Shown here: one piece after another, positions 1 through 55,093 of the stretch
Position numbering within the stretch: position 1 is the stretch's first letter
Layout: every line of letters starts with the position of its first letter
Notes under the pieces: generated by a model
What the model saw: the letters and a program-made list of their open reading frames with translations, nothing else
Database searches by the model: none
What the model was told of the DNA's origin: nothing
Made by a program: the position numbers and the translations under genes
Virus record (IMG/VR): IMGVR_UViG_3300015171_000006
Location: 1-55,093 of that record
Strand: one strand, 5' to 3'
Length of the DNA: 55,093 bases
DNA from: a virus

Positions 1-190
1 AACGTTCGCTGTTATGATTTTTTAAGTAGCAAATAATTATAAAGGCAGATGGAACTACTTAAAAAATCATAACAGCGAAGCGGAAATTCAAGCCTCACTT
101 ATAAGAAACTCTTATATTAAATTGGCGCTAACACAGCCATGAGTAAAAGCGTCAGGAAAATTGTAAAGACAGCCAACGCCACTTGTTTTT
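1..190 (+). repeat. Cassette repeat unit U0 (right half)
   Basis: Right half of the large palindromic repeat also seen at 52095-52500. Positions 5-29 and 55-79 are perfect 25-bp inverted arms (begin TTCGCTGTTATG) around a 25-nt spacer. Positions 1-109 are identical to 52323-52431. The tail carries the 'agcctcacttataagaaac' block at 91-109 and ends with GCCACTTGTTTTT just before the next gene. The left half of this copy is cut by the window start; the partner is probably the truncated unit at 54933-55093. Confidence 0.9.
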
Positions 191-211
191 ATCGGAATTT
201 GATATTTTATT

Positions 212-643
212 ATGGAGAAAAGCATTAGTGATAATCTTGCGAAGCATGTTGAATTATCAAACGACAAATTCCAAAAGTATTATAATTGGTTGCGTGGTTT
301 AATTGCTATAGCTGGAGGCTTGGTAGCTATTTTAATATCTTTAAAAAGCGGAATTTCAAAAAACCCAAATCAACACAAATTATTTATTTCTACTATAGGA
401 TTACTATCCGCAGGTATCCTTTTTGGATCAATCGTATTATATCAGGAAGTTTATATTGCAGGCAAATATCTTCAAGTGATGCACGATCACATAAAAGAAC
501 AATTTGAGGGCTACAAAGGAGACTTACTTGGCTGGATAGAAATCCCAAAAATTTATAAAATATGTTCTTACCTATGTATAATTTCTTTTGTTTTGTCGTT
601 AATATCTCTTGTAACTTATGCGGTATTTGCCGATTTGCCATAG
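212..643 (+). CDS. Three-helix membrane protein, accessory cassette gene
   Basis: 143-residue protein with hydrophobic segments at about residues 27-44, 60-78 and 117-140, so probably three membrane helices. No enzyme motif is visible and I do not recognise the family. It is the first gene after repeat unit U0 and is on the plus strand, opposite to the phage structural genes. A TATTTTAT box ends 3 bases before the ATG, so the message may be leaderless. Small membrane proteins next to phage structural genes are often lysogenic-conversion or superinfection-exclusion genes, but that role is inference here. Confidence 0.75.
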   Translation: MEKSISDNLAKHVELSNDKFQKYYNWLRGLIAIAGGLVAILISLKSGISKNPNQHKLFISTIGLLSAGILFGSIVLYQEVYIAGKYLQVMHDHIKEQFEGYKGDLLGWIEIPKIYKICSYLCIISFVLSLISLVTYAVFADLP

Positions 644-730
644 TTTCTTTTAACAGTATAAAAAAATATTAGAAAAATTTAGAGGCATGATTGTTAATTT
701 ACAAACACAGCTTCATAAATCGCTTCAATA

Positions 731-985
731 ATGTACGTGTCTCTCCCTCTCCAATATTGGCAGCCTGCAGTCCTCCAAATCTTCAACAAGGGAAAGAAGT
801 TAAATTATGTAGTCCAGATCATGTTATACTGGTTTATTGGGACGTTAGTACTTTCTTTAGGGCTTAATGCGAAAGATATTATAAAATATTTTTTAGGGAG
901 AAATAAAGAGAAAGCCAAAACAACGACATCACAGCAATCCCTAAAAGGTCTTCAGAATCAATCCACGAAAGATACTTCCAAATAG
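731..985 (+). CDS. Small hypothetical protein with one membrane segment
   Basis: 84-residue reading frame with one hydrophobic stretch (about residues 25-47) followed by a lysine, serine and threonine rich tail. It lies 87 bases after the membrane protein at 212-643 and is followed by a hairpin at 1041-1092. No family recognised. The start codon is not well supported, and the N-terminal part could be translated by chance. The same direction and membrane character as its neighbour favour a real cassette gene. Confidence 0.45.
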   Translation: MYVSLPLQYWQPAVLQIFNKGKKLNYVVQIMLYWFIGTLVLSLGLNAKDIIKYFLGRNKEKAKTTTSQQSLKGLQNQSTKDTSK

Positions 986-1040
986 ATTTCAAAACATAAT
1001 TTTTCGCAGCTTTTACATTTTCAAATCAGTATCATGTTAT

Positions 1041-1092
1041 GTTGTTAGAAAATGACAAAGGCAGTCATTTTCGCTTCGCCTTTTAGAACAAC
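1041..1092. repeat. Bulged hairpin, attC-like topology
   Basis: Outer arms GTTGTT (1041-1046) and AACAAC (1087-1092) pair, then AAAGGC pairs with GCCTTT. The two arms leave unequal unpaired bases, and a nested AAAATGAC/GTCATTTT hairpin lies inside. Terminal GTT...AAC with asymmetric bulges resembles integron attC sites. The boxes do not match the GTTRRRY consensus, so this is only a topological likeness. It sits downstream of the plus-strand gene at 731-985. Confidence 0.4.
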
Positions 1093-1227
1093 AATTTTCC
1101 CGCCCCTTTTGCCCTCACTTTCCCGGCGCTTTGGGGTTGCCTTCTTGAAAACTTACAACCCCTGCTAACCAAAATAACATAAGAGCTAATTATAGGCTTT
1201 TTTCATAATCTGATTACTTTGTCCTTA

Positions 1228-1415
1228 TGAATTTTTATTAATTATTGCCAACGCTTCTTAAAAAAAAGATTCTTATATTTAATGTGTCGACAAGATAGGA
1301 AGCCGGTTGCCAGTAGATTAATCTAATACCGCAACCACTTCCGATAAGCCGCAAGCATCCAGTTTGCGGTTTCTTTTTTCTATAATGCCTTAAGAAAATA
1401 ATTAATAAAAATTCA
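1228..1415. repeat. 19-bp inverted repeat enclosing a structured element
   Basis: A perfect 19-bp inverted repeat (1228-1246 and 1397-1415, core ttttattaatt) encloses about 150 bp with two further stem-loops. The first pairs GGAAG..GGTTGC (1298-1310) with GCAACC.CTTCC (1331-1342) and holds a 12-bp palindrome at 1314-1325. The second is the terminator at 1349-1379. There is no tRNA fold and no convincing gene. It could be a small structured RNA or a tiny non-autonomous element. It lies between the left accessory island and the end of the head operon. Confidence 0.5.
1349..1379 (+). terminator. Intrinsic terminator
   Basis: CCGCAA (1349-1354) pairs with TTGCGG (1364-1369) and is followed by a T-rich run to 1379. 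It would end plus-strand transcription coming from the accessory genes at 212-985, or a short structured transcript starting near 1280. Confidence 0.65.
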
Positions 1416-1437
1416 AAGAACAAGAACGGCCTGCTAA

Positions 1438-1486
1438 GTTGCGATCTTTTAAATAATCTTTTTTTAATTGCAGAAAAGATCGCAAC
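1438..1486. repeat. 13-bp palindromic hairpin downstream of head operon
   Basis: GTTGCGATCTTTT at 1438-1450 is perfectly complementary to 1474-1486, with a 23-nt A/T-rich spacer. The layout (long perfect arms, ~25-nt spacer) matches the palindrome in the cassette repeats but the sequence differs. It lies 20 bases past the stop of the gp10-like gene. No T-run follows on the minus strand, so it is not an obvious intrinsic terminator. Confidence 0.6.
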
Positions 1487-1505
1487 GCTTATGCTAAGGT
1501 AATAA

Positions 1506-2027
1506 TTATTTTAATGATTGCTTTAATTCTTCAAAATTCTTTTCTACTGCAGGCACAAAAAAAGGATGAGGCTTAATACCGTTTCTTAAAATACTTCTCG
1601 CTATTAAATAAGCAGCCCCATTACCTTCAATTCCTTTTCGTTTCACCCATCCCATTATTCTCAAAATAAAATCATCAAAATTTCCGCCTGAGCCACCTTT
1701 AAATTTTGCCGCATATTCTTGCCACGTTGCGGGTAATGTGCTTACGTAAGCTTCGGCAAATCTTCGTGTTCCAAACTCAATATAAGCGGCATAATTAGCG
1801 GCCACAACTATTTTAGTTTTTACTTTTACATCACCGGTATTTGCCGGCTCAAATGAGATGGCGTTTCTTAAAAAACCTTCATCAACAGGGGCATTTACTT
1901 TTGCCTGGTTAACTGTTTTAATAGCAAAATTATTCAGCTTATCAGCCATGATTTTATTTATGTCCTGCTTTGCTTTGCTGAATTTTGCCTCTACGCCTTT
2001 TGTATCTATATTTAAAGTAAGCCCCAT
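1506..2027 (-). CDS. HK97 gp10-like head-tail/tail component
   Basis: About 173 residues. It resembles the HK97-gp10 family of small neck proteins: a helical N-terminus, then the block 'VNAPVDEGFLRNAISFEP' and 'AAYIEFGTRRF', which are typical of that family. The start chosen at 2027 follows the upstream stop codon (2029-2031) by one base. A longer frame to 2081 would overlap the joining protein by 53 bases. In tailed phages this gene lies between the head-tail joining protein and the tail terminator. Here the next expected gene is at the far right end of the window (51273-51707), which points to circular permutation. Confidence 0.8.
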   Translation of the reverse strand: MGLTLNIDTKGVEAKFSKAKQDINKIMADKLNNFAIKTVNQAKVNAPVDEGFLRNAISFEPANTGDVKVKTKIVVAANYAAYIEFGTRRFAEAYVSTLPATWQEYAAKFKGGSGGNFDDFILRIMGWVKRKGIEGNGAAYLIARSILRNGIKPHPFFVPAVEKNFEELKQSLK

Positions 2028-2028
2028 A

Positions 2029-2355
2029 TTAAGTAGTTGTTGCACTGCACCGGCATACGCAGTATTTACGGTTGCCTTCATCTAAATAGGATATGGATTT
2101 TATTTGCAAAACCTTACTATCATACTCAATAATAAAGTTTGATTTTACTACCCTGGTTTTTTCATATCTGAAGGTTACTTTATAATCATAATTCCATAAT
2201 GCCTGCTCTTGCCCTGTGTATAATGAACCGCTCCTTGCCTCTACTTTTGCCCAAATACTATAGAACTGATCAACTACAGCGCTAACACCCCCGCCTGCAT
2301 CTTTAGATGTAGTGTAAGATTTTAAAGTAATCTTCCTGTTCATTTCTCCTATCAT
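2029..2355 (-). CDS. Head-tail joining (head closure) protein
   Basis: 108 residues, matching the SPP1 gp16/Phage_H_T_join family in length and pattern: 'MNRKITLKS' near the start, 'IWAKVEARSGS' in the middle and 'LQIKSISYLDEGNRKYCV' near the end. It should sit under the connector as the stopper that joins head and tail. It lies between the gp6-like connector and the gp10-like gene, the usual order. Confidence 0.8.
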   Translation of the reverse strand: MIGEMNRKITLKSYTTSKDAGGGVSAVVDQFYSIWAKVEARSGSLYTGQEQALWNYDYKVTFRYEKTRVVKSNFIIEYDSKVLQIKSISYLDEGNRKYCVCRCSATTT

Positions 2356-2364
2356 TACTTTATA

Positions 2365-2610
2365 TTAAGTAAGTGTTTTAATATATTTATTCATCTCATC
2401 AATTTGCTTTGATTGACTTTTTATAATATCCTTTGCCAATCCAACAACATATTCATCTTTACTTTTTGCAATTGCCTGTTTACTCATTGTTAATGCCATT
2501 TGGTGATGTTTTACCATGGCCTGCAGCCAATCTTTATCACTAAATTTATTCATTGGCATAGATTTCTTAAATTCAGTTAATGCCGATATAATTTCATTTG
2601 TCTGTATCAT
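2365..2610 (-). CDS. DUF305-like four-helix protein in the head operon
   Basis: 81 residues, all helical. The middle, 'WLQAMVKHHQMALTMSKQAI' (about residues 29-48) with 'LAKDIIKSQSKQIDEMNKYI' later, follows the DUF305 pattern, including the paired His35-His36. DUF305 proteins are ferritin-like helical bundles, some linked to copper. The start overlaps the end of the gp6-like gene by 4 bases (ATGA), so translation is probably coupled. Its role in head assembly is unknown; it could be a structural helical bundle rather than a metal binder. Confidence 0.6.
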   Translation of the reverse strand: MIQTNEIISALTEFKKSMPMNKFSDKDWLQAMVKHHQMALTMSKQAIAKSKDEYVVGLAKDIIKSQSKQIDEMNKYIKTLT

Positions 2611-3155
2611 ACGCCTCTTACTTGTTGTAAATATACTTTTGCATTATCAGCAATTTTGCCATCACCGCGGTTCTCATACATATACGCTATCTGGCAAAGT
2701 ATTGCTATTTTATAATTTGCCGGCAAGGCGGTAAACCCTGCATTATATTCAGCAGTAAAATCACCATCGTAAGGCTCATTAAGATTGGATATTACCAAAG
2801 CATTCCCGTCCATATCTTTATAAATCACGTCTCCAATTACCGGACCGAAAGGAAGAGTAATATCTCCCAGGCCGTTATGAATTTTTGCCTTTACATTTCG
2901 GTTTATAAAAGAAAGGTTTGCGTAGTTTTCACATACACCCCTTGCTGCTGAAATAAGCATGGTTATTAAAGTATCATCATCTGTCACATCTACACGCAGC
3001 CAGTTTTTTGCCTCATCAAGTGTTATCCATTCACTGTCATTCTCCTCGCTGAATTTCACATTAGTAACCGCATTAAAAGCAATGCCGGTGCCGCCAATAA
3101 CACTTAGCCGGTTACGCTTTGCATCTTCACTGTCGCCTTCAAAAATGTAACTCAT
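2607..3155 (-). CDS. gp6-like head-tail connector protein
   Basis: 182 residues. The block 'WITLDEAKNWLRVDVTDDD' followed by 'LITMLISAARGVCENYANLS' is the hallmark of the gp6/YqbG-type head-tail connector family. These form the ring below the portal. An N-terminal extension of about 40 residues precedes the family core. It follows the capsid and sugar-modification genes and overlaps the DUF305-like gene by 4 bases. Confidence 0.8.
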   Translation of the reverse strand: MSYIFEGDSEDAKRNRLSVIGGTGIAFNAVTNVKFSEENDSEWITLDEAKNWLRVDVTDDDTLITMLISAARGVCENYANLSFINRNVKAKIHNGLGDITLPFGPVIGDVIYKDMDGNALVISNLNEPYDGDFTAEYNAGFTALPANYKIAILCQIAYMYENRGDGKIADNAKVYLQQVRGV

Positions 3156-3156
3156 A

Positions 3157-3792
3157 TTATTTCTTTTTTACAATTATCAATTCTTTATAAAAATGGATAA
3201 ATTCAAATTTATTATTAACCACATCTTCAGTTTTTAAATGCTCATAATTTAGCTGATGCGTTAATTGCTGAAAGTAATGCATGGAAGTATTTGCAGATAA
3301 GTCTTTGCTTCCTTCATATTCAGTATCCTCAAAATAGCTTGTATGCACATCTTCAATAAAATAAATATCCCCGCTCTGCAGCAGCGGAAATATCATCTCA
3401 AATGTTTTTATGGTTAGGCTGTTGTTGTGGCTGGCATCATCAATAATAATTCTTTTATCAGATCCTTTTTCCCTTTCCAATATTGAAGCAAATAAATTTT
3501 CATCTGCTTGAGAACCTTGCCAAAATTCAGTCCGGTCATTAACTATATTTATTTTATCATAAAGATCAATGCCAATTATTTTACCCTGCACAAAATAATC
3601 ATACCACATACGCAGGCTTTCGCCGCCCCTGTCTGCATAATGATAACCGCCAACTCCAATCTCAACTAAAGAAATTTTATTATTTCTTAATGGTTCAAGG
3701 TATAGCTCATAAGTTTTGCAATAATCATGGTAAGTGCTGCTTTTATCAGTACCGTATTTTAAAGCAAGGTTATCTAAGCTTTCCATGGCCAT
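3157..3792 (-). CDS. Class I SAM-dependent methyltransferase (sugar O-methyltransferase type)
   Basis: 211 residues. 'ISLVEIGVGG' is motif I for S-adenosylmethionine binding; 'IIGIDLYDK' and 'RIIIDDASH' follow as later Rossmann strands. The general look is that of macrocin and rhamnosyl O-methyltransferases, or cephalosporin hydroxylase-like enzymes. It overlaps the glycosyltransferase fusion by 19 bases, so the two probably act on the same glycan. Being inside the head operon, it may cap or modify sugars on capsid proteins. The substrate is inference. Confidence 0.7.
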   Translation of the reverse strand: MAMESLDNLALKYGTDKSSTYHDYCKTYELYLEPLRNNKISLVEIGVGGYHYADRGGESLRMWYDYFVQGKIIGIDLYDKINIVNDRTEFWQGSQADENLFASILEREKGSDKRIIIDDASHNNSLTIKTFEMIFPLLQSGDIYFIEDVHTSYFEDTEYEGSKDLSANTSMHYFQQLTHQLNYEHLKTEDVVNNKFEFIHFYKELIIVKKK

Positions 3793-5270
3793 GTATTTAC
3801 ATAAGTTTCTAATTGCGGTTTACTCATTTCTTTCACCTTATAAAACTCCTGGTCATTCTTTTTAAAATGCGGGTGATTGGTGCTGCTGTTTGCCCCAATA
3901 AAGTGATCCATGTGATACATTTTCCCTTTTACCCTTTTCACTTTTAAGTCAAGCATATTAAACCTGTCATACCGCTCGCTATCTTCGGGGCCCCAGCTTA
4001 CAAAGTTTTCATTTTCCATACCGGCATTAATAAAAGATTGTTTACTCATTACAACTGCATGTCCTACGCTGCTATGCGTTTTAGGCAGGCATTTACTAAT
4101 ATTAATGTCATACACATCTAAGCTTTCAATCACATCGTTAAACATATAGCGTGGCACTCTTGCCACCCTTCCGTCAAAAGGATAAACAATATCAGCGCCT
4201 TCATTAATTAATTTAACCGATTCATAAAGCTGTGCCGGCGGGCAAATATTATCCCCGTCCCAATTAACAACTACCTCAGTTTTAGCTTTCTTAACTAAAT
4301 CGTTTATCATTTTTGTACGATGAAAATGCGGCATATGAAAGTTTACATAAGAAACATATTCACTCATAAAAGCAAACTCATTTCCGCCCTGCTCGCCAAT
4401 AATAATATTAGTATTAAAATTCTTAAGCATAAAGCCAACCGTAAGCATTATATTTAGCTTCCTGTCTAAGTGATCGTACATTACCGGAATAATAAATGTT
4501 GTATCTTTTAAATCAATCTTATCATTGTTCATCTTCCATTCACCGGGCCAGTAATCTTTCTCATCATACCGCAAAGCATCAAAGTTTTTTGCAGGCCTTA
4601 TCACATTTTTACTGTCTGATAAATAAGCGCCCCACCAGCTAAAAGTCGAGTTGCTTATAATAAAATTATCGCACATACTCATTAAACATAGCTGCTCAAT
4701 ATCATTTAAACCATCCGCAAAAAATACATTTTCCAAAGCTTCAAAATGCAGCCTGCAGTAACTAAAATCATCTGTAAAAATGATGATATTACAATCACTG
4801 AAATATTTATAATAAGCCGATAAATAATAACTTACAGGAACCTGGTAATAATTTTTGTTGTTTACAAAATCACCGCGGCGGATGCTTATTGCAACAGTAT
4901 GTTTTTGAAAGGCGCCGGAAAAATTAGATTTTAATCTTTCTTTTATTTCTGCCTTAAACTCAAATTGTTTTCTCACCTCACATTCAGCATTAGCCCAATA
5001 TTTTTCTGATTGAAAAAACCCCTCCAGATCATAATTTATAGCACTGTCAAGCTTAAATAATTCTTCATCAAAATGGAAGAACTTCTCTTTTAAAACTGTT
5101 GAGTTTGCGGCGCCATCATGCGGCAAATTATTTTCAAAATAATCTTCGTAATTCCATAAAGGGAAACTGCATGTTGTATCATTAGCTTTAGCAATACCCA
5201 TGCAGGAAGCCACTTGAAACAATTGATTTCCAAGCCTGCCTAAAGTTCCCAAAGAGGAAAAGGTTATCAT
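3774..5270 (-). CDS. Bifunctional glycosyltransferase: GT11 fucosyltransferase-like plus GT2/GT7-like
   Basis: 498 residues with two domains. Residues 1-250 match family GT11 (alpha-1,2-fucosyltransferase): 'GRLGNQLFQ' at the start, 'ISIRRGDF' as the HxRRxD-type motif, and 'FIISNSTFSWWGAYLS' near the end. Residues ~255-498 look like a GT2/GT7 glycosyltransferase, with 'VNWDGDNI' as the DxD-type metal site and 'NFVSWGPEDSERYDRF', like the C-terminal motif of galactosyltransferases. It lies between the capsid gene cluster and the connector, coupled to a methyltransferase. It would add at least two sugars to a target, perhaps the capsid or tail. Fused GT genes inside a head operon are unusual. 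Confidence 0.75.
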   Translation of the reverse strand: MITFSSLGTLGRLGNQLFQVASCMGIAKANDTTCSFPLWNYEDYFENNLPHDGAANSTVLKEKFFHFDEELFKLDSAINYDLEGFFQSEKYWANAECEVRKQFEFKAEIKERLKSNFSGAFQKHTVAISIRRGDFVNNKNYYQVPVSYYLSAYYKYFSDCNIIIFTDDFSYCRLHFEALENVFFADGLNDIEQLCLMSMCDNFIISNSTFSWWGAYLSDSKNVIRPAKNFDALRYDEKDYWPGEWKMNNDKIDLKDTTFIIPVMYDHLDRKLNIMLTVGFMLKNFNTNIIIGEQGGNEFAFMSEYVSYVNFHMPHFHRTKMINDLVKKAKTEVVVNWDGDNICPPAQLYESVKLINEGADIVYPFDGRVARVPRYMFNDVIESLDVYDINISKCLPKTHSSVGHAVVMSKQSFINAGMENENFVSWGPEDSERYDRFNMLDLKVKRVKGKMYHMDHFIGANSSTNHPHFKKNDQEFYKVKEMSKPQLETYVNTWPWKA

Positions 5271-5479
5271 GCTGGTACTTTAATTTTATTCTTTTTATTA
5301 ATCACATTCGGTTTATTACCCTGTAAATGTCTTAAAAGAATTGCTTCAGTTTTCGCCGGGTCAGCATCAGCACTTTCAGCTACATTGCATCTTATAAGAT
5401 AGCTTCCCATACTTTCATCAAAATCAACTTCTTCTCCCGGCTTCCAGTTAATGTGTTTTTTTAAAAACCTTATCAGCAT
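5267..5479 (-). CDS. Small hypothetical protein downstream of capsid
   Basis: 70 residues, hydrophilic, with 'KKHINWKPGEEVDF' near the N-terminus and a lysine-rich end. No family is certain; small proteins here in related phages are sometimes head accessory proteins. It overlaps the glycosyltransferase start by 4 bases (ATGA) and is separated from the capsid gene by the hairpin at 5496-5527. Confidence 0.65.
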   Translation of the reverse strand: MLIRFLKKHINWKPGEEVDFDESMGSYLIRCNVAESADADPAKTEAILLRHLQGNKPNVINKKNKIKVPA

Positions 5480-5495
5480 AAATATTTATTAAAAT

Positions 5496-5527
5496 AAAAC
5501 CCCTGTTATATTTCAAACAAGGGTTTT
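5496..5527 (-). terminator. Terminator or attenuator after the capsid gene
   Basis: Read on the minus strand, AAAACCCTTGT pairs with ACAGGGGTTTT (one T-G wobble) across a 10-nt loop, followed by ATTTT. The wobble pairs only in the minus-strand RNA, which supports that direction. A partial terminator here would give high capsid expression relative to the connector genes. Confidence 0.65.
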
Positions 5528-5545
5528 ACATAAGATTAAAAAATA

Positions 5546-6997
5546 TTAGCTCAATTGTAAAACGCCCTTTACAATAGCGGCATTATTAAATATTGCCAAC
5601 GTTGCACGCTCTTCAATCCTGAACATTAATTTATTTTTCTTAGCCAAGGCGGCATCTTCAAACAATCTTAACTCAGGCTGCATCCGCTTTACAAACATGG
5701 TGGCATTTTTATCAAAGCTTAAAAAAGTATCAAACGCCATTTGAGTAGTTGGCACTACATCAAGTCCGCCAATGGTAAGCTTGCCATTTACAAAGGCAAC
5801 TGAGCCAAGCGGTAAATCATACTCACCGCTGCCCGTGGCTTTATTCAATCCAACCCTCACAGCATCTCTCGGCCTTAATACTGTAGTTGTACCCTGGTAA
5901 AATTCATTGGTAGCATCTACTATCTGGCCGTAAGCAGCATCAATTACCCTGTCAACAAGGTTACTGTAGTTTCCATTGTAGGCAGATGCCGCAGTTAACA
6001 ACCCGTCTACAGGCTGGGCAGATGATGTGCCGTTTAAAATAAATGCGTTCTCAGCAGTCTTTAAGCTGATAAGCATTTTGTTTTGAATGTAGCTATTTAA
6101 AAAAGCAATATCATCAAGCATTGCACGGTCAATTACCACAATACCGGCTATCCATTTAAAATAACCAGGCTGCGCAATTAAATTCCAATCCATTTCCGGC
6201 TTATCAGTAGTAGGGTCTTCCCACACAGCGGCTCCGCCGTCCTGGCCGTTCTCTTTTGGATAAACCAACTGAGTACCTGTTGATGTTCCGCCAGGTAAAA
6301 GATCACCAAGCCACACACGGTTATAAGGAGTGCGAATCAATGGCTGTACATCCTGGAATAACTGCCCAGCTCCCGGAAAGTTTGTGGCAATGCTCATATC
6401 ACCTACGGCCTTCACTTCACGAACACCTTCTGCGTTAAGCTCTTTTACTTCAGGCATCATGTCCATGATAAGCACCGGAGAATTTCTTTTGTAATTTTTA
6501 ATATCCTTTGCATGGCGGTCAATAGTTTCACCCAAAATTTGATTAAAGGTTTTTACTTCTGCAGCAGATGATCCGCCGCCCCTGTTTTGGCTTTTTACAG
6601 ACAGGCCTAAACGATCAACTGATTTAATAGTGATAGCAAGATCATCTTTCATTTTTACCAAATCAGCAGCAGTTACATTTTCAGGCAACCCTTTTACTTC
6701 ACCTATCTTTTTATCAATCTCGGATAGTTTTTCTTCTGTAGCGGCTTTTACTTCGGCTTTCACTTCAGTTTTTACGGCTTCTTCCAAAGCAGATTTTGTT
6801 TCATTCAAATGCTTCAAAAGGTCAGCAGATGTTTTAATTTCTACCTGGCTTTCCTTTTCTTTTTTCTCTCTTGCGGTTTTTTCTTCTGCTGTTTCACCAT
6901 CAGATTTATAAGCGGCGGTTCTTGTTGAACCATCAAGGCCAAAACGCTTGCTCGCTATTTTAGGAGCGTGGTTAAATTTTATAAATATTTTTTCCAT
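5546..6997 (-). CDS. Major capsid protein, HK97 fold
   Basis: 483 residues. Residues ~30-165 are charged and coiled-coil rich, as expected of a delta (scaffold) domain removed during maturation. The remaining ~320 residues look like the HK97 capsid domain, with 'GGAAVWEDP', 'GYFKWIAGIVVIDRAMLDD', 'AENAFILNG' and the C-terminal 'MFRIEERATLAIFNNAAIVKG'. It follows the prohead protease with one base between. Cleavage probably occurs in the glycine-rich stretch near residues 140-150; that position is inferred. Confidence 0.92.
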   Translation of the reverse strand: MEKIFIKFNHAPKIASKRFGLDGSTRTAAYKSDGETAEEKTAREKKEKESQVEIKTSADLLKHLNETKSALEEAVKTEVKAEVKAATEEKLSEIDKKIGEVKGLPENVTAADLVKMKDDLAITIKSVDRLGLSVKSQNRGGGSSAAEVKTFNQILGETIDRHAKDIKNYKRNSPVLIMDMMPEVKELNAEGVREVKAVGDMSIATNFPGAGQLFQDVQPLIRTPYNRVWLGDLLPGGTSTGTQLVYPKENGQDGGAAVWEDPTTDKPEMDWNLIAQPGYFKWIAGIVVIDRAMLDDIAFLNSYIQNKMLISLKTAENAFILNGTSSAQPVDGLLTAASAYNGNYSNLVDRVIDAAYGQIVDATNEFYQGTTTVLRPRDAVRVGLNKATGSGEYDLPLGSVAFVNGKLTIGGLDVVPTTQMAFDTFLSFDKNATMFVKRMQPELRLFEDAALAKKNKLMFRIEERATLAIFNNAAIVKGVLQLS

Positions 6998-6998
6998 T

Positions 6999-7922
6999 TT
7001 AATTTTTAATTAAAGATTTATTAAATGTTGTTAGTACACTTAACAACTCTTTTTCTTCAATGCTGGCAAGCGGCTTAGGTGGGTTATCCCCGGCGTAAGT
7101 GTCTGCGGTATCATATTCAGAGATCAGTTGTTTAGTATTGTCAATTTCTAAAAGAATAGATTTTATACATTCATCCGATGCAGTTGTGTTGCGGCAAAAG
7201 TTTTCAAGCGCTGCTGCATGGGCCTTAATTTGTTTAAGTTCTTTAGTATTATAGCGAAGCTGCGAGCGTAGCTCCCCCATCACATCTGCCCGCCTGCTTA
7301 TGTTCCACGTAACCCATGAGTACAGATCGCTTGCTTCATCAATAGAACCGCTTAAATTAACCAGCATCTGTAAAATATCCTGGTCGCTGGCAATAATTAA
7401 CTTCAAGGTATTTTGCTCATTATCGCTAAGGCTTTTTACCTCCGACAGATCAAAAAATGATTTAACTACATTCCTTACTCCCGCTTTTGGATGTGCTGGC
7501 ATTTTAGTAAGTACGCTTGTTTCTATATGCCTCACCTCTTTAAGTTCGCGAACCTTGCGGGCCTTAACTTCAATAATATTACTGCGCTCTGTTACATAAC
7601 CAAAGGATGCTTTTTTAATCACACCTTCATCCATCATCAGCAAAACATCGTTACCCAGGGTATGAGTGCCAAGCCATGCTTTTGTGTAAGCCTGCTTATC
7701 ATCTTCATACACATCAGTCACTTTGCCGGGCGCCTGTTCATCATTATGATTTAGGTAAAAAGAAATGTCAGATTTATTTTCATTCCAGCTTTTTGTAAAC
7801 ATGCCTTTGCGGGAAATATCACCAACGCGGTCAACAGAATCATAAACAGCATGGGCTATAATGGCCGTACGGCTGTTTTTATCCAAATCCTTAAGCTCAA
7901 AATTAATTGTCTTTCTTTCCAC
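6999..7922 (-). CDS. Prohead protease, HK97 (S78) family
   Basis: 307 residues. The N-terminal half carries the family's marks: 'IIAHAVYDSVDRVGD', the candidate catalytic His in 'SFYLNHND', and the candidate catalytic Ser in 'IKKASFGYVTE'. The C-terminal half (about residues 160-307) is helical and charged and could serve as internal scaffold. It cleaves the capsid delta domain and itself during maturation. It lies directly upstream of the capsid gene. Upstream of its start, an inverted plus-strand gene pair interrupts the operon. Confidence 0.88.
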   Translation of the reverse strand: MERKTINFELKDLDKNSRTAIIAHAVYDSVDRVGDISRKGMFTKSWNENKSDISFYLNHNDEQAPGKVTDVYEDDKQAYTKAWLGTHTLGNDVLLMMDEGVIKKASFGYVTERSNIIEVKARKVRELKEVRHIETSVLTKMPAHPKAGVRNVVKSFFDLSEVKSLSDNEQNTLKLIIASDQDILQMLVNLSGSIDEASDLYSWVTWNISRRADVMGELRSQLRYNTKELKQIKAHAAALENFCRNTTASDECIKSILLEIDNTKQLISEYDTADTYAGDNPPKPLASIEEKELLSVLTTFNKSLIKN

Positions 7923-8028
7923 GCTTTTTAATTTTTACAGTTTTGGCATTCAAGATTTTAACCTCATAACCGTTTTTCACCTTAGTTTTCATACTTAACA
8001 TTAAATTCTATGTAAAATCTGTATCGAA

Positions 8029-8056
8029 TTGAATAACAGAATCAAAAATATATTTT
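8029..8056 (+). promoter_or_regulatory. Candidate plus-strand promoter for the 8087 gene
   Basis: TTG (8029-8031), a 17-base gap and TATATTTT (8049-8056) resemble the Bacteroidota -33/-7 pattern. It would let the inverted pair 8087-8683 be expressed independently of the head operon. Confidence 0.35.
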
Positions 8057-8086
8057 ATCTTAGCAAGCGAATATTACTTTATACAA

Positions 8087-8539
8087 ATGCTGCCAACTGT
8101 AAAAGAAGGTGTTCGGGAATTAATTTTTAATTACTTCGGTTATGATGTGCTTGTTAACCACAGGGTGCAGCATGATCTACTAAAAAATATAATAGAAACA
8201 TTTACCTACGCTTACAACCGGCATCAAAACATTGAGGATATAGAAAAGGATTTAGAGTGGACTGAAATATGGGAGTTGAGGCAAAGGAGAATTAATTTAA
8301 AAGAAAGCAATTACAAGCCGTTTCCTATAAGGCTTGGTGATCTTAAGCCAATATTGCAAATGGAAGCCGCCGAGCATAAAAAAACCTTGCACGGCCATAT
8401 ACTTAACCTGCTTATGGAGCGGCAAAAAATACAAAAGAATTATATTGACGTTTACTGTGTACCTCGCTTAAGCAAGATGTACAGATATAAAAGATTACAC
8501 AATAGAGTAATTGTTAACCAGTTAGAATTATTTAATTAA
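8087..8539 (+). CDS. Hypothetical protein on the opposite strand inside the head operon
   Basis: 150 residues, helical and rich in charged and aromatic residues, no signal peptide or membrane segment. No family recognised. It lies between the protease and MuF genes but on the plus strand, with a candidate promoter upstream and a terminator downstream at 8705-8734. That arrangement is typical of a phage moron. The C-terminal half is very basic ('KMYRYKRLHNRVIVNQ'), so nucleic acid binding is possible but unproven. Confidence 0.7.
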   Translation: MLPTVKEGVRELIFNYFGYDVLVNHRVQHDLLKNIIETFTYAYNRHQNIEDIEKDLEWTEIWELRQRRINLKESNYKPFPIRLGDLKPILQMEAAEHKKTLHGHILNLLMERQKIQKNYIDVYCVPRLSKMYRYKRLHNRVIVNQLELFN

Positions 8540-8590
8540 AGTAAAATAATAAGTAAATTCAGTTTATCTTTAATCCCTAAATTTAAAATT

Positions 8591-8683
8591 ATGCAAGACA
8601 AAGAAACAGTAACAACAGAAACTACTACCACGGAAAAGCCTGCAACGGAAACAACTACCGTTACCGAGAAACCTGTAGGGTAG
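8591..8683 (+). CDS. 30-residue threonine/glutamate-rich peptide
   Basis: A short frame starting with ATG at 8591 and ending with TAG at 8681-8683. The product is nearly all Thr, Glu, Lys and Pro. It sits between the 150-residue plus-strand gene and its terminator, so it is probably co-transcribed. Such repetitive acidic peptides occur widely in Bacteroidota genomes; function unknown. Too short for certainty. Confidence 0.4.
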   Translation: MQDKETVTTETTTTEKPATETTTVTEKPVG

Positions 8684-8704
8684 AATTAAATTTTTTTGTG
8701 TAAT

Positions 8705-8734
8705 ACCCGCATCTGTAATGATTGCGGGTTTTTT
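8705..8734 (+). terminator. Intrinsic terminator of the plus-strand moron
   Basis: ACCCGCA (8705-8711) pairs with TGCGGGT (8723-8729) and is followed by a run of Ts to 8734. It ends the 8087-8683 pair and stops transcripts from running antisense into the MuF gene, whose stop codon begins 2 bases later. Confidence 0.85.
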
Positions 8735-8735
8735 A

Positions 8736-9542
8736 TTACTGTGGTAAAAATAATTGTGTACAGCGGCAATTTATAACCTCTTTTGCCGGCACTGGTAACT
8801 CACCTTTGCCGCCCCTATCTCCAGGATGCAAAGGTGAGTTACCAGGATCTATAAAAAAATCATTCATGCCAACAATTTGCCCCGATACATTTCTGTGGTC
8901 GTTTCTTACACGGCTATCACTGGCGGCAAGCCATTCTTTTTTAAGATCAAGACCTGTATCTTTAGCAACAAACAAGGCCCCGGCATTGGCAGCCGTTACC
9001 GTTTCTGTACGTGCAATCAACCTTGCTCTTATCCTACTGAGCTCAGTATTTTCAAGCTGCTTAATAATATCGTCTATGCCTTCACCCTTGGCATAAGCAT
9101 CCGTAAAAACCTGCATAATCAAATCTTTGGTTGTTTGGGTAATGCCTTCACTTGTAGTTAAAATATCATAGCTAAAATACTGCTCAATTTGCTGGCGCAT
9201 TGCTTCACTAAAACCCATGGCCAGTCGGTGCTTGGTTTCAATACCAACAACGTAACTTTTTACACTTCGCTTCATCTTTACAAGATCTGCTCTTACCTTG
9301 GCGCCATAAACTGTGCCTGCATCAATATAGAGAGGCTTAATTGCTGCTGATATTGTTGTGGCTGATATTCTGTTAATTGCTTCGTGCTCTGTTGAGCCTT
9401 TGTGCAAATACTGAAGCACAACATCGTACTGTGATCTTATTGCTTTGAAGATAGAAGGCGCAAAGTATTTCTCCCGGCTTTTTTGAAAACGGTGAAAGCG
9501 TTGTAAGTGGCTATGTTTTTCTTCCTGTTGCACGATATTCAT
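8736..9542 (-). CDS. MuF-like head morphogenesis protein
   Basis: 268 residues. The C-terminal third matches the Mu gpF/SPP1 gp7 domain: 'RARLIARTETVTAANAGAL', 'KKEWLAASDSRVRNDHRNVSGQ' and the final 'EVINCRCTQLFL'. Minor head proteins of this family bind the portal and aid DNA injection. Family members often run to more than 300 residues, so this is a short form. Near the C-terminus, the codons for 'GNSPLHPGDRGGKGELPVP' form a perfect 18-bp inverted repeat in the DNA, which looks like a palindrome inserted in frame into a surface loop. Confidence 0.85.
   Translation of the reverse strand: MNIVQQEEKHSHLQRFHRFQKSREKYFAPSIFKAIRSQYDVVLQYLHKGSTEHEAINRISATTISAAIKPLYIDAGTVYGAKVRADLVKMKRSVKSYVVGIETKHRLAMGFSEAMRQQIEQYFSYDILTTSEGITQTTKDLIMQVFTDAYAKGEGIDDIIKQLENTELSRIRARLIARTETVTAANAGALFVAKDTGLDLKKEWLAASDSRVRNDHRNVSGQIVGMNDFFIDPGNSPLHPGDRGGKGELPVPAKEVINCRCTQLFLPQ
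8792..8845. repeat. 18-bp perfect inverted repeat inside the MuF gene
   Basis: CTGGTAACTCACCTTTGC at 8792-8809 is the exact complement of 8828-8845, with an 18-nt spacer. It lies within the coding sequence between the conserved 'RNVSGQ' and 'VINCRC' parts of MuF. This resembles protein-coding palindromic elements such as those of Rickettsia. No second copy is seen in the window. Confidence 0.8.
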
Positions 9543-9717
9543 TTATTAGTAATACATCCCCGGAATCTAAATCAGTTTCATGTATTTCTGCATAATCGTA
9601 AAGCTCATGCCAATTACTTCCTACTCTTGCCCTATCGGCTAAGTCTAATGATGAATAAACGCCTAAAAAATCAGAGGATTGGTAATCATGCCCGACTGAT
9701 AAAATATAAACTTTCAT
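9511..9717 (-). CDS. Small hypothetical phage protein
   Basis: 68 residues beginning MKVYILSVGHDYQSSDFLGVYSS. The pattern of a short beta strand followed by 'SSLDLADRARVG' resembles small DUF-type phage proteins, but no family can be named. It overlaps the MuF start by 32 bases and the gene upstream by 4 bases, so it belongs to the head operon. Confidence 0.6.
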   Translation of the reverse strand: MKVYILSVGHDYQSSDFLGVYSSLDLADRARVGSNWHELYDYAEIHETDLDSGDVLLINEYRATGRKT

Positions 9718-9881
9718 GTTACTGATTTTGCGTTAAATTGATTTGATAATTGAGATTCCACATACTGATTAATCTTTCTTAGCAGCCATGCCCGCCTGGC
9801 AATATCGTTTGCCTTATCAGCTGCACATCCGGTTCTTAAAGGTATGGCCTGGTTAACGATCTTCACTAAATCCTCTTTCAT
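9714..9881 (-). CDS. Small helical hypothetical protein
   Basis: 55 residues from the ATG at 9881 (MKEDLVKIVNQ), helical and basic. A longer frame reaches back to 9944 but would overlap the zinc-ribbon gene by 92 bases; the chosen start leaves a 29-base overlap. No family recognised. Confidence 0.5.
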   Translation of the reverse strand: MKEDLVKIVNQAIPLRTGCAADKANDIARRAWLLRKINQYVESQLSNQFNAKSVT

Positions 9882-10047
9882 AACAATCTTTACAAAATTT
9901 AAATTTAGTTTCAATTGGTTCATAACTGAACGGGCCGAATACAAACATCTGAAACATCTTACTTGTTATTAATTCTTTGCACTCAAAACAAACACTGCCA
10001 TCCGGAGGCATCTCTGCAAAGCCTTCACTGTTTATCTCTGCTTCCAT
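9853..10047 (-). CDS. Small zinc-ribbon protein
   Basis: 64 residues with two CxxC pairs, 'CFEC' and 'CKDC', about 30 residues apart, which should bind one zinc ion. It lies directly downstream of the portal gene. Function is unknown; small zinc fingers are common in phage head clusters as accessory or regulatory proteins. Confidence 0.6.
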   Translation of the reverse strand: MEAEINSEGFAEMPPDGSVCFECKELITSKMFQMFVFGPFSYEPIETKFKFCKDCYERGFSEDR

Positions 10048-10061
10048 AGCAAAGCAAGATA

Positions 10062-11546
10062 CTAATTACCATTCGGAGTTGCAACAGGCAAGGGCGGCAT
10101 ATTTTCAAAATCATCCAATGGCGTATATCCTGTAGGTATCCATGGCAAATCAAATTTAGGATCATCATATCGCTCCCAATCCATCATCTCACGTTTTTCA
10201 TTTGGCGTTAAATGCCACATTATAGCCAGCGATGCAGCCTTCCTTTCCAAATCCTGATGCAGCTCCGATATACCGCTTATATCAGCATCTATGTATCTTG
10301 ATTTTCCGTCTCCCTTCACTCTTACCGGCTCACCGTCTTGCCCTGTAATTAAAACGCCATCTTTAAAGTCAGGCAATAAATGTTTAACCAATGCATCTCT
10401 TACCCTGAAAATATTCGGCAAAATAGTATTGGTATAAAGCCGTTTGGTATGTGTAAGCACGTTACTTTCCGTGCTTGCGCTGTCGCTGTTAAATAAAATA
10501 TCACTTACGCCCCACACATTGCACAGCTTTTTAAAATCCACATTGCCAAGCTCCAGCACTCCCAAATCTTTAAGGTGGCTACCAAGCTGTATAGCACCCA
10601 TTTCACCATTTGCAAAAAAAGGAGCGCCGGCATTATCAGGGTTACTTATAAAGCGGTGAAAATTTTGTTTTCGCTTTCCAATTATATCAACTCTTTCTTC
10701 ATCTACACCCAGCCCTTTTTCGTAAACAATAGTTTCCACACCGCCGTTCTGCAATCTTGCCACAGAAGTATTCATATTACTATCCAGCCTGGTAAGCCTT
10801 TTTTGAAGAACTTTTAAAGGAGAAAGCCCGCGAAGCTCGCTGCCCATTATATTCATTTCCGGGTTAAAATATTTAATATGAATAACATCTTCAGCAGGTA
10901 TATTTTCCATAATTATCTTGCCTTCATATCTATAATCATAGGCAACAATGGTTCTGGGTAAATCATTGCTTATTTTTAAAATAACACCTTGCGGATATAG
11001 TAAATGCAACTGTATAGGCAAGCCAATGTTTACGCCATCTTCCGGCCTTTCTTTTAAAATAAAAGCTTCGCCATGCAAAAAAAGATTTGAATAAACACCT
11101 TCAAAAAATTCATACTTACTCATATCCTGGTGCGGATTTTCTATAAGAGCAGCCACCGGATCATCTTCCGGCAAATCTGTTAATGCTTTTGTTTGAAGTG
11201 ATTTGTATTTTATAACATTGTTATAACCCTTAACCTCTTTTTTCAGGTTCGTAAAAGCTTTTTTATCTGGAGTAGATAGATAACCGTAAAGAGGAACCAG
11301 CGCCGCAGTAGTTGCCAGCAGGCGAATGATGGAATAAATATCATCTGTGTTTAAATACCTGTCATTGGCTGTTTTAATACTCCATGCGGGGTAAATAGCT
11401 ATGTTACTATTTAAATTGGCGGCAATGTTAGCCATTGCAATATTTTCAAACCCGGTAGTGGCTGCAGCAAATCTTTTTAATTCCGTTACTTCCTGCGATA
11501 GCTGCTTAATAGCCTTATCCTTTTTGCCAAAATCAAATAAACCCAT
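10062..11546 (-). CDS. Portal protein, HK97 family
   Basis: 494 residues. Features of the HK97/SPP1-type portal: 'SIIRLLATTAALVPLYGY' near the start, 'FEGVYSNLFLHGEAFILKE' and 'PAEDVIHIKYFNPE' in the wing, and a helical stem with 'VLTHTKRLYTNTILPNIFRVRDAL'. It forms the dodecameric vertex through which DNA is packaged. Terminase would normally lie just upstream; here the 11.6-13.3 kb accessory island separates them. Confidence 0.92.
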   Translation of the reverse strand: MGLFDFGKKDKAIKQLSQEVTELKRFAAATTGFENIAMANIAANLNSNIAIYPAWSIKTANDRYLNTDDIYSIIRLLATTAALVPLYGYLSTPDKKAFTNLKKEVKGYNNVIKYKSLQTKALTDLPEDDPVAALIENPHQDMSKYEFFEGVYSNLFLHGEAFILKERPEDGVNIGLPIQLHLLYPQGVILKISNDLPRTIVAYDYRYEGKIIMENIPAEDVIHIKYFNPEMNIMGSELRGLSPLKVLQKRLTRLDSNMNTSVARLQNGGVETIVYEKGLGVDEERVDIIGKRKQNFHRFISNPDNAGAPFFANGEMGAIQLGSHLKDLGVLELGNVDFKKLCNVWGVSDILFNSDSASTESNVLTHTKRLYTNTILPNIFRVRDALVKHLLPDFKDGVLITGQDGEPVRVKGDGKSRYIDADISGISELHQDLERKAASLAIMWHLTPNEKREMMDWERYDDPKFDLPWIPTGYTPLDDFENMPPLPVATPNGN

Positions 11547-11641
11547 TTCAAGATTTTAGCTAAAGATAAATTTAAGCAAATAGCTGTATTACAGCATTAG
11601 TATAAAGTTTAATCAACAATTCTTACATTTGTGATGCAGGC

Positions 11642-11935
11642 TGATTTTTTAAGTAGTTCCATCTGCCTTTATAATTATTTGCTACTTAAAAAATCATAAC
11701 AGCGAACGTTCTTTATTTATCAGAGTATGAGAGCCTTGATTATAAGATAATATTATGTTACTCAGGTTAGCCGTTTAGCCGCAATTCAATTTTATATTTT
11801 TGCGTAAGCTTTTAAAATTGAGATTGCACGCTGGCTGCTGTAGCGTTGAAGGCTGGCTTAAAAAGTAAAATAAAAAATGTCTTTGAGAGCGAAGCAAGAT
11901 TGCTGGTTTTTGAGCAATCTTTCAATATCATACGT
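11642..11935 (-). repeat. Cassette repeat unit U1 (left part, minus orientation)
   Basis: Reverse-complement copy of the unit at 52095-52500. Read on the minus strand it holds the start block with the GATTGCT/AGCAATC hairpin, the TTTTTTATTTTACTTTTT box, a diverged 90-bp block, then about 72 bases matching 52255-52326 and the palindrome (full arm at 11682-11706). The second arm stops after 15 bases at 11642, where phage sequence leading to portal begins. It closes the cassette holding the genes at 12039-12972. With the terminator at 11960-11990 it fills the 490-bp gene-free stretch 11547-12038. Confidence 0.9.
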
Positions 11936-11959
11936 GGGTAAAAAACCCTTACCTTTATA

Positions 11960-11990
11960 AAAATAAAAAACCCATTACGCCAATAATGGG
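11960..11990 (-). terminator. Intrinsic terminator at the cassette end
   Basis: On the minus strand CCCATTA pairs with TAATGGG (plus positions 11984-11990 and 11971-11977) around a 6-nt loop, followed by TTTTTTATTTTT. It would stop minus-strand transcripts from 12972-12223 just before repeat U1. Confidence 0.8.
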
Positions 11991-12038
11991 GGATTGCACA
12001 TACTATCAATATGAACATATCAAAGTTAATACTTTTTT

Positions 12039-12254
12039 ATGTTCAAATATTTTATTGTATTTACTTCTCTTATGTTTATTTTATATTCTTGCGAACACAA
12101 GAAAATACATCATCAGTCCATTTTAAAGCCTGACCCCTATATTACCAAGATGTACTTTCAGATGGATAGTTTAATAAAATCTGATGCAAAAAGCGGCACG
12201 TATGTAATAGAAGGAGACACTATTACTTTTTTAAAGTATCAATTGGGTGACTAA
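12039..12254 (+). CDS. Small lipoprotein, accessory cassette gene
   Basis: 71 residues with a signal peptide and lipobox ending in 'FILYSCEHKK' (Cys at about residue 18), so probably a lipoprotein. The rest is polar with 'GTYVIEGDTITF'. It runs against the neighbouring 249-residue gene and their 3' ends overlap by 32 bases. TACTTTTT lies just before the ATG, so the message may be leaderless. Function unknown. Confidence 0.6.
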   Translation: MFKYFIVFTSLMFILYSCEHKKIHHQSILKPDPYITKMYFQMDSLIKSDAKSGTYVIEGDTITFLKYQLGD

Positions 12255-12972
12255 GCGGCAAAAGACTTATCCCTAATTCTGGCAACTCCGTTCCACTTAC
12301 GACTAAGTTCATACTAAAGTGAAATGTGTCTTTGTATTCTTTACCGTTTAAATCAAGACAATTTATTGTAAAAAGAGTTTTATTTGTAATTAAATCCGGT
12401 ACTACATAATAAGGGAAACTAAAACTTGCTGTACAAGCAATTGGTTCTAATGGATTCAATCTATATATTTTCTCCATATCAATAAGATTTGAATAACTGG
12501 CTTTAACGTTTATTGCTGTTGTATCCATATTCGGGGGAAGCAAAGAGGCTTTGCCACTCACTATTCCATATTTGGGCGTTTCTACAGTTAAGCCGTATGG
12601 GCCATTAATAAATAATGGCTTCTCTCCATTATTTTCTAAGATTCCTGAAATGATTACAACTTGGCCACTTTGCTTTTTTATTGGGTCTCTATATTGCCCT
12701 ACATACATTGCTCTTGGATGGTATTTAAAAGAAGGTCTGTCTGTAAAATATGACACGACTTTGAATATTCCTGGAATACCACCTATAGCGCCGATTAATA
12801 AGATTATGAGTGAAGAATAAATATATGAAGGCTTTTGGGAAATTTCCTTAATAGATAACTTTCTATCCCTTATGTTTTTAGGTTTTACAACATTTTTTTC
12901 ACTTATAGGAAGCTTTGGTTGCGGGAGAGGAAATTTTGGCTTTTGCTTTTTTGTAAATTTTGGCTTGCCCAT
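12223..12972 (-). CDS. Membrane-anchored hypothetical protein, accessory cassette gene
   Basis: 249 residues: a Lys/Pro-rich N-terminus (about 1-50), one membrane helix at about 53-75, and a C-terminal part likely outside the cytoplasm and rich in beta strand. No family recognised. The start codon lies in 'TTAGCGAATGG', which also precedes the cassette gene at 54152. It lies between terminase and portal but inside the repeat-bounded island, so it is an accessory gene and not a structural one. Confidence 0.7.
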   Translation of the reverse strand: MGKPKFTKKQKPKFPLPQPKLPISEKNVVKPKNIRDRKLSIKEISQKPSYIYSSLIILLIGAIGGIPGIFKVVSYFTDRPSFKYHPRAMYVGQYRDPIKKQSGQVVIISGILENNGEKPLFINGPYGLTVETPKYGIVSGKASLLPPNMDTTAINVKASYSNLIDMEKIYRLNPLEPIACTASFSFPYYVVPDLITNKTLFTINCLDLNGKEYKDTFHFSMNLVVSGTELPELGISLLPLSHPIDTLKK

Positions 12973-13009
12973 TCGCTAAAATAAACATTCTTCGAAACAA
13001 ACCTCAATC

Positions 13010-13117
13010 AAAAACCAGTGGCGCTGGCTTTTTTATTTTACTTTTTCAGAGGCTGTGCAGTGCCTGTTTAACATAATGGTTTCTTATAAGTGAGGCTTGA
13101 ATTTCCGCTTCGCTGTT
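13010..13117 (-). repeat. Cassette repeat unit U1' (right part, minus orientation)
   Basis: Matches the right half of the unit at 52395-52500: the 'aacagcgaagcgg' junction, the 'agcctcacttataagaaac' block, AAAAAGTAAAATAAAAAA, and the terminal GCCACTGGTTTTT. It opens the cassette that ends in U1. The palindromic core is absent; at 13117 the match stops where the 94-residue phage gene continues. The first half of this block is also the 3' end of that gene. Confidence 0.85.
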
Positions 13118-13330
13118 GGGCATTTGTGCGTCGGCTGAATTAAGTGAGGGGCGGTCCAACGTGAGGAATGGCTCGCCGTACAAATTAAACCCAAGATCAC
13201 ACAGTTTATTTAAGTGGAGGTAATACCATTTACCACTTCCATATAATTTGTACGAAAGCTCACACATTATCTTATGAAACCACCATTTTACTGGCTTTTT
13301 AAACTGCTTATTAACCTTGCTACAAGCCAT
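13046..13330 (-). CDS. Small hypothetical phage protein whose C-terminus is encoded by the repeat
   Basis: 94 residues. Residues 1-71 are unique, with 'KKPVKWWFHKIMCELSYKLY' at the front, basic and aromatic. The last ~23 residues ('NSEAEIQASLIRN' onward) are encoded by the repeat segment that recurs at 73-140 and 52395-52470. It begins 16 bases after the terminase stop and was probably part of the packaging operon. It may be the ancestral source of that repeat segment, or a gene whose end was replaced by it. Confidence 0.6.
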   Translation of the reverse strand: MACSKVNKQFKKPVKWWFHKIMCELSYKLYGSGKWYYLHLNKLCDLGFNLYGEPFLTLDRPSLNSADAQMPNSEAEIQASLIRNHYVKQALHSL

Positions 13331-13345
13331 ATATATATATTGGGT

Positions 13346-14884
13346 TTAATATTCTGCATCAGCATAAACTTTTTTAGGCACCAGCGTAAATATTTCACGC
13401 ATCATAAACATATCCATTAAATCAGGACTGTCACCATTTAACTTGGTTTTCATTTCATCTTTCTTTATAACCCGCAGCTTACCGTCACTATCAGGCTTTG
13501 CCCGCTTTATGGCTTTGCGCTCATATAAAAATCGTTGCCTCACAGTCATTTTAGTATCATACATCATATTTGCCACACGCTCATTAATTTTCATTTCACC
13601 ACGGTTAACTCTGTTACCGCTCCTGTAATAACATTGAGCCTTAAGGTGCTCATAATTTTCTGGCAATAACTTTCGTGTCTTGGGATCATATTTTGGGTTA
13701 GAATAATCTGGCAAAGCCGGGCTTCCATTATTAAACTCTTTGGCGCCAACAATATACCCGTCAATAAACTGGCCCACACCATCATTATCAAAAGCAATAT
13801 TGCTGTTTTGTGTTTTATGCTTTTTTGCCATATTCTCAATGCCGGCAATCACTTCATTACCCTTGCTCTTATCCATAATCAGCATATCATCCAGTTCAAA
13901 GCCGCTCCAATGCCCAACTATAAATTTATTACTTCCTTTCATAGCAATATCAGCCGTAATATAATTGCCATCATTTTTTACATCATACTTATTTTCAAAC
14001 ATGCCTATAAATTTATAATAATCATAAATATCAATGTCAGATAATATTACCTTCCAATTTCCTTCAAATAACTGAGCCTTGGTTTCTGCATCCTGCGCCA
14101 TCAGGTTTCCCAGGTACGAAGGGTTTACTTTTAAAAGCTCTTTATTATCATAAATACTACCTGATATAAAGGTTATAGACTTTACAAATTCCCTTGCATC
14201 TATGCCAGATTTTTGTACGGCATCTTCAATTAAATACCATCCTTTTTCAATCACCTCCTCATAACTATCCCCCCAAATATAATTCTCGCCATCTACAAGC
14301 ATATATCTTATCACGCCATCCCTTTCCGGTATAGGGAAGCCGGTATCTGCATCAATCCACCAATTAATTAAATCATAAACCCAGCTTTCAGGGTCAGGGT
14401 TGCATGTTGCCCTGCAGTAAGGCCGAACGCCTGATACGGATCTGTTCCTGGTAAGCAGGTAAAAAAACATTTTTTTTGAAAAATGGGTCAGCTCATCAAA
14501 ACCTATAAATGGTATCTGAGCTCCCTGCCAGTCAAATATATTTTTCTCATACTCTAAGTGGGAAAATTTAAGCTTGCATCCCGATTTAAAATACCATTCT
14601 AAGGAGCTTTCCTTAGGAACGGCGCCAATGCCAGGGTAAATCGTCATGGAAGTATCCCACAATCCACCCTCATTTCTTATCTGTGGAGATGTACGCCTGA
14701 ATATAACACCGCCAAAAGCAGGGTTATGAACGTCACGCAGCGGATCAAGTAAAAGAGTGAATGTTTTACCTACGCCTGCAGCAGCGCCGCCAATTATTAT
14801 ATCAGCAGCATTACTAAGCGCCTTGGTTTGATAACCCGGCTGCGGCTGTATCGTTAGCGTAGGTTTCTTTATTAGCTCTGCCAT
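13346..14884 (-). CDS. terL: Terminase large subunit
   Basis: 512 residues. Walker A variant 'GGAAAGVGKT' at 32-41, Walker B 'IPFIGFDELTHF' near 125-135, coupling-type motif 'RATCNPDP', and a C-terminal nuclease half with 'YITADIAMKGS' and 'NIAFDNDGVGQ' as acidic metal sites. It translocates DNA into the prohead and cuts the concatemer. It overlaps the small subunit by 71 bases. Confidence 0.93.
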   Translation of the reverse strand: MAELIKKPTLTIQPQPGYQTKALSNAADIIIGGAAAGVGKTFTLLLDPLRDVHNPAFGGVIFRRTSPQIRNEGGLWDTSMTIYPGIGAVPKESSLEWYFKSGCKLKFSHLEYEKNIFDWQGAQIPFIGFDELTHFSKKMFFYLLTRNRSVSGVRPYCRATCNPDPESWVYDLINWWIDADTGFPIPERDGVIRYMLVDGENYIWGDSYEEVIEKGWYLIEDAVQKSGIDAREFVKSITFISGSIYDNKELLKVNPSYLGNLMAQDAETKAQLFEGNWKVILSDIDIYDYYKFIGMFENKYDVKNDGNYITADIAMKGSNKFIVGHWSGFELDDMLIMDKSKGNEVIAGIENMAKKHKTQNSNIAFDNDGVGQFIDGYIVGAKEFNNGSPALPDYSNPKYDPKTRKLLPENYEHLKAQCYYRSGNRVNRGEMKINERVANMMYDTKMTVRQRFLYERKAIKRAKPDSDGKLRVIKKDEMKTKLNGDSPDLMDMFMMREIFTLVPKKVYADAEY

Positions 14885-15371
14885 TATCAGGTAACTGAAT
14901 TATTTGAACAAACCCGCCTGTTATATCAGCATTAATTTTTTGAGGAGCATAATCGCCTTCCATTTTATTAAGCTCTGCAATAGCAGATATGCGGGAAGAA
15001 TGCGTAGCCAGCTCTACAAACTTAATAGTAACAAATTTCTTTTGTACAGCGTCCCACTTCACCTCTGTGTACGGAACTTTAATTTTACCATTTATTAATT
15101 TGGTTAAATATTCCTTCCTTTCCTCTGCGCTCATTATAGCCCTTTTTCGGGCTTCTATGGCTGCCTGCTTATCAACCTCTGCAAGTTCCTTCTTTAGTGC
15201 CTCCTGCCTTATTACGTGCTGTGCATTGGCTATTTTCCAGTGCCTGTCAAATGTCCTGTCACTCATTTGCCATTTTTTGACAGTTGTTGACAAAAGTGTG
15301 CCACGCGGCTTTCCTTCCTCAATTCCTTTAATTATAAAATCAATTATTATCTGCTTATCAGCTTTTGGCAT
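14814..15371 (-). CDS. terS: Terminase small subunit (probable)
   Basis: 185 residues. The N-terminus has an HTH-like helical part ('TLLSTTVKKWQMSDRTFDRHW', about 25-46), followed by a charged coiled coil and a C-terminal tail. Position just before the large subunit with a 71-base overlap, plus the HTH, supports a DNA-recognition subunit. Sequence similarity in this family is weak, so the call rests on context. Confidence 0.75.
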   Translation of the reverse strand: MPKADKQIIIDFIIKGIEEGKPRGTLLSTTVKKWQMSDRTFDRHWKIANAQHVIRQEALKKELAEVDKQAAIEARKRAIMSAEERKEYLTKLINGKIKVPYTEVKWDAVQKKFVTIKFVELATHSSRISAIAELNKMEGDYAPQKINADITGGFVQIIQLPDNGRANKETYANDTAAAGLSNQGA

Positions 15372-15425
15372 ATAGCTTTATTACATTATGCAATTTAGTC
15401 CTATCATTATTATTTGACTTAATCT

Positions 15426-15620
15426 TTATACTTGCAAGATCACCTTCCTAAGCAGCCTTCCAATAACAACAACATTTTCACCTGCAAACTTTACCAGCAT
15501 ATTGCCATTTTTACCACGGATGCATTTGCCGTTCTTACGTTTAACGGCCACACAAATTCTGCCTTTATATTCCGAAGAAGTCAGCCGGTCTCCAAGGTAT
15601 TTATATTGCTGCTCAAGCAT
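15426..15620 (-). CDS. Small basic hypothetical protein
   Basis: 64 residues, beta rich and basic ('GRICVAVKRKNGKCIRGKNG'), resembling a small SH3-like or OB-like barrel. It is the first gene of the packaging operon, 54 bases before the small terminase. No family recognised; DNA or RNA binding is possible. Confidence 0.55.
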   Translation of the reverse strand: MLEQQYKYLGDRLTSSEYKGRICVAVKRKNGKCIRGKNGNMLVKFAGENVVVIGRLLRKVILQV

Positions 15621-15711
15621 TTTATGCAGTTTCTAAAAAGGCCGTGTAATGTTACATTTTTTATTGGTATTTCTACAAAAACGTAGCATAAGTGCCTGAT
15701 TATTATAGCGT

Positions 15712-15732
15712 AAAAAAAAGGTAGTTTTACCT
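15712..15732 (-). terminator. Short terminator after the secreted-protein gene
   Basis: On the minus strand AGGTA-AAAC-TACCT forms a 5-bp stem followed by eight Ts (plus 15712-15719). It lies 49 bases after the stop of 15781-16194, separating the early operon end from the packaging genes. The stem is short, so efficiency is uncertain. Confidence 0.5.
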
Positions 15733-15780
15733 GTAATCTTACAATTATCTATTAATCCATATAACCAATGAGTTTACGTT

Positions 15781-16194
15781 TTACTTTTTCCTTCCTACTA
15801 CAAATCCGTTTTTTTTCAACTCCAATAAATATTTTTTCCACGCCTTATTATTTTCTTTTCTTTTAAAGTAGTCAGGTACATTGTTGGTAAAATCTACGGC
15901 AGCACTTACGAATTTATAATGTGATAATTCTATAGAATCACCTCTTTGCATTTGCTTTAAAAGCAAGCGTATTACTTTGATAGTATCGCCTTCAATGGTA
16001 ATAGTAGAATCCGGTATTGAAATATAAATTGCGTTTCTTTTATTTAAACTATCTGCATATACTATGCTGATAAACCCCACGTGCATACTGATATACGATG
16101 CGGAATCAAACCCATATTTGTTGTGTGCTGTATCATTTTGAGAATACACAATTGTTGATATTCCCATAAGTAATATTGATAATAATTTTTTCAT
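15781..16194 (-). CDS. Secreted hypothetical protein
   Basis: 137 residues with a clear Sec signal peptide ('MKKLLSILLMGISTIVYSQ', cleavage after about residue 18). The mature part has beta strands such as 'RNAIYISIPDSTITIEGD' and a basic C-terminus. No family recognised. It lies between the HerA-like gene and terminase. Its size and style resemble the plus-strand gene 47353-47769, another secreted accessory protein. Confidence 0.7.
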   Translation of the reverse strand: MKKLLSILLMGISTIVYSQNDTAHNKYGFDSASYISMHVGFISIVYADSLNKRNAIYISIPDSTITIEGDTIKVIRLLLKQMQRGDSIELSHYKFVSAAVDFTNNVPDYFKRKENNKAWKKYLLELKKNGFVVGRKK

Positions 16195-16223
16195 TTTTTA
16201 CTGATTATACGTTAATAAATTAT

Positions 16224-17924
16224 TCATCTTCCCGGAAGTTCAAGCAACTCCGGGTTAAGCCTTATACGGCCTCCTTCTCTTTTTATAAGTTCCAATGTAT
16301 TTAATGCACTTAGCGCATTATTAAAACCGCCGGAGTTAAAAGAATATTTACTTTCCGTTTTATAGGCAAGCTCTTCTTTTGAAAAATCTTTATGAGTGTT
16401 TGCCAGCAACACATCATAAATTTCTCTTTCGCACTTACTTAGCTTATTGCGATATGTTTCAATTGAATATTCCTGGGGAGTAAAATTGAACTCAGATAGG
16501 TTTCCTGATGCCTGTAATTTACCGTTCTCTCTTTTTATCAATCCTTTTGTAAAAAGTTCACTAACTGCATTATTAAATCCGCCTGAATTTGGAGAGTAAC
16601 CCGCCGCTATCCCTACCTGGGCCTTAGAAAAAAACCGATCCTGGAAAGATGCTAAAAATTGAAGTACAGCATAAGAACATTTACCTAACTGTCCACTGCT
16701 GTTATTATTTTCAATTTTATTAATATTACCAGCAAATTTTTGATTGTGATTTACAAAATTTTTAGATGGATTTTCTACAACTTTACTGGCGATATTATTT
16801 ACAACTTCTGATTTAAAGTAAGCCATGGGTTCTAAGTCAAACGCACTTCTAACTTTATTAATTTGCTTATATAATTTTTGCAAATAATCTTTTTGCTGAA
16901 TTATCAGTGTGTCCTTACTTTTTAGTTCCTGTTTCAACTTTACATTTTCATCTTTTAATCGTACGATCTCATTATCATTTGATACAGTTTGTACTGATTT
17001 TATTACGCTTTTTTCTTTTTTCTGCTCAACAGGCTTATCTAATAATTTATTTAGCTTCTCAACCCATACAGTAACATCAATTTTCTTTTTAGCAGAATCA
17101 ATAATCTCAGTTGATTTTTTGGGATCCGGATGGAATGTTTTGCGCTCCAAAACCTGAATTAGTTGCGGGTTCTCTGTTAATCCTATAGCCCAGCATTCAC
17201 CCTGTTTTAACCCCGGCAAAGACTTTATGATATCTTTTGTATTATCAACCTGCCTCAGCTCCAGCCATTGCTGAATTGATTTTAATGAATTCTTTCCTAC
17301 TTGTTTATGCAATAAGCTGAAGGCTGATATTTCCAGGATGGCTTTATTTACTTCTTCAGCCCTTTGGTTTATCAGTGTGTAACCAAGCCGGGCATTTCTT
17401 CCCATACGGGCAAGGCGCTCCAGTGAGGCATATACTTTTGAATGTTGTGGCTGCAATCTTTGCGGAATAAACTCTGCAGCTTCTTCAATAAAAATGTGCC
17501 TCATCCCATAGCTTTTATTTTCATACATAAGCAGATCTACAGTTTCCTGAACGATCCTTATCCATGAACTTTTATTGATAAGCTCAGGAGAATAAAGATC
17601 AATTACAAGGCTTACGTTTTCCTTCATAGCAGCTCTCACAATATCAACCGCATTATTTACTGTAAGCCGGATATCACTTCCCTCGCCGCCGGCAGTTACA
17701 ACAGGATAACCAATATGTTTATCAATACCGATCTTTAAATTCTTCCATACTCCCACCGGATCATATACAATTATCGGGATGTTATTATCAAGCAACTCCT
17801 CAGCTGCTTTCATTGCTGTATAAGTTTTGCCTGCATCACGTATACCGAGAATGGCATTACCCTGGCCGGCATAATCTATTGCAGGAATAGAGAAAGTGTT
17901 GCTTAATACTAATTGATTATTCAT
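16224..17924 (-). CDS. HerA-like ATPase with tandem C-terminal winged-helix repeats
   Basis: 566 residues. Walker A 'GIRDAGKT' at 27-34, Walker B 'HIFIEEAAEFIP' near 140-150, and 'GRNARLGYTLINQRAEEV' further on, as in HerA/DUF87 DNA translocases. A charged coiled coil (about 300-370) leads to two similar winged-helix repeats, both with 'SGGFNNA' (about 445-490 and 520-560). HerA proteins form hexamers that pump DNA, often with a nuclease such as NurA; no NurA is seen here. A role in phage DNA processing or defence is possible. Confidence 0.75.
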   Translation of the reverse strand: MNNQLVLSNTFSIPAIDYAGQGNAILGIRDAGKTYTAMKAAEELLDNNIPIIVYDPVGVWKNLKIGIDKHIGYPVVTAGGEGSDIRLTVNNAVDIVRAAMKENVSLVIDLYSPELINKSSWIRIVQETVDLLMYENKSYGMRHIFIEEAAEFIPQRLQPQHSKVYASLERLARMGRNARLGYTLINQRAEEVNKAILEISAFSLLHKQVGKNSLKSIQQWLELRQVDNTKDIIKSLPGLKQGECWAIGLTENPQLIQVLERKTFHPDPKKSTEIIDSAKKKIDVTVWVEKLNKLLDKPVEQKKEKSVIKSVQTVSNDNEIVRLKDENVKLKQELKSKDTLIIQQKDYLQKLYKQINKVRSAFDLEPMAYFKSEVVNNIASKVVENPSKNFVNHNQKFAGNINKIENNNSSGQLGKCSYAVLQFLASFQDRFFSKAQVGIAAGYSPNSGGFNNAVSELFTKGLIKRENGKLQASGNLSEFNFTPQEYSIETYRNKLSKCEREIYDVLLANTHKDFSKEELAYKTESKYSFNSGGFNNALSALNTLELIKREGGRIRLNPELLELPGR

Positions 17925-17932
17925 TGTAATGT

Positions 17933-18217
17933 TTATTGATAAATTAAACCCGCTGCGTCTATAAATATTTCTGGTTCTTTTTCATAATATTCATCAGGCC
18001 TGCTTTCGGCTACTAAAAATATTTGCCACCTTTTTGCCTTACTTATTTTACTGATAAAAATTCCTTTCATATACTGCACATTTTCTTCAACTACTTTTTT
18101 TCTCCATTCAGTTCTTTCTTCCTCTGTAAGCTCGTTTTCATCCAGCCGCCGGAACAGATAATCTTCTATCTGCATCTCATTGTATAACGAGCCGTTTAAG
18201 TATAGCTGGAGCTTCAT
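17933..18217 (-). CDS. Hypothetical protein between recombinase and ATPase
   Basis: 94 residues, acidic N-terminus with 'YLFRRLDENELTEEERTEWR', then a beta-rich end. Overlaps the recombinase stop by 4 bases (ATGA), so it is co-translated with it. No family recognised. Confidence 0.6.
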   Translation of the reverse strand: MKLQLYLNGSLYNEMQIEDYLFRRLDENELTEEERTEWRKKVVEENVQYMKGIFISKISKAKRWQIFLVAESRPDEYYEKEPEIFIDAAGLIYQ

Positions 18218-19086
18218 AGTGCCGCGATTAATTTTTCAGGAATTAATACCGCTGATAAAATAACATCCGCTTGGGCTATCCGGCTGCTAAGGGTTTTCTT
18301 AGAAAGCTTTAAATAAAAATCTGCCGTGGTTTTTATTTGCTGATGGCCAAGAAAATCGCTTACATCTTTTATATCAATTCCGGCATCATGTAAATGCGTA
18401 GCCCTGCTGTGCCGAAGGCTGTGCGGCTTCACTGCACGGTTAATACCAATTCTATGTACTCCCTGCCAAAATACCTGCTGGATAGATCTTACAGAATATT
18501 GCTCATTATACTGGCCTTCAAACAACCATTTCTTCGGTTTATTTTTTTCGGCTATGTAATAGGATTTAAGAAGCTCCAGTGTGTCTGCAGGTATGGGAAC
18601 TTCACGATCTTTAAAACCTTTGGCGCCTTTTACCCTAAGCAGCCGGGTATCGCTTTTAATATGAGACAATTCAATATTTATAATCTCGCCAATGCGAAGG
18701 GCACAGGAATAAAATAATTGAATGATTGCCCGGTGTTTTAAATTTTGGTAAGAATTTACAAGCCTGCTAATCTCCTGGATGCTGAATATTTCCGGCAGGT
18801 AATTGGTAGCTCTCGGATATGGTATATCCTCAAAGTTTACAGGCTTTTTTAATACAAGTTTATAAAAGTGCCTGATAGCTGCTGTGAATTGCTTATGATA
18901 GTTTTGGTTTTTTATGGCGCCAAGAAATATTTTTATTTCCTCAAATGGCAGTGGCTTTGGCTTACCATTCATTGCATGAAGAAAAATACCCAGGCAACTT
19001 GCATAAGTCTCAATGGTGCTATCAGCATATTTTAACGCCGTTAGCTCAATTTTAAATTTCCGCATTAGCTCATCATACCGGGTCAT
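18214..19086 (-). CDS. Tyrosine recombinase (XerC/D-like) beside cassette-like sites
   Basis: 290 residues. The N-terminal SAM-like DNA-binding domain spans about 1-90; the catalytic domain has Arg131 ('CALRIGEI'), His222 and Arg225 ('HSLRHSRATH'), His248 ('FLGHQQ') and Tyr258 ('DFYLK'). It is not the main phage integrase type, which lies at 32608. It lacks the extra helix typical of integron IntI, yet it lies next to attC-like sites at 19494-19588 and 20638-20728 and an inverted TTGTTAAATGCA 36 bases from its start. It could move those cassettes or resolve genome multimers. Confidence 0.85.
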   Translation of the reverse strand: MTRYDELMRKFKIELTALKYADSTIETYASCLGIFLHAMNGKPKPLPFEEIKIFLGAIKNQNYHKQFTAAIRHFYKLVLKKPVNFEDIPYPRATNYLPEIFSIQEISRLVNSYQNLKHRAIIQLFYSCALRIGEIINIELSHIKSDTRLLRVKGAKGFKDREVPIPADTLELLKSYYIAEKNKPKKWLFEGQYNEQYSVRSIQQVFWQGVHRIGINRAVKPHSLRHSRATHLHDAGIDIKDVSDFLGHQQIKTTADFYLKLSKKTLSSRIAQADVILSAVLIPEKLIAAL

Positions 19087-19121
19087 AAGTAATTGATTTT
19101 TATGAATGTTCGTTTATAAGC

Positions 19122-19138
19122 TTGTTAAATGCAATGCC
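19122..19138 (+). repeat. GTTAAAT-type box, inverted partner of the attC-like site
   Basis: TTGTTAAATGCAATGCC. The first 16 bases recur inverted at 19487-19502 with one mismatch. GTTAAAT fits the GTTRRRY core of integron sites. The pair brackets the gene 19145-19453. It lies 36 bases upstream of the tyrosine recombinase start, where an att site for that enzyme might be expected. Confidence 0.5.
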
Positions 19139-19144
19139 TACCAG

Positions 19145-19453
19145 TCATTCAGTTTGGGCAATCAACGACAAGTCCTGACCATAGTATTGCATAAGGTTAC
19201 AAATTTGCGGACGGCTATCAATGTATTTCATCAATGCACAGTCTTTAGAATGAAACCAACTGACACCGTACCACGGCTGATAATGTTCCTCACAAAATTT
19301 GCAATCACATTCAACCTTTCCGATTTTATGCCGCCACTTAAAATCAAACGGAACAATTATTTTGTAACCGTTATCAATCCAATTTTTAGGTTTGCGTTTT
19401 GACAACTTATTGAAGTTGCCGCTGATGTGTATTCCGTTAAAATATCCTCCCAT
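19145..19453 (-). CDS. Cysteine-rich hypothetical protein
   Basis: 102 residues with a cluster 'ECDCKFCEEHYQPWYG' and a further 'HSKDC', suggesting a zinc site. The N-terminus is basic. No family recognised. It is bracketed by the inverted TTGTTAAATGCARTGC boxes and lies next to the attC-like site at 19494-19588, so it may be a cassette gene. Confidence 0.6.
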   Translation of the reverse strand: MGGYFNGIHISGNFNKLSKRKPKNWIDNGYKIIVPFDFKWRHKIGKVECDCKFCEEHYQPWYGVSWFHSKDCALMKYIDSRPQICNLMQYYGQDLSLIAQTE

Positions 19454-19493
19454 AGTTTTAATTTTTAGTTTCTAATTAATAGCCCAGCACTGC

Positions 19494-19588
19494 ATTTAAC
19501 AATGTGTTTTGCGTCAGTCGGGTAGAAGTGCAAATCCGAGCAGCGGTTTTCCAAATTCCCGCCCGAACGCAAAGCACCACCGTTATGT
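19494..19588 (-). repeat. attC-like site 1
   Basis: Ends with ATTTAAC (a perfect RYYYAAC box, 19494-19500) and GTTATGT. Inner arms TTTGCGT and ACGCAAA pair, with a second CGGG/CCCG stem and unpaired bases inside. The layout and the shared strings TTTTGCGTCA and CGAACGCAAAG match the site at 20638-20728. It lies downstream of the PP-loop gene, as attC lies after a cassette gene. Confidence 0.55.
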
Positions 19589-19670
19589 GTAATTGTTACC
19601 AGCATACCATTTTTCAGCAGACGGATAACTGTATTATTTTTTTTGCCCAAGCCACACATTTGTTTTCAAT

Positions 19671-20540
19671 TCAACTTTGGTAATTAATTTTATTAGCCGT
19701 TTCCAATTTCCTTAAATCATTCGTTCCGCAAAAGCCATTACATTCAATCAATGGCTTTACTTCCCTTCCCTTCATCATTGAAATATCTTTGATGTCTGGA
19801 TATTTTGGATGCGGTTTTAGAAAAACTAAGCCGCCGCCTTTGCTTTGGTCTTTCAGCATCGTTACCGGCTCTCCTTTTATATCGGTCAAATCATGCTCTA
19901 CTTTTGCCATTGCGTCAAACTTTTCAGGAAATTCCCTGCCTATCTTTTGCCAGTAACCAATACCGCCCTGAACACATCCGGTTTTCCAGCAGTTATTATT
20001 TAAGTACCCAAGTTTATAAGTAATAGGCAGTTCGATTTTTGTAAACAAATCGTTTGCCTTCTGAATTATTTTTATGCAATCTTTCTTTTTCAGCAATTCG
20101 TTTATCAAAGGGAAAATAGGCTTTGATGCAGGATGATTAAGTTTCATTGATAACGCCCTGTCAATTTCATCTATATCAAAACCGAATGCCTGATATGAAT
20201 AATTATTTTTTCTTTGCCAGCGTTCCCGTACTAATCGTTTCAGCATTTGAGAACACTTTGCCCCGGTGGAAACATTTAAAGAAACATTGTCATACCAAAC
20301 GTCTTGTATGCAGGTAAAATCTGGATTAGTTATTGTTTCAATCTCCTTACCATACCACGCCTGACAATCCTTTAAAAAACGGTAACTATCATCATCTTCA
20401 TTTTTAGTATCAATAAAAACAATTCTTGTGTTTTCTTCTCCAAACCAATCAATACATAGTTTACAAGTAACCGCACTTGTTACACCACCACTCCACCAAG
20501 CAATGACCGGAAATTCTTTATTTATTTTATCAGTCCTCAT
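19671..20540 (-). CDS. PP-loop ATP pyrophosphatase (PAPS reductase-like)
   Basis: 289 residues. 'VIAWWSGGVTSAVT' near the N-terminus is a PP-loop (SGGxxS) and 'IVFIDTKNEDDDSYRF' the next strand, as in PAPS reductases and related adenylating enzymes. Cysteines at 'GAKCSQMLKR', 'NNCWKTGCVQG' and 'ECNGFCG' could bind a metal or iron-sulfur cluster. Phage PP-loop proteins are sometimes tied to DNA or RNA base modification. The substrate here is unknown. The gene is bracketed by two attC-like sites. Confidence 0.75.
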   Translation of the reverse strand: MRTDKINKEFPVIAWWSGGVTSAVTCKLCIDWFGEENTRIVFIDTKNEDDDSYRFLKDCQAWYGKEIETITNPDFTCIQDVWYDNVSLNVSTGAKCSQMLKRLVRERWQRKNNYSYQAFGFDIDEIDRALSMKLNHPASKPIFPLINELLKKKDCIKIIQKANDLFTKIELPITYKLGYLNNNCWKTGCVQGGIGYWQKIGREFPEKFDAMAKVEHDLTDIKGEPVTMLKDQSKGGGLVFLKPHPKYPDIKDISMMKGREVKPLIECNGFCGTNDLRKLETANKINYQS

Positions 20541-20637
20541 TTTAAAGTTTTAAATACATGCTCCGCAGCTTCAAAAAAATAATACAGCCGAACAATAGTT
20601 TTTCATAGCAGCGACATCAATTAGCACCCACAACTAC

Positions 20638-20728
20638 ACATAACAAACGGTTTTGCGTCATTGCCAGGACACTGTATTATAATTTTAAGGCTCTGCGTGG
20701 GCAACGAACGCAAAGCCGCAGACGTTAT
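20638..20728 (-). repeat. attC-like site 2
   Basis: Ends with ACATAAC and GTTATTT. Inner arms GGTTTTGCGT and ACGCAAAGCC pair, followed by a TTGCC/GGCAA stem and a variable loop. It overlaps the stop codon of the RuvC-like gene (20725-20727), as attC sites often do at cassette gene ends. It is clearly related to site 1 at 19494-19588. Confidence 0.55.
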
Positions 20729-21285
20729 TTTATTACCAGTTTATCTTTGCAATTAAACCCATAAACCAGCATTGCAGCATCCCGCCCATGTTCATTCGTG
20801 CTTTCTTTCCATCCTGTTATTTTTTTAAAGAGCGCTGCATCCACTTTTGTTTTATTATTCCGTGGCGCCACCAGCTCAAATGGGATTTTATGATCACTTA
20901 AAAAATCTTCCCAAATTTTGCAGTCCCTCTTTATGCTTCCTGCACCTTGCAGCTGCTCCCTTCCTGATTCTCCAAACCAGTTTCTTTTCCGTGCATCTTC
21001 AAGCCGAACAAGTTTTATCATACCAATCCAATTGTGTACTTTATCCAATGCTTCATGTATCGTCATACTCAGCACCTGTATTAATATTTTCCCATTCCAA
21101 ATTGCAATCCCGGTGTTAACACCCGGATCAATCCCTATTACATAATCTCCCTTATGAATAATTTTTATTGATTTTTGTGAATTATTTTTTTTCTTTTTTG
21201 TGCTGATTCCATAATTAGGTTCGTCATCGCAAACAAGCCCTTTTGCAATTAATTCTTTAATATGTGATTGATCCCAACCTTTCAT
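20725..21285 (-). CDS. RuvC-like Holliday junction resolvase
   Basis: 186 residues. After a 45-residue N-terminal extension, 'YVIGIDPGVNTGIAIW' gives the first catalytic Asp (residue 53) of the RuvC/RNase H fold. 'LVRLEDARKRNWFGESGREQLQGAGS' and the final 'NEHGRDAAMLVYG' give later acidic residues. It would cut branched recombination intermediates made by RecT. It overlaps the DUF4373 gene by 4 bases (ATGA). Confidence 0.82.
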   Translation of the reverse strand: MKGWDQSHIKELIAKGLVCDDEPNYGISTKKKKNNSQKSIKIIHKGDYVIGIDPGVNTGIAIWNGKILIQVLSMTIHEALDKVHNWIGMIKLVRLEDARKRNWFGESGREQLQGAGSIKRDCKIWEDFLSDHKIPFELVAPRNNKTKVDAALFKKITGWKESTNEHGRDAAMLVYGFNCKDKLVIK

Positions 21286-22451
21286 GTGGTGGCAAGATTT
21301 TTATTTTTTTCTTTTAAAAAATATTCCAGCACAGCCATCCGCATAAGCTGAGGTTTATCTTCCAGCACCAATTTTGTTTCGGCTCCACCCTGGTAATGTT
21401 TGTATAATTCCATATCTGAATGTTTATTGCCGCCGATCAGTTGACCCATTCGCTTTTTTATAATTTCAGGAGTAATGATCAATCCGGCCTTTTTTGATAA
21501 CTCAATAAAATGATCCGGCATAATAAGCCGGCTATCAAATCCACCCTCCATAAATCTTTCAAAGAGATAATCAAGATCAGCAACAGGCGCTGCGGTTTGT
21601 TTTTTTGAAGATTGATTTTGAATAATTTTATCAAATTGTTTCTCTAAGTTTGAAAGAAGAAAATGTTCGCTCAGCCATTTATCCGTAAAAGCATTTTCAA
21701 GAAAAAAGCGGAGCCGCCGCGGACCGGTATCCTGGTTCCATTCAATATTTTTTTCTGCAGCCCGTTTTTTTAACCGCTGAATAATCCTTTTAAAAATTTT
21801 AGGGTGCTCCCCATCAAAGCTTGGCTTTACTTTAAATTTTTCAAGCCCAAAATCAAACCATGCATTCACCAGCTCCTGCCAGTAAGGCTCAGGCGGTTCT
21901 TCAATTTTTGGTTTAATAACTTTTTTTTGGGGTGCCGGTTTATCCGGCACAACATTCTCTTTAATTTCATCTAATTTCTTTTCATTTACTTTACTTTCCT
22001 TTTGTGTACTAAATGTAGTTGGCGGAGTAGTTTCTTCTGAAGTTACCGGCGTTTCTTCTGAATTAACCAGCCAATATTCAGAAGAAACCTCAACTTTCCG
22101 CCGCAACTGCTGCATGACAAGTAACCATTGTTTTTGGATTCCATTTGAGGTTAGCACCATGTGCCCGTCAAAAAGTTTCTCATTAAATAAACCGTGTTTT
22201 AAGCATGACCGCAATATATCCATCACTAACGCACCGGTAATTCCCTTACCAACACGCTTAGCAATAGTAAATTGAGAAGTGTTTGTCCACTCCATAAAGT
22301 AACCATGCTTATAAACCATAGCCATTAATCTAATAGCTACATACCCGCCTTTGATACCACAATCCTCTTCGATCATAACTATCTTATCATCGTCAAAGAA
22401 GTCAACATCCAAAGGAAAATATTTAAGGTTATATTTATTTGGTCTTGCCAA
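21282..22451 (-). CDS. DUF4373 (Lin1244/Lin1753-type) replication-associated protein
   Basis: 389 residues. The N-terminal ~100 residues ('YFPLDVDFFDDDKIVMIEED', 'GYVAIRLMAMVYKHGYFM') match the DUF4373 domain, a winged-helix part common at the start of phage replication organisers. A Pro/Glu/Lys-rich linker (about 125-190) leads to a helical C-terminal domain. It probably acts in replication initiation or helicase loading, near the methylase and resolvase genes. Confidence 0.8.
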   Translation of the reverse strand: MARPNKYNLKYFPLDVDFFDDDKIVMIEEDCGIKGGYVAIRLMAMVYKHGYFMEWTNTSQFTIAKRVGKGITGALVMDILRSCLKHGLFNEKLFDGHMVLTSNGIQKQWLLVMQQLRRKVEVSSEYWLVNSEETPVTSEETTPPTTFSTQKESKVNEKKLDEIKENVVPDKPAPQKKVIKPKIEEPPEPYWQELVNAWFDFGLEKFKVKPSFDGEHPKIFKRIIQRLKKRAAEKNIEWNQDTGPRRLRFFLENAFTDKWLSEHFLLSNLEKQFDKIIQNQSSKKQTAAPVADLDYLFERFMEGGFDSRLIMPDHFIELSKKAGLIITPEIIKKRMGQLIGGNKHSDMELYKHYQGGAETKLVLEDKPQLMRMAVLEYFLKEKNKNLATT

Positions 22452-22454
22452 TTA

Positions 22455-23303
22455 TTAAAATTTTGGAAACTCTCTAATTTGTAAATGTTTTGGAAACTCA
22501 TTAATATCCCCGCCATGCCTGTCACTCATTTTTAACTGCCTTGAAAGATGGGTGCCCATTTGTTTCACGAATACAGGTACACCTTCTTTTTTGCATTGTT
22601 CAATAATACTTTCAATCCATTCTAACTTACATTCCCTGTAACCATATTTTACAGATGGATCGTTTGGTATTTTACCGTGGCCGCTTTCTCCCCCAACAAT
22701 TACCCAACCTATACCGTGATTTAAAATTCCCCATGTGGCTGAGTTAAAGCCAAATATTTTAAGTTCGCCCCAAAGAGGCTCAGCGGATATAAATTTTATT
22801 CCTGAAAATTCACTTTTACATAACTCATGTATCCTGCGTTGTCCGTATTGTGTGCCTACTGAGGTTCCTAACCAAATTGACTTTGTGTATTCACCATGTA
22901 AAAAATCTTCTGGCGTTTGTTTATCAATTCTTTCAGGACGTTTTGTAAGAATTTGCTTTATAATACCAGGCGTTTTTCTTGCTATATTCCAATATTCATT
23001 TCTAAAAGGATCAATCGCTTGATGGTAAACATCAGTAAGAGAAGAAGTGAACATTAAAGGATTGCTACCCTCCCTTACATGCGATTCTTTTTCTTTATAT
23101 TTTAATGGGAGATCAAATACAGTTTTTGTTTTAACTACTGTTTTAGGATCGTACCGTGTTCCATCCATTGAATCCCGATACATATAACAATATTTACAAT
23201 CAGAAACTTTTTTACCGTCCGGCTTTTCATCTACAACTTTGGTACAACCTCTTGCGATATTATGTGTCGCATCCGTCCATTGTATGTTTGTTTTTTCTGA
23301 CAT
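22455..23303 (-). CDS. Gp37/Gp68 family protein (DUF5131, radical-SAM-like)
   Basis: 282 residues. Starts with 'TNIQWTDATHNIARGC' and has 'SDCKYCYMYRD', giving three cysteines that could hold an iron-sulfur cluster. Later 'SIWLGTSVGTQYGQRRI' and 'WVIVGGESGHGK' are hallmarks of the Gp37Gp68 family found in many phages and mobile elements. The reaction is not established; a base-modification role is often suggested. Adjacent to a DNA methylase. Confidence 0.8.
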   Translation of the reverse strand: MSEKTNIQWTDATHNIARGCTKVVDEKPDGKKVSDCKYCYMYRDSMDGTRYDPKTVVKTKTVFDLPLKYKEKESHVREGSNPLMFTSSLTDVYHQAIDPFRNEYWNIARKTPGIIKQILTKRPERIDKQTPEDFLHGEYTKSIWLGTSVGTQYGQRRIHELCKSEFSGIKFISAEPLWGELKIFGFNSATWGILNHGIGWVIVGGESGHGKIPNDPSVKYGYRECKLEWIESIIEQCKKEGVPVFVKQMGTHLSRQLKMSDRHGGDINEFPKHLQIREFPKF

Positions 23304-23319
23304 GGTTATACTGCGGTTT

Positions 23320-24486
23320 TTATAAAAACATTCCTAATTCTTTTTTTAATCTCTTCTCGGCCATCTTTATATAGGCCGGGTTTAATTCTATACCAATAAA
23401 ATTTCTGTTTAGTTTTCTCGCTACAAGTGCAGTAGTTCCTGCGCCCATAAATGGATCAAGTACAATCCCATTTTCAGCGCATCCGGCTTTAATACAATCA
23501 ACAATTAAATCCTGCGGAAAGGTTGCAAAGTGTGCATTAAAGTAAGGTTTGGTAGTTACTGTCCACACACTTTTTTTATTTGCCATTCCTGATCCAATCA
23601 AATTATCATACGCATCAAAATTGCCTGAATGACCAGTTAATTTTTTATCACCTGCGCCGCGGTGAGCATAGGCTTTAATACCACTTTCAGAACCCTGGTT
23701 TCCGCCCTTTATATCAATTCCATTTCGTGACATTCGCCCTGGTCCAACGGCTTTCATTGCACCATTAGTTTTGCCAGGTACTATATCACTTCCTTTTTGA
23801 TCCTCTATTTGCTGCATCATTCTCTTAACGGTACTATCTTTTACAGGCGTTCTTATAGCATCAATATCGTAGTAATACCTAGGAGACTTGCTTAATAGAA
23901 AAATATATTCATGAGATTTTGTACAGCGGTCTGTAACGCTCTCTGGCATTGGATTGGGCTTGTTCCAAATAATATCCTGCCGCAAGTACCAGCCATCTTT
24001 ACGGAGGGCAAGTGCCAGAGTCCATGGAATGCCAATTAAATCTTTCGCTTTGATATCACCTGATGCCGGTATGTTACCACCTCCCCATCTGCTAACGCCG
24101 TTTACATTTCTTCCACGTTTACTTTTTTGCTGTTTACTAAATTCATAATTTCCTATGCCCTCAATTGAAGATGCAGACATTGATTTATGCACCCAGTTAG
24201 TATTAGAGCCTTTTTGCTGCCCGTTCATTCTTCCTGCATAAGAATCTCCCATATTCAACCACAGTGTGCCATCATTTCTAAGCACTCTTTTAGCCTCTCT
24301 GAATATTAATACCATTTTTCTGACATATGCTTGCGGTAATGCCTCCAGACCCAATTGTCCGCTAACTCCATAATTTCTTAACCCATAGTATGGCGGAGAG
24401 GTAACAATGCAATGAATACTTTTATCAGCAAAAGTTTTTAAAACTTTTAGTGCATCACCAGGATATATTTTATTCACAGCCATCAT
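23320..24486 (-). CDS. DNA methyltransferase, beta-class (N4-cytosine or N6-adenine)
   Basis: 388 residues. Catalytic 'VTSPPYYGLRNYG' lies near residue 30 and the AdoMet motif 'VLDPFMGAGTTALVARKL' near residue 345, the order of beta-class enzymes. SPPY rather than DPPY favours N4-cytosine. The middle holds a variable target-recognition region (about 100-300). No restriction gene is present, so it is a solitary phage methylase that may protect phage DNA. Confidence 0.85.
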   Translation of the reverse strand: MMAVNKIYPGDALKVLKTFADKSIHCIVTSPPYYGLRNYGVSGQLGLEALPQAYVRKMVLIFREAKRVLRNDGTLWLNMGDSYAGRMNGQQKGSNTNWVHKSMSASSIEGIGNYEFSKQQKSKRGRNVNGVSRWGGGNIPASGDIKAKDLIGIPWTLALALRKDGWYLRQDIIWNKPNPMPESVTDRCTKSHEYIFLLSKSPRYYYDIDAIRTPVKDSTVKRMMQQIEDQKGSDIVPGKTNGAMKAVGPGRMSRNGIDIKGGNQGSESGIKAYAHRGAGDKKLTGHSGNFDAYDNLIGSGMANKKSVWTVTTKPYFNAHFATFPQDLIVDCIKAGCAENGIVLDPFMGAGTTALVARKLNRNFIGIELNPAYIKMAEKRLKKELGMFL

Positions 24487-24545
24487 TTATAATAATTTTA
24501 AATACGGATTCTCTTACTTCATGAGAATAGTGATAAGTCCATAAA

Positions 24546-24686
24546 TCAATAAGTCTCATCCTTCCATAGGAAGGAATAAAATGCCTTTATGGCAATTCTC
24601 TCCTCGAGAGAAAGTGTTTTATAATATGTAATAAAACTTCGCTTCTGCGGCTTAGAATTAATAAATTTTTTCTTTCTGCTTCCCAT
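24546..24686 (-). CDS. Small basic hypothetical protein
   Basis: 46 residues from the ATG at 24686 (MGSRKKKFINS), ending in TGA at 24546-24548. The N-terminus is strongly basic, with 'LSLEERIAIKAFYSFLW' behind. Two bases separate its ATG from the stop of the gene at 24689-25429, so it is likely translated as part of the early operon. Function unknown. Confidence 0.55.
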   Translation of the reverse strand: MGSRKKKFINSKPQKRSFITYYKTLSLEERIAIKAFYSFLWKDETY

Positions 24687-24688
24687 AA

Positions 24689-25429
24689 TCAAAATGCTGT
24701 TTTATTAAACAATAATTCCATTCCTGCAGAAGCAATGTGCACCGGCTTTCCGGTCTGCTCTTCTACTTCACGCTTAAATCTTTTTTCGTCACTGTTGCCA
24801 TCGCTAAGATGAATGAGCACAATGTTATTTACCTTGCTCAAATCATTGGCGCCAAGCATTTGTTTGCACGTTGCAAGGCTCATGTGAGAGGTGATCACAC
24901 GGTCTCTTAAAAATTTTGGGTTCATACCATCAGCCACTCTTTTATCCAGTATGGTTTGGCAATAGTTGGCTTCAATTATTATATTGTTTAGCCCGCTAAA
25001 GGTGTACTCGCAGTAATAGCTGTCGGTAACAAACAGCACCTTGCCACATTCATCATGGTATATTAAAAAGCCAACCGGCTCAGCCACATCATGCTTTACA
25101 TCAAAAGGCTTTATCCTGAAATTGCCGATCCTGAATTCATCCCCGGAAGAAGTAATAACAGCCCTGTGATGATTTACTAATCCTAATGCCTTAAAAGTTC
25201 CTTCTGTTGCATATACATTTATGCCGGCAGCAATTACCTGGGCAATGCTTTTGGAGTGATCTCCATGCTCATGCGTAACCAGGCAGCCGGCAATTTTTTT
25301 AATATCAAAATTCACTGCCTGCTTAATTTTATCAAAGTGAACCCCGCACTCTATCAGCAATGCTTCCTTGTCATTTTCCAGCAGGTATGCATTGCCGGCC
25401 GAGTTGCTATTGATTACTTTTAATTTCAT
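24689..25429 (-). CDS. Metallo-beta-lactamase-fold hydrolase (YycJ/WalJ-like nuclease)
   Basis: 246 residues. 'LVTHEHGDHSKS' holds the HxHxDH metal site (His53, His55, Asp57, His58), with further ligands at 'VLFVTDSYY' and 'LIHLSDGN'. The sequence looks like the YycJ/WalJ branch, some members of which are DNA exonucleases. It directly follows RecT with no gap, so it may supply the single-stranded substrate for RecT in place of the usual RecE or lambda exonuclease. That pairing is inference. Confidence 0.78.
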   Translation of the reverse strand: MKLKVINSNSAGNAYLLENDKEALLIECGVHFDKIKQAVNFDIKKIAGCLVTHEHGDHSKSIAQVIAAGINVYATEGTFKALGLVNHHRAVITSSGDEFRIGNFRIKPFDVKHDVAEPVGFLIYHDECGKVLFVTDSYYCEYTFSGLNNIIIEANYCQTILDKRVADGMNPKFLRDRVITSHMSLATCKQMLGANDLSKVNNIVLIHLSDGNSDEKRFKREVEEQTGKPVHIASAGMELLFNKTAF

Positions 25430-26239
25430 TTAAAAGCCCATTTTTTCTTGATTGTTAACAAAGTCCATTGTTTGGCCGCCGGTTGTGTCAGTCATAACCG
25501 CCTCCTGAAAATCCATAGGTCTTGAGTTGCCATTTGCTTTTATTTCATCCTGCACCTGATCTGCAGCATCATCGTTTTCAATTGCGTTGATCATTTCCAC
25601 AGAAAGGATTCCCCAATGAGTTAGCATGTTTTTAAGCACAGTCTTTTTTGCCATTGCTGAAAACTCTTTTTGCCATGGGCCATAAGGCTGGCTATAAGAA
25701 GGGCTGTACTTACTTGCATGAGCCATAACTTTTTCTTTGGTCATGTAAAGTGTTTTTGAAAAACCGTTGTGCAATTCCATGTAAGCAAAATATCCTATCA
25801 CCTTATCACTTGTAGCCTGTCCGTTTACATCAAACTCACCGGTAAGTTTATTACGTGTGCGATATTCACCTTCATATACTTCATCGCAGTTAAGCGTTTT
25901 ATAATTACCTGTGCGCAAAGCCAATTGCACATACCCTTTATATCCAATCTGGAACTCTGGTTTTTGTTTGTATGCAATTACATAAGCAAAGCCAAGGTTC
26001 TTGTTAATTGGAAGCTTTAGCAGGGCTCCTTTAAGAGCTTCTTTTATTATTGACCCCGGGTTACATTGCTGCAGGTTGGTATCGCTTGTAAATAAATCAA
26101 TCAGCGAGGCAATGAATGATCCTGTATTCTCACCAAGGGCATTTTTAAACTGCGCCTGCACACTATCAGAATACATCATATTTTTTAGTGTGTCTACTTT
26201 TGATACGGCCACTTGCTGGCCGTTGTTATTTTGTTCCAT
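25430..26239 (-). CDS. recT: RecT single-strand annealing protein
   Basis: 269 residues. 'LKGALLKLPINKNLGFAYVI' and 'EFQIGYKGYVQLALRTGNY' are the RecT core, with 'DEVYEGEY' and 'GPWQKEFSAMAKKTVLKNML' further on. It anneals complementary single strands during recombination and replication. Neighbours are an SbcC-like ATPase and a metallo-beta-lactamase-fold protein, so this is a phage recombination block. Confidence 0.92.
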   Translation of the reverse strand: MEQNNNGQQVAVSKVDTLKNMMYSDSVQAQFKNALGENTGSFIASLIDLFTSDTNLQQCNPGSIIKEALKGALLKLPINKNLGFAYVIAYKQKPEFQIGYKGYVQLALRTGNYKTLNCDEVYEGEYRTRNKLTGEFDVNGQATSDKVIGYFAYMELHNGFSKTLYMTKEKVMAHASKYSPSYSQPYGPWQKEFSAMAKKTVLKNMLTHWGILSVEMINAIENDDAADQVQDEIKANGNSRPMDFQEAVMTDTTGGQTMDFVNNQEKMGF

Positions 26240-26269
26240 ATTTAAAAATTTGTTTAGTTTAAAAAATAA

Positions 26270-28255
26270 TTATGCTGCCTGCTCTATCCTTAATTGCTTA
26301 TCAGGCTTGGAAGCAATAAGGCTTATCAGCTGGCTTTCACTTTCCGGGATGATAAATACACTCTCCCTGTTATCAATAAAAATGGGTGCTGAAATATTAT
26401 GGTGCCTGCACAGGGTATTTATGATGTCAACGCCGGCCTGTATCTTGCTTGCAGTGTTGGCATCAGCATAAGGAACGCCGTTTATCAATGTTTCGCAACA
26501 CGGCTCCTGGCCACCATTTATTTTATCGCGGAACATTTTAAACTTTACAATGGTAAACATGCTGTTAACCCTGCTTTCCAGCATATCCATCTTGGCCTTT
26601 TCAAATTGCATGATAGAAAATTCAATTCCTTCCAGCCGGGCCAGCTCCTGCGCCATGCTGCTTTCCTGGGTATGTAATTCTGCAATGCGAGCTTCTATTT
26701 TTTCACGCTGTCCTTTTGATGATAGTTGTTGTTTTAAATCATCTATCCCATTTTGAATAGTTGATTTTTTAGCAAGCAAATCAGCATTATCATCTGCATT
26801 TATTGGAGCCTTAATTTCATCATTCAATGAAGCTATTTGCGCTTTAAGATTTTTAAGATTTTCATTAGCAGCAATGGCATTTTGAAAAGCCAGATCATCA
26901 TTTGCAGAAAGGTTTAAATTTTCTTCCTCAACAAAAGAAATTTTAAGTTTTGTTTCATTGATAGCGATCTGCAATGCTTCATCTTCGGCTTTTAATTTTT
27001 CAATAGATTGATCAATATAGGCAATGCTCTCATTTACTTTTTTACCCTCTGCAGTAACCGATGCAAGCCTGGTAGATTTGTCCTGATTAAAGTTGCTTTG
27101 CATCTGTGCTTTCTTTGCTTCCACATCAGTTGCTTCATACGGCCTTTTACATGCCGGGCACATAAATTCATTTTCTTTAAATTCAAGCTTTTCAGAATCA
27201 ATGGCTGTCCATTTGGTTCTCAACTCCTGCTGCTGGGTAAGCAATGATTTTTTGCGTGACTGATCATTTGAAACGGCAATGGCATTGCGTGAAGCTTCAT
27301 CCAGCTTATCTTTTAAAGTGCGCTTTAAGTTTAAAATTTTTTGCTCCCTTTCACGCTTATTATCCTGCACTTTATTGCGTTCTGCAAACTCAATATTATT
27401 AACCTCTGATGTAAGTGAATGCACCTGCCTTACCTTATCATTTACTGCCTGCTGCTTTTGCTGCAGGGCGAGTGTTTTATCATTAATAAGCGCTTCCACC
27501 TGCTGCAATCCTGCTTTTTCTGTTTCAAGCTGTGCTTCAATAGCAGCGTAGTTTACAAAATCAGGCAGGCTTCTTTTTGCTTCATCAATGCGGGAAGGGA
27601 GAAGATCCTTTTCATCACGAATCAGTTTCTTTTTAGCGGCAATCTCATTGCGGTATTCATACAAAGTTTTCTTTGCATTTAATGCAGTTATAAGGCTGGT
27701 AAAGTCTATACCGGTGATGGCATCAAATACCATTTTGTTGGTAATTTCACCGGCAAGCTTTTCCAGTACCGATCTTCTGTCCTGCCAGGCAAGGGTTGCA
27801 AAATAGCTTGTATTGGTAATAAGCTTAAATAGCCCTTCATCCAGTATGCTGGCTATTTTCTTTTTAAATTCAGTTTCATTAAGAGGTACATCATTCCAAA
27901 AGAAATCCTGCTTATGGCCGCTAAAGGTTTCTGTGGCCGTGCCTTTTTTAGTAGGCCAGTTTTCTTTGTAAGATCTTCTTATAGTTACTTCATCACCATT
28001 CACTTCAATTACAGCAGAAACCTCATGGCTCATTTTATGGAACGCCTGGTTATTGCTGTCCAGCGTTTTGATATTAAAATCGGTTCTGTCCGCAGAATTT
28101 TTACCAAACATCAGCCATAAAAAGGCATCCATAATGGTAGTTTTTCCGGTGCCGTTATCACCAAAAATATTAGTGATATTGCTGAAGATAATTGTGCTCT
28201 CTCTTGCTCCTTTGAAATTCAGGAGCTTCATCTGTTTTAAAATTATTTTATCCAT
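26270..28255 (-). CDS. SbcC/Rad50-like ATPase with zinc hook
   Basis: 661 residues. Walker A 'IFGDNGTGKTT' lies at 31-40, long coiled coils span about 180-590, and 'FMCPACKRPYEA' near residue 366 gives the CxxC zinc hook. It is shorter than bacterial SbcC, and the Walker B/signature end is compact and diverged: 'ISAPIFIDNRESV' has the Asp but the usual ABC signature is not clear. No SbcD nuclease partner is visible. It may handle DNA ends with the neighbouring metallo-beta-lactamase-fold protein. Confidence 0.82.
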   Translation of the reverse strand: MDKIILKQMKLLNFKGARESTIIFSNITNIFGDNGTGKTTIMDAFLWLMFGKNSADRTDFNIKTLDSNNQAFHKMSHEVSAVIEVNGDEVTIRRSYKENWPTKKGTATETFSGHKQDFFWNDVPLNETEFKKKIASILDEGLFKLITNTSYFATLAWQDRRSVLEKLAGEITNKMVFDAITGIDFTSLITALNAKKTLYEYRNEIAAKKKLIRDEKDLLPSRIDEAKRSLPDFVNYAAIEAQLETEKAGLQQVEALINDKTLALQQKQQAVNDKVRQVHSLTSEVNNIEFAERNKVQDNKREREQKILNLKRTLKDKLDEASRNAIAVSNDQSRKKSLLTQQQELRTKWTAIDSEKLEFKENEFMCPACKRPYEATDVEAKKAQMQSNFNQDKSTRLASVTAEGKKVNESIAYIDQSIEKLKAEDEALQIAINETKLKISFVEEENLNLSANDDLAFQNAIAANENLKNLKAQIASLNDEIKAPINADDNADLLAKKSTIQNGIDDLKQQLSSKGQREKIEARIAELHTQESSMAQELARLEGIEFSIMQFEKAKMDMLESRVNSMFTIVKFKMFRDKINGGQEPCCETLINGVPYADANTASKIQAGVDIINTLCRHHNISAPIFIDNRESVFIIPESESQLISLIASKPDKQLRIEQAA

Positions 28256-28292
28256 AACTTTGCTTTTATTTAAGGATTGAAATTTGTTTTTT

Positions 28293-28323
28293 AAAAGCTG
28301 GCCGCTGAATACGACCAGCTTTT
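28293..28323. terminator. Symmetric terminator-like hairpin
   Basis: AAAAGCTGG (28293-28301) pairs with CCAGCTTTT (28315-28323) around 13 bases, with T or A runs on both sides. It lies between the 25-residue acidic peptide and the SbcC-like gene in the early operon. Full termination here would cut off the recombination genes, so partial readthrough or anti-termination is likely. Confidence 0.55.
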
Positions 28324-28347
28324 AGTTTTTGAAAAAAGAAGAATGGC

Positions 28348-28425
28348 TTACTCTTCATCAGCCGCCTCATCAGAGGTTTCTTCTTCATCATCTTCAAGGT
28401 CTTTCGGACCGTAGTTAATGTTCAT
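28348..28425 (-). CDS. 25-residue acidic peptide
   Basis: ATG at 28425, TAA at 28348-28350. After 'MNINYGPKDL' the product is nearly all Glu and Asp. It lies in the early operon just before a terminator-like hairpin. Acidic peptides can mimic DNA or act as leaders; here the function is unknown and the gene is tentative. Confidence 0.4.
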   Translation of the reverse strand: MNINYGPKDLEDDEEETSDEAADEE

Positions 28426-28447
28426 ATATGATTGGTTTAATGGTGAA

Positions 28448-28600
28448 CTAAACTTCTTTTTTTTCAATAGCATTAGCAATGATTTTAATTTTTGCTATCA
28501 GCACCTCTACTTTTATAAGGGTAAGCGCTTTCATGCCGCCAAGCTCCTCATTGCGCAATTGCTGCAATTCGTCGGCTATTTCATTTAACTGCTGATGCAT
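28448..28600 (-). CDS. Small coiled-coil protein
   Basis: 50 residues from the ATG at 28600 (MHQQLNEIADELQQL), fully helical with heptad spacing. It begins 3 bases after the stop of the upstream gene (28604-29011). No family recognised; small size limits confidence. Confidence 0.5.
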   Translation of the reverse strand: MHQQLNEIADELQQLRNEELGGMKALTLIKVEVLIAKIKIIANAIEKKEV

Positions 28601-28603
28601 CTT

Positions 28604-29011
28604 TTAATATTTGCGTTTAATAACATTTATAGTGATGGAAGTGCCAACCCGACACGTATCGCAGGGCACATCATACAGGCCCTTAACATCTTTAAATTTC
28701 ATGGTGTGGCCCTGCTTATAGGCAATAGTATAGCTGCCGGTTTTATGCAGGGTGGCAGATGGTTTGCAGCTTGCAACAGAGGCCGCAAGCAGCATTATCA
28801 GCCATACATTTAAATCAATTTTTTTAATAGGGTTGCTCCAGGTTATCTTTTGCTGGTCCCTTATATCGCGGTCAATAACTTTGCTTTTTTTCTTAAGCCG
28901 GCTTTGCCGCATTTTAATTTCTATAATAATGCAGATGGTTGTTATAACCATTGCAGCAAGCACCATTAGCAGGGTTAATAAAACCGGGCTTTTAATTATT
29001 TCTTTGAGCAT
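28604..29011 (-). CDS. Two-hydrophobic-segment protein with an internal lipobox-like motif
   Basis: 135 residues: a first membrane helix at about 9-31, a basic linker, then 'WLIMLLAASVASCKP' (about 70-84), which looks like the end of a lipoprotein signal peptide. The C-terminal part has 'CDTC'. It could be two joined modules or a protein with an internal start that makes a lipoprotein. Function unknown; it is in the early operon rather than beside the lysis genes. Confidence 0.6.
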   Translation of the reverse strand: MLKEIIKSPVLLTLLMVLAAMVITTICIIIEIKMRQSRLKKKSKVIDRDIRDQQKITWSNPIKKIDLNVWLIMLLAASVASCKPSATLHKTGSYTIAYKQGHTMKFKDVKGLYDVPCDTCRVGTSITINVIKRKY

Positions 29012-29129
29012 ATAAATTATAATTGTATGAAGCGGTGATCATATCTTTTAATGTGAAGAATGGAAGCCCGGAGGCTAAAGCATAAAGCTTTACAATGTGC
29101 ATGTAAGGCACGGCAGGTACGTCTTTCAT
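28992..29129 (-). CDS. Small hypothetical protein, translationally coupled
   Basis: 45 residues from the ATG at 29129 (MKDVPAVPYMHIVKLY), stop TAA at 28992-28994. The ATG overlaps the upstream stop (ATGA at 29126-29129), and its end overlaps the next start by 20 bases. This tight packing supports a real gene. The sequence 'SGLPFFTLKDMITASYNYN' suggests a small DNA-binding or adaptor helix, unproven. Confidence 0.5.
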   Translation of the reverse strand: MKDVPAVPYMHIVKLYALASGLPFFTLKDMITASYNYNLYAQRNN

Positions 29130-29476
29130 CTGGATGCGGCATTTAAAATATTAAGAGAATCACTTATCACTTTATTTCTTACATGGTCAAAAACAGTATA
29201 TACCTTGTTGTAAGTTTTATCTGGCTTCTGCTCGCGGTATATTTCATACCAGTCAATATCTTCAATGATGTTGTCAAAATAATTTTTAAGGCCAGCTTTT
29301 TTGCAGCTAATAAGCTCAGTAGCATCAATGCTAAGGCCCAGGCGGGTATCTATAATCCTTACAGATATTATTTTATCAATGGTCGTGGTATCAGGGTTGT
29401 AATCAATTACAATTTCAAGGCAATCAGCCGGGCGGCCATCTTTGAAATGTTGAAATGTTTTTGTTAACTTTGCCAT
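29126..29476 (-). CDS. Hypothetical early protein
   Basis: 116 residues, alpha/beta, no recognisable family. The N-terminus 'MAKLTKTFQHFKDGRPADC' is followed by strands such as 'CLEIVIDYNPDTTTIDKI'. It overlaps the small coupled gene at 29129 and belongs to the early operon. Confidence 0.6.
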   Translation of the reverse strand: MAKLTKTFQHFKDGRPADCLEIVIDYNPDTTTIDKIISVRIIDTRLGLSIDATELISCKKAGLKNYFDNIIEDIDWYEIYREQKPDKTYNKVYTVFDHVRNKVISDSLNILNAASR

Positions 29477-29527
29477 CTATAAATTTTTAATTGTTGTTGA
29501 AAATTTTATTTAGGCCTTGTTATTATA

Positions 29528-29920
29528 TCAGTAATACAAGGCTTTTTCTATTTTAAGTTTTTCAATTTCCATTTTTAAATCAGCCGCTTCTTTCTTCAGC
29601 GAAGAAATTAACTTCCTGTAATGACTTACGTTCCCTTCATCTGAAATCCATTCTAAGTTTTCAACGCAATTGTTTGACTTGTCACCATCTTTGTGATTAA
29701 CAGAATTTAGACCTTCAATTTTGGCAATAAAACACATAGCAACCAAGCGATGAATTTTATATTTAGACCTAACTTTATTGGTGTAAAGTCCTATACACAA
29801 ATACCCCGTTTTATCTTTAAAGTGTCTAATAATTGATAAGGTTTTATTATTTCTTACCCTACCATAGTTACTCACCGAATAATTATTATTTGTCAATCCT
29901 ATAGGTATCCATGTTTCCAT
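29528..29920 (-). CDS. NUMOD4/HNH homing-type endonuclease
   Basis: 130 residues from the ATG at 29920. The front 'WIPIGLTNNNYSVSNYGRVRN' is a NUMOD4 DNA-binding motif; 'YKIHRLVAMCFI' and 'VNHKDGDKSNNCVENLEWI' give the HNH catalytic core. It ends with a short coiled coil. Its ATG overlaps the upstream stop (TGATG at 29922-29918). Such free-standing HNH genes are often selfish phage elements, though an operon-coupled start suggests long residence. Confidence 0.85.
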   Translation of the reverse strand: METWIPIGLTNNNYSVSNYGRVRNNKTLSIIRHFKDKTGYLCIGLYTNKVRSKYKIHRLVAMCFIAKIEGLNSVNHKDGDKSNNCVENLEWISDEGNVSHYRKLISSLKKEAADLKMEIEKLKIEKALYY

Positions 29921-30072
29921 CAAGCAAGGCTTTTTTTATTTACAGAACCCTTCATTTTGCGTTTGTAATCATCAAGAGCTTTATCCCATCTCCTTTTATC
30001 CATCTCACGAAGAATGTAAAGCACCGGGCTTTCCGGCTGAGGTGATTTAGTTATGTGTCTTACAATTGCCAT
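29920..30072 (-). CDS. Small basic hypothetical protein
   Basis: 50 residues from the ATG at 30072 (MAIVRHITKSPQP). 'DKRRWDKALDDYKRKMKGS' makes the second half basic and helical. It ends in a TGA that overlaps the HNH start and begins 2 bases after the stop of the gene upstream. Confidence 0.5.
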   Translation of the reverse strand: MAIVRHITKSPQPESPVLYILREMDKRRWDKALDDYKRKMKGSVNKKSLA

Positions 30073-30074
30073 CG

Positions 30075-30452
30075 TTAATTAATTTTCGTTTTATCAATAG
30101 CAAGACCTGCTTCTATAAGTCCGAATAAATCAAAGTGCTTGGATAAAAGAAATAACCATTCAATAGATTCGTAAAAGTTTATATTGTGCCTGTAATAATC
30201 AATCACCTGATAAGCTTTTGTTTGTATATCCGTAGGATGGCATAACCGCCAAACTTCAATTGCTTCTTCCTGTGTCATATCACTTAATGGGCGGAGGATT
30301 AGTTTACACTTAGTGAGTATTGCAAGCCAAAGAGATATTTCCTTGTGTGTATCATCAGAACTAATAACCATTTTATTTATAAAGCCATCAGGTAACATAA
30401 CTTCACACCCTAAATACAAATGCAGGTAATCTTTAATTTCTTTGTTTTCCAT
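30075..30452 (-). CDS. Hypothetical early protein
   Basis: 125 residues, cytosolic, alpha/beta. 'MTQEEAIEVWRLCHP' and 'QVIDYYRHNINF' are typical of small proteins repeatedly seen in Bacteroidota phages, but no function is known. Its ATG overlaps the stop of the HTH gene (TAATG). Confidence 0.65.
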   Translation of the reverse strand: MENKEIKDYLHLYLGCEVMLPDGFINKMVISSDDTHKEISLWLAILTKCKLILRPLSDMTQEEAIEVWRLCHPTDIQTKAYQVIDYYRHNINFYESIEWLFLLSKHFDLFGLIEAGLAIDKTKIN

Positions 30453-30706
30453 TACGCAAGGGCTTTTTTATTTGAAAAATTTTTAGGTTGCTTTGGCCTG
30501 TCTATTATCTTAAAGCCTTCCATCATCCTGTCCAGATCACTTACTTTATAAAAAATCATTTTAGTACCTTTTGCATACACTGATATGCTCTGGCTCATTT
30601 CTCTAAAAAGTCTGTCGCCAATTCCGCAGTAAATGGCTGCCTCTTTTCTTTGCAGATATGCAGGCTGAATCTTTGTAGTGCGTGGTCGTTTTTTAAGAGT
30701 TGTCAT
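30452..30706 (-). CDS. Excisionase-like HTH DNA-binding protein
   Basis: 84 residues from the ATG at 30706 (MTTLKKRPRTTK). 'YLQRKEAAIYCGIGDRLFREM' followed by 'MIFYKVSDLDRMMEGFKII' is the MerR-like winged-helix fold of excisionases (helix_turn_helix family 17). A longer frame to 30748 would run into the terminator hairpin and is less likely. It may act as the directionality factor for one of the two tyrosine recombinases. Confidence 0.75.
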   Translation of the reverse strand: MTTLKKRPRTTKIQPAYLQRKEAAIYCGIGDRLFREMSQSISVYAKGTKMIFYKVSDLDRMMEGFKIIDRPKQPKNFSNKKALA

Positions 30707-30714
30707 TTCAAATA

Positions 30715-30755
30715 ATTTTTTAAAAAGAGAGCTACCTGCTTGCTGCACAGGCAGC
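30715..30755 (-). terminator. Internal terminator in the early operon
   Basis: On the minus strand GCTGCCTG pairs with CAGGTAGC (one G-T pair; plus 30748-30755 and 30731-30738) around 9 bases, followed by TCTCTTTTT. It lies 9 bases ahead of the HTH start. It could make downstream early genes depend on anti-termination. Confidence 0.65.
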
Positions 30756-30765
30756 CCTTTATTTT

Positions 30766-30846
30766 TTATCCCTTTATATTCTGCTTTACTTGCCGCCGCC
30801 GGAGTTTTCTTATTTCGCTGTCATGAGCTAAAATCTTATTGTGCAT
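30766..30846 (-). CDS. 26-residue basic peptide (tentative)
   Basis: ATG at 30846, TAA at 30766-30768; product MHNKILAHDSEIRKLRRRQ and so on, basic. It lies between the HNH-like gene and the internal terminator, where a leader peptide could act. Too short to be sure. Confidence 0.3.
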   Translation of the reverse strand: MHNKILAHDSEIRKLRRRQVKQNIKG

Positions 30847-30896
30847 GCTTTGCTTTTTTAGTTAACAATTGGTTTTCGGAAAAAATATTTAGTGTT

Positions 30897-31223
30897 CTAA
30901 AATTTTGTTTTTTCACTCTTATGAATTTCCAGATGACATGGCCTGCAATACCATTTAACATCCAGAGGTTTATTGTAATCTTCATGATGTGCTTCTGATT
31001 TTGGATTGTGGCAGTTTTCGCAGGGTTGCTTAGTAACTTTGCCTCGCCGTATGTAAACTCCTAAATATGACCTTGCACAATCTTTTTTCTTTTGCTCTGG
31101 ATTTAATTCTGAATAAGTAGGTCGGTTTGCCCTCATCCATTCAGCATGGCATGGGTTGCAATATCTTTTACTAAGAGTTTGTAATTGATTATCACAGTTG
31201 CTACAAGTTGTCTTTATTGCCAT
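30897..31223 (-). CDS. HNH-like zinc protein
   Basis: 108 residues from the ATG at 31223. N-terminal zinc-ribbon part 'CSNCDNQ...YCNPCH', then 'PCENCHNPKSEAHHEDYNKP' and 'WYCRPCHLEIHK', which is an HNH-type core with two CxxC pairs and the catalytic-type HH. Proteins of this kind are common in phages as HNH nucleases or degenerate relatives. The start was chosen at the second ATG (a longer frame begins at 31247). Confidence 0.72.
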   Translation of the reverse strand: MAIKTTCSNCDNQLQTLSKRYCNPCHAEWMRANRPTYSELNPEQKKKDCARSYLGVYIRRGKVTKQPCENCHNPKSEAHHEDYNKPLDVKWYCRPCHLEIHKSEKTKF

Positions 31224-31282
31224 TTTAATTTCATTAACCATTTGCAATTCTTATAAAAACCTATTATGTTTGCACTCCCTTT

Positions 31283-31528
31283 CTATCTGCTTTCAGCAGG
31301 TTCAGCCTCAATTAGTAATTCACTATCGTTGGTTATTTTTAAATATTCCTTTAGGGTTCTTAGTGAAGATGCCTGTGTAAGTTTTGGGTCGTTATTATTT
31401 AATAATTGAAGCCCATAAGAAACAGTAGTATCAAGTCCGCCCGGTTCATCCCCAAAAATCTTAGCGAATAATTCAGGCGATTTTCTAATCTTGTCAATAA
31501 TGTCTTTTTTCAAAATCAACTCTGCCAT
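31283..31528 (-). CDS. First early protein, possible Cro-type regulator
   Basis: 81 residues from the ATG at 31528 (MAELILKKDIIDKIRKSPELF). Helical, with 'LFAKIFGDEPGGLDTTVSYGLQLL'. No clear HTH call. As the first gene after the strong leftward promoter at 31569-31599 and facing the repressor, it holds the position of cro, but that is inference from place only. Confidence 0.6.
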   Translation of the reverse strand: MAELILKKDIIDKIRKSPELFAKIFGDEPGGLDTTVSYGLQLLNNNDPKLTQASSLRTLKEYLKITNDSELLIEAEPAESR

Positions 31529-31568
31529 ATTCTTAATATTTTGTATTTTGTAATTGATATTTCTAATA

Positions 31569-31599
31569 CAAATGTAAAACACATTTTCCAATTGTCAAA
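31569..31599 (-). promoter_or_regulatory. Leftward early promoter, Bacteroidota type
   Basis: On the minus strand TTTG (31596-31599), exactly 19 bases, then TACATTTG (31569-31576): a full match to the Bacteroidota TTTG-N19-TAnnTTTG consensus. Transcription would start near 31562, about 35 bases before the first early gene's ATG. The strongest promoter seen in the window. Confidence 0.8.
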
Positions 31600-31612
31600 A
31601 CATTTTTCCAAT
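31581..31612. promoter_or_regulatory. Operator-like direct repeats
   Basis: ACATTTTCCAAT at 31581-31592 and ACATTTTTCCAAT at 31600-31612 repeat about 19 bases apart, straddling the -33 region of the early promoter and the region upstream of the repressor gene. They are good candidates for repressor binding sites. Confidence 0.5.
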
Positions 31613-31634
31613 AATTTTTAAAAAATATTTTTAC

Positions 31635-32024
31635 GTGTTAGAAAATGAAGGCCAGATTTTACGAAATCGCTTAAAGGGCACAGGCAAGAAAATGCCTGAA
31701 ATAGCATCTATTTTGGGTATGACAAGGCAAAACCTGAATTATCATTTAAGGAAAGAGAAGTTAGATGACGCCTTTAAAAGATTGATAAATGATAAAGAAA
31801 AAGCTGTTTTCCAGTTGGAAAGCATTAAAAAAAAGGAAAGCGCAAGCAAAACAATTGGAGGAATGGCAGAAGACATTCTTTATTTAAAAGCATCCGAAAA
31901 AATTCAAGGTGAACTTCTGTGTAAAATTCTTGCCAAGTTAAATAAAACTACTTTGGAATTTGAATCTGAAGAGTTGGGAAAAAGTGTTTCGGCGGAGGCA
32001 AGCAGGCTTTTCGATGAATTGTAA
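31635..32024 (+). CDS. Putative phage repressor with HTH
   Basis: 129 residues, GTG start at 31635. The N-terminal HTH has 'KKMPEIASILGMTRQNLNYHLRK' (about 18-41), as in Bacteroidota phage repressors. The remainder is a helical dimerisation-like part. It is divergent from the early operon and would act on the operator-like repeats at 31581-31612. No peptidase-type cleavage domain is visible, so induction would not be by the LexA/CI route. Confidence 0.75.
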   Translation: MLENEGQILRNRLKGTGKKMPEIASILGMTRQNLNYHLRKEKLDDAFKRLINDKEKAVFQLESIKKKESASKTIGGMAEDILYLKASEKIQGELLCKILAKLNKTTLEFESEELGKSVSAEASRLFDEL

Positions 32025-32607
32025 AGGAGAATACAATTTTTTTCTTTTTTAATTTTTTCTTTAGCATTAGGTATGATTAAACGGATTAAAATAAAGTTAC
32101 TAAATAAAATAGTACTATGTACTAAAATAATTAGTCATGCGGGATATTGGGCTGTTTAATCTTTGAGGGGCAGAAAGTAAATATACTTAGACAAACAAGT
32201 AATACTCTGTAGGAAATTTTCTATGATAAAATAATAAATACATGCAAAATTACAGACCGCAAAATCAGCGTTTACAATTACTTATCTGGCTCTTTAATTT
32301 GCCGGGTTTACTTTATAAAAAACTGGTTAAAAACAAAGAAAATTAAAGGCAGTGTTTAAACAATAGTAAAAAAATGAAAATCTTAACCCATTGCAAAGCC
32401 TTTACCAGACTGCATTTGAAGCCATTTGTTAATATACGTGTCGGGGTCACGAATATTAAACCGCTGAAACCCTTTACCAGTGCGGGTTTCAGCGTTTCGC
32501 TCTACGTAAAAATGATACTGCTATGTGGCATATTGATGGCCTATTGATGCCTTATTAATTAAAATTTGTTTACACAAAAAAACACCCGCAACCCTGTTTA
32601 AACATTT
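32025..32607. other. 583-bp intergenic region, candidate attP and arm sites
   Basis: No convincing gene. Contains a perfect 11-bp inverted repeat CGCTGAAACCC (32462-32472) / GGGTTTCAGCG (32484-32494) with an 11-base spacer. CTTTACCAG occurs at 32400-32408 and again at 32472-32480, inside that hairpin. Such repeats next to an integrase gene could be core and arm sites. A T-rich stretch follows the repressor stop without a clear hairpin. Confidence 0.45.
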
Positions 32608-33678
32608 ATGGATAAATTAAACCTTACTCCTACTATTAATCTTCAGCGCCGGGACAAAGACGGCAAGTGTGCTGTGAGAATAAGATCCACCATAAAACGT
32701 AAGGTTACCTACTATCCAACCAGTATAAGTGTTTTTCCTGATCAATTCAAAAACAGGGAAATTGTAAAGCATCCCAATAAAATAATTTTCAACACGGCTA
32801 TCAGAAATAAGATGTATGAAATTGAGCGGGATTATCTTGAAGGAAAACTAACCGGCAAATCTAAAAATACTGATTTTTATGCCTTCTCTCAAAAAAAGAT
32901 AACACAGCAAAAAGGTAAAGATTCTGTGGGTACCTGGAAGCACAAAAAAAGTTATCTGAATAAACTGCAGGAGTTTAAACCAGTTCTGCATTTCTCAGAT
33001 GTTACTCCTTCCTTTATGCTTGATCTTGAAAATTATTGCAGGGCAAAAGGCAACAAGCCAACAACTGTATGGAGCACGGTAAAATTTATAAAAACAATGA
33101 TCAATGCTGCGCTCAATGATGAAGTGATAAGCAGCAACCCGCTGAAAGGTTATAAAGGAAAAGCTTATGTCAATCCTGAGAGACAATATTTAACTGATGA
33201 AGAAATTGAGAAGATTGAAAACTTTGCAGCAACTTCCAAAAATAAAACGCTTGTAAAGGTGTCTTATTGGTTCTTGTTTGGAGTTTTTAGCGGTTTGAGA
33301 TACGCGGATATTAAAAACTTTGATAAGAAAAAAATTATAGACGGCCGCATAATTTTAAGGACTGGCAAATCTGATATTGATGTAAGTATTAAAATTCATC
33401 CCAAACTAAAAAATGTTTTGGATAAAATAAGTCCGGATGTTTTTACCAATCAAAAGATGAATGATTACTTGAAGCATATTGCTATTGCTTGCGGTATTGA
33501 AAAGAATTTAACGATGCATATCGGTCGTCATACACATGCCGTTTATTTCCTCAATCATGGCGGCTCCATGGAAACACTTAGCAAACTGCTTGGCCACTCA
33601 AAAATAGGCACGACATTAATTTATGGCCGGATAACCAATCAGAGGATAGATAGTGAAGTGGACAGAGTTTGGAGTTAA
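32608..33678 (+). CDS. int: Phage integrase, tyrosine recombinase (Bacteroidota arm-binding type)
   Basis: 356 residues. Arm-binding beta domain (about 1-80, 'GKCAVRIRSTIKRKVTYYPT'), SAM-like core-binding domain (about 105-185), and catalytic domain with Arg231 ('SGLRYAD'), His304 and Arg307 ('HIGRHTH'), His330 ('LLGHSK') and Tyr339 ('LIYGRI'). It should integrate the phage into the host chromosome. It lies in the middle of the window, not at an end, so this is not a normal integrated prophage map. Confidence 0.9.
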   Translation: MDKLNLTPTINLQRRDKDGKCAVRIRSTIKRKVTYYPTSISVFPDQFKNREIVKHPNKIIFNTAIRNKMYEIERDYLEGKLTGKSKNTDFYAFSQKKITQQKGKDSVGTWKHKKSYLNKLQEFKPVLHFSDVTPSFMLDLENYCRAKGNKPTTVWSTVKFIKTMINAALNDEVISSNPLKGYKGKAYVNPERQYLTDEEIEKIENFAATSKNKTLVKVSYWFLFGVFSGLRYADIKNFDKKKIIDGRIILRTGKSDIDVSIKIHPKLKNVLDKISPDVFTNQKMNDYLKHIAIACGIEKNLTMHIGRHTHAVYFLNHGGSMETLSKLLGHSKIGTTLIYGRITNQRIDSEVDRVWS

Positions 33679-33704
33679 AAAAGGCCGGTATAGAAATACC
33701 AGCC
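33677..33704 (-). terminator. Terminator of the late lysis operon
   Basis: On the minus strand GGC-T-GGTAT, loop TTCT, ATACC-G-GCC, then TTTTTT (plus 33677-33704). It lies 37 bases beyond the endolysin stop and reaches the end of the convergent integrase gene, which protects integrase from antisense transcription. Confidence 0.75.
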
Positions 33705-33740
33705 GCTTATCAAAACTAACTGCTTATGATAAAAAAAAGT

Positions 33741-34340
33741 TTACAAACCTTTCCAGTGAGGTAAATTTAAAACATCACATATCCTGTTATAATTATTTAT
33801 TCTTTCAGATAGTCCGTTGAAACCGCCATTTACAATAAGACAAACCCACTCTTGCGGAGTGTAATCCTTATTACGAATTGTTGAATGAACCTTACCCTCA
33901 ATTCCCATATCTGCATACTTGTTTAAATTTCTGGTAGTCCAATACCAAAAGGCTGATTGCATTGCGCCGGGATATTCGGCTAACTTTTCAGGGTTGTCTA
34001 AAAGAACATAAGCATCATTATAAAGATAATGGCTCACGGCTGCATAATTATTTCTGCCAGTAACTTGTATTAAGCCCCTGCCTTTAAACTTCATTCCGTC
34101 ACCTTTTTGATTATTACCTAATGATAACCGGCCTTCATATTCTGCACCGCTGGCATATTCTGTAGTGGCTTTAAAAGCATTACTCTCATGTATTACTTGC
34201 GCAAAAAAACTTGCAATTCTTAACGGTGTATTTACTTCGTACTTATCAGAAAAAAGATTGAAGTTATCACTTACTACAGGCAATAAATTTGCATGTGTAT
34301 TGGGTGAAAATCTTTGCAGTATGTCAGGTGTAATTGTCAT
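33741..34340 (-). CDS. Endolysin, glycoside hydrolase family 19 type
   Basis: 199 residues. Catalytic Glu52 in 'FFAQVIHESNAF' and Glu61 in 'ATTEYASG' fit the GH19 pair; 'KGRGLIQVTGRNNY' and 'AFWYWTTRNLNKYAD' are further hallmarks. It should cleave peptidoglycan glycan strands at the end of infection. No signal peptide is seen, so it needs a holin. Its ATG overlaps the upstream stop. Confidence 0.88.
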   Translation of the reverse strand: MTITPDILQRFSPNTHANLLPVVSDNFNLFSDKYEVNTPLRIASFFAQVIHESNAFKATTEYASGAEYEGRLSLGNNQKGDGMKFKGRGLIQVTGRNNYAAVSHYLYNDAYVLLDNPEKLAEYPGAMQSAFWYWTTRNLNKYADMGIEGKVHSTIRNKDYTPQEWVCLIVNGGFNGLSERINNYNRICDVLNLPHWKGL

Positions 34341-34537
34341 TATGCGCTCATCTTATTTAAAACAGTTTCTAAAAAATCCTTCTCACTTTTGGTAAGAAGA
34401 TTTTGTTTTCTTTCCGCAATCATTTTTTTGACATCTTTGAATAGATTGTCATAATAATCTACCCTATCCCGAAGATGTTTGGTTGCCTGCTTATACTCTT
34501 CAATCTCGCCTTCAAGTATTTTCTGTTCTGGTGTCAT
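34340..34537 (-). CDS. Small coiled-coil protein of the lysis cluster
   Basis: 65 residues, almost all charged helix ('EGEIEEYKQATKHLRDRVDYY'), no membrane segment. It lies directly upstream of and overlaps the endolysin start. Could be a regulator or partner of a lysis protein; no family recognised. Confidence 0.6.
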   Translation of the reverse strand: MTPEQKILEGEIEEYKQATKHLRDRVDYYDNLFKDVKKMIAERKQNLLTKSEKDFLETVLNKMSA

Positions 34538-34549
34538 GCGGCTTTGGTT

Positions 34550-34864
34550 TTAGTTAAAACATTCCCGGTTTAAATTAATAGGCTTTCTCAATTCTTCTAA
34601 ATACAACAATCTCTTTTCTCTCCAATTTGAAGTATCTCTTACACTCCCGCTTGTTGTATTATCGCCATCTCTTATTTCAAAATAAAAAAATCGCTCACCA
34701 CGAAAATAAAATGGCTGAACCTCTGGCTGCCTTACTTTAGTAATACAGATATTGCCGGATAACGATACTTTAGTATAATATACTTTATTACAGGATTGCG
34801 TGAGCAATAAAAATATAAAACACATCAAAGGTTTCACGCAGCGGCTTGTTGTGATTGTAACCAT
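34550..34864 (-). CDS. Small lipoprotein, possible outer-membrane spanin subunit
   Basis: 104 residues. N-terminal 'CVKPLMCFIFLLLTQSCNK' gives a signal peptide with a lipobox Cys near residue 25. A second ATG at 34825 gives a shorter signal without positive charge. It is next to the endolysin, so a spanin-like role is reasonable, but spanins usually show a proline-rich linker, which is not seen here. Confidence 0.55.
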   Translation of the reverse strand: MVTITTSRCVKPLMCFIFLLLTQSCNKVYYTKVSLSGNICITKVRQPEVQPFYFRGERFFYFEIRDGDNTTSGSVRDTSNWREKRLLYLEELRKPINLNRECFN

Positions 34865-35310
34865 GATTGATACATGCTTTCAGCCAGAGATGCAGCTTCG
34901 CCGAATGTTACCTTTTGCCCATCCTTTACCTGCTTTAAAAGTTTGTAAATTTTTGCCGCAACTGAAGTATAAAATTCTTCTTTCCTGTCTGTCGAAAATC
35001 CGCCAAAACTATCAACAATTTTTTTAGCCAATGCCTGCACATCCGCCTCTGTTGAGTTTTCATTTATGCCTTGCAAAAGCATTTCATCTGCTAAAATGAT
35101 TGGCAGGTTCTTTCTTAAAATGGTTACAATCTCATTATCAATATTACCAGGGATAAGTCCGGTAACAAGATCAACAATGCCAGAATTTAAGCCATCTTTA
35201 ACAGCTTGCGTTACATCAATTGCGGTTTGTAAAAAAGTGTGATTTGCATTGTGGAATAGGTCTCCTATCCATCCGAATAATTTACCAAAAAAGGTGTGGT
35301 GTTGTGCCAT
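34834..35310 (-). CDS. Amphipathic hypothetical protein of the lysis cluster
   Basis: 158 residues. 'MAQHHTFFGKLFGWIGDLFHN' is aromatic and amphipathic, followed by helices rich in Ala, Val and Ile. No full membrane helix. Overlaps the lipoprotein start by 31 bases. Its place suggests lysis or virion release, but no family can be named. Confidence 0.6.
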   Translation of the reverse strand: MAQHHTFFGKLFGWIGDLFHNANHTFLQTAIDVTQAVKDGLNSGIVDLVTGLIPGNIDNEIVTILRKNLPIILADEMLLQGINENSTEADVQALAKKIVDSFGGFSTDRKEEFYTSVAAKIYKLLKQVKDGQKVTFGEAASLAESMYQSWLQSQQAAA

Positions 35311-35336
35311 GATTTTTAAATTTTTATGATTAATAA

Positions 35337-35558
35337 TTAGTGACTTAGTTTAATAAGAATATAAAGAATAATACCAGCGAATAAGAACATAGCAGCTATA
35401 ATAAATCTCCATACATTTTTTTTCAAAGGATCATCATAAGGGTTATGCAATTTTCTTACAATAGCCTTTTGCTTGCGCCTCTTTGCTTCCATCTTCATCA
35501 GTTGGCAGAATGAAAGTCCGCTAAACCATTCACGATAATTTTTCATCTTTCGGATCAA
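35337..35558 (-). CDS. Small C-tail membrane protein
   Basis: 73 residues with a very basic N-terminus ('MKMEAKRRKQKAIVRKLHN') and one membrane helix at about 50-70. Could be a holin-accessory or inner-membrane spanin-like protein. Overlaps the end of the next gene upstream by 29 bases. Confidence 0.6.
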   Translation of the reverse strand: MIRKMKNYREWFSGLSFCQLMKMEAKRRKQKAIVRKLHNPYDDPLKKNVWRFIIAAMFLFAGIILYILIKLSH

Positions 35559-35925
35559 TTATTTTAGGCGCTTCTGTCTTTGTTGTAAAAGGCAAATCTG
35601 CACATGGCTTTTGTAAAAGAGTTCCATTGTCAGTTTCTATTACATGAGGATCCGCTACTGTTAATTTGTTCATCATTAATCCCCAGGCCGCAGCAAAAGC
35701 AACTATCTTTAAAACGATCTTCATACCATTCCCAGGTAATATTTCACTGGCATCAAATGAGAATGTTTTTTGCGCCCAATCAATCACAGTTGGGAGACCT
35801 GATAAGAGAAGCATTATTTTATTTATCCATCCCCAAACCTTAAAGAACTTTGGAGACCGGGCCTGAAACCTTACAAGGTTTTCTCTAAGCCATGCTCCTA
35901 CATCTGATTGCTTTTGTGTGTCCAT
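35530..35925 (-). CDS. Probable holin-like membrane protein
   Basis: 131 residues with two hydrophobic segments: about 34-51 ('IMLLLSGLPTVIDWA') and about 68-87 ('GMKIVLKIVAFAAAWGLMM'), and a hydrophilic C-terminus. Size, two membrane segments and nearness to an endolysin suit a holin. No family match is certain. Confidence 0.6.
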   Translation of the reverse strand: MDTQKQSDVGAWLRENLVRFQARSPKFFKVWGWINKIMLLLSGLPTVIDWAQKTFSFDASEILPGNGMKIVLKIVAFAAAWGLMMNKLTVADPHVIETDNGTLLQKPCADLPFTTKTEAPKIIDPKDEKLS

Positions 35926-35929
35926 AATT

Positions 35930-36334
35930 TTATATTATATTGGTTACATCAAGTGCTGTGTGAATAATTATTTTTATGTTTCCTTCCTTGTTTAAAACAG
36001 GATAGCTTTCCGGTGTCCAGTATCTTATCTGAAATTCATCAGTGCCGGGAATTGGTATATCATACCTCACAATTGGCATCAAATCTTTTTGCTTTTTAGT
36101 GATTACATTCATCATACTTTGCATAAGAATATTTTCATTCCTCACCTCTCCGTTTGGGTTATCAGGAAATCTTTCAAACAGTCCATAGCCTACAACATCT
36201 TCTCTTTTCATTCCCAGTGTTTTTAAAAAAACATCAGAAATATCAACAATGGTAAACTTTGGCACATCAGGCGCAAACAAAATATAATTGTGCGCCAGGT
36301 ACTCAAAAACTTCTTTATAATCTACCTCAATCAT
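35930..36334 (-). CDS. Stand-alone PAS-domain sensor protein
   Basis: 134 residues, all one domain. 'FTIVDISDVFLKTLGMKREDVVGYGLFERFPDNP', in parts, then 'MPIVRYDIPIPG' and 'RYWTPESYPVLNKEGNIKIIIH', closely follow the PAS input domain of bacterial sensor histidine kinases. There is no kinase or ATPase domain after it. It overlaps the coiled-coil membrane gene by 8 bases and the receiver gene lies beyond that, so the three probably act together. Confidence 0.82.
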   Translation of the reverse strand: MIEVDYKEVFEYLAHNYILFAPDVPKFTIVDISDVFLKTLGMKREDVVGYGLFERFPDNPNGEVRNENILMQSMMNVITKKQKDLMPIVRYDIPIPGTDEFQIRYWTPESYPVLNKEGNIKIIIHTALDVTNII

Positions 36335-36767
36335 TTTGCTTTTTTACACCGTAAAATCCTCTTGCCGAGAAACTTAAAAGAGTGCTGTTATGGTCTCTTA
36401 CCATTGTTCTCAACTCATCAATTTTTTGAACCATCATTTCAACCTTGCTATCACTTGCAGTTTTAATATTTTGCAAATCTTCTCTCACATCTGTAAGCCC
36501 TTCTGAAATTTCTTTATAATCAGAAAGTATTTCGGCAACCTGTTTAGTTGTTAAAGCATTATACTTCGCCAGTTCAATCTGGGAAGTGTACTCATATTGA
36601 ATTTTTTTAAACTCCCGGTCAGCAAGCTCAATAACTTCATCTTTTTTTACCTTAGCCTTTTCAAGGTTGTTGGCTAACCACCACTGGCCATATTTTAACG
36701 CACCTCCAAAAAAGCTAACTATCATTATAAAAATTCCGGATAATTTACCCCAGTCTGTGCCATTCAT
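36327..36767 (-). CDS. Membrane-anchored coiled-coil protein between PAS and receiver genes
   Basis: 146 residues: N-terminal membrane helix at about 8-27, then a long coiled coil (about 33-125) with 'LTDVREDLQNIKTASDSKVE', and a short end. The shape resembles the stalk of a sensor kinase, but no catalytic ATPase is present and no clear H-box is seen. It overlaps both neighbours by a few bases. An alternative is an inner-membrane spanin. Confidence 0.6.
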   Translation of the reverse strand: MNGTDWGKLSGIFIMIVSFFGGALKYGQWWLANNLEKAKVKKDEVIELADREFKKIQYEYTSQIELAKYNALTTKQVAEILSDYKEISEGLTDVREDLQNIKTASDSKVEMMVQKIDELRTMVRDHNSTLLSFSARGFYGVKKQND

Positions 36768-37246
36768 GTTCTTGCTATATTTATTAATTCATCAAAAGCA
36801 TCCTCAATCATCTGTGAACCTCTTTGCGCTGTTTCATAAAAAGCATCTATATAATGAATGTGATCAACAATTTCATTTATATGCGTTACCAACGTAATTA
36901 TTAAAGAAGATGCAGATCCCTTTTCAATAAACTTTGAACCGTAAACGCTGTTCATGTAATCGATAATTTCGCTTTTATGACTATCCCCGCTAACCATTAT
37001 AAAACAGCAATGCTTATTAATCTTTGCAATTTTCTTAACAAGTTCAAGTCCTGTTATATCACTATTTAATTTGTTGTCAACAATAACAATATGAACATCT
37101 TCCGTTAGTTCGTCAAGCAACTTGTATGGATCATTAAAGAGCTTATAATTTTTGAAGCCACTTTCTTTTAAGATGATGTCTATTAGTTCAGTCATTGCCG
37201 GATCATCGTCAACGCCTAATATTCTTATGTCTAATGGTTGTTTCAT
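36764..37246 (-). CDS. Response-regulator receiver protein in the late operon
   Basis: 160 residues from the ATG at 37246. Receiver domain with Asp13-Asp14 ('ILGVDDDPAM'), phospho-acceptor Asp57 ('IVIVDNKL'), Ser86 ('MVSGDS') and Lys108 ('FIEKGS'), so all key residues are kept. After the domain comes a C-terminal helical extension (about 115-160). No DNA-binding output is seen. The start follows the spike stop codon by two bases and the end overlaps the membrane gene by 4. Confidence 0.85.
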   Translation of the reverse strand: MKQPLDIRILGVDDDPAMTELIDIILKESGFKNYKLFNDPYKLLDELTEDVHIVIVDNKLNSDITGLELVKKIAKINKHCCFIMVSGDSHKSEIIDYMNSVYGSKFIEKGSASSLIITLVTHINEIVDHIHYIDAFYETAQRGSQMIEDAFDELINIART

Positions 37247-37248
37247 AA

Positions 37249-39357
37249 TCAATTCCATTTACCTCCCTTAAGCCCTTGCGGATATTTACCTCCATTCGTT
37301 GCAGGAGGTATTGTACTTGCACCTCGCAAAGCAACATTTCCCGTATATGGTATCTCTATAAGAGGATTAATTGTTGTTTGAAAAACTGTGCCTATGGCAT
37401 CCGTCCAAAGCCATGTACTTAGATTTGGAGTTGCATTGCTTTGTGTTGCATTAAAATCATTCCTGATAACCGAACCTGTGGAATAGTTTGTAAGCAGAGC
37501 ATTAGCGTCGAAACCTGTTGCTGCCTTCCATCCTGTAAATGTGTAATAAGTTGTAGTAACCGAATTAAGAGTAATCCTAAAAGGCTGCGTTATTGTATTT
37601 AAAAATTCATAGTACGTGCTATCCCATGTTATAACTAATGGGATAACGGTTGTGTCTGAAAGAATATAAAAACTATGCACAGGTGCTCCCCATACAATAT
37701 TTCTTTTTCCATTGAAAGTCTGTGGTAACGAATCAGTTGTTACGTTCAAATAAAAACCGTAGCTCAGAGGGTTTACAATTGTATTACCAGTCATAGAAAC
37801 ACCCCCGGTTCCTCTCCCTAAAAAAAAGCCGCCATCGCCTGTATTTTGTATCCAATTACTGTCTGCTATAAGACCAGCATTTAGATACTTTCCGTGGGTA
37901 GTCTGGGCATCACAATAAAGCCCGTAACTCAAACTATTTACCGGTGTTCCTGTTCCGCTTGTTGGTGTCCCTACATCGCCAATATAATTGCGCCTAAACC
38001 AACGGCCTGAGTGCGCCTCATTAACCGTAGCCGTTCCGCAATAAACAACAGCGCCATCATTTTTGTTTTGCAGCGCACTGTCAAAAACATTATATTGAAG
38101 TGTGATGCTGTCAGTAGGCAATACGCTTATAGAATTGCCCGGAATAATAACATCGCAATAACCCGATTTAGAAAAAGTGGAATACTCAACTAATAAATCT
38201 TTTGACGTTGCTATTAAAGCATTCCCGTTTCCGTCTCCATTTCGTCCAAGCCCAGGGATCAGAGATGTATTTTTTACATAACACCTTCTTACTACAGTTA
38301 ATTGTGTATTATAGCCGTGATTAATGCCATTGTTAAGTGAATTGAGTATGCTATCATCCTGCATCAGCCACGATGTTGAGCTATTGATGTAAATGCCGGT
38401 ATTACCTGTATTGTTAATAGTGCAATTCAAAATTTGAATACCGATATTACCGCCTGATGTAATGTTATGGTCATTGCACCCGCTAAAGTTGAGGTTAGAA
38501 AAAGTTATATAGTTTTTATTAATAGGAAGCGAGACATTATTATTTCTTGTTGCCACCTGAACATTAACAGGCGCACCGGATGAATAAACAGTTAAACGAT
38601 TTGTAGATTTATCATAAAACCATTCGTTTTGCTGATCTAAAGTTGATAAACTGTTTTGAATGAAATATCCCCATCCGTTTTGAAGTGTGTAAGGGCTTGA
38701 AGTTGATAGTGTAAATTGTTTTGTGGAGGTATTAAATGATATGATTGAATCTGCATCAATTATCCATCGCCTTGTGCGAAGAACTGCCGCTGCGCCTGTC
38801 CAGTCAGGACTGGCTGATAAAGTGTTATCAGTGAATTGAGTTGTTCCTGAAACTGCTGTGCTTGTTGCCCATCCTGTGTTGGGTGTGCGCCCCATTCCTA
38901 CAGGTGTACTACCATTAATTAAAACTATGTAAAGAGATGAAGAAAATACAGGCAGTGCTTCACTTTGCCAGATATTCGCACCCATGTTAGTCCATGTAGT
39001 AATTGTGTAGAATGATGACAAGATTGGTTTGTTGCCAGTACCATAAGCCCCGTAAACAATAGGGTTTCCGCTTGTTCCTGATTTGTTTATTAATAAAGTA
39101 GTATCGTTAAAATTATCCCCTCTGTTGAATAAAATTGAATCCCCTACAGCAACGGTATTATTTAAAGTTATCAGGTTGCATTTAGAAATTGTTCTAAAAG
39201 GATTACCAATTGAGCCGTTGCCTGTTACATCATTACCTGCATTAGCAAAATACCAGTTTGTTGCAAGCAAATGAAATTGCACCGGCTTCATCCAATCCAT
39301 AAATGAACCGTAAGAATGAGCAATAAAGAATAATAATATCGTTAGTAAATATTTCAC
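37249..39357 (-). CDS. Right-handed beta-helix tail spike, secreted-type N-terminus
   Basis: 702 residues, GTG start at 39357. An N-terminal hydrophobic signal-like segment (about 1-17) is followed by 'NWYFANAGNDVTGNGSIGNPFRTI', the usual entry to a pectate-lyase-type beta-helix, and many short Asn/Gly/Thr-rich turns. Probably binds or cuts host polysaccharide. A Sec-type signal on a spike is unusual. Its start overlaps the upstream stop by 3 bases. Confidence 0.8.
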   Translation of the reverse strand: MKYLLTILLFFIAHSYGSFMDWMKPVQFHLLATNWYFANAGNDVTGNGSIGNPFRTISKCNLITLNNTVAVGDSILFNRGDNFNDTTLLINKSGTSGNPIVYGAYGTGNKPILSSFYTITTWTNMGANIWQSEALPVFSSSLYIVLINGSTPVGMGRTPNTGWATSTAVSGTTQFTDNTLSASPDWTGAAAVLRTRRWIIDADSIISFNTSTKQFTLSTSSPYTLQNGWGYFIQNSLSTLDQQNEWFYDKSTNRLTVYSSGAPVNVQVATRNNNVSLPINKNYITFSNLNFSGCNDHNITSGGNIGIQILNCTINNTGNTGIYINSSTSWLMQDDSILNSLNNGINHGYNTQLTVVRRCYVKNTSLIPGLGRNGDGNGNALIATSKDLLVEYSTFSKSGYCDVIIPGNSISVLPTDSITLQYNVFDSALQNKNDGAVVYCGTATVNEAHSGRWFRRNYIGDVGTPTSGTGTPVNSLSYGLYCDAQTTHGKYLNAGLIADSNWIQNTGDGGFFLGRGTGGVSMTGNTIVNPLSYGFYLNVTTDSLPQTFNGKRNIVWGAPVHSFYILSDTTVIPLVITWDSTYYEFLNTITQPFRITLNSVTTTYYTFTGWKAATGFDANALLTNYSTGSVIRNDFNATQSNATPNLSTWLWTDAIGTVFQTTINPLIEIPYTGNVALRGASTIPPATNGGKYPQGLKGGKWN

Positions 39358-39620
39358 GGCTTTTTCATTGCATATTTAACCTGTAAAAAATAGTTGTATA
39401 GCTGCATAAATTCTTCATACTTTTTAGCAGAGAGATTGTCATATACAAAGCCTTTAAAATCTTTTAAAGATGTTACCTGAACTGTGCTGTCAATGAATTT
39501 TGATACCTGCAATTCAAGTGCTTTTTGAATAGCAACTGAATCAATTGTTACAACTGGTTTGTTTTTTTGCGCAAAGGCAAGTGAGATTAATAACGATAAT
39601 GTGATAATTGTTTTTTTCAT
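39354..39620 (-). CDS. Small secreted protein of the tail-fibre cluster
   Basis: 88 residues with a clear signal peptide ('MKKTIITLSLLISLAFAQK', cleavage after about residue 17). The mature part is helical with 'LKDFKGFVYDNLSAKKYEEF'. No family recognised. It overlaps the spike gene by 4 bases and the upstream gene by 4, so it is part of the tail operon. Confidence 0.65.
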   Translation of the reverse strand: MKKTIITLSLLISLAFAQKNKPVVTIDSVAIQKALELQVSKFIDSTVQVTSLKDFKGFVYDNLSAKKYEEFMQLYNYFLQVKYAMKKP

Positions 39621-39946
39621 ATTTTATTTTTTAAAAACCATACACCTGAAATTGGGTCGTACCTCCATGATATACACCCGGATGCTGATAATGATATTGT
39701 ATTATTAATTGCGCCGGCAGGCAATCCCATTGGAATTGCCGTAGTTAGTATGAGGTTAGTAATTCCGAAAAAAGAGGCAATAGTTAATGTTTGAGAATCT
39801 GCCGGCGAGGTCGGCACCACATAAGTTAAAGTATCAACTAAAGCATTAGAAGAAGCATAATGAGAAACAAAAACATCTTGTTTTTCATCAAGGATTGTTA
39901 CTGTTCCTGAAATTTCAGGCGACGGCTGATTATATAAATTTCCCAT
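39617..39946 (-). CDS. Beta-rich tail-fibre accessory protein
   Basis: 109 residues, beta-strand rich and low in charge ('GTVTILDEKQDVFVSHYASS', 'GLPAGAINNTISLSASGCIS'). No signal peptide. Placed between the large fibre and the small secreted protein; likely a fibre chaperone or tip protein. No family recognised. Confidence 0.55.
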   Translation of the reverse strand: MGNLYNQPSPEISGTVTILDEKQDVFVSHYASSNALVDTLTYVVPTSPADSQTLTIASFFGITNLILTTAIPMGLPAGAINNTISLSASGCISWRYDPISGVWFLKNKI

Positions 39947-39955
39947 ATTAAAAGT

Positions 39956-42900
39956 TTAAAAAGTTCCTGTTACATCATAAGTAGTTCCGTTGCTTGTTAA
40001 TACTATTCCTCCATACTGCACGTTTAAAGTTTTTGTACTTGAAGCATCCATATTAACACCGCTTACTGTGATAGTTCCTGATCCTGTATTTTTTATTATA
40101 AAAGTGCTGCCTGCGGGTGTAGCTATTAAAGTGACAGTAAAAGTTCCATTACAGGGTAAGTAAAAATCATTTGCCGTAATAGTGTAGTTCGCACTTTTGG
40201 CGGCATACTTATATTGCATACCTTCAAAACGAGAACCGCCAATTACCCACAACGCTTTTGCAATACCACCGTTATTCGTAGGTGCAAGACCTGTCGGCGC
40301 ACCGTTTACAATTAAACTCGCTTCATCAGCGATTGTGCCTAAAGTTCCTGCTGTAAAAGTTGGAGCATTTATAAGTACATTATATCCGTATGGATGGCTA
40401 CCTGCACCTGTTGATGTGGTGTTTGCAACCGCCCCAAAAATGGCATTACCTATATTAAAATTTGCATTAGCTACCGAGTTAGTACCCCCATTAAATGCCG
40501 ATCTAAACATTGTGGATGTTGCACCCCCCGCCAGTAAACCAGCAGCGCTACTGGTTGCACTGGCTGTGCCAGCCGCTGCGCCAAAATTTGATGCCTGAGT
40601 TGAGCTGCTTGTTGCCATACCTCCATCTGCCCTTAGCAGTCCCGATAAAATTCTTAATGCTGCGGTTTGGCTTATTATTACATTGCTTCCAGATACAGGC
40701 GGCCCTTCAATTGTAAATGTAGAGCCTGATGTGAAAGTTGTTGATGAACTTGCAGCAACAGTAGGTATTCCTATATCATGTACGGTCATATTTGCAACCG
40801 TTCCTGAACTGGAATTGTCTGTATAAGTAGCGGCTGCATACCTTAATCCTATTCCATTTGTAGTCCATGCTGCTGCTGTTATGTTACCCGCCAAATGAAG
40901 TTGAGATGTTGGTGATGCTGTGCCGATGCCCATAAAATTTAATGCGCCATCATAAGCAGATGCGCCAGATGCTCCTAATATGATTTTACCTTTAATTGCA
41001 TTTGATGTAGATACTAAAGTTAAATTACCACCTGCATTTATATCACCTATTACAGATTGTCCACCAGCTATACCAGTTGACAAATCAACCGTCCATGTTC
41101 TTGCTATCGTTCCATCAAAATTACCACCAGATAAGCCAGTGCCTGTTGAGTGTGTCAGAATGGATGCTGCACTCGTCCCAACATCGTTCCATGTATTGTC
41201 AGACGTTCTAAACCACCTGTATCTATGAGTAACATTATCATAGACCAATTCACCATCTTCAGGAGAAGATATTGCATTTGTCTGCGCTGTTGTCTGAGAG
41301 GCCAGAATAACTCCTTTTGTTGTGGCATTTACAACAAATTGAGATGAAGGGTGTGAGCCAGCACTATCATTTAGAATTAACTGCTTATTGCTTGTTAGCC
41401 GCATCACTTCTTGAGTATAAGCAGATGGATATTTGATTTTAAAAGTCCAATCAGTAGTTTCCGCAGCAGTGGTATATACTTGGTTTTTTAATCCCATGTA
41501 CGCCATGACAATATTGTTGTTGGCGTTATTACTTAATCCAAAACCTACGGAAGCAGTATCAATGATTACCTCCGATGAGTTAAGTCCTCCTGTTGAAACT
41601 GCCAATTGAGGTGTATAGCTGGCTGAAGCATTTGATATTCTTGCAGAGCCTACCGATGCTACTGTAGATGTCCCAACCCTTAAAGAGGGAGTGGTAAGTG
41701 AAAATGATACACCTATGGCGGCTAAATTACTCAGTTGCCTTGATGATTCATTTAATATAGCCCCAAATACATAATTACTTGTTCCTTTAGTGGCATTTCT
41801 TGTACCAGATATATATCCATTTTGGCTTGCATTTAAGCCAAAGAAAATTGAATCTGTTCCTGCAATACCTGTAATTAAATCATTTGCAAAGTGTGTTATA
41901 GAATCTGTTGCAGTTCGTGTAAGGGTTATTCCGTTACCGCCCTGTTGAGCGAACATTTTAAACTTTAGTCCTTGCTGAACAAAAATATTAAAGATACCTG
42001 CGCTTACTGCAACACTATCAAGTTCTGCTATGTTTGCATTATAGATAGTTGTATCTAATTTCGCCCCTATTAGCGGACCAAAAACACCCCTGTAATAATT
42101 TTCAGTATGATGTCCCACTGCTAAATAATTACTGTCTAATCCGGTTCTCCATGTAGGAGCAGCAGTTGAACTTCCTGTTGCAAGAACATTATATGCAGGA
42201 TGTGTTGCAAGGGTTTGAGTGATAGTTGCAGTGTGTCCGCTATAGCTAAATGTTGCAGGGGAAGTGTGTATAAGCCCTGAATTATTAAAAACGATATTAT
42301 TTACATAGGTTGCTGATGTGTCAAGTTTTGAAGCAAGCTTTGTATTTACTCTATTGCTGTCAGCGAAGGGAGGAAAAATATTTGTAGGGTCGGCTAAGTT
42401 TTTATTTATAAGCGTTTGATTCGTCTCAACTGTAGCCATTGTGCCTGATGTAGGCAGGCTTATATTTGTGTTCCCGATTGAGGTAAATGTGACAGCATTA
42501 GCTCCGTTAAACGCAATATTTCCACCCATAGTAAGTGTAAAACTTCCGTTATTAATGCCTGTACCACCTCTGCTGGGAGGTATAATTGAAGGAATCAATG
42601 ACTTCACCTGATTGCTGTCAAATACAGGTAAGGGAATTGCGCCTAAAGTATTTGCATGATAAGTTGTGCCATTTACGGTAGCGCCTTCTGCAACTGTACC
42701 TGTTACATTTGGTGCTTCTAAAACCTTGTCAGTTGTTGTTATATTATCTGCATATAAATCAAAATGTCTGCCTGCTGAATTACCTATCTCTAATTGGCCT
42801 GTTGCATTGTTGGCTTGTATAACAGCATAAGGTTGTCCGGGCGTATTCCTCGCATAATATGAACCCATAGTATAGCCACCATCTATAAAAATATTACTGA

Positions 42901-44257
42901 GTGCATTATTACTCCTTCCTAATATCGTTTGAAGATTATTTAAGTTATTTTGATAACCTGTTACATAACCTGCATTGCCGGTGCTGTCTGATTTATCTTT
43001 CTTTAGTCCGAGGTTTGCATAAATAGTTGTTGTGTCCTGCGTGTGTGCAGATACAGAACTATCAACATATTTCTTTGGAGTTAGAGAATTATTATCTAAA
43101 AGCGAATTGAAATTGTAGGTGTATTTAATCGGTTTTGTGCTGGTAATTTTTCCGTAAGGATTAAAATTAAAATTGCTGTCAATATTTAAAATTGAATTGT
43201 TGCCTGCCTTCTGATATTCTAAATTGAAGCCGCTGTTTAAAGTTGCGCCGAAATAAATATGCCCGGTGTTATCAGCCGTTGATATGATATTATTAAAATC
43301 AGTATTTCTGAAATAGTAGGTACCATTCAGGGAATTATAAATTTGAAATTGAGGCGTGTTATCTATTTTGAAATTATAACCTGCTGCATCAATTATATTG
43401 GGTTGAGTAAGAGCAGGATTGGATGTAATTACTGCCTGCAAGCCGGGGGTTCCCGGGGAGAAGGCCGCTAATTGGTCAACAACCCATTTTTTATTTACAA
43501 GGCTGTTATCAGTAAATATTCCTGATAAATCAGTCTTATACTGCACCGGGTAAATAGCCGTTAAATTACCGGCATTATTAAAGTAAGCTGATAAGCCACC
43601 GTTCTTTGTGATAACTCTTAAAGCTGAATCAGAAGCGCCGTTGGTGTTGGCGTTCAATTCGAGATAGTCATCCGTTTTTATTTGTAAAGGCCTGTATGCT
43701 TTTGTAACAATCTGGCAGATATAATCTGAAACAAAATTCATCATATCCGCCCCGGATGCTGTATTAGTAGAACCTAATTTCATAACAGTACCGGACGGGC
43801 TTGATGTGACTGATAACGGCGGATATGCCGTTGATCCTGATATTATAGAAATATTGCCGTTTGGTGTGTGCGTAATATTTATGCCTTTATCTCCAATTTT
43901 TAAAGTGTCGGTGAATGTTTTTTTGCCGGTGATAGTTTCCGGGCCACCCAAATGAACTAAAAGAGAATCGTAAATTGTAGATTTTACTGTGTCATAAGGG
44001 AACGTGTTTGAGTGAGACAATCCATTACCAGTAATTATTTTTGCCGATTTGAATTTCTGAGCAGTATCTATATACTTGCTTAAATCAATTATCTTTTGTA
44101 AGTCCGTGTTTAGCATAGATGCCGAGATGGCCCTGGTGCCATTGGTTCTAATTGTTGTATCTACCGCGTAGCGGGTTTGGGTGATCTTATCATCAAGTGT
44201 TTGAGCGCCGGCATGATAGCCTGCAGCAATCAAAAGTAAAATCAGTAATTTTTTCAT
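39956..44257 (-). CDS. Large tail fibre protein with N-terminal signal peptide
   Basis: 1433 residues, the largest product. N-terminal 'MKKLLILLLIAAGYHAGAQ' is a clean signal peptide. The body is Asn/Thr/Ser/Gly-rich and repetitive, typical of trimeric fibres. The C-terminus ('ITVSGVNMDASSTKTLNVQY', then 'IVLTSNGTTYDVTG') resembles C-terminal domains of phage fibres. Its place after the hub genes fits receptor binding. The signal peptide is odd for a virion protein and is shared by two neighbours. Confidence 0.85.
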   Translation of the reverse strand: MKKLLILLLIAAGYHAGAQTLDDKITQTRYAVDTTIRTNGTRAISASMLNTDLQKIIDLSKYIDTAQKFKSAKIITGNGLSHSNTFPYDTVKSTIYDSLLVHLGGPETITGKKTFTDTLKIGDKGINITHTPNGNISIISGSTAYPPLSVTSSPSGTVMKLGSTNTASGADMMNFVSDYICQIVTKAYRPLQIKTDDYLELNANTNGASDSALRVITKNGGLSAYFNNAGNLTAIYPVQYKTDLSGIFTDNSLVNKKWVVDQLAAFSPGTPGLQAVITSNPALTQPNIIDAAGYNFKIDNTPQFQIYNSLNGTYYFRNTDFNNIISTADNTGHIYFGATLNSGFNLEYQKAGNNSILNIDSNFNFNPYGKITSTKPIKYTYNFNSLLDNNSLTPKKYVDSSVSAHTQDTTTIYANLGLKKDKSDSTGNAGYVTGYQNNLNNLQTILGRSNNALSNIFIDGGYTMGSYYARNTPGQPYAVIQANNATGQLEIGNSAGRHFDLYADNITTTDKVLEAPNVTGTVAEGATVNGTTYHANTLGAIPLPVFDSNQVKSLIPSIIPPSRGGTGINNGSFTLTMGGNIAFNGANAVTFTSIGNTNISLPTSGTMATVETNQTLINKNLADPTNIFPPFADSNRVNTKLASKLDTSATYVNNIVFNNSGLIHTSPATFSYSGHTATITQTLATHPAYNVLATGSSTAAPTWRTGLDSNYLAVGHHTENYYRGVFGPLIGAKLDTTIYNANIAELDSVAVSAGIFNIFVQQGLKFKMFAQQGGNGITLTRTATDSITHFANDLITGIAGTDSIFFGLNASQNGYISGTRNATKGTSNYVFGAILNESSRQLSNLAAIGVSFSLTTPSLRVGTSTVASVGSARISNASASYTPQLAVSTGGLNSSEVIIDTASVGFGLSNNANNNIVMAYMGLKNQVYTTAAETTDWTFKIKYPSAYTQEVMRLTSNKQLILNDSAGSHPSSQFVVNATTKGVILASQTTAQTNAISSPEDGELVYDNVTHRYRWFRTSDNTWNDVGTSAASILTHSTGTGLSGGNFDGTIARTWTVDLSTGIAGGQSVIGDINAGGNLTLVSTSNAIKGKIILGASGASAYDGALNFMGIGTASPTSQLHLAGNITAAAWTTNGIGLRYAAATYTDNSSSGTVANMTVHDIGIPTVAASSSTTFTSGSTFTIEGPPVSGSNVIISQTAALRILSGLLRADGGMATSSSTQASNFGAAAGTASATSSAAGLLAGGATSTMFRSAFNGGTNSVANANFNIGNAIFGAVANTTSTGAGSHPYGYNVLINAPTFTAGTLGTIADEASLIVNGAPTGLAPTNNGGIAKALWVIGGSRFEGMQYKYAAKSANYTITANDFYLPCNGTFTVTLIATPAGSTFIIKNTGSGTITVSGVNMDASSTKTLNVQYGGIVLTSNGTTYDVTGTF

Positions 44258-44259
44258 TT

Positions 44260-44730
44260 TTATCCTATTAAAAAGTCAGCACTAAAATCTTCATTAAAAT
44301 CACCACCTTCAAACACAGGTGTTAATTGCCCGCTACCTTTAAAATCAATGGTAAACACCGCCATGCTATCTATATTTCCCACATAAGAACTGCTTGTTAT
44401 AAAGCAGGCTCCTTCTTCTGAATAAACACTCCCCTCATCATCCGTGTATTGAAATTTTAACAGCAATAATTTTTGCGCCATTTGAATTGCGCTTAGCTCC
44501 TTTATAGTAAGCTTGCCCGCTTCATTAAAAGAAACCACACCATCACACGACCCGCTAAAACTGTTTTTTGTTGGTAAAAATGTTGCCCATTTGCCTGTAC
44601 CTGACACGCTCGTTTCTATGCTGTCTGTTACTTTTGTCAGGGTTAAGCTGCTGGCACATGCGTAGCCCTTCCATGTGCCGTCTGCTGTGTCAAAGGCAAG
44701 AAGAACAACGTTTTTTCCACGTACAGTCAT
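44260..44730 (-). CDS. Tail-tube-like protein at the tail tip
   Basis: 156 residues. 'GKNVVLLAFDTADGTWKGYA' and 'SIETSVSGTGKWATFLPTKN' follow the pattern of major tail tube proteins of the TP901-1 type. A separate tube protein (50526-51206) is already present, so this second one may cap the tube or form part of the baseplate. Its ATG overlaps the hub stop by 4 bases. Confidence 0.65.
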   Translation of the reverse strand: MTVRGKNVVLLAFDTADGTWKGYACASSLTLTKVTDSIETSVSGTGKWATFLPTKNSFSGSCDGVVSFNEAGKLTIKELSAIQMAQKLLLLKFQYTDDEGSVYSEEGACFITSSSYVGNIDSMAVFTIDFKGSGQLTPVFEGGDFNEDFSADFLIG

Positions 44731-47282
44731 TTAGATGCATATAAAAATTCAAAGGTGTAATAATACAGCAGGTCGCTGTCTTGCTCAGTATCTTTATACA
44801 TCTCATAAAGGGTTCCTGAAGCATGGTTATTTCGGTAATCAATCTCTAACCTGCCAAATACAAAGTTGAGGTCTGCGAAGTAGGTGTACCTGCAAACTGA
44901 GAGTAAAGAAAGATGATCACCCGCTAAGGAGCGAAGGCCGTAAAAAGTACCTTCAAGCAGGTTTCTTGGCACTCTCCTTAAAAACAAATTTTCTGATGTA
45001 GTTATTTCGCCAAGTTTCTTCTGTTCTGTTCTTACAGCCCTTTTCCATAGGCCGCAGCGTTTTTGTAGCACACCTGATTTTTCATTCAAAAACAAAGTGC
45101 CTGATATAGAGTTTCGCGGCGAATTGTCAATATAAATTTCATCTGCCTTATTATTCTTTGCATTGATGTTTTGAGATGAGGTATGAACCTGCCCTGTTAT
45201 CTTAGTGCTTTGGTTTATCATTGGCTGATAATCCAGGCGTATGTCGCGGTAAAAAGTTCCGTTATCAGTTCCGCTTACATCCATAATGGATAAGCCGAAA
45301 TACAAAAGACCGTCAAATGGCACGGTGCCATTTAAATCGAAAGTATGTGTTTGATTAGTATTGTCGCCCGGCTGTACAATTGCATTCCATCCCAGAACAT
45401 TTCTCCATGCGCCCGACTCGTCTAAAAATTTTGTTTGCGTGCCGTCAGTAATTTTAATACTAAAAATGCCAGTCACGCTCCCTGACTGGCTGTCAGCAGT
45501 TTGAACTGTGAATGAGTATGTAAAAACATCTCCCATGTTGGCCTGAATGGGTGCTGATTCAATATAAACCTGCTTTAATACAGCATATCTTTCAATCTCA
45601 TTGCCAAGGTTATCAGTAACAACTCTTATGAAATATGTTGCACCAGTATTTGCTGAAACAATGTGCCACCACGGCATTGCATACTCTTTTACATTATGCA
45701 GGTTAACGCCACTCCCAGTTGTATAAGAATTTAAAAGAGTGCCTAACTGATTAAGAGCGTGATTCCTTAAAAGCTCACCCGGTTCTTTATAGTTAAAAGT
45801 TTCTTTAGTAAAATTATAAGGCCTGGTAATCCTTTGCAGCAACCCCGTTTCAGCTTTGCTTTGTTCATCTTTGCCTATCAAAAATTTAGGCCAGCCGGCA
45901 AATCTGTATCCGCTTTCACTATAAAATACATGGTCTAAAAAATTAAAATTCTCATCATAATAAAACCCCGGAATATTAAAATCATAATACCGCATTTCAT
46001 CCCACCGTACAATGTTCCATCTGCCTTTAGCCTGAAATAAAGTAAGATTGAACCGCTGCAATACTTTGGTTAAAACAGTATAGCAATCTTCATAATTAGT
46101 ATCAATTAAAAAAGTTTGCGGATCAATAAATGTTTGCTCTAAAAAGCATTTGTTACTGTCCTGTGTTACTTCATTTATGTTAGCATAAACAATTGTTTTC
46201 AATTTTAATCCTGTTGCGCTTAAGCACAATTTTACTACTGTCAGCAGGCTCATTAAATCATTCAATAAAATATTCCTGAACACTCCCAAGGTGCCGGATG
46301 TAGAGGCCACGTTTGCAGGATGTTCTACGAGGTAAGCATTCCAAAAAGTGCCACCATTAAATAAAGATTTAACCTCATAAGGCCCGGCGCCGTTCACGCT
46401 TATCTTATCGCCCACAAATAAACTGCTACCAAAGCCTTCACTTACAAGTAATGCAGAATTTCCAGCATATTCGTTTATTTCATAAGTCTCCGGGCTGGTA
46501 AAAATAAGGTCATAGCTTGCCGGCGCTTTATTAAAAGCAACATCTTTAAGCAACCCTAAATTATCAGTGGCAGACAAAGTAATTTCATGCGCATAATCTA
46601 CCATTATCTCGCTGCTGTCATCCTGCACTATAAAACCGTGAAACAAAGGCAGATCCGAATTGTCTCCAAAGTGCCAGATAAGGTCAACTTTAAATTCTTC
46701 ATCATCTGTACTTAAGAGATCACTCAATTTTATATTGTTACCCTGGTTAACCAAAGTAATTTCTAATGAGCTTCCTTTAATCGGTGCTTTAGGGTCATCC
46801 GTTTCCCACCGGTGAACAGCAGCCACAGCGCCGCCTGTTACATTTATAGTATTGCCATTATAATTTTTTTGAAAAATCTGTAAAGAATATTTAGGGAAAA
46901 CTGTATCTACCCGGTCAAACTCACACAGATATTTTAAAGCGTTTGGGATAAGTATCGGCGCCGGCGGTTGTGGTATTGGCGGCGGTGTAACAGGAGTACT
47001 GCCTGAATCCTGAACGGTTATTGATGAAATAGTACTAATTTGTTTAACTGTATATTCCGCAGTATATAAATTATCCCGATAGTCTGTACTTGTACTGTTA
47101 AATAAGCCTGCGGCTATTGTAGCGGCATTTTCGCCGGGTGCGGCTGTGTAGGCCGAAATAACAGTAGGAGAAGAGTAACCGTTAATTATACCATTAATGG
47201 TAATCACCGTTTCCACGCTTACCGGTGGGCCGGAGACGGATATTAAAAATTCTGCGCCTGATGGAAATGAATTAACTGTCAT
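44727..47282 (-). CDS. Tail hub / distal tail protein
   Basis: 851 residues from the ATG at 47282. A first module (about 1-95) ends in a proline-rich linker ('TPPPIPQPPAP'). The next part, 'YLCEFDRVDTVFPKYSLQIF' and 'FKVDLIWHFGDNSDLPLFHGF', is like hub or Tal proteins that sit under the tape measure. It lies where those genes normally are, after the tape measure with one inverted gene between. Confidence 0.75.
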   Translation of the reverse strand: MTVNSFPSGAEFLISVSGPPVSVETVITINGIINGYSSPTVISAYTAAPGENAATIAAGLFNSTSTDYRDNLYTAEYTVKQISTISSITVQDSGSTPVTPPPIPQPPAPILIPNALKYLCEFDRVDTVFPKYSLQIFQKNYNGNTINVTGGAVAAVHRWETDDPKAPIKGSSLEITLVNQGNNIKLSDLLSTDDEEFKVDLIWHFGDNSDLPLFHGFIVQDDSSEIMVDYAHEITLSATDNLGLLKDVAFNKAPASYDLIFTSPETYEINEYAGNSALLVSEGFGSSLFVGDKISVNGAGPYEVKSLFNGGTFWNAYLVEHPANVASTSGTLGVFRNILLNDLMSLLTVVKLCLSATGLKLKTIVYANINEVTQDSNKCFLEQTFIDPQTFLIDTNYEDCYTVLTKVLQRFNLTLFQAKGRWNIVRWDEMRYYDFNIPGFYYDENFNFLDHVFYSESGYRFAGWPKFLIGKDEQSKAETGLLQRITRPYNFTKETFNYKEPGELLRNHALNQLGTLLNSYTTGSGVNLHNVKEYAMPWWHIVSANTGATYFIRVVTDNLGNEIERYAVLKQVYIESAPIQANMGDVFTYSFTVQTADSQSGSVTGIFSIKITDGTQTKFLDESGAWRNVLGWNAIVQPGDNTNQTHTFDLNGTVPFDGLLYFGLSIMDVSGTDNGTFYRDIRLDYQPMINQSTKITGQVHTSSQNINAKNNKADEIYIDNSPRNSISGTLFLNEKSGVLQKRCGLWKRAVRTEQKKLGEITTSENLFLRRVPRNLLEGTFYGLRSLAGDHLSLLSVCRYTYFADLNFVFGRLEIDYRNNHASGTLYEMYKDTEQDSDLLYYYTFEFLYASK

Positions 47283-47352
47283 CAATCATAAAAATAAATT
47301 AAAGCTTAAGCTATAATTTGCAGGTTCGTATAAAGTAATTTACTTTAGATAA

Positions 47353-47769
47353 ATGAAAAAATATATACTATTTCTGCTGGTTATTGTTTCTGCAAATGCT
47401 ATGGCTCAAAAGAAAGGCGATAACACAATAATTTTACCCTACACTTCTTTATCTCAGATAAAAAACGTTCTTTTCCAAAACGGATATTCAACAAATTCTG
47501 ATACTGTTTATATAGCAACATCTTCTAAAGAATTAGCCAAGGCTGCCATGTCTGTAAAGCTGATGATTTTAAGAACAGATACCGCCACCTTCATAAAAGG
47601 AATGACAAAATCAACTGTATCACTTTATTTATCATCCGTAAAGTATGAAGATGATTTTTCCCAAATTTCTTTTATAGGAATGAAAGGAAGCTCCTACAGA
47701 AAAGTATGGGAAGAAATGGATAGAATAGCAAAACTTTTATCTTCGAATCTTATTTATATAAAACAGTAA
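47353..47769 (+). CDS. Secreted moron protein, opposite strand
   Basis: 138 residues with a signal peptide ('MKKYILFLLVIVSANAMAQ', cleavage near residue 19). Mature part alpha/beta, no recognised family. It is inserted between the tape measure and hub genes on the plus strand. Its stop is immediately followed by the end of the tape-measure gene. TTTG, 20 bases, TACTTTAG lie just before the ATG (4 bases away), so the message may be leaderless. Probably expressed in the lysogen. Confidence 0.75.
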   Translation: MKKYILFLLVIVSANAMAQKKGDNTIILPYTSLSQIKNVLFQNGYSTNSDTVYIATSSKELAKAAMSVKLMILRTDTATFIKGMTKSTVSLYLSSVKYEDDFSQISFIGMKGSSYRKVWEEMDRIAKLLSSNLIYIKQ

Positions 47770-49881
47770 TTAACCGTTTCTTGAAATTTGAGACTGCGCC
47801 CTTTGAACTGCAGCAACTAATCTGTTCCCCTTTATTTCAAAGTCTCCATAAATTTCTATAGCTTGCCCGCCGCCAATGTTTGAACTCCCTACGCTTCCGC
47901 CCGTTGCAAATTTTTGAGGAATAAACCCGTTGTTCAACATATCAAAAAATGATGAGCCGAATTTAGCCACGGTATCAGCTTTTATCACATACTCACCACG
48001 GCTTAACCTTGCAAAAATGCTGTCTGATGTAGATGAGCCCGGCCCATTGATATAACCACCTGTTGCAAAGCCGGGTGCCACTTTACCTACCTGAGATTTG
48101 ATGATAGCACCCAAAGCTATTAACCCAACTCCAACGGCAATTGAGGCCACCGGGTTTGCTAAAAGCTTTTTAAAGGCGCTCTTTGCAATTTGAATTTCAA
48201 TTGCAGATTGTATTAAAAATTTACCAAGATTTTTAAGCTGATCTCCTACGGATCCAAATATACCATCAAACAAGCCTTTAAAAGAATCTTTACCGCCGCC
48301 AATAGCATTACCGATTGATTCGCCAAGGCTTGACAATGCATCAACATTAATTGCCTTTAACGAATCACTTACCTGCTTTTGCAGTTCAGCCATTTGCTTG
48401 GTAACTATTGTGGGTAAAGGCTTTAAAGTGTTTGCTAAATCTGAAGGCTTTGGCGGTAACAAAGAAAGGCCAATATTAATCTTAGCATCTTCGGGTTTCT
48501 TAAAAATCAGCTTTCGTAAATCATCCCTTTCTTTTAAATCAGCAATTTTAAATTCTAAATCTAAAACAATAGGGCTTTCTGCTGTCTGTTTAAACTTATC
48601 AACTAAAGTATGAATTGTACTCTCTACTGCTGATACTTTTTCTTTTACTTTATCGGTTTTAAAAATTAATTCTTCCTGGGAGATAAGGTCGAGTTGCCTT
48701 TGAAGTTTTACAAGAACATCGTTTATAGTTTCTGCCTGCTTTGCTACTTTTGGCTTAGCGTCTTTATGTTTATCCTGATCTTCAACTGCTTTAGCAAGCA
48801 AGGGAAGGCTGGCAAATTTCGTAAGAAAATCAATTTGAGACTGAAGCGATTTTGCGTTTGCTTTATTTTGGTCTAAATCTTTTTGGGTAGCAGCCTTTTT
48901 ATACAGCGCATTTGTTTGATCAAGTCCACGCGTTTCTGCATCCCGGCTATCTTTAAGATTTGCTTTGGTATTCTCCAAATCAACCTTCCTCATATTCTGA
49001 AGAATCTTAAAATTTTCCTGCTCGTTATCAAGTATTTTGCCAGATAAATCCTCAATCTTGCTCAGTGCCGCTCTTGCTTTTGCATTAGCAATAATTGACA
49101 GGGTAGCATTGTCATAAGCAGTTTTGGAATCCCCGTTTAGAATACTCTCTGTTTTCAGATTTTTAAAAAAATCAGGAAACTCTTTTTGTAATCCTTTCAC
49201 AGCAGCAAGCCTATCTTTCATTGAAAGATTTACATTAGTTGCGGCATCATATAGTATTTTTAAATCCGCGGTTTGTTTCCCGGCATCTTTGTTGGCATCT
49301 TTTAATACATCGTTTAAATTAGCCTGATTTACCTTTAATTGCGCGGCTGCATCTGATACCTTATTCATGCTTGCAAACCATAGGCTAAAGGCCTCAATTA
49401 CCGGACCTGAGATAAGGCTAACAAGTCCCGCAATACCAATACCAGGTAATATGTAAGCGAGTTTTCTAAGCCCGCCCCAGACTGAACTAATACCGCCAGC
49501 GAGCCCTGTGCCCGCCTTCTCAGCAGTTTTCATTTCTGTAACTGATAATTTCAGTGCAGTAGTGGTATTTGCCAGTTCAGTTTTTGCAGTAGCAAGTGAT
49601 GTGCTTAAAGTATTTGAATTGGCTGAAAGCCTTACAATTTCTTCTCTCAGCGCTGCCGCTGCACTCTTACCATCGGAACTATTTTTATTTAATTTTTGGA
49701 GATTTACCGCCGCTGTAGTTAGCTCTTTTTCATTGAGCCGGAGCGAAGTATTAAGATCATTTATAACGACCTTTAACTGGCCCTGATTTTCTGTTAACTG
49801 GCCTACCTTGGCTTTTGCCGCATCTATCTTTGAAAGAAAGCCGGTAATATCAGCGCCGACCGTTACCTGCATATCTTCCAT
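47770..49881 (-). CDS. Tail tape measure protein
   Basis: 703 residues. Long coiled coils at about 10-130 and 200-450, hydrophobic segments at about 145-170 and 595-615, and a Gly/Ala-rich end with 'GFATGGYINGPGSSTSDSIF'. This is the usual make-up of a tape measure protein, and the gene follows the two tail chaperones. At roughly 0.15 nm per residue it predicts a tail of about 105 nm. Confidence 0.88.
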   Translation of the reverse strand: MEDMQVTVGADITGFLSKIDAAKAKVGQLTENQGQLKVVINDLNTSLRLNEKELTTAAVNLQKLNKNSSDGKSAAAALREEIVRLSANSNTLSTSLATAKTELANTTTALKLSVTEMKTAEKAGTGLAGGISSVWGGLRKLAYILPGIGIAGLVSLISGPVIEAFSLWFASMNKVSDAAAQLKVNQANLNDVLKDANKDAGKQTADLKILYDAATNVNLSMKDRLAAVKGLQKEFPDFFKNLKTESILNGDSKTAYDNATLSIIANAKARAALSKIEDLSGKILDNEQENFKILQNMRKVDLENTKANLKDSRDAETRGLDQTNALYKKAATQKDLDQNKANAKSLQSQIDFLTKFASLPLLAKAVEDQDKHKDAKPKVAKQAETINDVLVKLQRQLDLISQEELIFKTDKVKEKVSAVESTIHTLVDKFKQTAESPIVLDLEFKIADLKERDDLRKLIFKKPEDAKINIGLSLLPPKPSDLANTLKPLPTIVTKQMAELQKQVSDSLKAINVDALSSLGESIGNAIGGGKDSFKGLFDGIFGSVGDQLKNLGKFLIQSAIEIQIAKSAFKKLLANPVASIAVGVGLIALGAIIKSQVGKVAPGFATGGYINGPGSSTSDSIFARLSRGEYVIKADTVAKFGSSFFDMLNNGFIPQKFATGGSVGSSNIGGGQAIEIYGDFEIKGNRLVAAVQRAQSQISRNG

Positions 49882-49882
49882 A

Positions 49883-50526
49883 TCACTTCATTTTATGGGC
49901 TTTTTTAATTTGCGCCAGTAAGTCTTTACTTATTGTAAATGTATCGTGGCTTATTACTTTATCTGATGATAGCGGCAAAAATTCTTTAAGCGAAAGAGGC
50001 TTTTGAACAAGGCTTTGGTGAATCTTAAATAAACCCATCCTTAAAAAAGAAAATTGAACATCCTGTTTATCTTCATAACCCATGACCTTGCAGTAATTCA
50101 CATAAGCGCTGTTGGTGTAATACTCCCTTTCCGTCATGCCTAATACACCAAAGAAAAATTTATGCGTTTCAAATAACTCTAATTCTACTTCTTTACTGCT
50201 TTGCTTTTTTTTTCTTTTTCTGGCTTTTGAGTGATTATAGATTGATACATCTGCGTTCCTGTAAACACTGTTGAAACTTCTTTAATAATTTCAGCAGCAT
50301 TGGGCTTTATGTAAATTTCATCTACCCAGTCACAAACATCCTCAAAAGTATAATCCGGGTGTTCTTCTTTTACAAAACTGTTACCTCTTAAACCGCCATA
50401 AAATAAGGCATACACATTTTGAATATCAGAATCAGGATTGCTCTTTGTTCTTATTATTTCAAGAGCAAGCTGGTTAAATTTTAACCCACGTTCTTTGCCG
50501 CCTAATTCTATTTTAATATAACTCAT
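49883..50526 (-). CDS. Tail assembly chaperone G-T fusion by -1 frameshift
   Basis: The 113-residue frame (50526-50185) and the following 84-residue frame (50137-49883) lie in frames 0 and -1. From the slippery A-run at 50206-50212 to the second ATG, the -1 frame has no stop codon. The fusion product would have about 214 residues. This is the G/GT arrangement of lambda-type phages, in which both proteins chaperone tape measure and tube assembly. The frameshift is inferred from frame and sequence. Confidence 0.75.
50185..50526 (-). CDS. Tail assembly chaperone (G)
   Basis: 113 residues ending in a Lys/Glu-rich tail ('KPEKEKKSKAVKK'). 'LNQLALEIIRTKS'-like helical start and 'FEDVCDWVDEIYI' suit the small chaperone encoded before the tape measure. 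Its start overlaps the tube gene stop. The 3' end carries the slippery A-run that likely joins it to the next frame. Confidence 0.75.
   Translation of the reverse strand: MSYIKIELGGKERGLKFNQLALEIIRTKSNPDSDIQNVYALFYGGLRGNSFVKEEHPDYTFEDVCDWVDEIYIKPNAAEIIKEVSTVFTGTQMYQSIITQKPEKEKKSKAVKK
50206..50212 (-). other. Slippery sequence for -1 frameshifting
   Basis: On the minus strand the G-frame codons AAA AAA AGC are preceded by A, giving A AAA AAA. A slip by one base leads into AAG CAA AGC AGT and an open frame through the next chaperone. The stop codon of G follows 19 bases later. Confidence 0.65.
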
Positions 50527-51206
50527 TAAGGTATAATTGTAGCTACAGGAATTGAGAAGCCGGAGCCAGTACCGCCAATATTAGCAGCCAAAGCAGTAAG
50601 TGTATTACCCACCACATAACCAGATCCACCGTCATCCAAAATACATGCTGTTACTGAACCGCCTGATACGGTTATATCTGCAGTTGCGCCTAAACCCGCC
50701 CCGCCTGTTAATGGAACATCTGTGTAAACACCGTTAGTATATAAAGTACCTGCTGTAATGCTTCCAAGAGTAGCAATTGCACCGCTGGCCTCTACTTTTG
50801 TAATGTCACCAACTACCTGGAACTGGCCCTGAAAAGTAGAGTTTCCGGCGCCGTATGTATCTGAAAGAGAAGTTAAAAACCCTTTGCCTGAATAAGTAAT
50901 ATCATCATCCTGCGGCAAGGCTACCCCTACTTTCCATCCAAATATTGCTTTAACAGCCCAAAGATCATGCAGGTTAGCGCCGCTTATTCGTCCGCTGGCA
51001 GGATCCCACATTTGCACACCATCAAAGGTCACATCAGCTTTATTATCACCCGGTGCAGATTTTAAACCGCACTGCGTAGCCGTTTCAATACTCGTTGTTG
51101 TTCGCTGAATCGATTTTGTGGTTAAACAAACAAGTGTGCTGTAGTTAGTGCCACCCGTGGGGTCAATGAATAAAAATATATCATTGCCATTTATTTCTCT
51201 TTCCAT
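50526..51206 (-). CDS. Major tail tube protein
   Basis: 226 residues. 'INGNDIFLFIDPTGGTNYST' at the front, 'TSIETATQCGLKSAPGDNKA' and 'FTGQFQVVGDI'-like pattern near 125-135 suit the siphovirus tube fold. From about 145 an extra Gly/Ala/Thr-rich domain ('GGAGLGATADITVSGGSV') resembles the decorating domains often attached to tube proteins. It is followed by the tail chaperones, the usual order. Confidence 0.82.
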   Translation of the reverse strand: MEREINGNDIFLFIDPTGGTNYSTLVCLTTKSIQRTTTSIETATQCGLKSAPGDNKADVTFDGVQMWDPASGRISGANLHDLWAVKAIFGWKVGVALPQDDDITYSGKGFLTSLSDTYGAGNSTFQGQFQVVGDITKVEASGAIATLGSITAGTLYTNGVYTDVPLTGGAGLGATADITVSGGSVTACILDDGGSGYVVGNTLTALAANIGGTGSGFSIPVATIIP

Positions 51207-51272
51207 CTTAAATTAATTTGTAGTAAAAATAATTTAAAGACTATCTTATTTTTGGCTGTGTTGTATAAAGTA

Positions 51273-51707
51273 TTACCGGTGAAAGATGCTATGCTGAAAA
51301 GTTAGCACCCGATCAACATACTCCCTGGTATTATTAATGTTGTAATTCTGCGTAAAGTCGCCAGAAAGTTTTGTTGTTACACATTGAAGATTATCAGTTA
51401 ATTCAAGAGCAGTTTGTCTGTCAGGATAAATGGCCATTAATACAAGCCCGGCAATAGCATCAGCCGCCGCACCGTCATTATATTTCTCTTTAAATGTGTG
51501 AATCGTTACCCGCATAGATGTTGATGTATCTGCTTTGTATTGAGAAGAAGTATCATTATTAGTAATGCCGCCAAATACAATATAATTTTCATCCTCAATA
51601 TTATCAGGCGCTTTTTGATAAAAAACAGGGATAGGCACATCATTATATTTCAGCACCGATAAGGCAGAATTGTAAGCCACTCTTAAAGGATAATTTACAT
51701 CTCTCAT
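51273..51707 (-). CDS. Tail terminator / completion protein (DUF3168-like)
   Basis: 144 residues. 'VPIPVFYQKAPDNIEDENYI' and 'MRVTIHTFKEKYNDGAAADA' are typical of the small tail-completion proteins that cap the tube under the head. In other phages it follows gp10; here gp10 is at 1506-2027, at the other end of the window. A possible promoter (TTG, 20 bases, TACTTTTA at 51714-51721) lies just upstream. Confidence 0.75.
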   Translation of the reverse strand: MRDVNYPLRVAYNSALSVLKYNDVPIPVFYQKAPDNIEDENYIVFGGITNNDTSSQYKADTSTSMRVTIHTFKEKYNDGAAADAIAGLVLMAIYPDRQTALELTDNLQCVTTKLSGDFTQNYNINNTREYVDRVLTFQHSIFHR

Positions 51708-51919
51708 GTAAAGTAAAAGTAAAATCTTAATGTTTTTTGTTCAATAAGTTTATACTTAAAAACTATTTGGACCTTCCACTTAATTCAGCCCGGCCAACAG
51801 GCTATTCAAAAAAAACAAATATGCGACTAATTATATAACTTGCAAATTATAAGTACTTGCCCAAGCGCTTAATTTGAAGGTAAAAAAAGTCTTTTAGTAG
51901 ATAACAAAAATACTACTAA
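51708..51919. other. Intergenic stretch before the right accessory island
   Basis: No gene or hairpin of note. It starts with AGTAAAAGTAAAAT, which on the minus strand gives a weak -7 box for the tail operon. 'gcccggccaacaggct' and surrounding bases have no match to the cassette repeats, so the left edge of the island is not marked here. Confidence 0.4.
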
Positions 51920-52081
51920 ATGACAAAGTTTTGCCTAATTGGGCTAATATTTTTTTCTTGCAATATTTACCGAAAAATCCCATCTAAAATGTCAACTGTT
52001 CATCCCAAGCATGAATACAGAATTGGTGATACAATTATTATAAAAAATAAGAAATACTGTGTAATAGATGTGAGAATGTAA
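51920..52081 (+). CDS. 53-residue lipoprotein, accessory cassette gene
   Basis: ATG at 51920, TAA at 52079-52081. 'MTKFCLIGLIFFSCNIYRK' gives a short signal peptide and lipobox with Cys14; the rest has 'HEYRIGDTIIIKNKKY'. It ends 13 bases before repeat unit U2, as the other cassettes do before their repeat. Function unknown. Confidence 0.55.
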   Translation: MTKFCLIGLIFFSCNIYRKIPSKMSTVHPKHEYRIGDTIIIKNKKYCVIDVRM

Positions 52082-52094
52082 AGGGATTTTATCT

Positions 52095-52500
52095 ACGTAT
52101 GATATTGAAAGATTGCTCAAAAACCAGCAATCTTGCTTCGCTCTCAAAGACATTTTTTATTTTACTTTTTAAGCCAGCCGGCCAAGCTATGCAGCTCCTA
52201 TGAAAGCTGATTTTTTGCCGCATACGCTAAATTAAAAAATCACTTTCCAGCCAGTCTCTCGGCTAACCTGAGTAACATAATATTATCTTATAATCAAGGC
52301 TCTCATACTCTGATAAATAAAGAACGTTCGCTGTTATGATTTTTTAAGTAGCAAATAATTATAAAGGCAGATGGAACTACTTAAAAAATCATAACAGCGA
52401 AGCGGAAATTCAAGCCTCACTTATAAGAAACCATTATGTTAAACAGGCACTACACAGCCCCCAAAAAAGTAAAATAAAAAAGCCCGCGCCACTGGTTTTT
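52095..52500 (+). repeat. Complete cassette repeat unit U2
   Basis: The one complete copy. Nested inverted parts: TTTTTTATTTTACTTTTT (52153-52170) against 52464-52481 (18 bp perfect); 52273-52301 against 52413-52441 (29 nt, imperfect, TAACATAAT..CTTATAA..AGGCT); and the core arms 52327-52351 and 52377-52401 (25 bp perfect). It starts with acgtatgatattgaaag and a GATTGCT/AGCAATC hairpin and ends with GCCACTGGTTTTT. Genes lie right up to both edges. Confidence 0.93.
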
Positions 52501-52526
52501 ATTATGTAGAATGTATATTGTGGAGA

Positions 52527-53183
52527 ATGGGAATTTATAAACTATACTTGTTTCTTTTACTGCTTTCACCTATAGCCTCTTTTCCTCAAATAAAAAGAAT
52601 AAATAATATTAACGTGAGCCTTAAAAACCTTATATCAGAAACATCCAAAATTATGGATATTTTGCACATAAGTAAAAGGGTCAATTTAAAAAAAGATTCT
52701 CCATCCATAAACGTTCTTATAGATAGTACCGTCCTTCCATTTAATGCGTTTTTTGGCGGATTACATAAAAATGAAAGAGGTGTTATAACTCCATCAGGCA
52801 ACCATGCTTTAAGGTACTACAGATATCCTGCTATAAGGATGAATCCGCTTTTGCATTTAATAGTTTCAAAGAAGAAAGATACTACTGCTTTTGTCAGGCT
52901 TAAGGCAATATCAATTTTTGTTCACGAATTGGTTCATTATTTACAAGCTACTTGGTGGGTACACAACATTACTGTAACCTCGTATGATCAAATGGAATCT
53001 TATATATCTCAACCTGATGAATTTGAGGCTTATGGAGCAGAAGCATATTTCCTTTTAAAATATTACAATGAAAAATTATTAAGTAGTATAATGTACTCCA
53101 AAAACACACAAGAAACAAAAATGAAATTATTAATCAAATCATACTACTCAACCGTATATCCGTGGAGAGCTAAAATTTTTTAA
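52527..53183 (+). CDS. Secreted putative zinc metallopeptidase-like protein, cassette gene
   Basis: 218 residues from the ATG at 52527. Signal peptide 'MGIYKLYLFLLLLSPIAS'. 'SIFVHELVHYLQ' (His133-Glu134-His137) is an HExxH zinc motif, and Glu residues in 'QPDEFEAYGAEAY' could be the third ligand. It follows repeat U2 by 26 bases. Could act on host cell wall or proteins in the periplasm; no known family named. Confidence 0.7.
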   Translation: MGIYKLYLFLLLLSPIASFPQIKRINNINVSLKNLISETSKIMDILHISKRVNLKKDSPSINVLIDSTVLPFNAFFGGLHKNERGVITPSGNHALRYYRYPAIRMNPLLHLIVSKKKDTTAFVRLKAISIFVHELVHYLQATWWVHNITVTSYDQMESYISQPDEFEAYGAEAYFLLKYYNEKLLSSIMYSKNTQETKMKLLIKSYYSTVYPWRAKIF

Positions 53184-53535
53184 TCTTTACTTATTATACT
53201 ATCAGGATAAATACAAATATTATACATAACGGTATCCATTCTGTTTATATTAATGGTATCGCATTTTACTAAATGTAAAGGCCTATGACACTTCTTTGAA
53301 GTATTGCAGCTTGTTAAAGTAAAAAACACAAACCACCGGAGGGAAAAAAATTTTCATTTGTTCAATGAATTAATATGAGTAATTTTGTTACTCATTTAAA
53401 CCATTAAACCTTATGATATTAATATAATTGCAGGCTGCTAACGCAGTCTGTTTGTGTTTTATAAAGGTAAGAAAATAATTTTTTCCCATATCCTGTTTTT
53501 TTGTACTTTGTACAGGATTTCAAAACTAAACAATC
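53184..53535. other. 352-bp gap within the right accessory island
   Basis: No gene seen. Holds a perfect 8-bp hairpin ATGAGTAA (53375-53382) / TTACTCAT (53388-53395). TAACGCAGTCTGTTT near 53439-53453 resembles TAACGCAGTCAGTTT at 54899-54913, so it may be the remnant of a cassette boundary. TACTTTG just before 53513 could be the -7 box of the receiver gene. Confidence 0.4.
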
Positions 53536-53883
53536 ATGGCTAAGATTCTAATAGTTGATGATGAGCAAGACCTTTTATATGTTGTAAAAATCCTTTTAAC
53601 AAAAGAAGGTTTTGAAGTTATAACACATTCCACTTATTCAAATGTTGAAGAAATTGTACTAAGGCATTCTCCTGATTTAATTCTTTTGGATGGAGTGATT
53701 CACGGAGGTTCAGGTCGGGAAATTTGTAAAGAACTCAAAAAAAATTACCCTATACCAGTTGTATTGTTTTCAGCACATAGCCCAATTTCAAAAACCTATA
53801 AAGATTACGATGCAGACGGTTTTATTCAAAAGCCTTTTGATATACCGGACTTTATAAATACTATTAAGTCATACCTCAATTAA
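53536..53883 (+). CDS. Single-domain response-regulator receiver protein, cassette gene
   Basis: 115 residues, one receiver domain. Asp8-Asp9 ('ILIVDDEQD'), phospho-acceptor Asp52 ('LILLDGVIHGG'), Ser79 ('LFSAHS') and Lys99 ('FIQKPFD') are all present. No output domain. It could tap into a host phosphorelay. A terminator lies at 53952-53988. It is a different gene from the late-operon receiver at 36764-37246. Confidence 0.88.
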   Translation: MAKILIVDDEQDLLYVVKILLTKEGFEVITHSTYSNVEEIVLRHSPDLILLDGVIHGGSGREICKELKKNYPIPVVLFSAHSPISKTYKDYDADGFIQKPFDIPDFINTIKSYLN

Positions 53884-53951
53884 TAGTTTTAGGTTATCGG
53901 TTTAAGTTGTCTACCTTACTGCTGGTTTTCACAAGTATAGCGAATTTTTAA

Positions 53952-53988
53952 GGGAGGTGAATCTTTATTCTGCCTCCCAATTTTTTTT
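53952..53988 (+). terminator. Intrinsic terminator after the receiver gene
   Basis: GGGAGG (53952-53957) pairs with CCTCCC (53973-53978), then a run of eight Ts. The loop 'tgaatctttattctg' recurs almost unchanged in the second hairpin at 54093-54127, so the two may share an origin. Confidence 0.8.
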
Positions 53989-54092
53989 CACTCCCCCTTG
54001 GTATAATGCCTTGATTACTCACCATATTTTAATTTAATAGAATTATTTATTACCTTTCTTTTCTCATAGACCAGTTAGTTTGGTATATAACC

Positions 54093-54127
54093 GAGGGCGA
54101 ATTTTTATTCTGCCCTCCTGTTTTTAT
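54093..54127 (+). terminator. Second terminator-like hairpin
   Basis: GAGGGC (54093-54098) pairs with GCCCTC (54112-54117), then CTGTTTTTATG. It lies 24 bases before the next gene, which would then need its own promoter or a leaderless start. Confidence 0.65.
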
Positions 54128-54151
54128 GTTGTAAGATTGGTATATTAGCGA

Positions 54152-54811
54152 ATGGAAAGAAGGAAGTTTATAATTACCGTGAAGCAAAGGATTATTCTTG
54201 GACTTGTAGGCCTTTTCTTCACTTTTGCTATTGCATATATTAAAGGATGCTTTAATAAAACGGAAGCTAAAAAAATGCCAGTAGTCAATTCTCATATTAG
54301 TAATTATCAATCGAGCATCGGTCAACAATATAATGCGGGTAGAGATATAGTATTTTCTTCGCCAACCTCAAAGGTTGATACAAACACCACTAATCCATTG
54401 TTAACCAAAGTGCATACAGGGCAAAAAAACCAAAGAAAATTTAACAGCACTAAAAAAGATACTCTAATTGTTAACAATGGTTTTATAAATAATGGAGGAG
54501 TTGGCAATACGTATAACCAAACAATGAACCCTCCTTCGGAACAAAGGCACTTAAGCCCACTGGATAAAATTTACCTTGATACTGCCTTTTCTCCTAACTT
54601 AAAATTTTTCTTATTAGATGTTTACAATTTTGACAAGGAAAGTTTGAACTTATCAAATGAAATAAGTAATTACTTGGAATCAAAAAACTATACACCAATG
54701 ATGCGGCAACCAGAAAATATTCTTGGCGGAGTTCCGAAGGATAGCTTAGGCAAAATTAATATTATAAAATATGATGGGAGTTTTAAGATAATTATTTATC
54801 CATTGAAATAA
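54152..54811 (+). CDS. Membrane-anchored protein with Asn/Gly-rich repeats, cassette gene
   Basis: 219 residues: basic N-terminus and one membrane helix (about 12-30), then a low-complexity Asn/Gly/Ser/Thr region with 'SIGQQYNAGRDIVFSS' and 'NNGFINNGGVGNTYNQ', and a compact C-terminal part. The 'GVGNTYNQ' style appears in many accessory membrane proteins, but no family is certain. The start context TTAGCGAATGG matches the gene at 12972. Repeat U3 follows about 120 bases downstream. Confidence 0.65.
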   Translation: MERRKFIITVKQRIILGLVGLFFTFAIAYIKGCFNKTEAKKMPVVNSHISNYQSSIGQQYNAGRDIVFSSPTSKVDTNTTNPLLTKVHTGQKNQRKFNSTKKDTLIVNNGFINNGGVGNTYNQTMNPPSEQRHLSPLDKIYLDTAFSPNLKFFLLDVYNFDKESLNLSNEISNYLESKNYTPMMRQPENILGGVPKDSLGKINIIKYDGSFKIIIYPLK

Positions 54812-54932
54812 TTTTTACCCAAGGATTAATCCTATTACAATGCCAATTCTAATTGCTTTCACTATAAGTCTATAAGGGATACCAAATAACAATTTTAATT
54901 AACGCAGTCAGTTTTAGAACGGTAAATTTACC

Positions 54933-55093
54933 ACGTATGATATTGAAAGATTGCTCAAAAACCAGCAATCTTGCTTCGCTCTAAAAGACATTTTTTATTT
55001 TACTTTTTAAGCCAATCGGCCAAGCTATGCAGCTCCTATGAAAGCTGATTTTTTGCCGCATACGCTAAATTAAAAAATCACTTTCCAGCCAGT
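54933..55093 (+). repeat. Cassette repeat unit U3 (left half, runs off the window)
   Basis: Matches 52095-52255: start block, GATTGCT/AGCAATC hairpin, TTTTTTATTTTACTTTTT box and the following block. The last 77 bases (55017-55093) are identical to U2. The copy stops at the window end. Adding the 67 bases 52256-52322 of U2 would connect it to U0 at position 1. Confidence 0.92.

Follow-up and report, generated by a model that had tools for sequence, protein, structure and literature searches.

Vibriophage VP882 encodes VqmA, a PAS-domain protein that senses the state of the host and brings about lysis (PMC8284805); PIT4 is a phage protein known to bind host kinases (PMC10714779); and in the F1 cluster mycobacteriophages Girr and NBJ, deletion of the holin-like protein LysF1b, whose single membrane segment is N-terminal, whose topology is predicted as N-out/C-in, and whose tail is highly charged, alters lysis timing (PMC13056207). 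Stand-alone CheY-type receivers (PF00072) are predicted in other Caudovirales and in large DNA viruses, and a search of viral structure models showed both receivers and PAS domains to be predicted in other phages too. A survey of mostly openly accessible literature yielded no description of receiver or PAS domains within a phage lysis region, and no pertinent paper on phage-encoded response regulators or histidine kinases.

The stretch of DNA considered here (the window, 55,093 nt) is a 55-kb IMG/VR record from a tailed phage of Bacteroidota bacteria, with head/packaging, replication, tail, and lysis modules. Since it also carries two integrases, both tyrosine integrases but of different type (18214-19086, minus strand; 32608-33678, plus strand), the phage is probably temperate. 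Elsewhere in the window are a second terminase-large-subunit-like protein (16224-17924, minus strand; phrog_2666, E 7e-7) near the main terminase (13346-14884), methyltransferase and glycosyltransferase genes between the head and connector genes (3157-5270, minus strand), and a phosphoadenosine phosphosulfate reductase-like gene (19671-20540, minus strand; phrog_424, E 4e-45). In the late region, an initial annotation had described three overlapping genes for a receiver, a membrane-anchored coiled coil, and a PAS domain, here designated RR, CC, and PAS, between the spike and the holin and endolysin genes. The order on the minus strand bears this placement out, with a GH19 match for the endolysin and a weaker profile match for the spike:

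37249-39357, minus strand: 702-aa beta-helix tail spike, upstream of RR (Beta_helix, E 1e-4, under the cut-off)
36764-37258, minus strand: RR, one receiver domain extended by a long C-terminal helix (Pfam PF00072, residues, AlphaFold2)
36327-36767, minus strand: CC, with a single membrane segment at the N-terminus and a charged tail that is coiled coil in part (hydropathy, heptad test)
35930-36334, minus strand: PAS, a stand-alone PAS domain with no output domain (tblastn identity, AlphaFold2, PDB matches)
35530-35925, minus strand: 131-aa protein with two predicted membrane segments, a holin candidate (hydropathy; no family match in Pfam or PHROGs)
35337-35558, minus strand: 73-aa protein with one predicted membrane segment, a putative holin (hydropathy; no family over the cut-off in Pfam or PHROGs)
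34834-35310, minus strand: 158-aa lysis-region protein, function not assigned (no relative found in PHROGs or in further searches including an IMG/VR scan)
34550-34864, minus strand: 104-aa lipoprotein-like protein whose hydrophobic N-terminal segment ends in Cys, outer-spanin-like by inspection (sequence, hydropathy)
34340-34537, minus strand: 65-aa charged helical protein (sequence; no Pfam family over the cut-off)
33741-34340, minus strand: GH19 endolysin (phrog_181, E 2.3e-44; PF00182, E 1.3e-8)

RR overlaps CC by 4 nt and CC overlaps PAS by 8 nt, all on the same strand. With its start at 37258, RR also overlaps the spike gene by 10 nt; an alternative start at 37246 (M5) is the one given in the initial annotation. 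Third-position GC is 0.28-0.32 for RR, CC, and PAS, like that of the neighbouring late genes, so there is no obvious sign of recent insertion. As had been claimed, none of the three has a kinase domain: a Pfam scan of ten late proteins found no histidine kinase dimerisation or ATPase domains. The late cluster does not hold a complete two-component system, in which a kinase would accompany the receiver.

RR scores 48.1 bits against Pfam Response_reg (PF00072), well over the cut-off of 30.2 (E 1.4e-12), and its catalytic residues are intact: the acidic D17/D18/D19, the phospho-acceptor D61, S90, and K113. The AlphaFold2 model (pLDDT 84.8) is a canonical receiver, with a Z score of 17.8 to the solved receiver 3crn. 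RR is a receiver by both profile and catalytic residues, with phosphorylation predicted at D61, and the earlier description of it as intact, with all phosphorylation residues, is upheld. Its identity to the cellular receivers found does not exceed about 31%. Fold and catalytic residues are shared with stand-alone CheY-type receivers, but RR differs from these in its place in a lysis region, in having no kinase in its gene cluster, and in its long last helix, of 48 residues in the model (116-163), where heptad periodicity is marginal (p 0.03). In the VIA-align table only the receiver part of RR is represented, the long helix lying outside it.

For PAS, the score against Pfam PAS_9 is 25.8 bits (E 1.3e-5), just below the cut-off of 27. 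By tblastn, however, PAS matches PAS domains within large sensor proteins of Bacteroidota at 31-41% identity across nearly its full length, and PAS domains of plasmid-borne PAS/kinase/SpoIIE proteins match it likewise; the best E value against accepted PAS domains is about 1e-23. The AlphaFold2 model (pLDDT 89) has a PAS fold, with LOV/PAS structures as the best PDB matches. By fold and homology, this is a complete stand-alone PAS domain, like those of sensor kinases, as originally proposed. It resembles the PAS subfamily of sensor kinases and SpoIIE phosphatases (FPDNP...YD...RYW...IIH..DVT) over nearly the whole domain, but is phage-encoded, stands alone, and terminates a few residues past the DVT motif with no output domain; any output must therefore run through contact with another protein. 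There is no Cys in its sequence, and so no LOV-type flavin adduct would be expected. With VqmA it shares the property of being a phage-encoded PAS domain, but VqmA has a DNA-binding domain and acts on transcription, whereas the PAS domain of the window fills its protein and leaves no second domain.

This PAS subfamily is common in the order to which the host of one related prophage belongs: it was found (E <= 1e-15) in 81 of 250 genomes from that order, nearly always inside larger proteins, with stand-alone copies rare. In one bacterial locus (L107), a stand-alone PAS gene of 160 aa (844-1326) overlaps a single-receiver gene (1323-1760) by 4 nt, and the pair is followed by a receiver-PAS-kinase gene in what is a signalling operon; another (L215, 7667-8074) is an orphan stand-alone copy amid ordinary chromosomal genes. 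An alignment of cellular PAS domains recovered no viral relative, and its lead protein had no phage match.

CC has one hydrophobic segment by hydropathy, at residues 6-24. A shuffle test supports heptad periodicity in residues 76-132 (p 0.005) but not in 33-75 (p 0.90), and CC is therefore only partly coiled coil; of the membrane-anchored coiled coil first described, the N-terminal anchor stands, while the coil shrinks to the distal part. A weak charge bias hints at a C-in topology, which would probably place the charged tail in the cytoplasm. Related phages with neither RR nor PAS have proteins of similar architecture, with one membrane segment and a charged tail, which lie either between the tail fibre and the endolysin or where the tail module ends (10587-10841 and 10842-11195 in L170; 10883-11269 in L101; shorter ones elsewhere), and no sequence similarity between CC and these was detected. 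With LysF1b, CC shares the one-segment, charged-tail layout, a place in a lysis cassette, and a neighbouring two-segment membrane protein; the likeness is one of layout alone, and LysF1b is without sensor domains. CC would seem to be an ordinary kind of lysis-cassette membrane protein, one that need not belong to a sensor.

Several other ideas concerning CC were set aside. Of three matches in bacterial genomes (E about 1e-5), the one examined (L099) is an ordinary chromosomal locus. The last part of CC contains A AAA AAG, which might suggest a programmed frameshift into PAS, but the PAS frame is not the one that a -1 shift enters. Histidine phosphotransfer by the single His of CC (in RDHN) was dropped, with no relative to compare.

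The initial annotation had staked its proposal on the three genes being kept together in some relative. This was not borne out: RR, PAS, and CC had no match in 50,697 phage records. A terminase search gave 78 viral and 5 bacterial related loci. Fragments are frequent among these records, which makes any single absence weak evidence, but several are 37-55 kb long. No receiver was found in 40 related phage records and no PAS_9 domain in 48, and the related phages held no credible relative of CC (one weak match, E 0.002, in a 456-aa frame). IMG/VR was also scanned with four single proteins (RR, PAS, the endolysin, and the 158-aa protein); such scans pick up close relatives only, and they gave none. 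Ten IMG/VR stretches fitted a degenerate DNA pattern made for the PAS subfamily, and tblastn with the late proteins of the window matched none of these. At the sensitivity used, the RR-CC-PAS trio is not a conserved unit.

Comparison with related records also bears on the organisation of the window. Two connector/tail genes lie next to each other and overlap in one of them (L085, 17637-18499); their counterparts are at 51273-51707 and 1506-2081 of the window and would be ~5 kb apart if the record is circular, with mostly opposite-strand accessory genes between. Direct repeats link 52080-52255 with 54918-55093 (94%) and 52323-52431 with 1-109, and since both contig ends lie in copies of one repeat, the record looks circular, opened within the repeat flanking an accessory cassette. 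Both repeat copies contain a perfect 25-bp inverted repeat with a 25-nt loop (5-29/55-79 and 52327-52351/52377-52401). A 221-aa protein (52518-53183, plus strand) has an N-terminal hydrophobic segment and a HELVHY motif, and is protease-like by eye, with no Pfam match. A second stand-alone receiver of 115 aa (53536-53883, plus strand; Pfam E 1.2e-19) is encoded in the accessory region between the tail and head-connector genes, on the opposite strand to the late cluster.

A parallel in layout comes from phages of Cellulophaga. In a structure search of viral models, the PAS model matched a protein of phi19:1 (E 7.9e-6) and one of phi18:3 (E 2.5e-4), the genes being assigned by protein length. 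In phi18:3 this is gp090 (172 aa), between the tail gene gp087 and the endolysin gp092; in phi19:1 it is gp108 (240 aa), after pectate-lyase/tail genes and before the lysozyme gp113. Relatives of gp090 are found in 24 records and of gp108 in seven, together 31 Cellulophaga phage records, which span Pachyviridae, Assiduviridae, Duneviridae, and unclassified phages. The families (phrog_10199 and phrog_31932, from phi18:3, phi19:1, Ingeline, phi38:2, and Nekkels, with a function label of unknown in PHROGs) are related to each other, and so count as one origin. In the five proteins examined, a membrane segment at the N-terminus is followed by a charged stretch and then the PAS-like part, and their genes come after pectate-lyase spike genes, mostly just before an endolysin: in phi38:2 the PAS-like gene overlaps an endolysin-type peptidase, while Ingeline has no annotated endolysin directly after it. 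Genes for such proteins are at

L198, 39102-39620
L199, 6203-6925
L200, 4935-5537
L201 (phi38:2), 4911-5546
L202, 5094-5723
L203, 3920-4540

Also in phi38:2, two overlapping genes, gp13 and gp14 (6156-6437 and 6340-6708), have the appearance of an inner/outer spanin pair.

These families resemble the window genes in their PAS-like fold (two matched by structure), in their place between spike and endolysin, and in tying the PAS-like part to a membrane segment and coil. They differ in that theirs is one fused protein, whereas the window has separate CC and PAS genes, and in topology: positive charge lies on the N side of the Cellulophaga membrane segments, so that the PAS-like part is predicted to be periplasmic, opposite to the orientation suggested for CC. 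By hhalign, window PAS and the Cellulophaga family have no significant match (probability 1%, E 0.053); the family profile has no match in the window; no Pfam PAS domain was detected in the Cellulophaga proteins; and no receiver is annotated beside their genes. The Cellulophaga case is a parallel in layout rather than a demonstrated family with window PAS. PAS-like domains beside lysis genes may recur, but the receiver does not; the Cellulophaga phages lend indirect support to a link between PAS-like domains and lysis genes.

The place of RR, CC, and PAS among the lysis genes could be fortuitous. They might be passenger genes (morons) from a host signalling operon, of use to the lysogen or of none, that by chance lie before the lysis genes. 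The lack of conservation favours this explanation, which we consider possible though rather unlikely; the phage has its second receiver in an accessory region, and the pair of overlapping PAS and receiver genes in L107 indicates that such a unit could be captured from a cell. The membrane protein CC, however, stands between RR and PAS, and the tight overlaps, neighbour-like codon composition, intact catalytic residues, and distance of RR from cellular receivers suggest long residence. Alternatively, the soluble proteins could be decoys, with free RR draining phosphate from host kinases and free PAS pairing with the PAS domains of host kinases of the same subfamily and inactivating these kinases, so that the host would behave differently while infected or lysogenic. 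Early expression is usual for host-takeover genes, whereas these three are inside the late gene cluster, and the low identity of RR to cellular receivers also tells against the idea. Partners for PAS do exist, given the distribution of its subfamily in host-order genomes, mostly in larger proteins, and PIT4 offers a precedent for a phage protein that binds host kinases (PMC10714779); on balance, the decoy explanation is unlikely. That RR starts right where the spike gene ends could conceivably mean that these are virion-associated proteins, part of the spike module, which would be delivered along with the tail or displayed on it and have nothing to do with lysis, but with cytoplasmic-type soluble domains, a membrane protein between them, and no convincing structural-protein match in PHROGs, this is very improbable.

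Late-cluster position, tight overlaps, and matching base composition favour a role in lysis timing, and we tentatively take as the best reading, though one still short of probable, that this is a lysis cassette with RR and PAS as accessory sensors acting on lysis timing. Other points for it are the intact receiver chemistry, the extended RR helix, the PAS domain with no output domain, the one-segment charged-tail proteins of related phages, LysF1b, and the Cellulophaga PAS-like layout. On the other side, RR and PAS are absent from the related phages examined, there is no CC relative by which to check constraint, and the Cellulophaga proteins are predicted periplasmic, with no annotated receiver and no significant profile match. 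CC would here be a lysis protein that crosses the membrane once and keeps its charged tail in the cytoplasm, and RR and PAS would be soluble, cytoplasmic, and co-expressed with it from the late gene cluster. Because no kinase is encoded nearby, the input to RR would come from the host, by phosphorylation from a histidine kinase or a small phosphodonor. The long last helix of RR, or ligand-bound PAS, might then dock on the CC tail and so shift when the holins fire, such that the physiological state of the host would advance or delay lysis.

A fuller version of the lysis-timing reading would have host-phosphorylated RR, together with PAS, act on the membrane coil near the holins as a lysis clock, the two-component network of the host timing lysis after commitment to lytic growth, and would make this one instance of a wider tendency for PAS-like sensors to be placed between spike and endolysin in Bacteroidota phages; this is quite doubtful. 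The domains and the gene arrangement are real, and a role in lysis timing is a plausible proposal. In the best-known phage decision that draws on host state through a PAS domain, VqmA of VP882 acts on the choice between lysogeny and lysis, by transcription; a sensor in the lysis cassette would act later, on burst time. Because Cellulophaga phages with PAS-like proteins between spike and endolysin are in culture, the idea can be tested on laboratory pairs of phage and host, as the single case alone would not allow.

What the first reader, a model, noticed from the sequence alone, without database searches (positions are those of the whole stretch)
52095..52500. A ~400-bp nested imperfect palindrome marks the borders of accessory gene cassettes
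Copies: complete at 52095-52500, half at 1-190 and 54933-55093, split reverse-complement copy at 11642-11935 and 13010-13117. Each has three nested inverted parts: 18-bp AT box, 29-nt imperfect block, and 25-bp perfect core arms around a 25-nt spacer. The parts nearest the genes are the most constant (start acgtatgatattgaaag, end GCCACTGGTTTTT). Between copies lie unrelated small genes: lipoproteins, membrane proteins, a receiver and an HExxH protein. This is the layout of a recombination-site-bounded cassette array, but the site is far longer than an integron attC and no transposase is present. It may be an undescribed cassette system.
Basis: partly seen in the sequence, partly recalled or inferred. 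Interest (0 to 1): 0.88.

Follow-up and report, generated by a model that had tools for sequence, protein, structure and literature searches.

The report
Xer/dif gene cassettes carried by phage
The 400-bp palindrome is the split recombination site of small gene cassettes that Chitinophagaceae bacteria collect at dif, the place where their chromosome copies are separated; this phage carries arrays of the same cassettes, which look like an integron that borrows the cell's own Xer recombinase instead of having an integrase.

Summary
The repeat is real and not chance. Its '29-nt block' is a pair of inverted dif-like sites around a perfect hairpin. A pattern for that pair finds 11 loci in about 85,000 prokaryote genomes, all Bacteroidota, nearly all Chitinophagaceae. 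They lie at the chromosome terminus, usually beside gyrA. Close relatives show the empty site (one plain dif), the same site with one cassette (a different gene each time), or with several. Insertion splits the element inside dif, at the position where XerD cuts; its outer palindrome arms end up at opposite ends of the cassette, as attC is split in integrons. The centre of one site (class 1) matches the host's dif centre next to the cut (57 of 60 positions, 15 genomes); the other site's does not. That is the pairing rule of phage CTXphi's folded single-stranded attP. Best reading: integron-like gene cassettes moved by host XerCD through a folded strand. The window is a siphophage carrying about four such cassettes, in two places where related phages have directly adjacent genes. 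Mobility and the single-strand step are inferred from junctions, folds and covariation; nothing was tested experimentally. I found no published description in the library searched.

The parts
52095..52500 (-). Element A, complete nested palindrome (cassette polarity is the minus strand)
52153..52170 (.). Outer arm (AT box), class-1 side
   Evidence: perfect 18-bp partner of 52464-52481
52273..52293 (.). Class-1 dif-like site TAACATAA-TATTATC-TTATAA
   Evidence: its centre is of the kind that matches host dif centres
52327..52401 (.). Inner hairpin: 25-bp perfect arms, 25-nt spacer
52421..52441 (-). Class-2 dif-like site; minus strand TAACATAA^TGGTTTC-TTATAA (^ = expected XerD cut)
   Evidence: same centre as in G009/L098
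52464..52481 (.). Outer arm, class-2 side
54933..55093 (-). Element B, first part (repeat 1-161), cut by the contig end
1..190 (-). Element B, second part (repeat 229-406), with a diverged class-2 side
1175..1290 (-). Degenerate element at the neck1 end of the array (class-1-like 1175-1195; class-2-like about 1265-1285)
   Evidence: read by eye, weak
11642..11935 (+). Cassette C, 5' part of the element (inner hairpin, class-1 site, side hairpin, outer arm)
13010..13117 (+). Cassette C, 3' part (outer arm, class-2 site, start of inner hairpin arm)
12223..12972 (-). Cassette C gene, 249 aa, one TM segment, no Pfam match
12039..12254 (+). Cassette C small lipoprotein-like ORF, 71 aa
51920..52081 (+). 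Cassette gene, lipoprotein-like ORF, 53 aa
52518..53183 (+). Cassette gene, HExxH protein
53536..53883 (+). Cassette gene, response-regulator receiver domain (PF00072)
54152..54811 (+). Cassette gene, 219 aa, one TM segment
212..643 (+). Cassette gene, 143 aa, membrane protein
731..985 (+). Cassette gene, 84 aa, one TM segment

Best explanation
The palindrome is the recombination element of an integron-like gene-cassette system whose integration site is the host's chromosome-dimer-resolution site, dif, and whose recombinase is most likely the host's XerC/XerD. In circular form a cassette carries one nested palindrome: outer arm, class-2 dif-like site, inner hairpin, class-1 dif-like site, side hairpin, outer arm. 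On a single strand the two inverted sites pair and make one dif-like site with a poorly paired 7-nt centre. XerD cuts after TAACATAA in the class-2 site and in the host dif and exchanges the strands; the class-1 centre pairs with the host's strand and stabilises the exchange; replication or repair finishes the insertion. The element is thereby split: most of it lies 5' of the gene, one outer arm plus XerD arm 3' of it, and the host keeps a complete dif at the far end. Repetition builds arrays. The phage carries about four such cassettes in its late region and could move them between hosts. Shown from sequence: site anatomy, location at the terminus, empty and filled sites, different genes at one position, the split, covariation of centres, folding potential. 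Inferred: XerCD as catalyst, the single-stranded intermediate, present activity, the phage as vehicle.
For: Inverted dif-like pair with hairpin in 11 of about 85,000 genomes, all Bacteroidota; relaxed pattern 8/200 Chitinophagaceae, only the centre genome of 297 in the phylum, no hit of the reversed control. At the GC-skew switch in two complete chromosomes; XerD arm 11/11 identical to E. coli dif. Empty versus filled site between the same genes, different genes in each. Left flank and cassette end are identical up to the XerD cut, down to 9 nt shared. Outer arms pair within a cassette at least as well as with the chromosomal flank, 9/9; rejoined elements fold with z -8 to -14 and both Xer arms pair in 14/14. 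Class-1 versus dif centre 57/60 positions, class 2 first three bases 0/15, permutation p 1.3e-4. Phage: insertions between genes adjacent in relatives; phage repeat 339-405 is 76% identical to a cassette end next to dif in G057, E 5.7e-7.
Against: No experiment, no circular cassette and no read-level mobility was seen. Many genomes are MAGs. Relatedness of the genomes weakens the permutation test. The folded centres are predicted to form 1-5 of 7 pairs, so the bubble is only partial. Cassette C in the phage is bounded inside the inner hairpin arm, not at the XerD cut. About half of the host genomes also carry XerA/IntI-like recombinases that could take part.
Confidence: 0.78

Rival explanations
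1. Double-stranded Xer modules: cassettes are ordinary circles recombined by XerCD as duplex DNA at the class-2 site, as in Acinetobacter pdif modules; the palindromes serve another role such as transcription termination.
For: The observed junctions follow equally from duplex recombination between class 2 and dif; modules bounded by Xer sites are known (PMC12907356).
Against: Class-2 centres do not match the dif centre (0/15), which duplex Xer strand swapping would need; class-1 centres do, although class 1 is not the junction site; conserved pairing of both arms and split outer arms.
Confidence: 0.13
2. A dedicated XerA/IntI-like tyrosine recombinase, encoded by the hosts or by phages (for example window 18214-19086), recognises the folded element and dif instead of host XerCD.
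For: Such genes of about 330-400 aa occur in roughly half of the carrier genomes; the phage one scores 182 bits with NF040815.
Against: Complete carriers G153 and G335 show only matches that look like XerC/XerD; the target is dif itself; no such gene is linked to the arrays.
Confidence: 0.07
3. Local duplication or a terminator-like intergenic repeat of this phage, without recombination function.
For: Copies in the phage are 88-100% alike and the exact sequence was not found elsewhere.
Against: Same architecture with other sequence at chromosomal dif in many genomes; empty and filled sites; halves at opposite ends of the cassettes.
Confidence: 0.02

Closest known systems
CTXphi and other IMEX (integrative mobile elements exploiting Xer)
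   Same: Two inverted dif-like sites (about 90 bp apart in CTXphi), folded stem as recombination site, 7-nt centre in CTXphi attP2, host XerCD, target choice by Watson-Crick/wobble pairing of the centre, insertion at dif that leaves a functional dif (PMC3089051).
   Different: CTXphi is a filamentous phage with replication genes and XerC-side exchange; here there are small gene cassettes without replication genes, in arrays, with the junction on the XerD side, extra nested outer arms split at integration, another phylum.
Integrons (attC cassettes)
   Same: Circular-form cassette with one palindromic site split by insertion; small, mostly unknown genes; arrays with one polarity at one chromosomal place; sites alike within a genome and different between genomes.
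   Different: No integron integrase above the cut-off, no attI; the platform is dif; the site is about 300-400 bp and made of dif-like sites.
pdif/dif modules of Acinetobacter
   Same: Gene modules bounded by Xer sites, in rows, on plasmids and chromosomes (PMC12907356).
   Different: Those modules share single sites of alternating orientation; here each border has a closely spaced inverted pair around a hairpin and the integration place is the chromosomal dif itself.
BMV proviruses (Microviridae) of Bacteroidales
   Same: Bacteroidetes elements thought to integrate at dif-like sites through host Xer; some have an extra dif-like sequence, compared by their authors with CTXphi (PMC3091885).
   Different: Whole small viruses with capsid and Rep genes; not cassettes, not arrays.

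Membership tests
Integron | Integron integrase IntI in the genome | tested here: not met
   TIGR02249: none of 18 carrier genomes over the curated cut-off
Integron | attC site with R/L boxes, split by insertion at G^TTRRRY | tested here: not met
   No attC architecture found on inspection; GTTRRRY-like strings lie only inside the XerD arm; no dedicated attC model was run. The split itself is analogous
Integron | Cassettes of few genes in one-polarity arrays | tested here: met
   phage array
IMEX, CTXphi type | Integrated at chromosomal dif | tested here: met
   Terminal dif, GC-skew switch, empty sites
IMEX, CTXphi type | No own recombinase; uses host XerCD | tested here: inconclusive
   No recombinase gene in the chromosomal cassettes; dependence on XerCD not testable by sequence
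IMEX, CTXphi type | Inverted dif-like pair folding into one site, centre pairing with target dif | tested here: met
IMEX, CTXphi type | Autonomous replicating element (phage or plasmid genes) | tested here: not met
   Cassettes of 681-1558 bp with one or a few small genes, mostly without Pfam match
pdif module | Adjacent modules share single sites in alternating orientation | tested here: not met
   Borders are paired sites 119-151 bp apart with a hairpin between (compare PMC12907356)

The most novel reading that the evidence does not exclude
A cassette-array system independent of integrons: gene cassettes with folded Xer sites, captured and stacked at the chromosomal dif of Chitinophagaceae by the housekeeping XerCD recombinase and carried between cells by phages. 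It would join the CTXphi reaction to integron logic and could resemble the stage from which integrons arose.
Probability: 0.5. Interest if true: 0.95.

Novelty: new variant of a known kind. Interest (0 to 1): 0.9.

Why it matters
Integrons are the textbook way in which bacteria stack foreign gene cassettes, and they need their own integrase. Here the same outcome appears without a dedicated enzyme, at the site that such a cell uses to separate its chromosomes. Escudero et al. [quoted passage not shown] here are gene cassettes of that type, so the question of how single-strand cassette recombination evolved from Xer becomes testable. It also gives a handle on a set of unknown small genes and a possible phage route for spreading them. 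Tools that look for integrons by IntI or attC would not be expected to see it.

Tried and rejected
Exact-sequence searches failed: core-hairpin pattern in IMG/VR, distant BLAST in phages and plasmids, dif-pair patterns in IMG/VR, Rfam. 78 phages related by terminase and 3 by recombinase carry no such element. attC reading: GTTRRRY-like strings exist, but only inside the XerD arm; rejected (no IntI, wrong size). dnaA as origin marker misled (sites about a third of a chromosome away); GC skew replaced it. Shared ancestry of cassette proteins: only weak similarities between a few. The crossover cannot be placed to the nucleotide: 12-39 nt are shared in most genomes; G006, G036, G335 and G008 narrow it to 9-11 nt. 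Chance: single dif-like sites do occur at random in the family, the inverted pair with hairpin does not.

Full report
WHAT THE WINDOW IS. G000 is a 55,093-bp virus record. It holds TerL, portal, Mu-F-like, capsid, neck, tail-terminator and major-tail genes, RecT, an SbcC-like nuclease, an integrase and a second, Xer-like recombinase. Both contig ends lie in copies of the repeat. Neck1 (left end) and tail terminator (right end) are adjacent genes in related phages, as are TerL and portal (L027, L034, L053). So the map is most likely circular, and the two repeat-bearing regions, 51707..55093 + 1..1506 and 11546..13346, are insertions into a compact late operon.

THE REPEAT. The '29-nt block' is two inverted dif-like sites, TAACATAA-7 nt-TTATAA (52273-52293) and its inverted partner (52421-52441), 127 bp apart, with the perfect 25-bp hairpin between them. 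Folded as single-stranded DNA the element is one long nested hairpin with a side hairpin (z -9.8), and the two dif-like sites pair with each other.

WHERE ELSE IT OCCURS. Exact searches in phage, plasmid and IMG/VR collections gave nothing. A pattern for the inverted pair alone, scanned over about 85,000 prokaryote genomes, gave 11 hits, all Bacteroidota and nearly all Chitinophagaceae/Chitinophagia. Each has two inverted sites with a perfect hairpin (arms 15-33 bp) whose sequence differs between genomes while the architecture stays. A relaxed pattern hit 8 of 200 Chitinophagaceae; in 297 genomes of the phylum it hit only the genome used as centre, itself Chitinophagaceae; the reversed control pattern gave no hit. 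Exact patterns undercount: G335, G227 and others with one or two base changes were found only through a single site.

WHERE IT SITS. In most genomes with enough context the element lies just downstream of gyrA and a TPR gene. The host XerD arm, ATTTAACATAA, is identical over 11 bases to that of E. coli dif (GGTGCGCATAATGTATATTATGTTAAAT, PMC3025954). In the complete chromosomes G335 (40 samples) and G153 (20 samples plus the flanks) GC skew changes sign at or close to the locus (within about 150 kb for G335, at the element itself for G153). In G057 a dif in another gene neighbourhood is preceded by a cassette end 76% identical to the phage's, so the association is with dif and not with gyrA.

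EMPTY AND FILLED SITES. Between the same two genes (384-aa lipoprotein, 337-aa asparaginase-like), G417 and G422 have one plain dif (ATTTAACATAA-TATTAA-TTATAAG and ATTTAACATAA-TGTTAA-TTATGAG). G002, G005 and G441 have one cassette each, with different genes (175, 165, 154 aa); G011 has two or more. The left junction joins flank and XerD arm to the class-2 centre; the right junction joins the cassette's own outer arm and XerD arm to the host dif centre. In 15 genomes with both junctions the shared stretch ends at the XerD cut position (one or two chance matches beyond it in G075 and G179) and is as short as TTAACATAA. That XerD cleaves at this boundary is established knowledge of the Xer system. 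The outer arm 3' of the gene pairs with the one 5' of the gene in the same cassette better than the chromosomal left flank does (9 of 9, narrowly in two where the flank is itself cassette-like). So the circular cassette carries one palindrome, which integration splits.

WHY A FOLDED STRAND. In 15 genomes with element and terminal dif, the first four centre bases of class 1 agree with the host dif centre in 57 of 60 positions: TATT with TATT, TATA with TATA, TGT with TGT, and one G.T wobble. Class 2 agrees at the first three bases in 0 of 15; permutation p = 1.3e-4, with the caveat that the genomes are related. In the folded form class 1 is the strand that would pair with the host strand after the exchange. 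CTXphi follows this rule, Watson-Crick or wobble pairs deciding the target (PMC3089051). Rejoined elements fold with z -8 to -14; XerD and XerC arms pair in all 14 tested.

CASSETTE CONTENT. Measured cassettes are 681-1558 bp. Sixteen of 20 chromosomal cassette-region proteins have no Pfam match at E 0.01; the rest match a winged-helix family, DUF1737, DUF5503 (weak) and V-ATPase C (probably coiled coil). PADLOC gives nothing convincing. The phage cassettes carry a receiver domain, an HExxH protein and small membrane or lipoprotein-like proteins.

RECOMBINASE. No carrier genome has an integron integrase over the cut-off. XerA/IntI-like proteins of about 330-400 aa occur in roughly half and a 290-aa one in the phage, but the complete genomes G153 and G335 show only matches that look like XerC and XerD. 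Host XerCD is therefore the simplest catalyst; this is inferred.

THE PHAGE. The A/B array has three cassettes in one polarity and starts with a degenerate element near 1175-1290. Cassette C is bounded inside the inner hairpin arm (CGCTGTT | GATTTTTTAAG), which standard integration does not explain; cleavage of the extruded hairpin followed by recombination (the phage has an SbcC-like nuclease and RecT) is a guess. The phage class-1 centre, TATT, predicts a host with the commonest dif type found here.

VERDICT. It works like an integron and like CTXphi, but it is not a member of the integron family (no IntI, no attC) nor a pdif module; it is closest to a non-autonomous, cassette form of IMEX. 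Literature searches found no description in Chitinophagaceae; the library lacks many subscription papers and all preprints.

Noticed in passing
window 51760-51830 (+) and 13117-13170 (-): The 3' ends of the two phage arrays share an imperfect sequence of about 45 bp (GTTGG..CTGAATTAAGTG..GGTCC in cassette polarity) that is not part of the element; origin unknown.
   Followed up: partly
window 11620-11650 and 13111-13135: Cassette C is flanked by an imperfect direct repeat (CATTTGTGATGCAGGCTGA / CATTTGTGCG-TCGGCTGA).
   Followed up: no
window 26270-28255 (-) and 25430-26239 (-): SbcC-like 'palindrome-specific endonuclease' subunit next to RecT in a phage that carries long palindromes.
   Followed up: no
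window 3774-5270 (-): A two-domain glycosyltransferase gene (GT11 plus a GT2/GT7-like part) inside the capsid-to-neck gene cluster.
   Followed up: no
window 18214-19086 (-): 290-aa XerA/IntI-like tyrosine recombinase with only two close relatives (57-60%) in IMG/VR (L087, L088).
   Followed up: partly
L299-L304: Chitinophagaceae genomes carry scattered XerA/IntI-like recombinases of about 330-400 aa, some with an extra N-terminal domain; their sites are unknown.
   Followed up: no
L130 3155-11907: In G003 about 9 kb of extra genes (RlpA-like, glycosyltransferase, DUF4178/DUF350-like cluster) lie between the TPR/lipoprotein genes and the element at dif.
   Followed up: no
L128, L246, L167, L275, L277: Several unrelated-looking cassette proteins share a weak winged-helix plus membrane-segment layout.
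   Followed up: partly
L274 6394-8417 region and L306: DUF1737 proteins of 67-71 aa recur next to dif in G179 (two copies) and G057.
   Followed up: no
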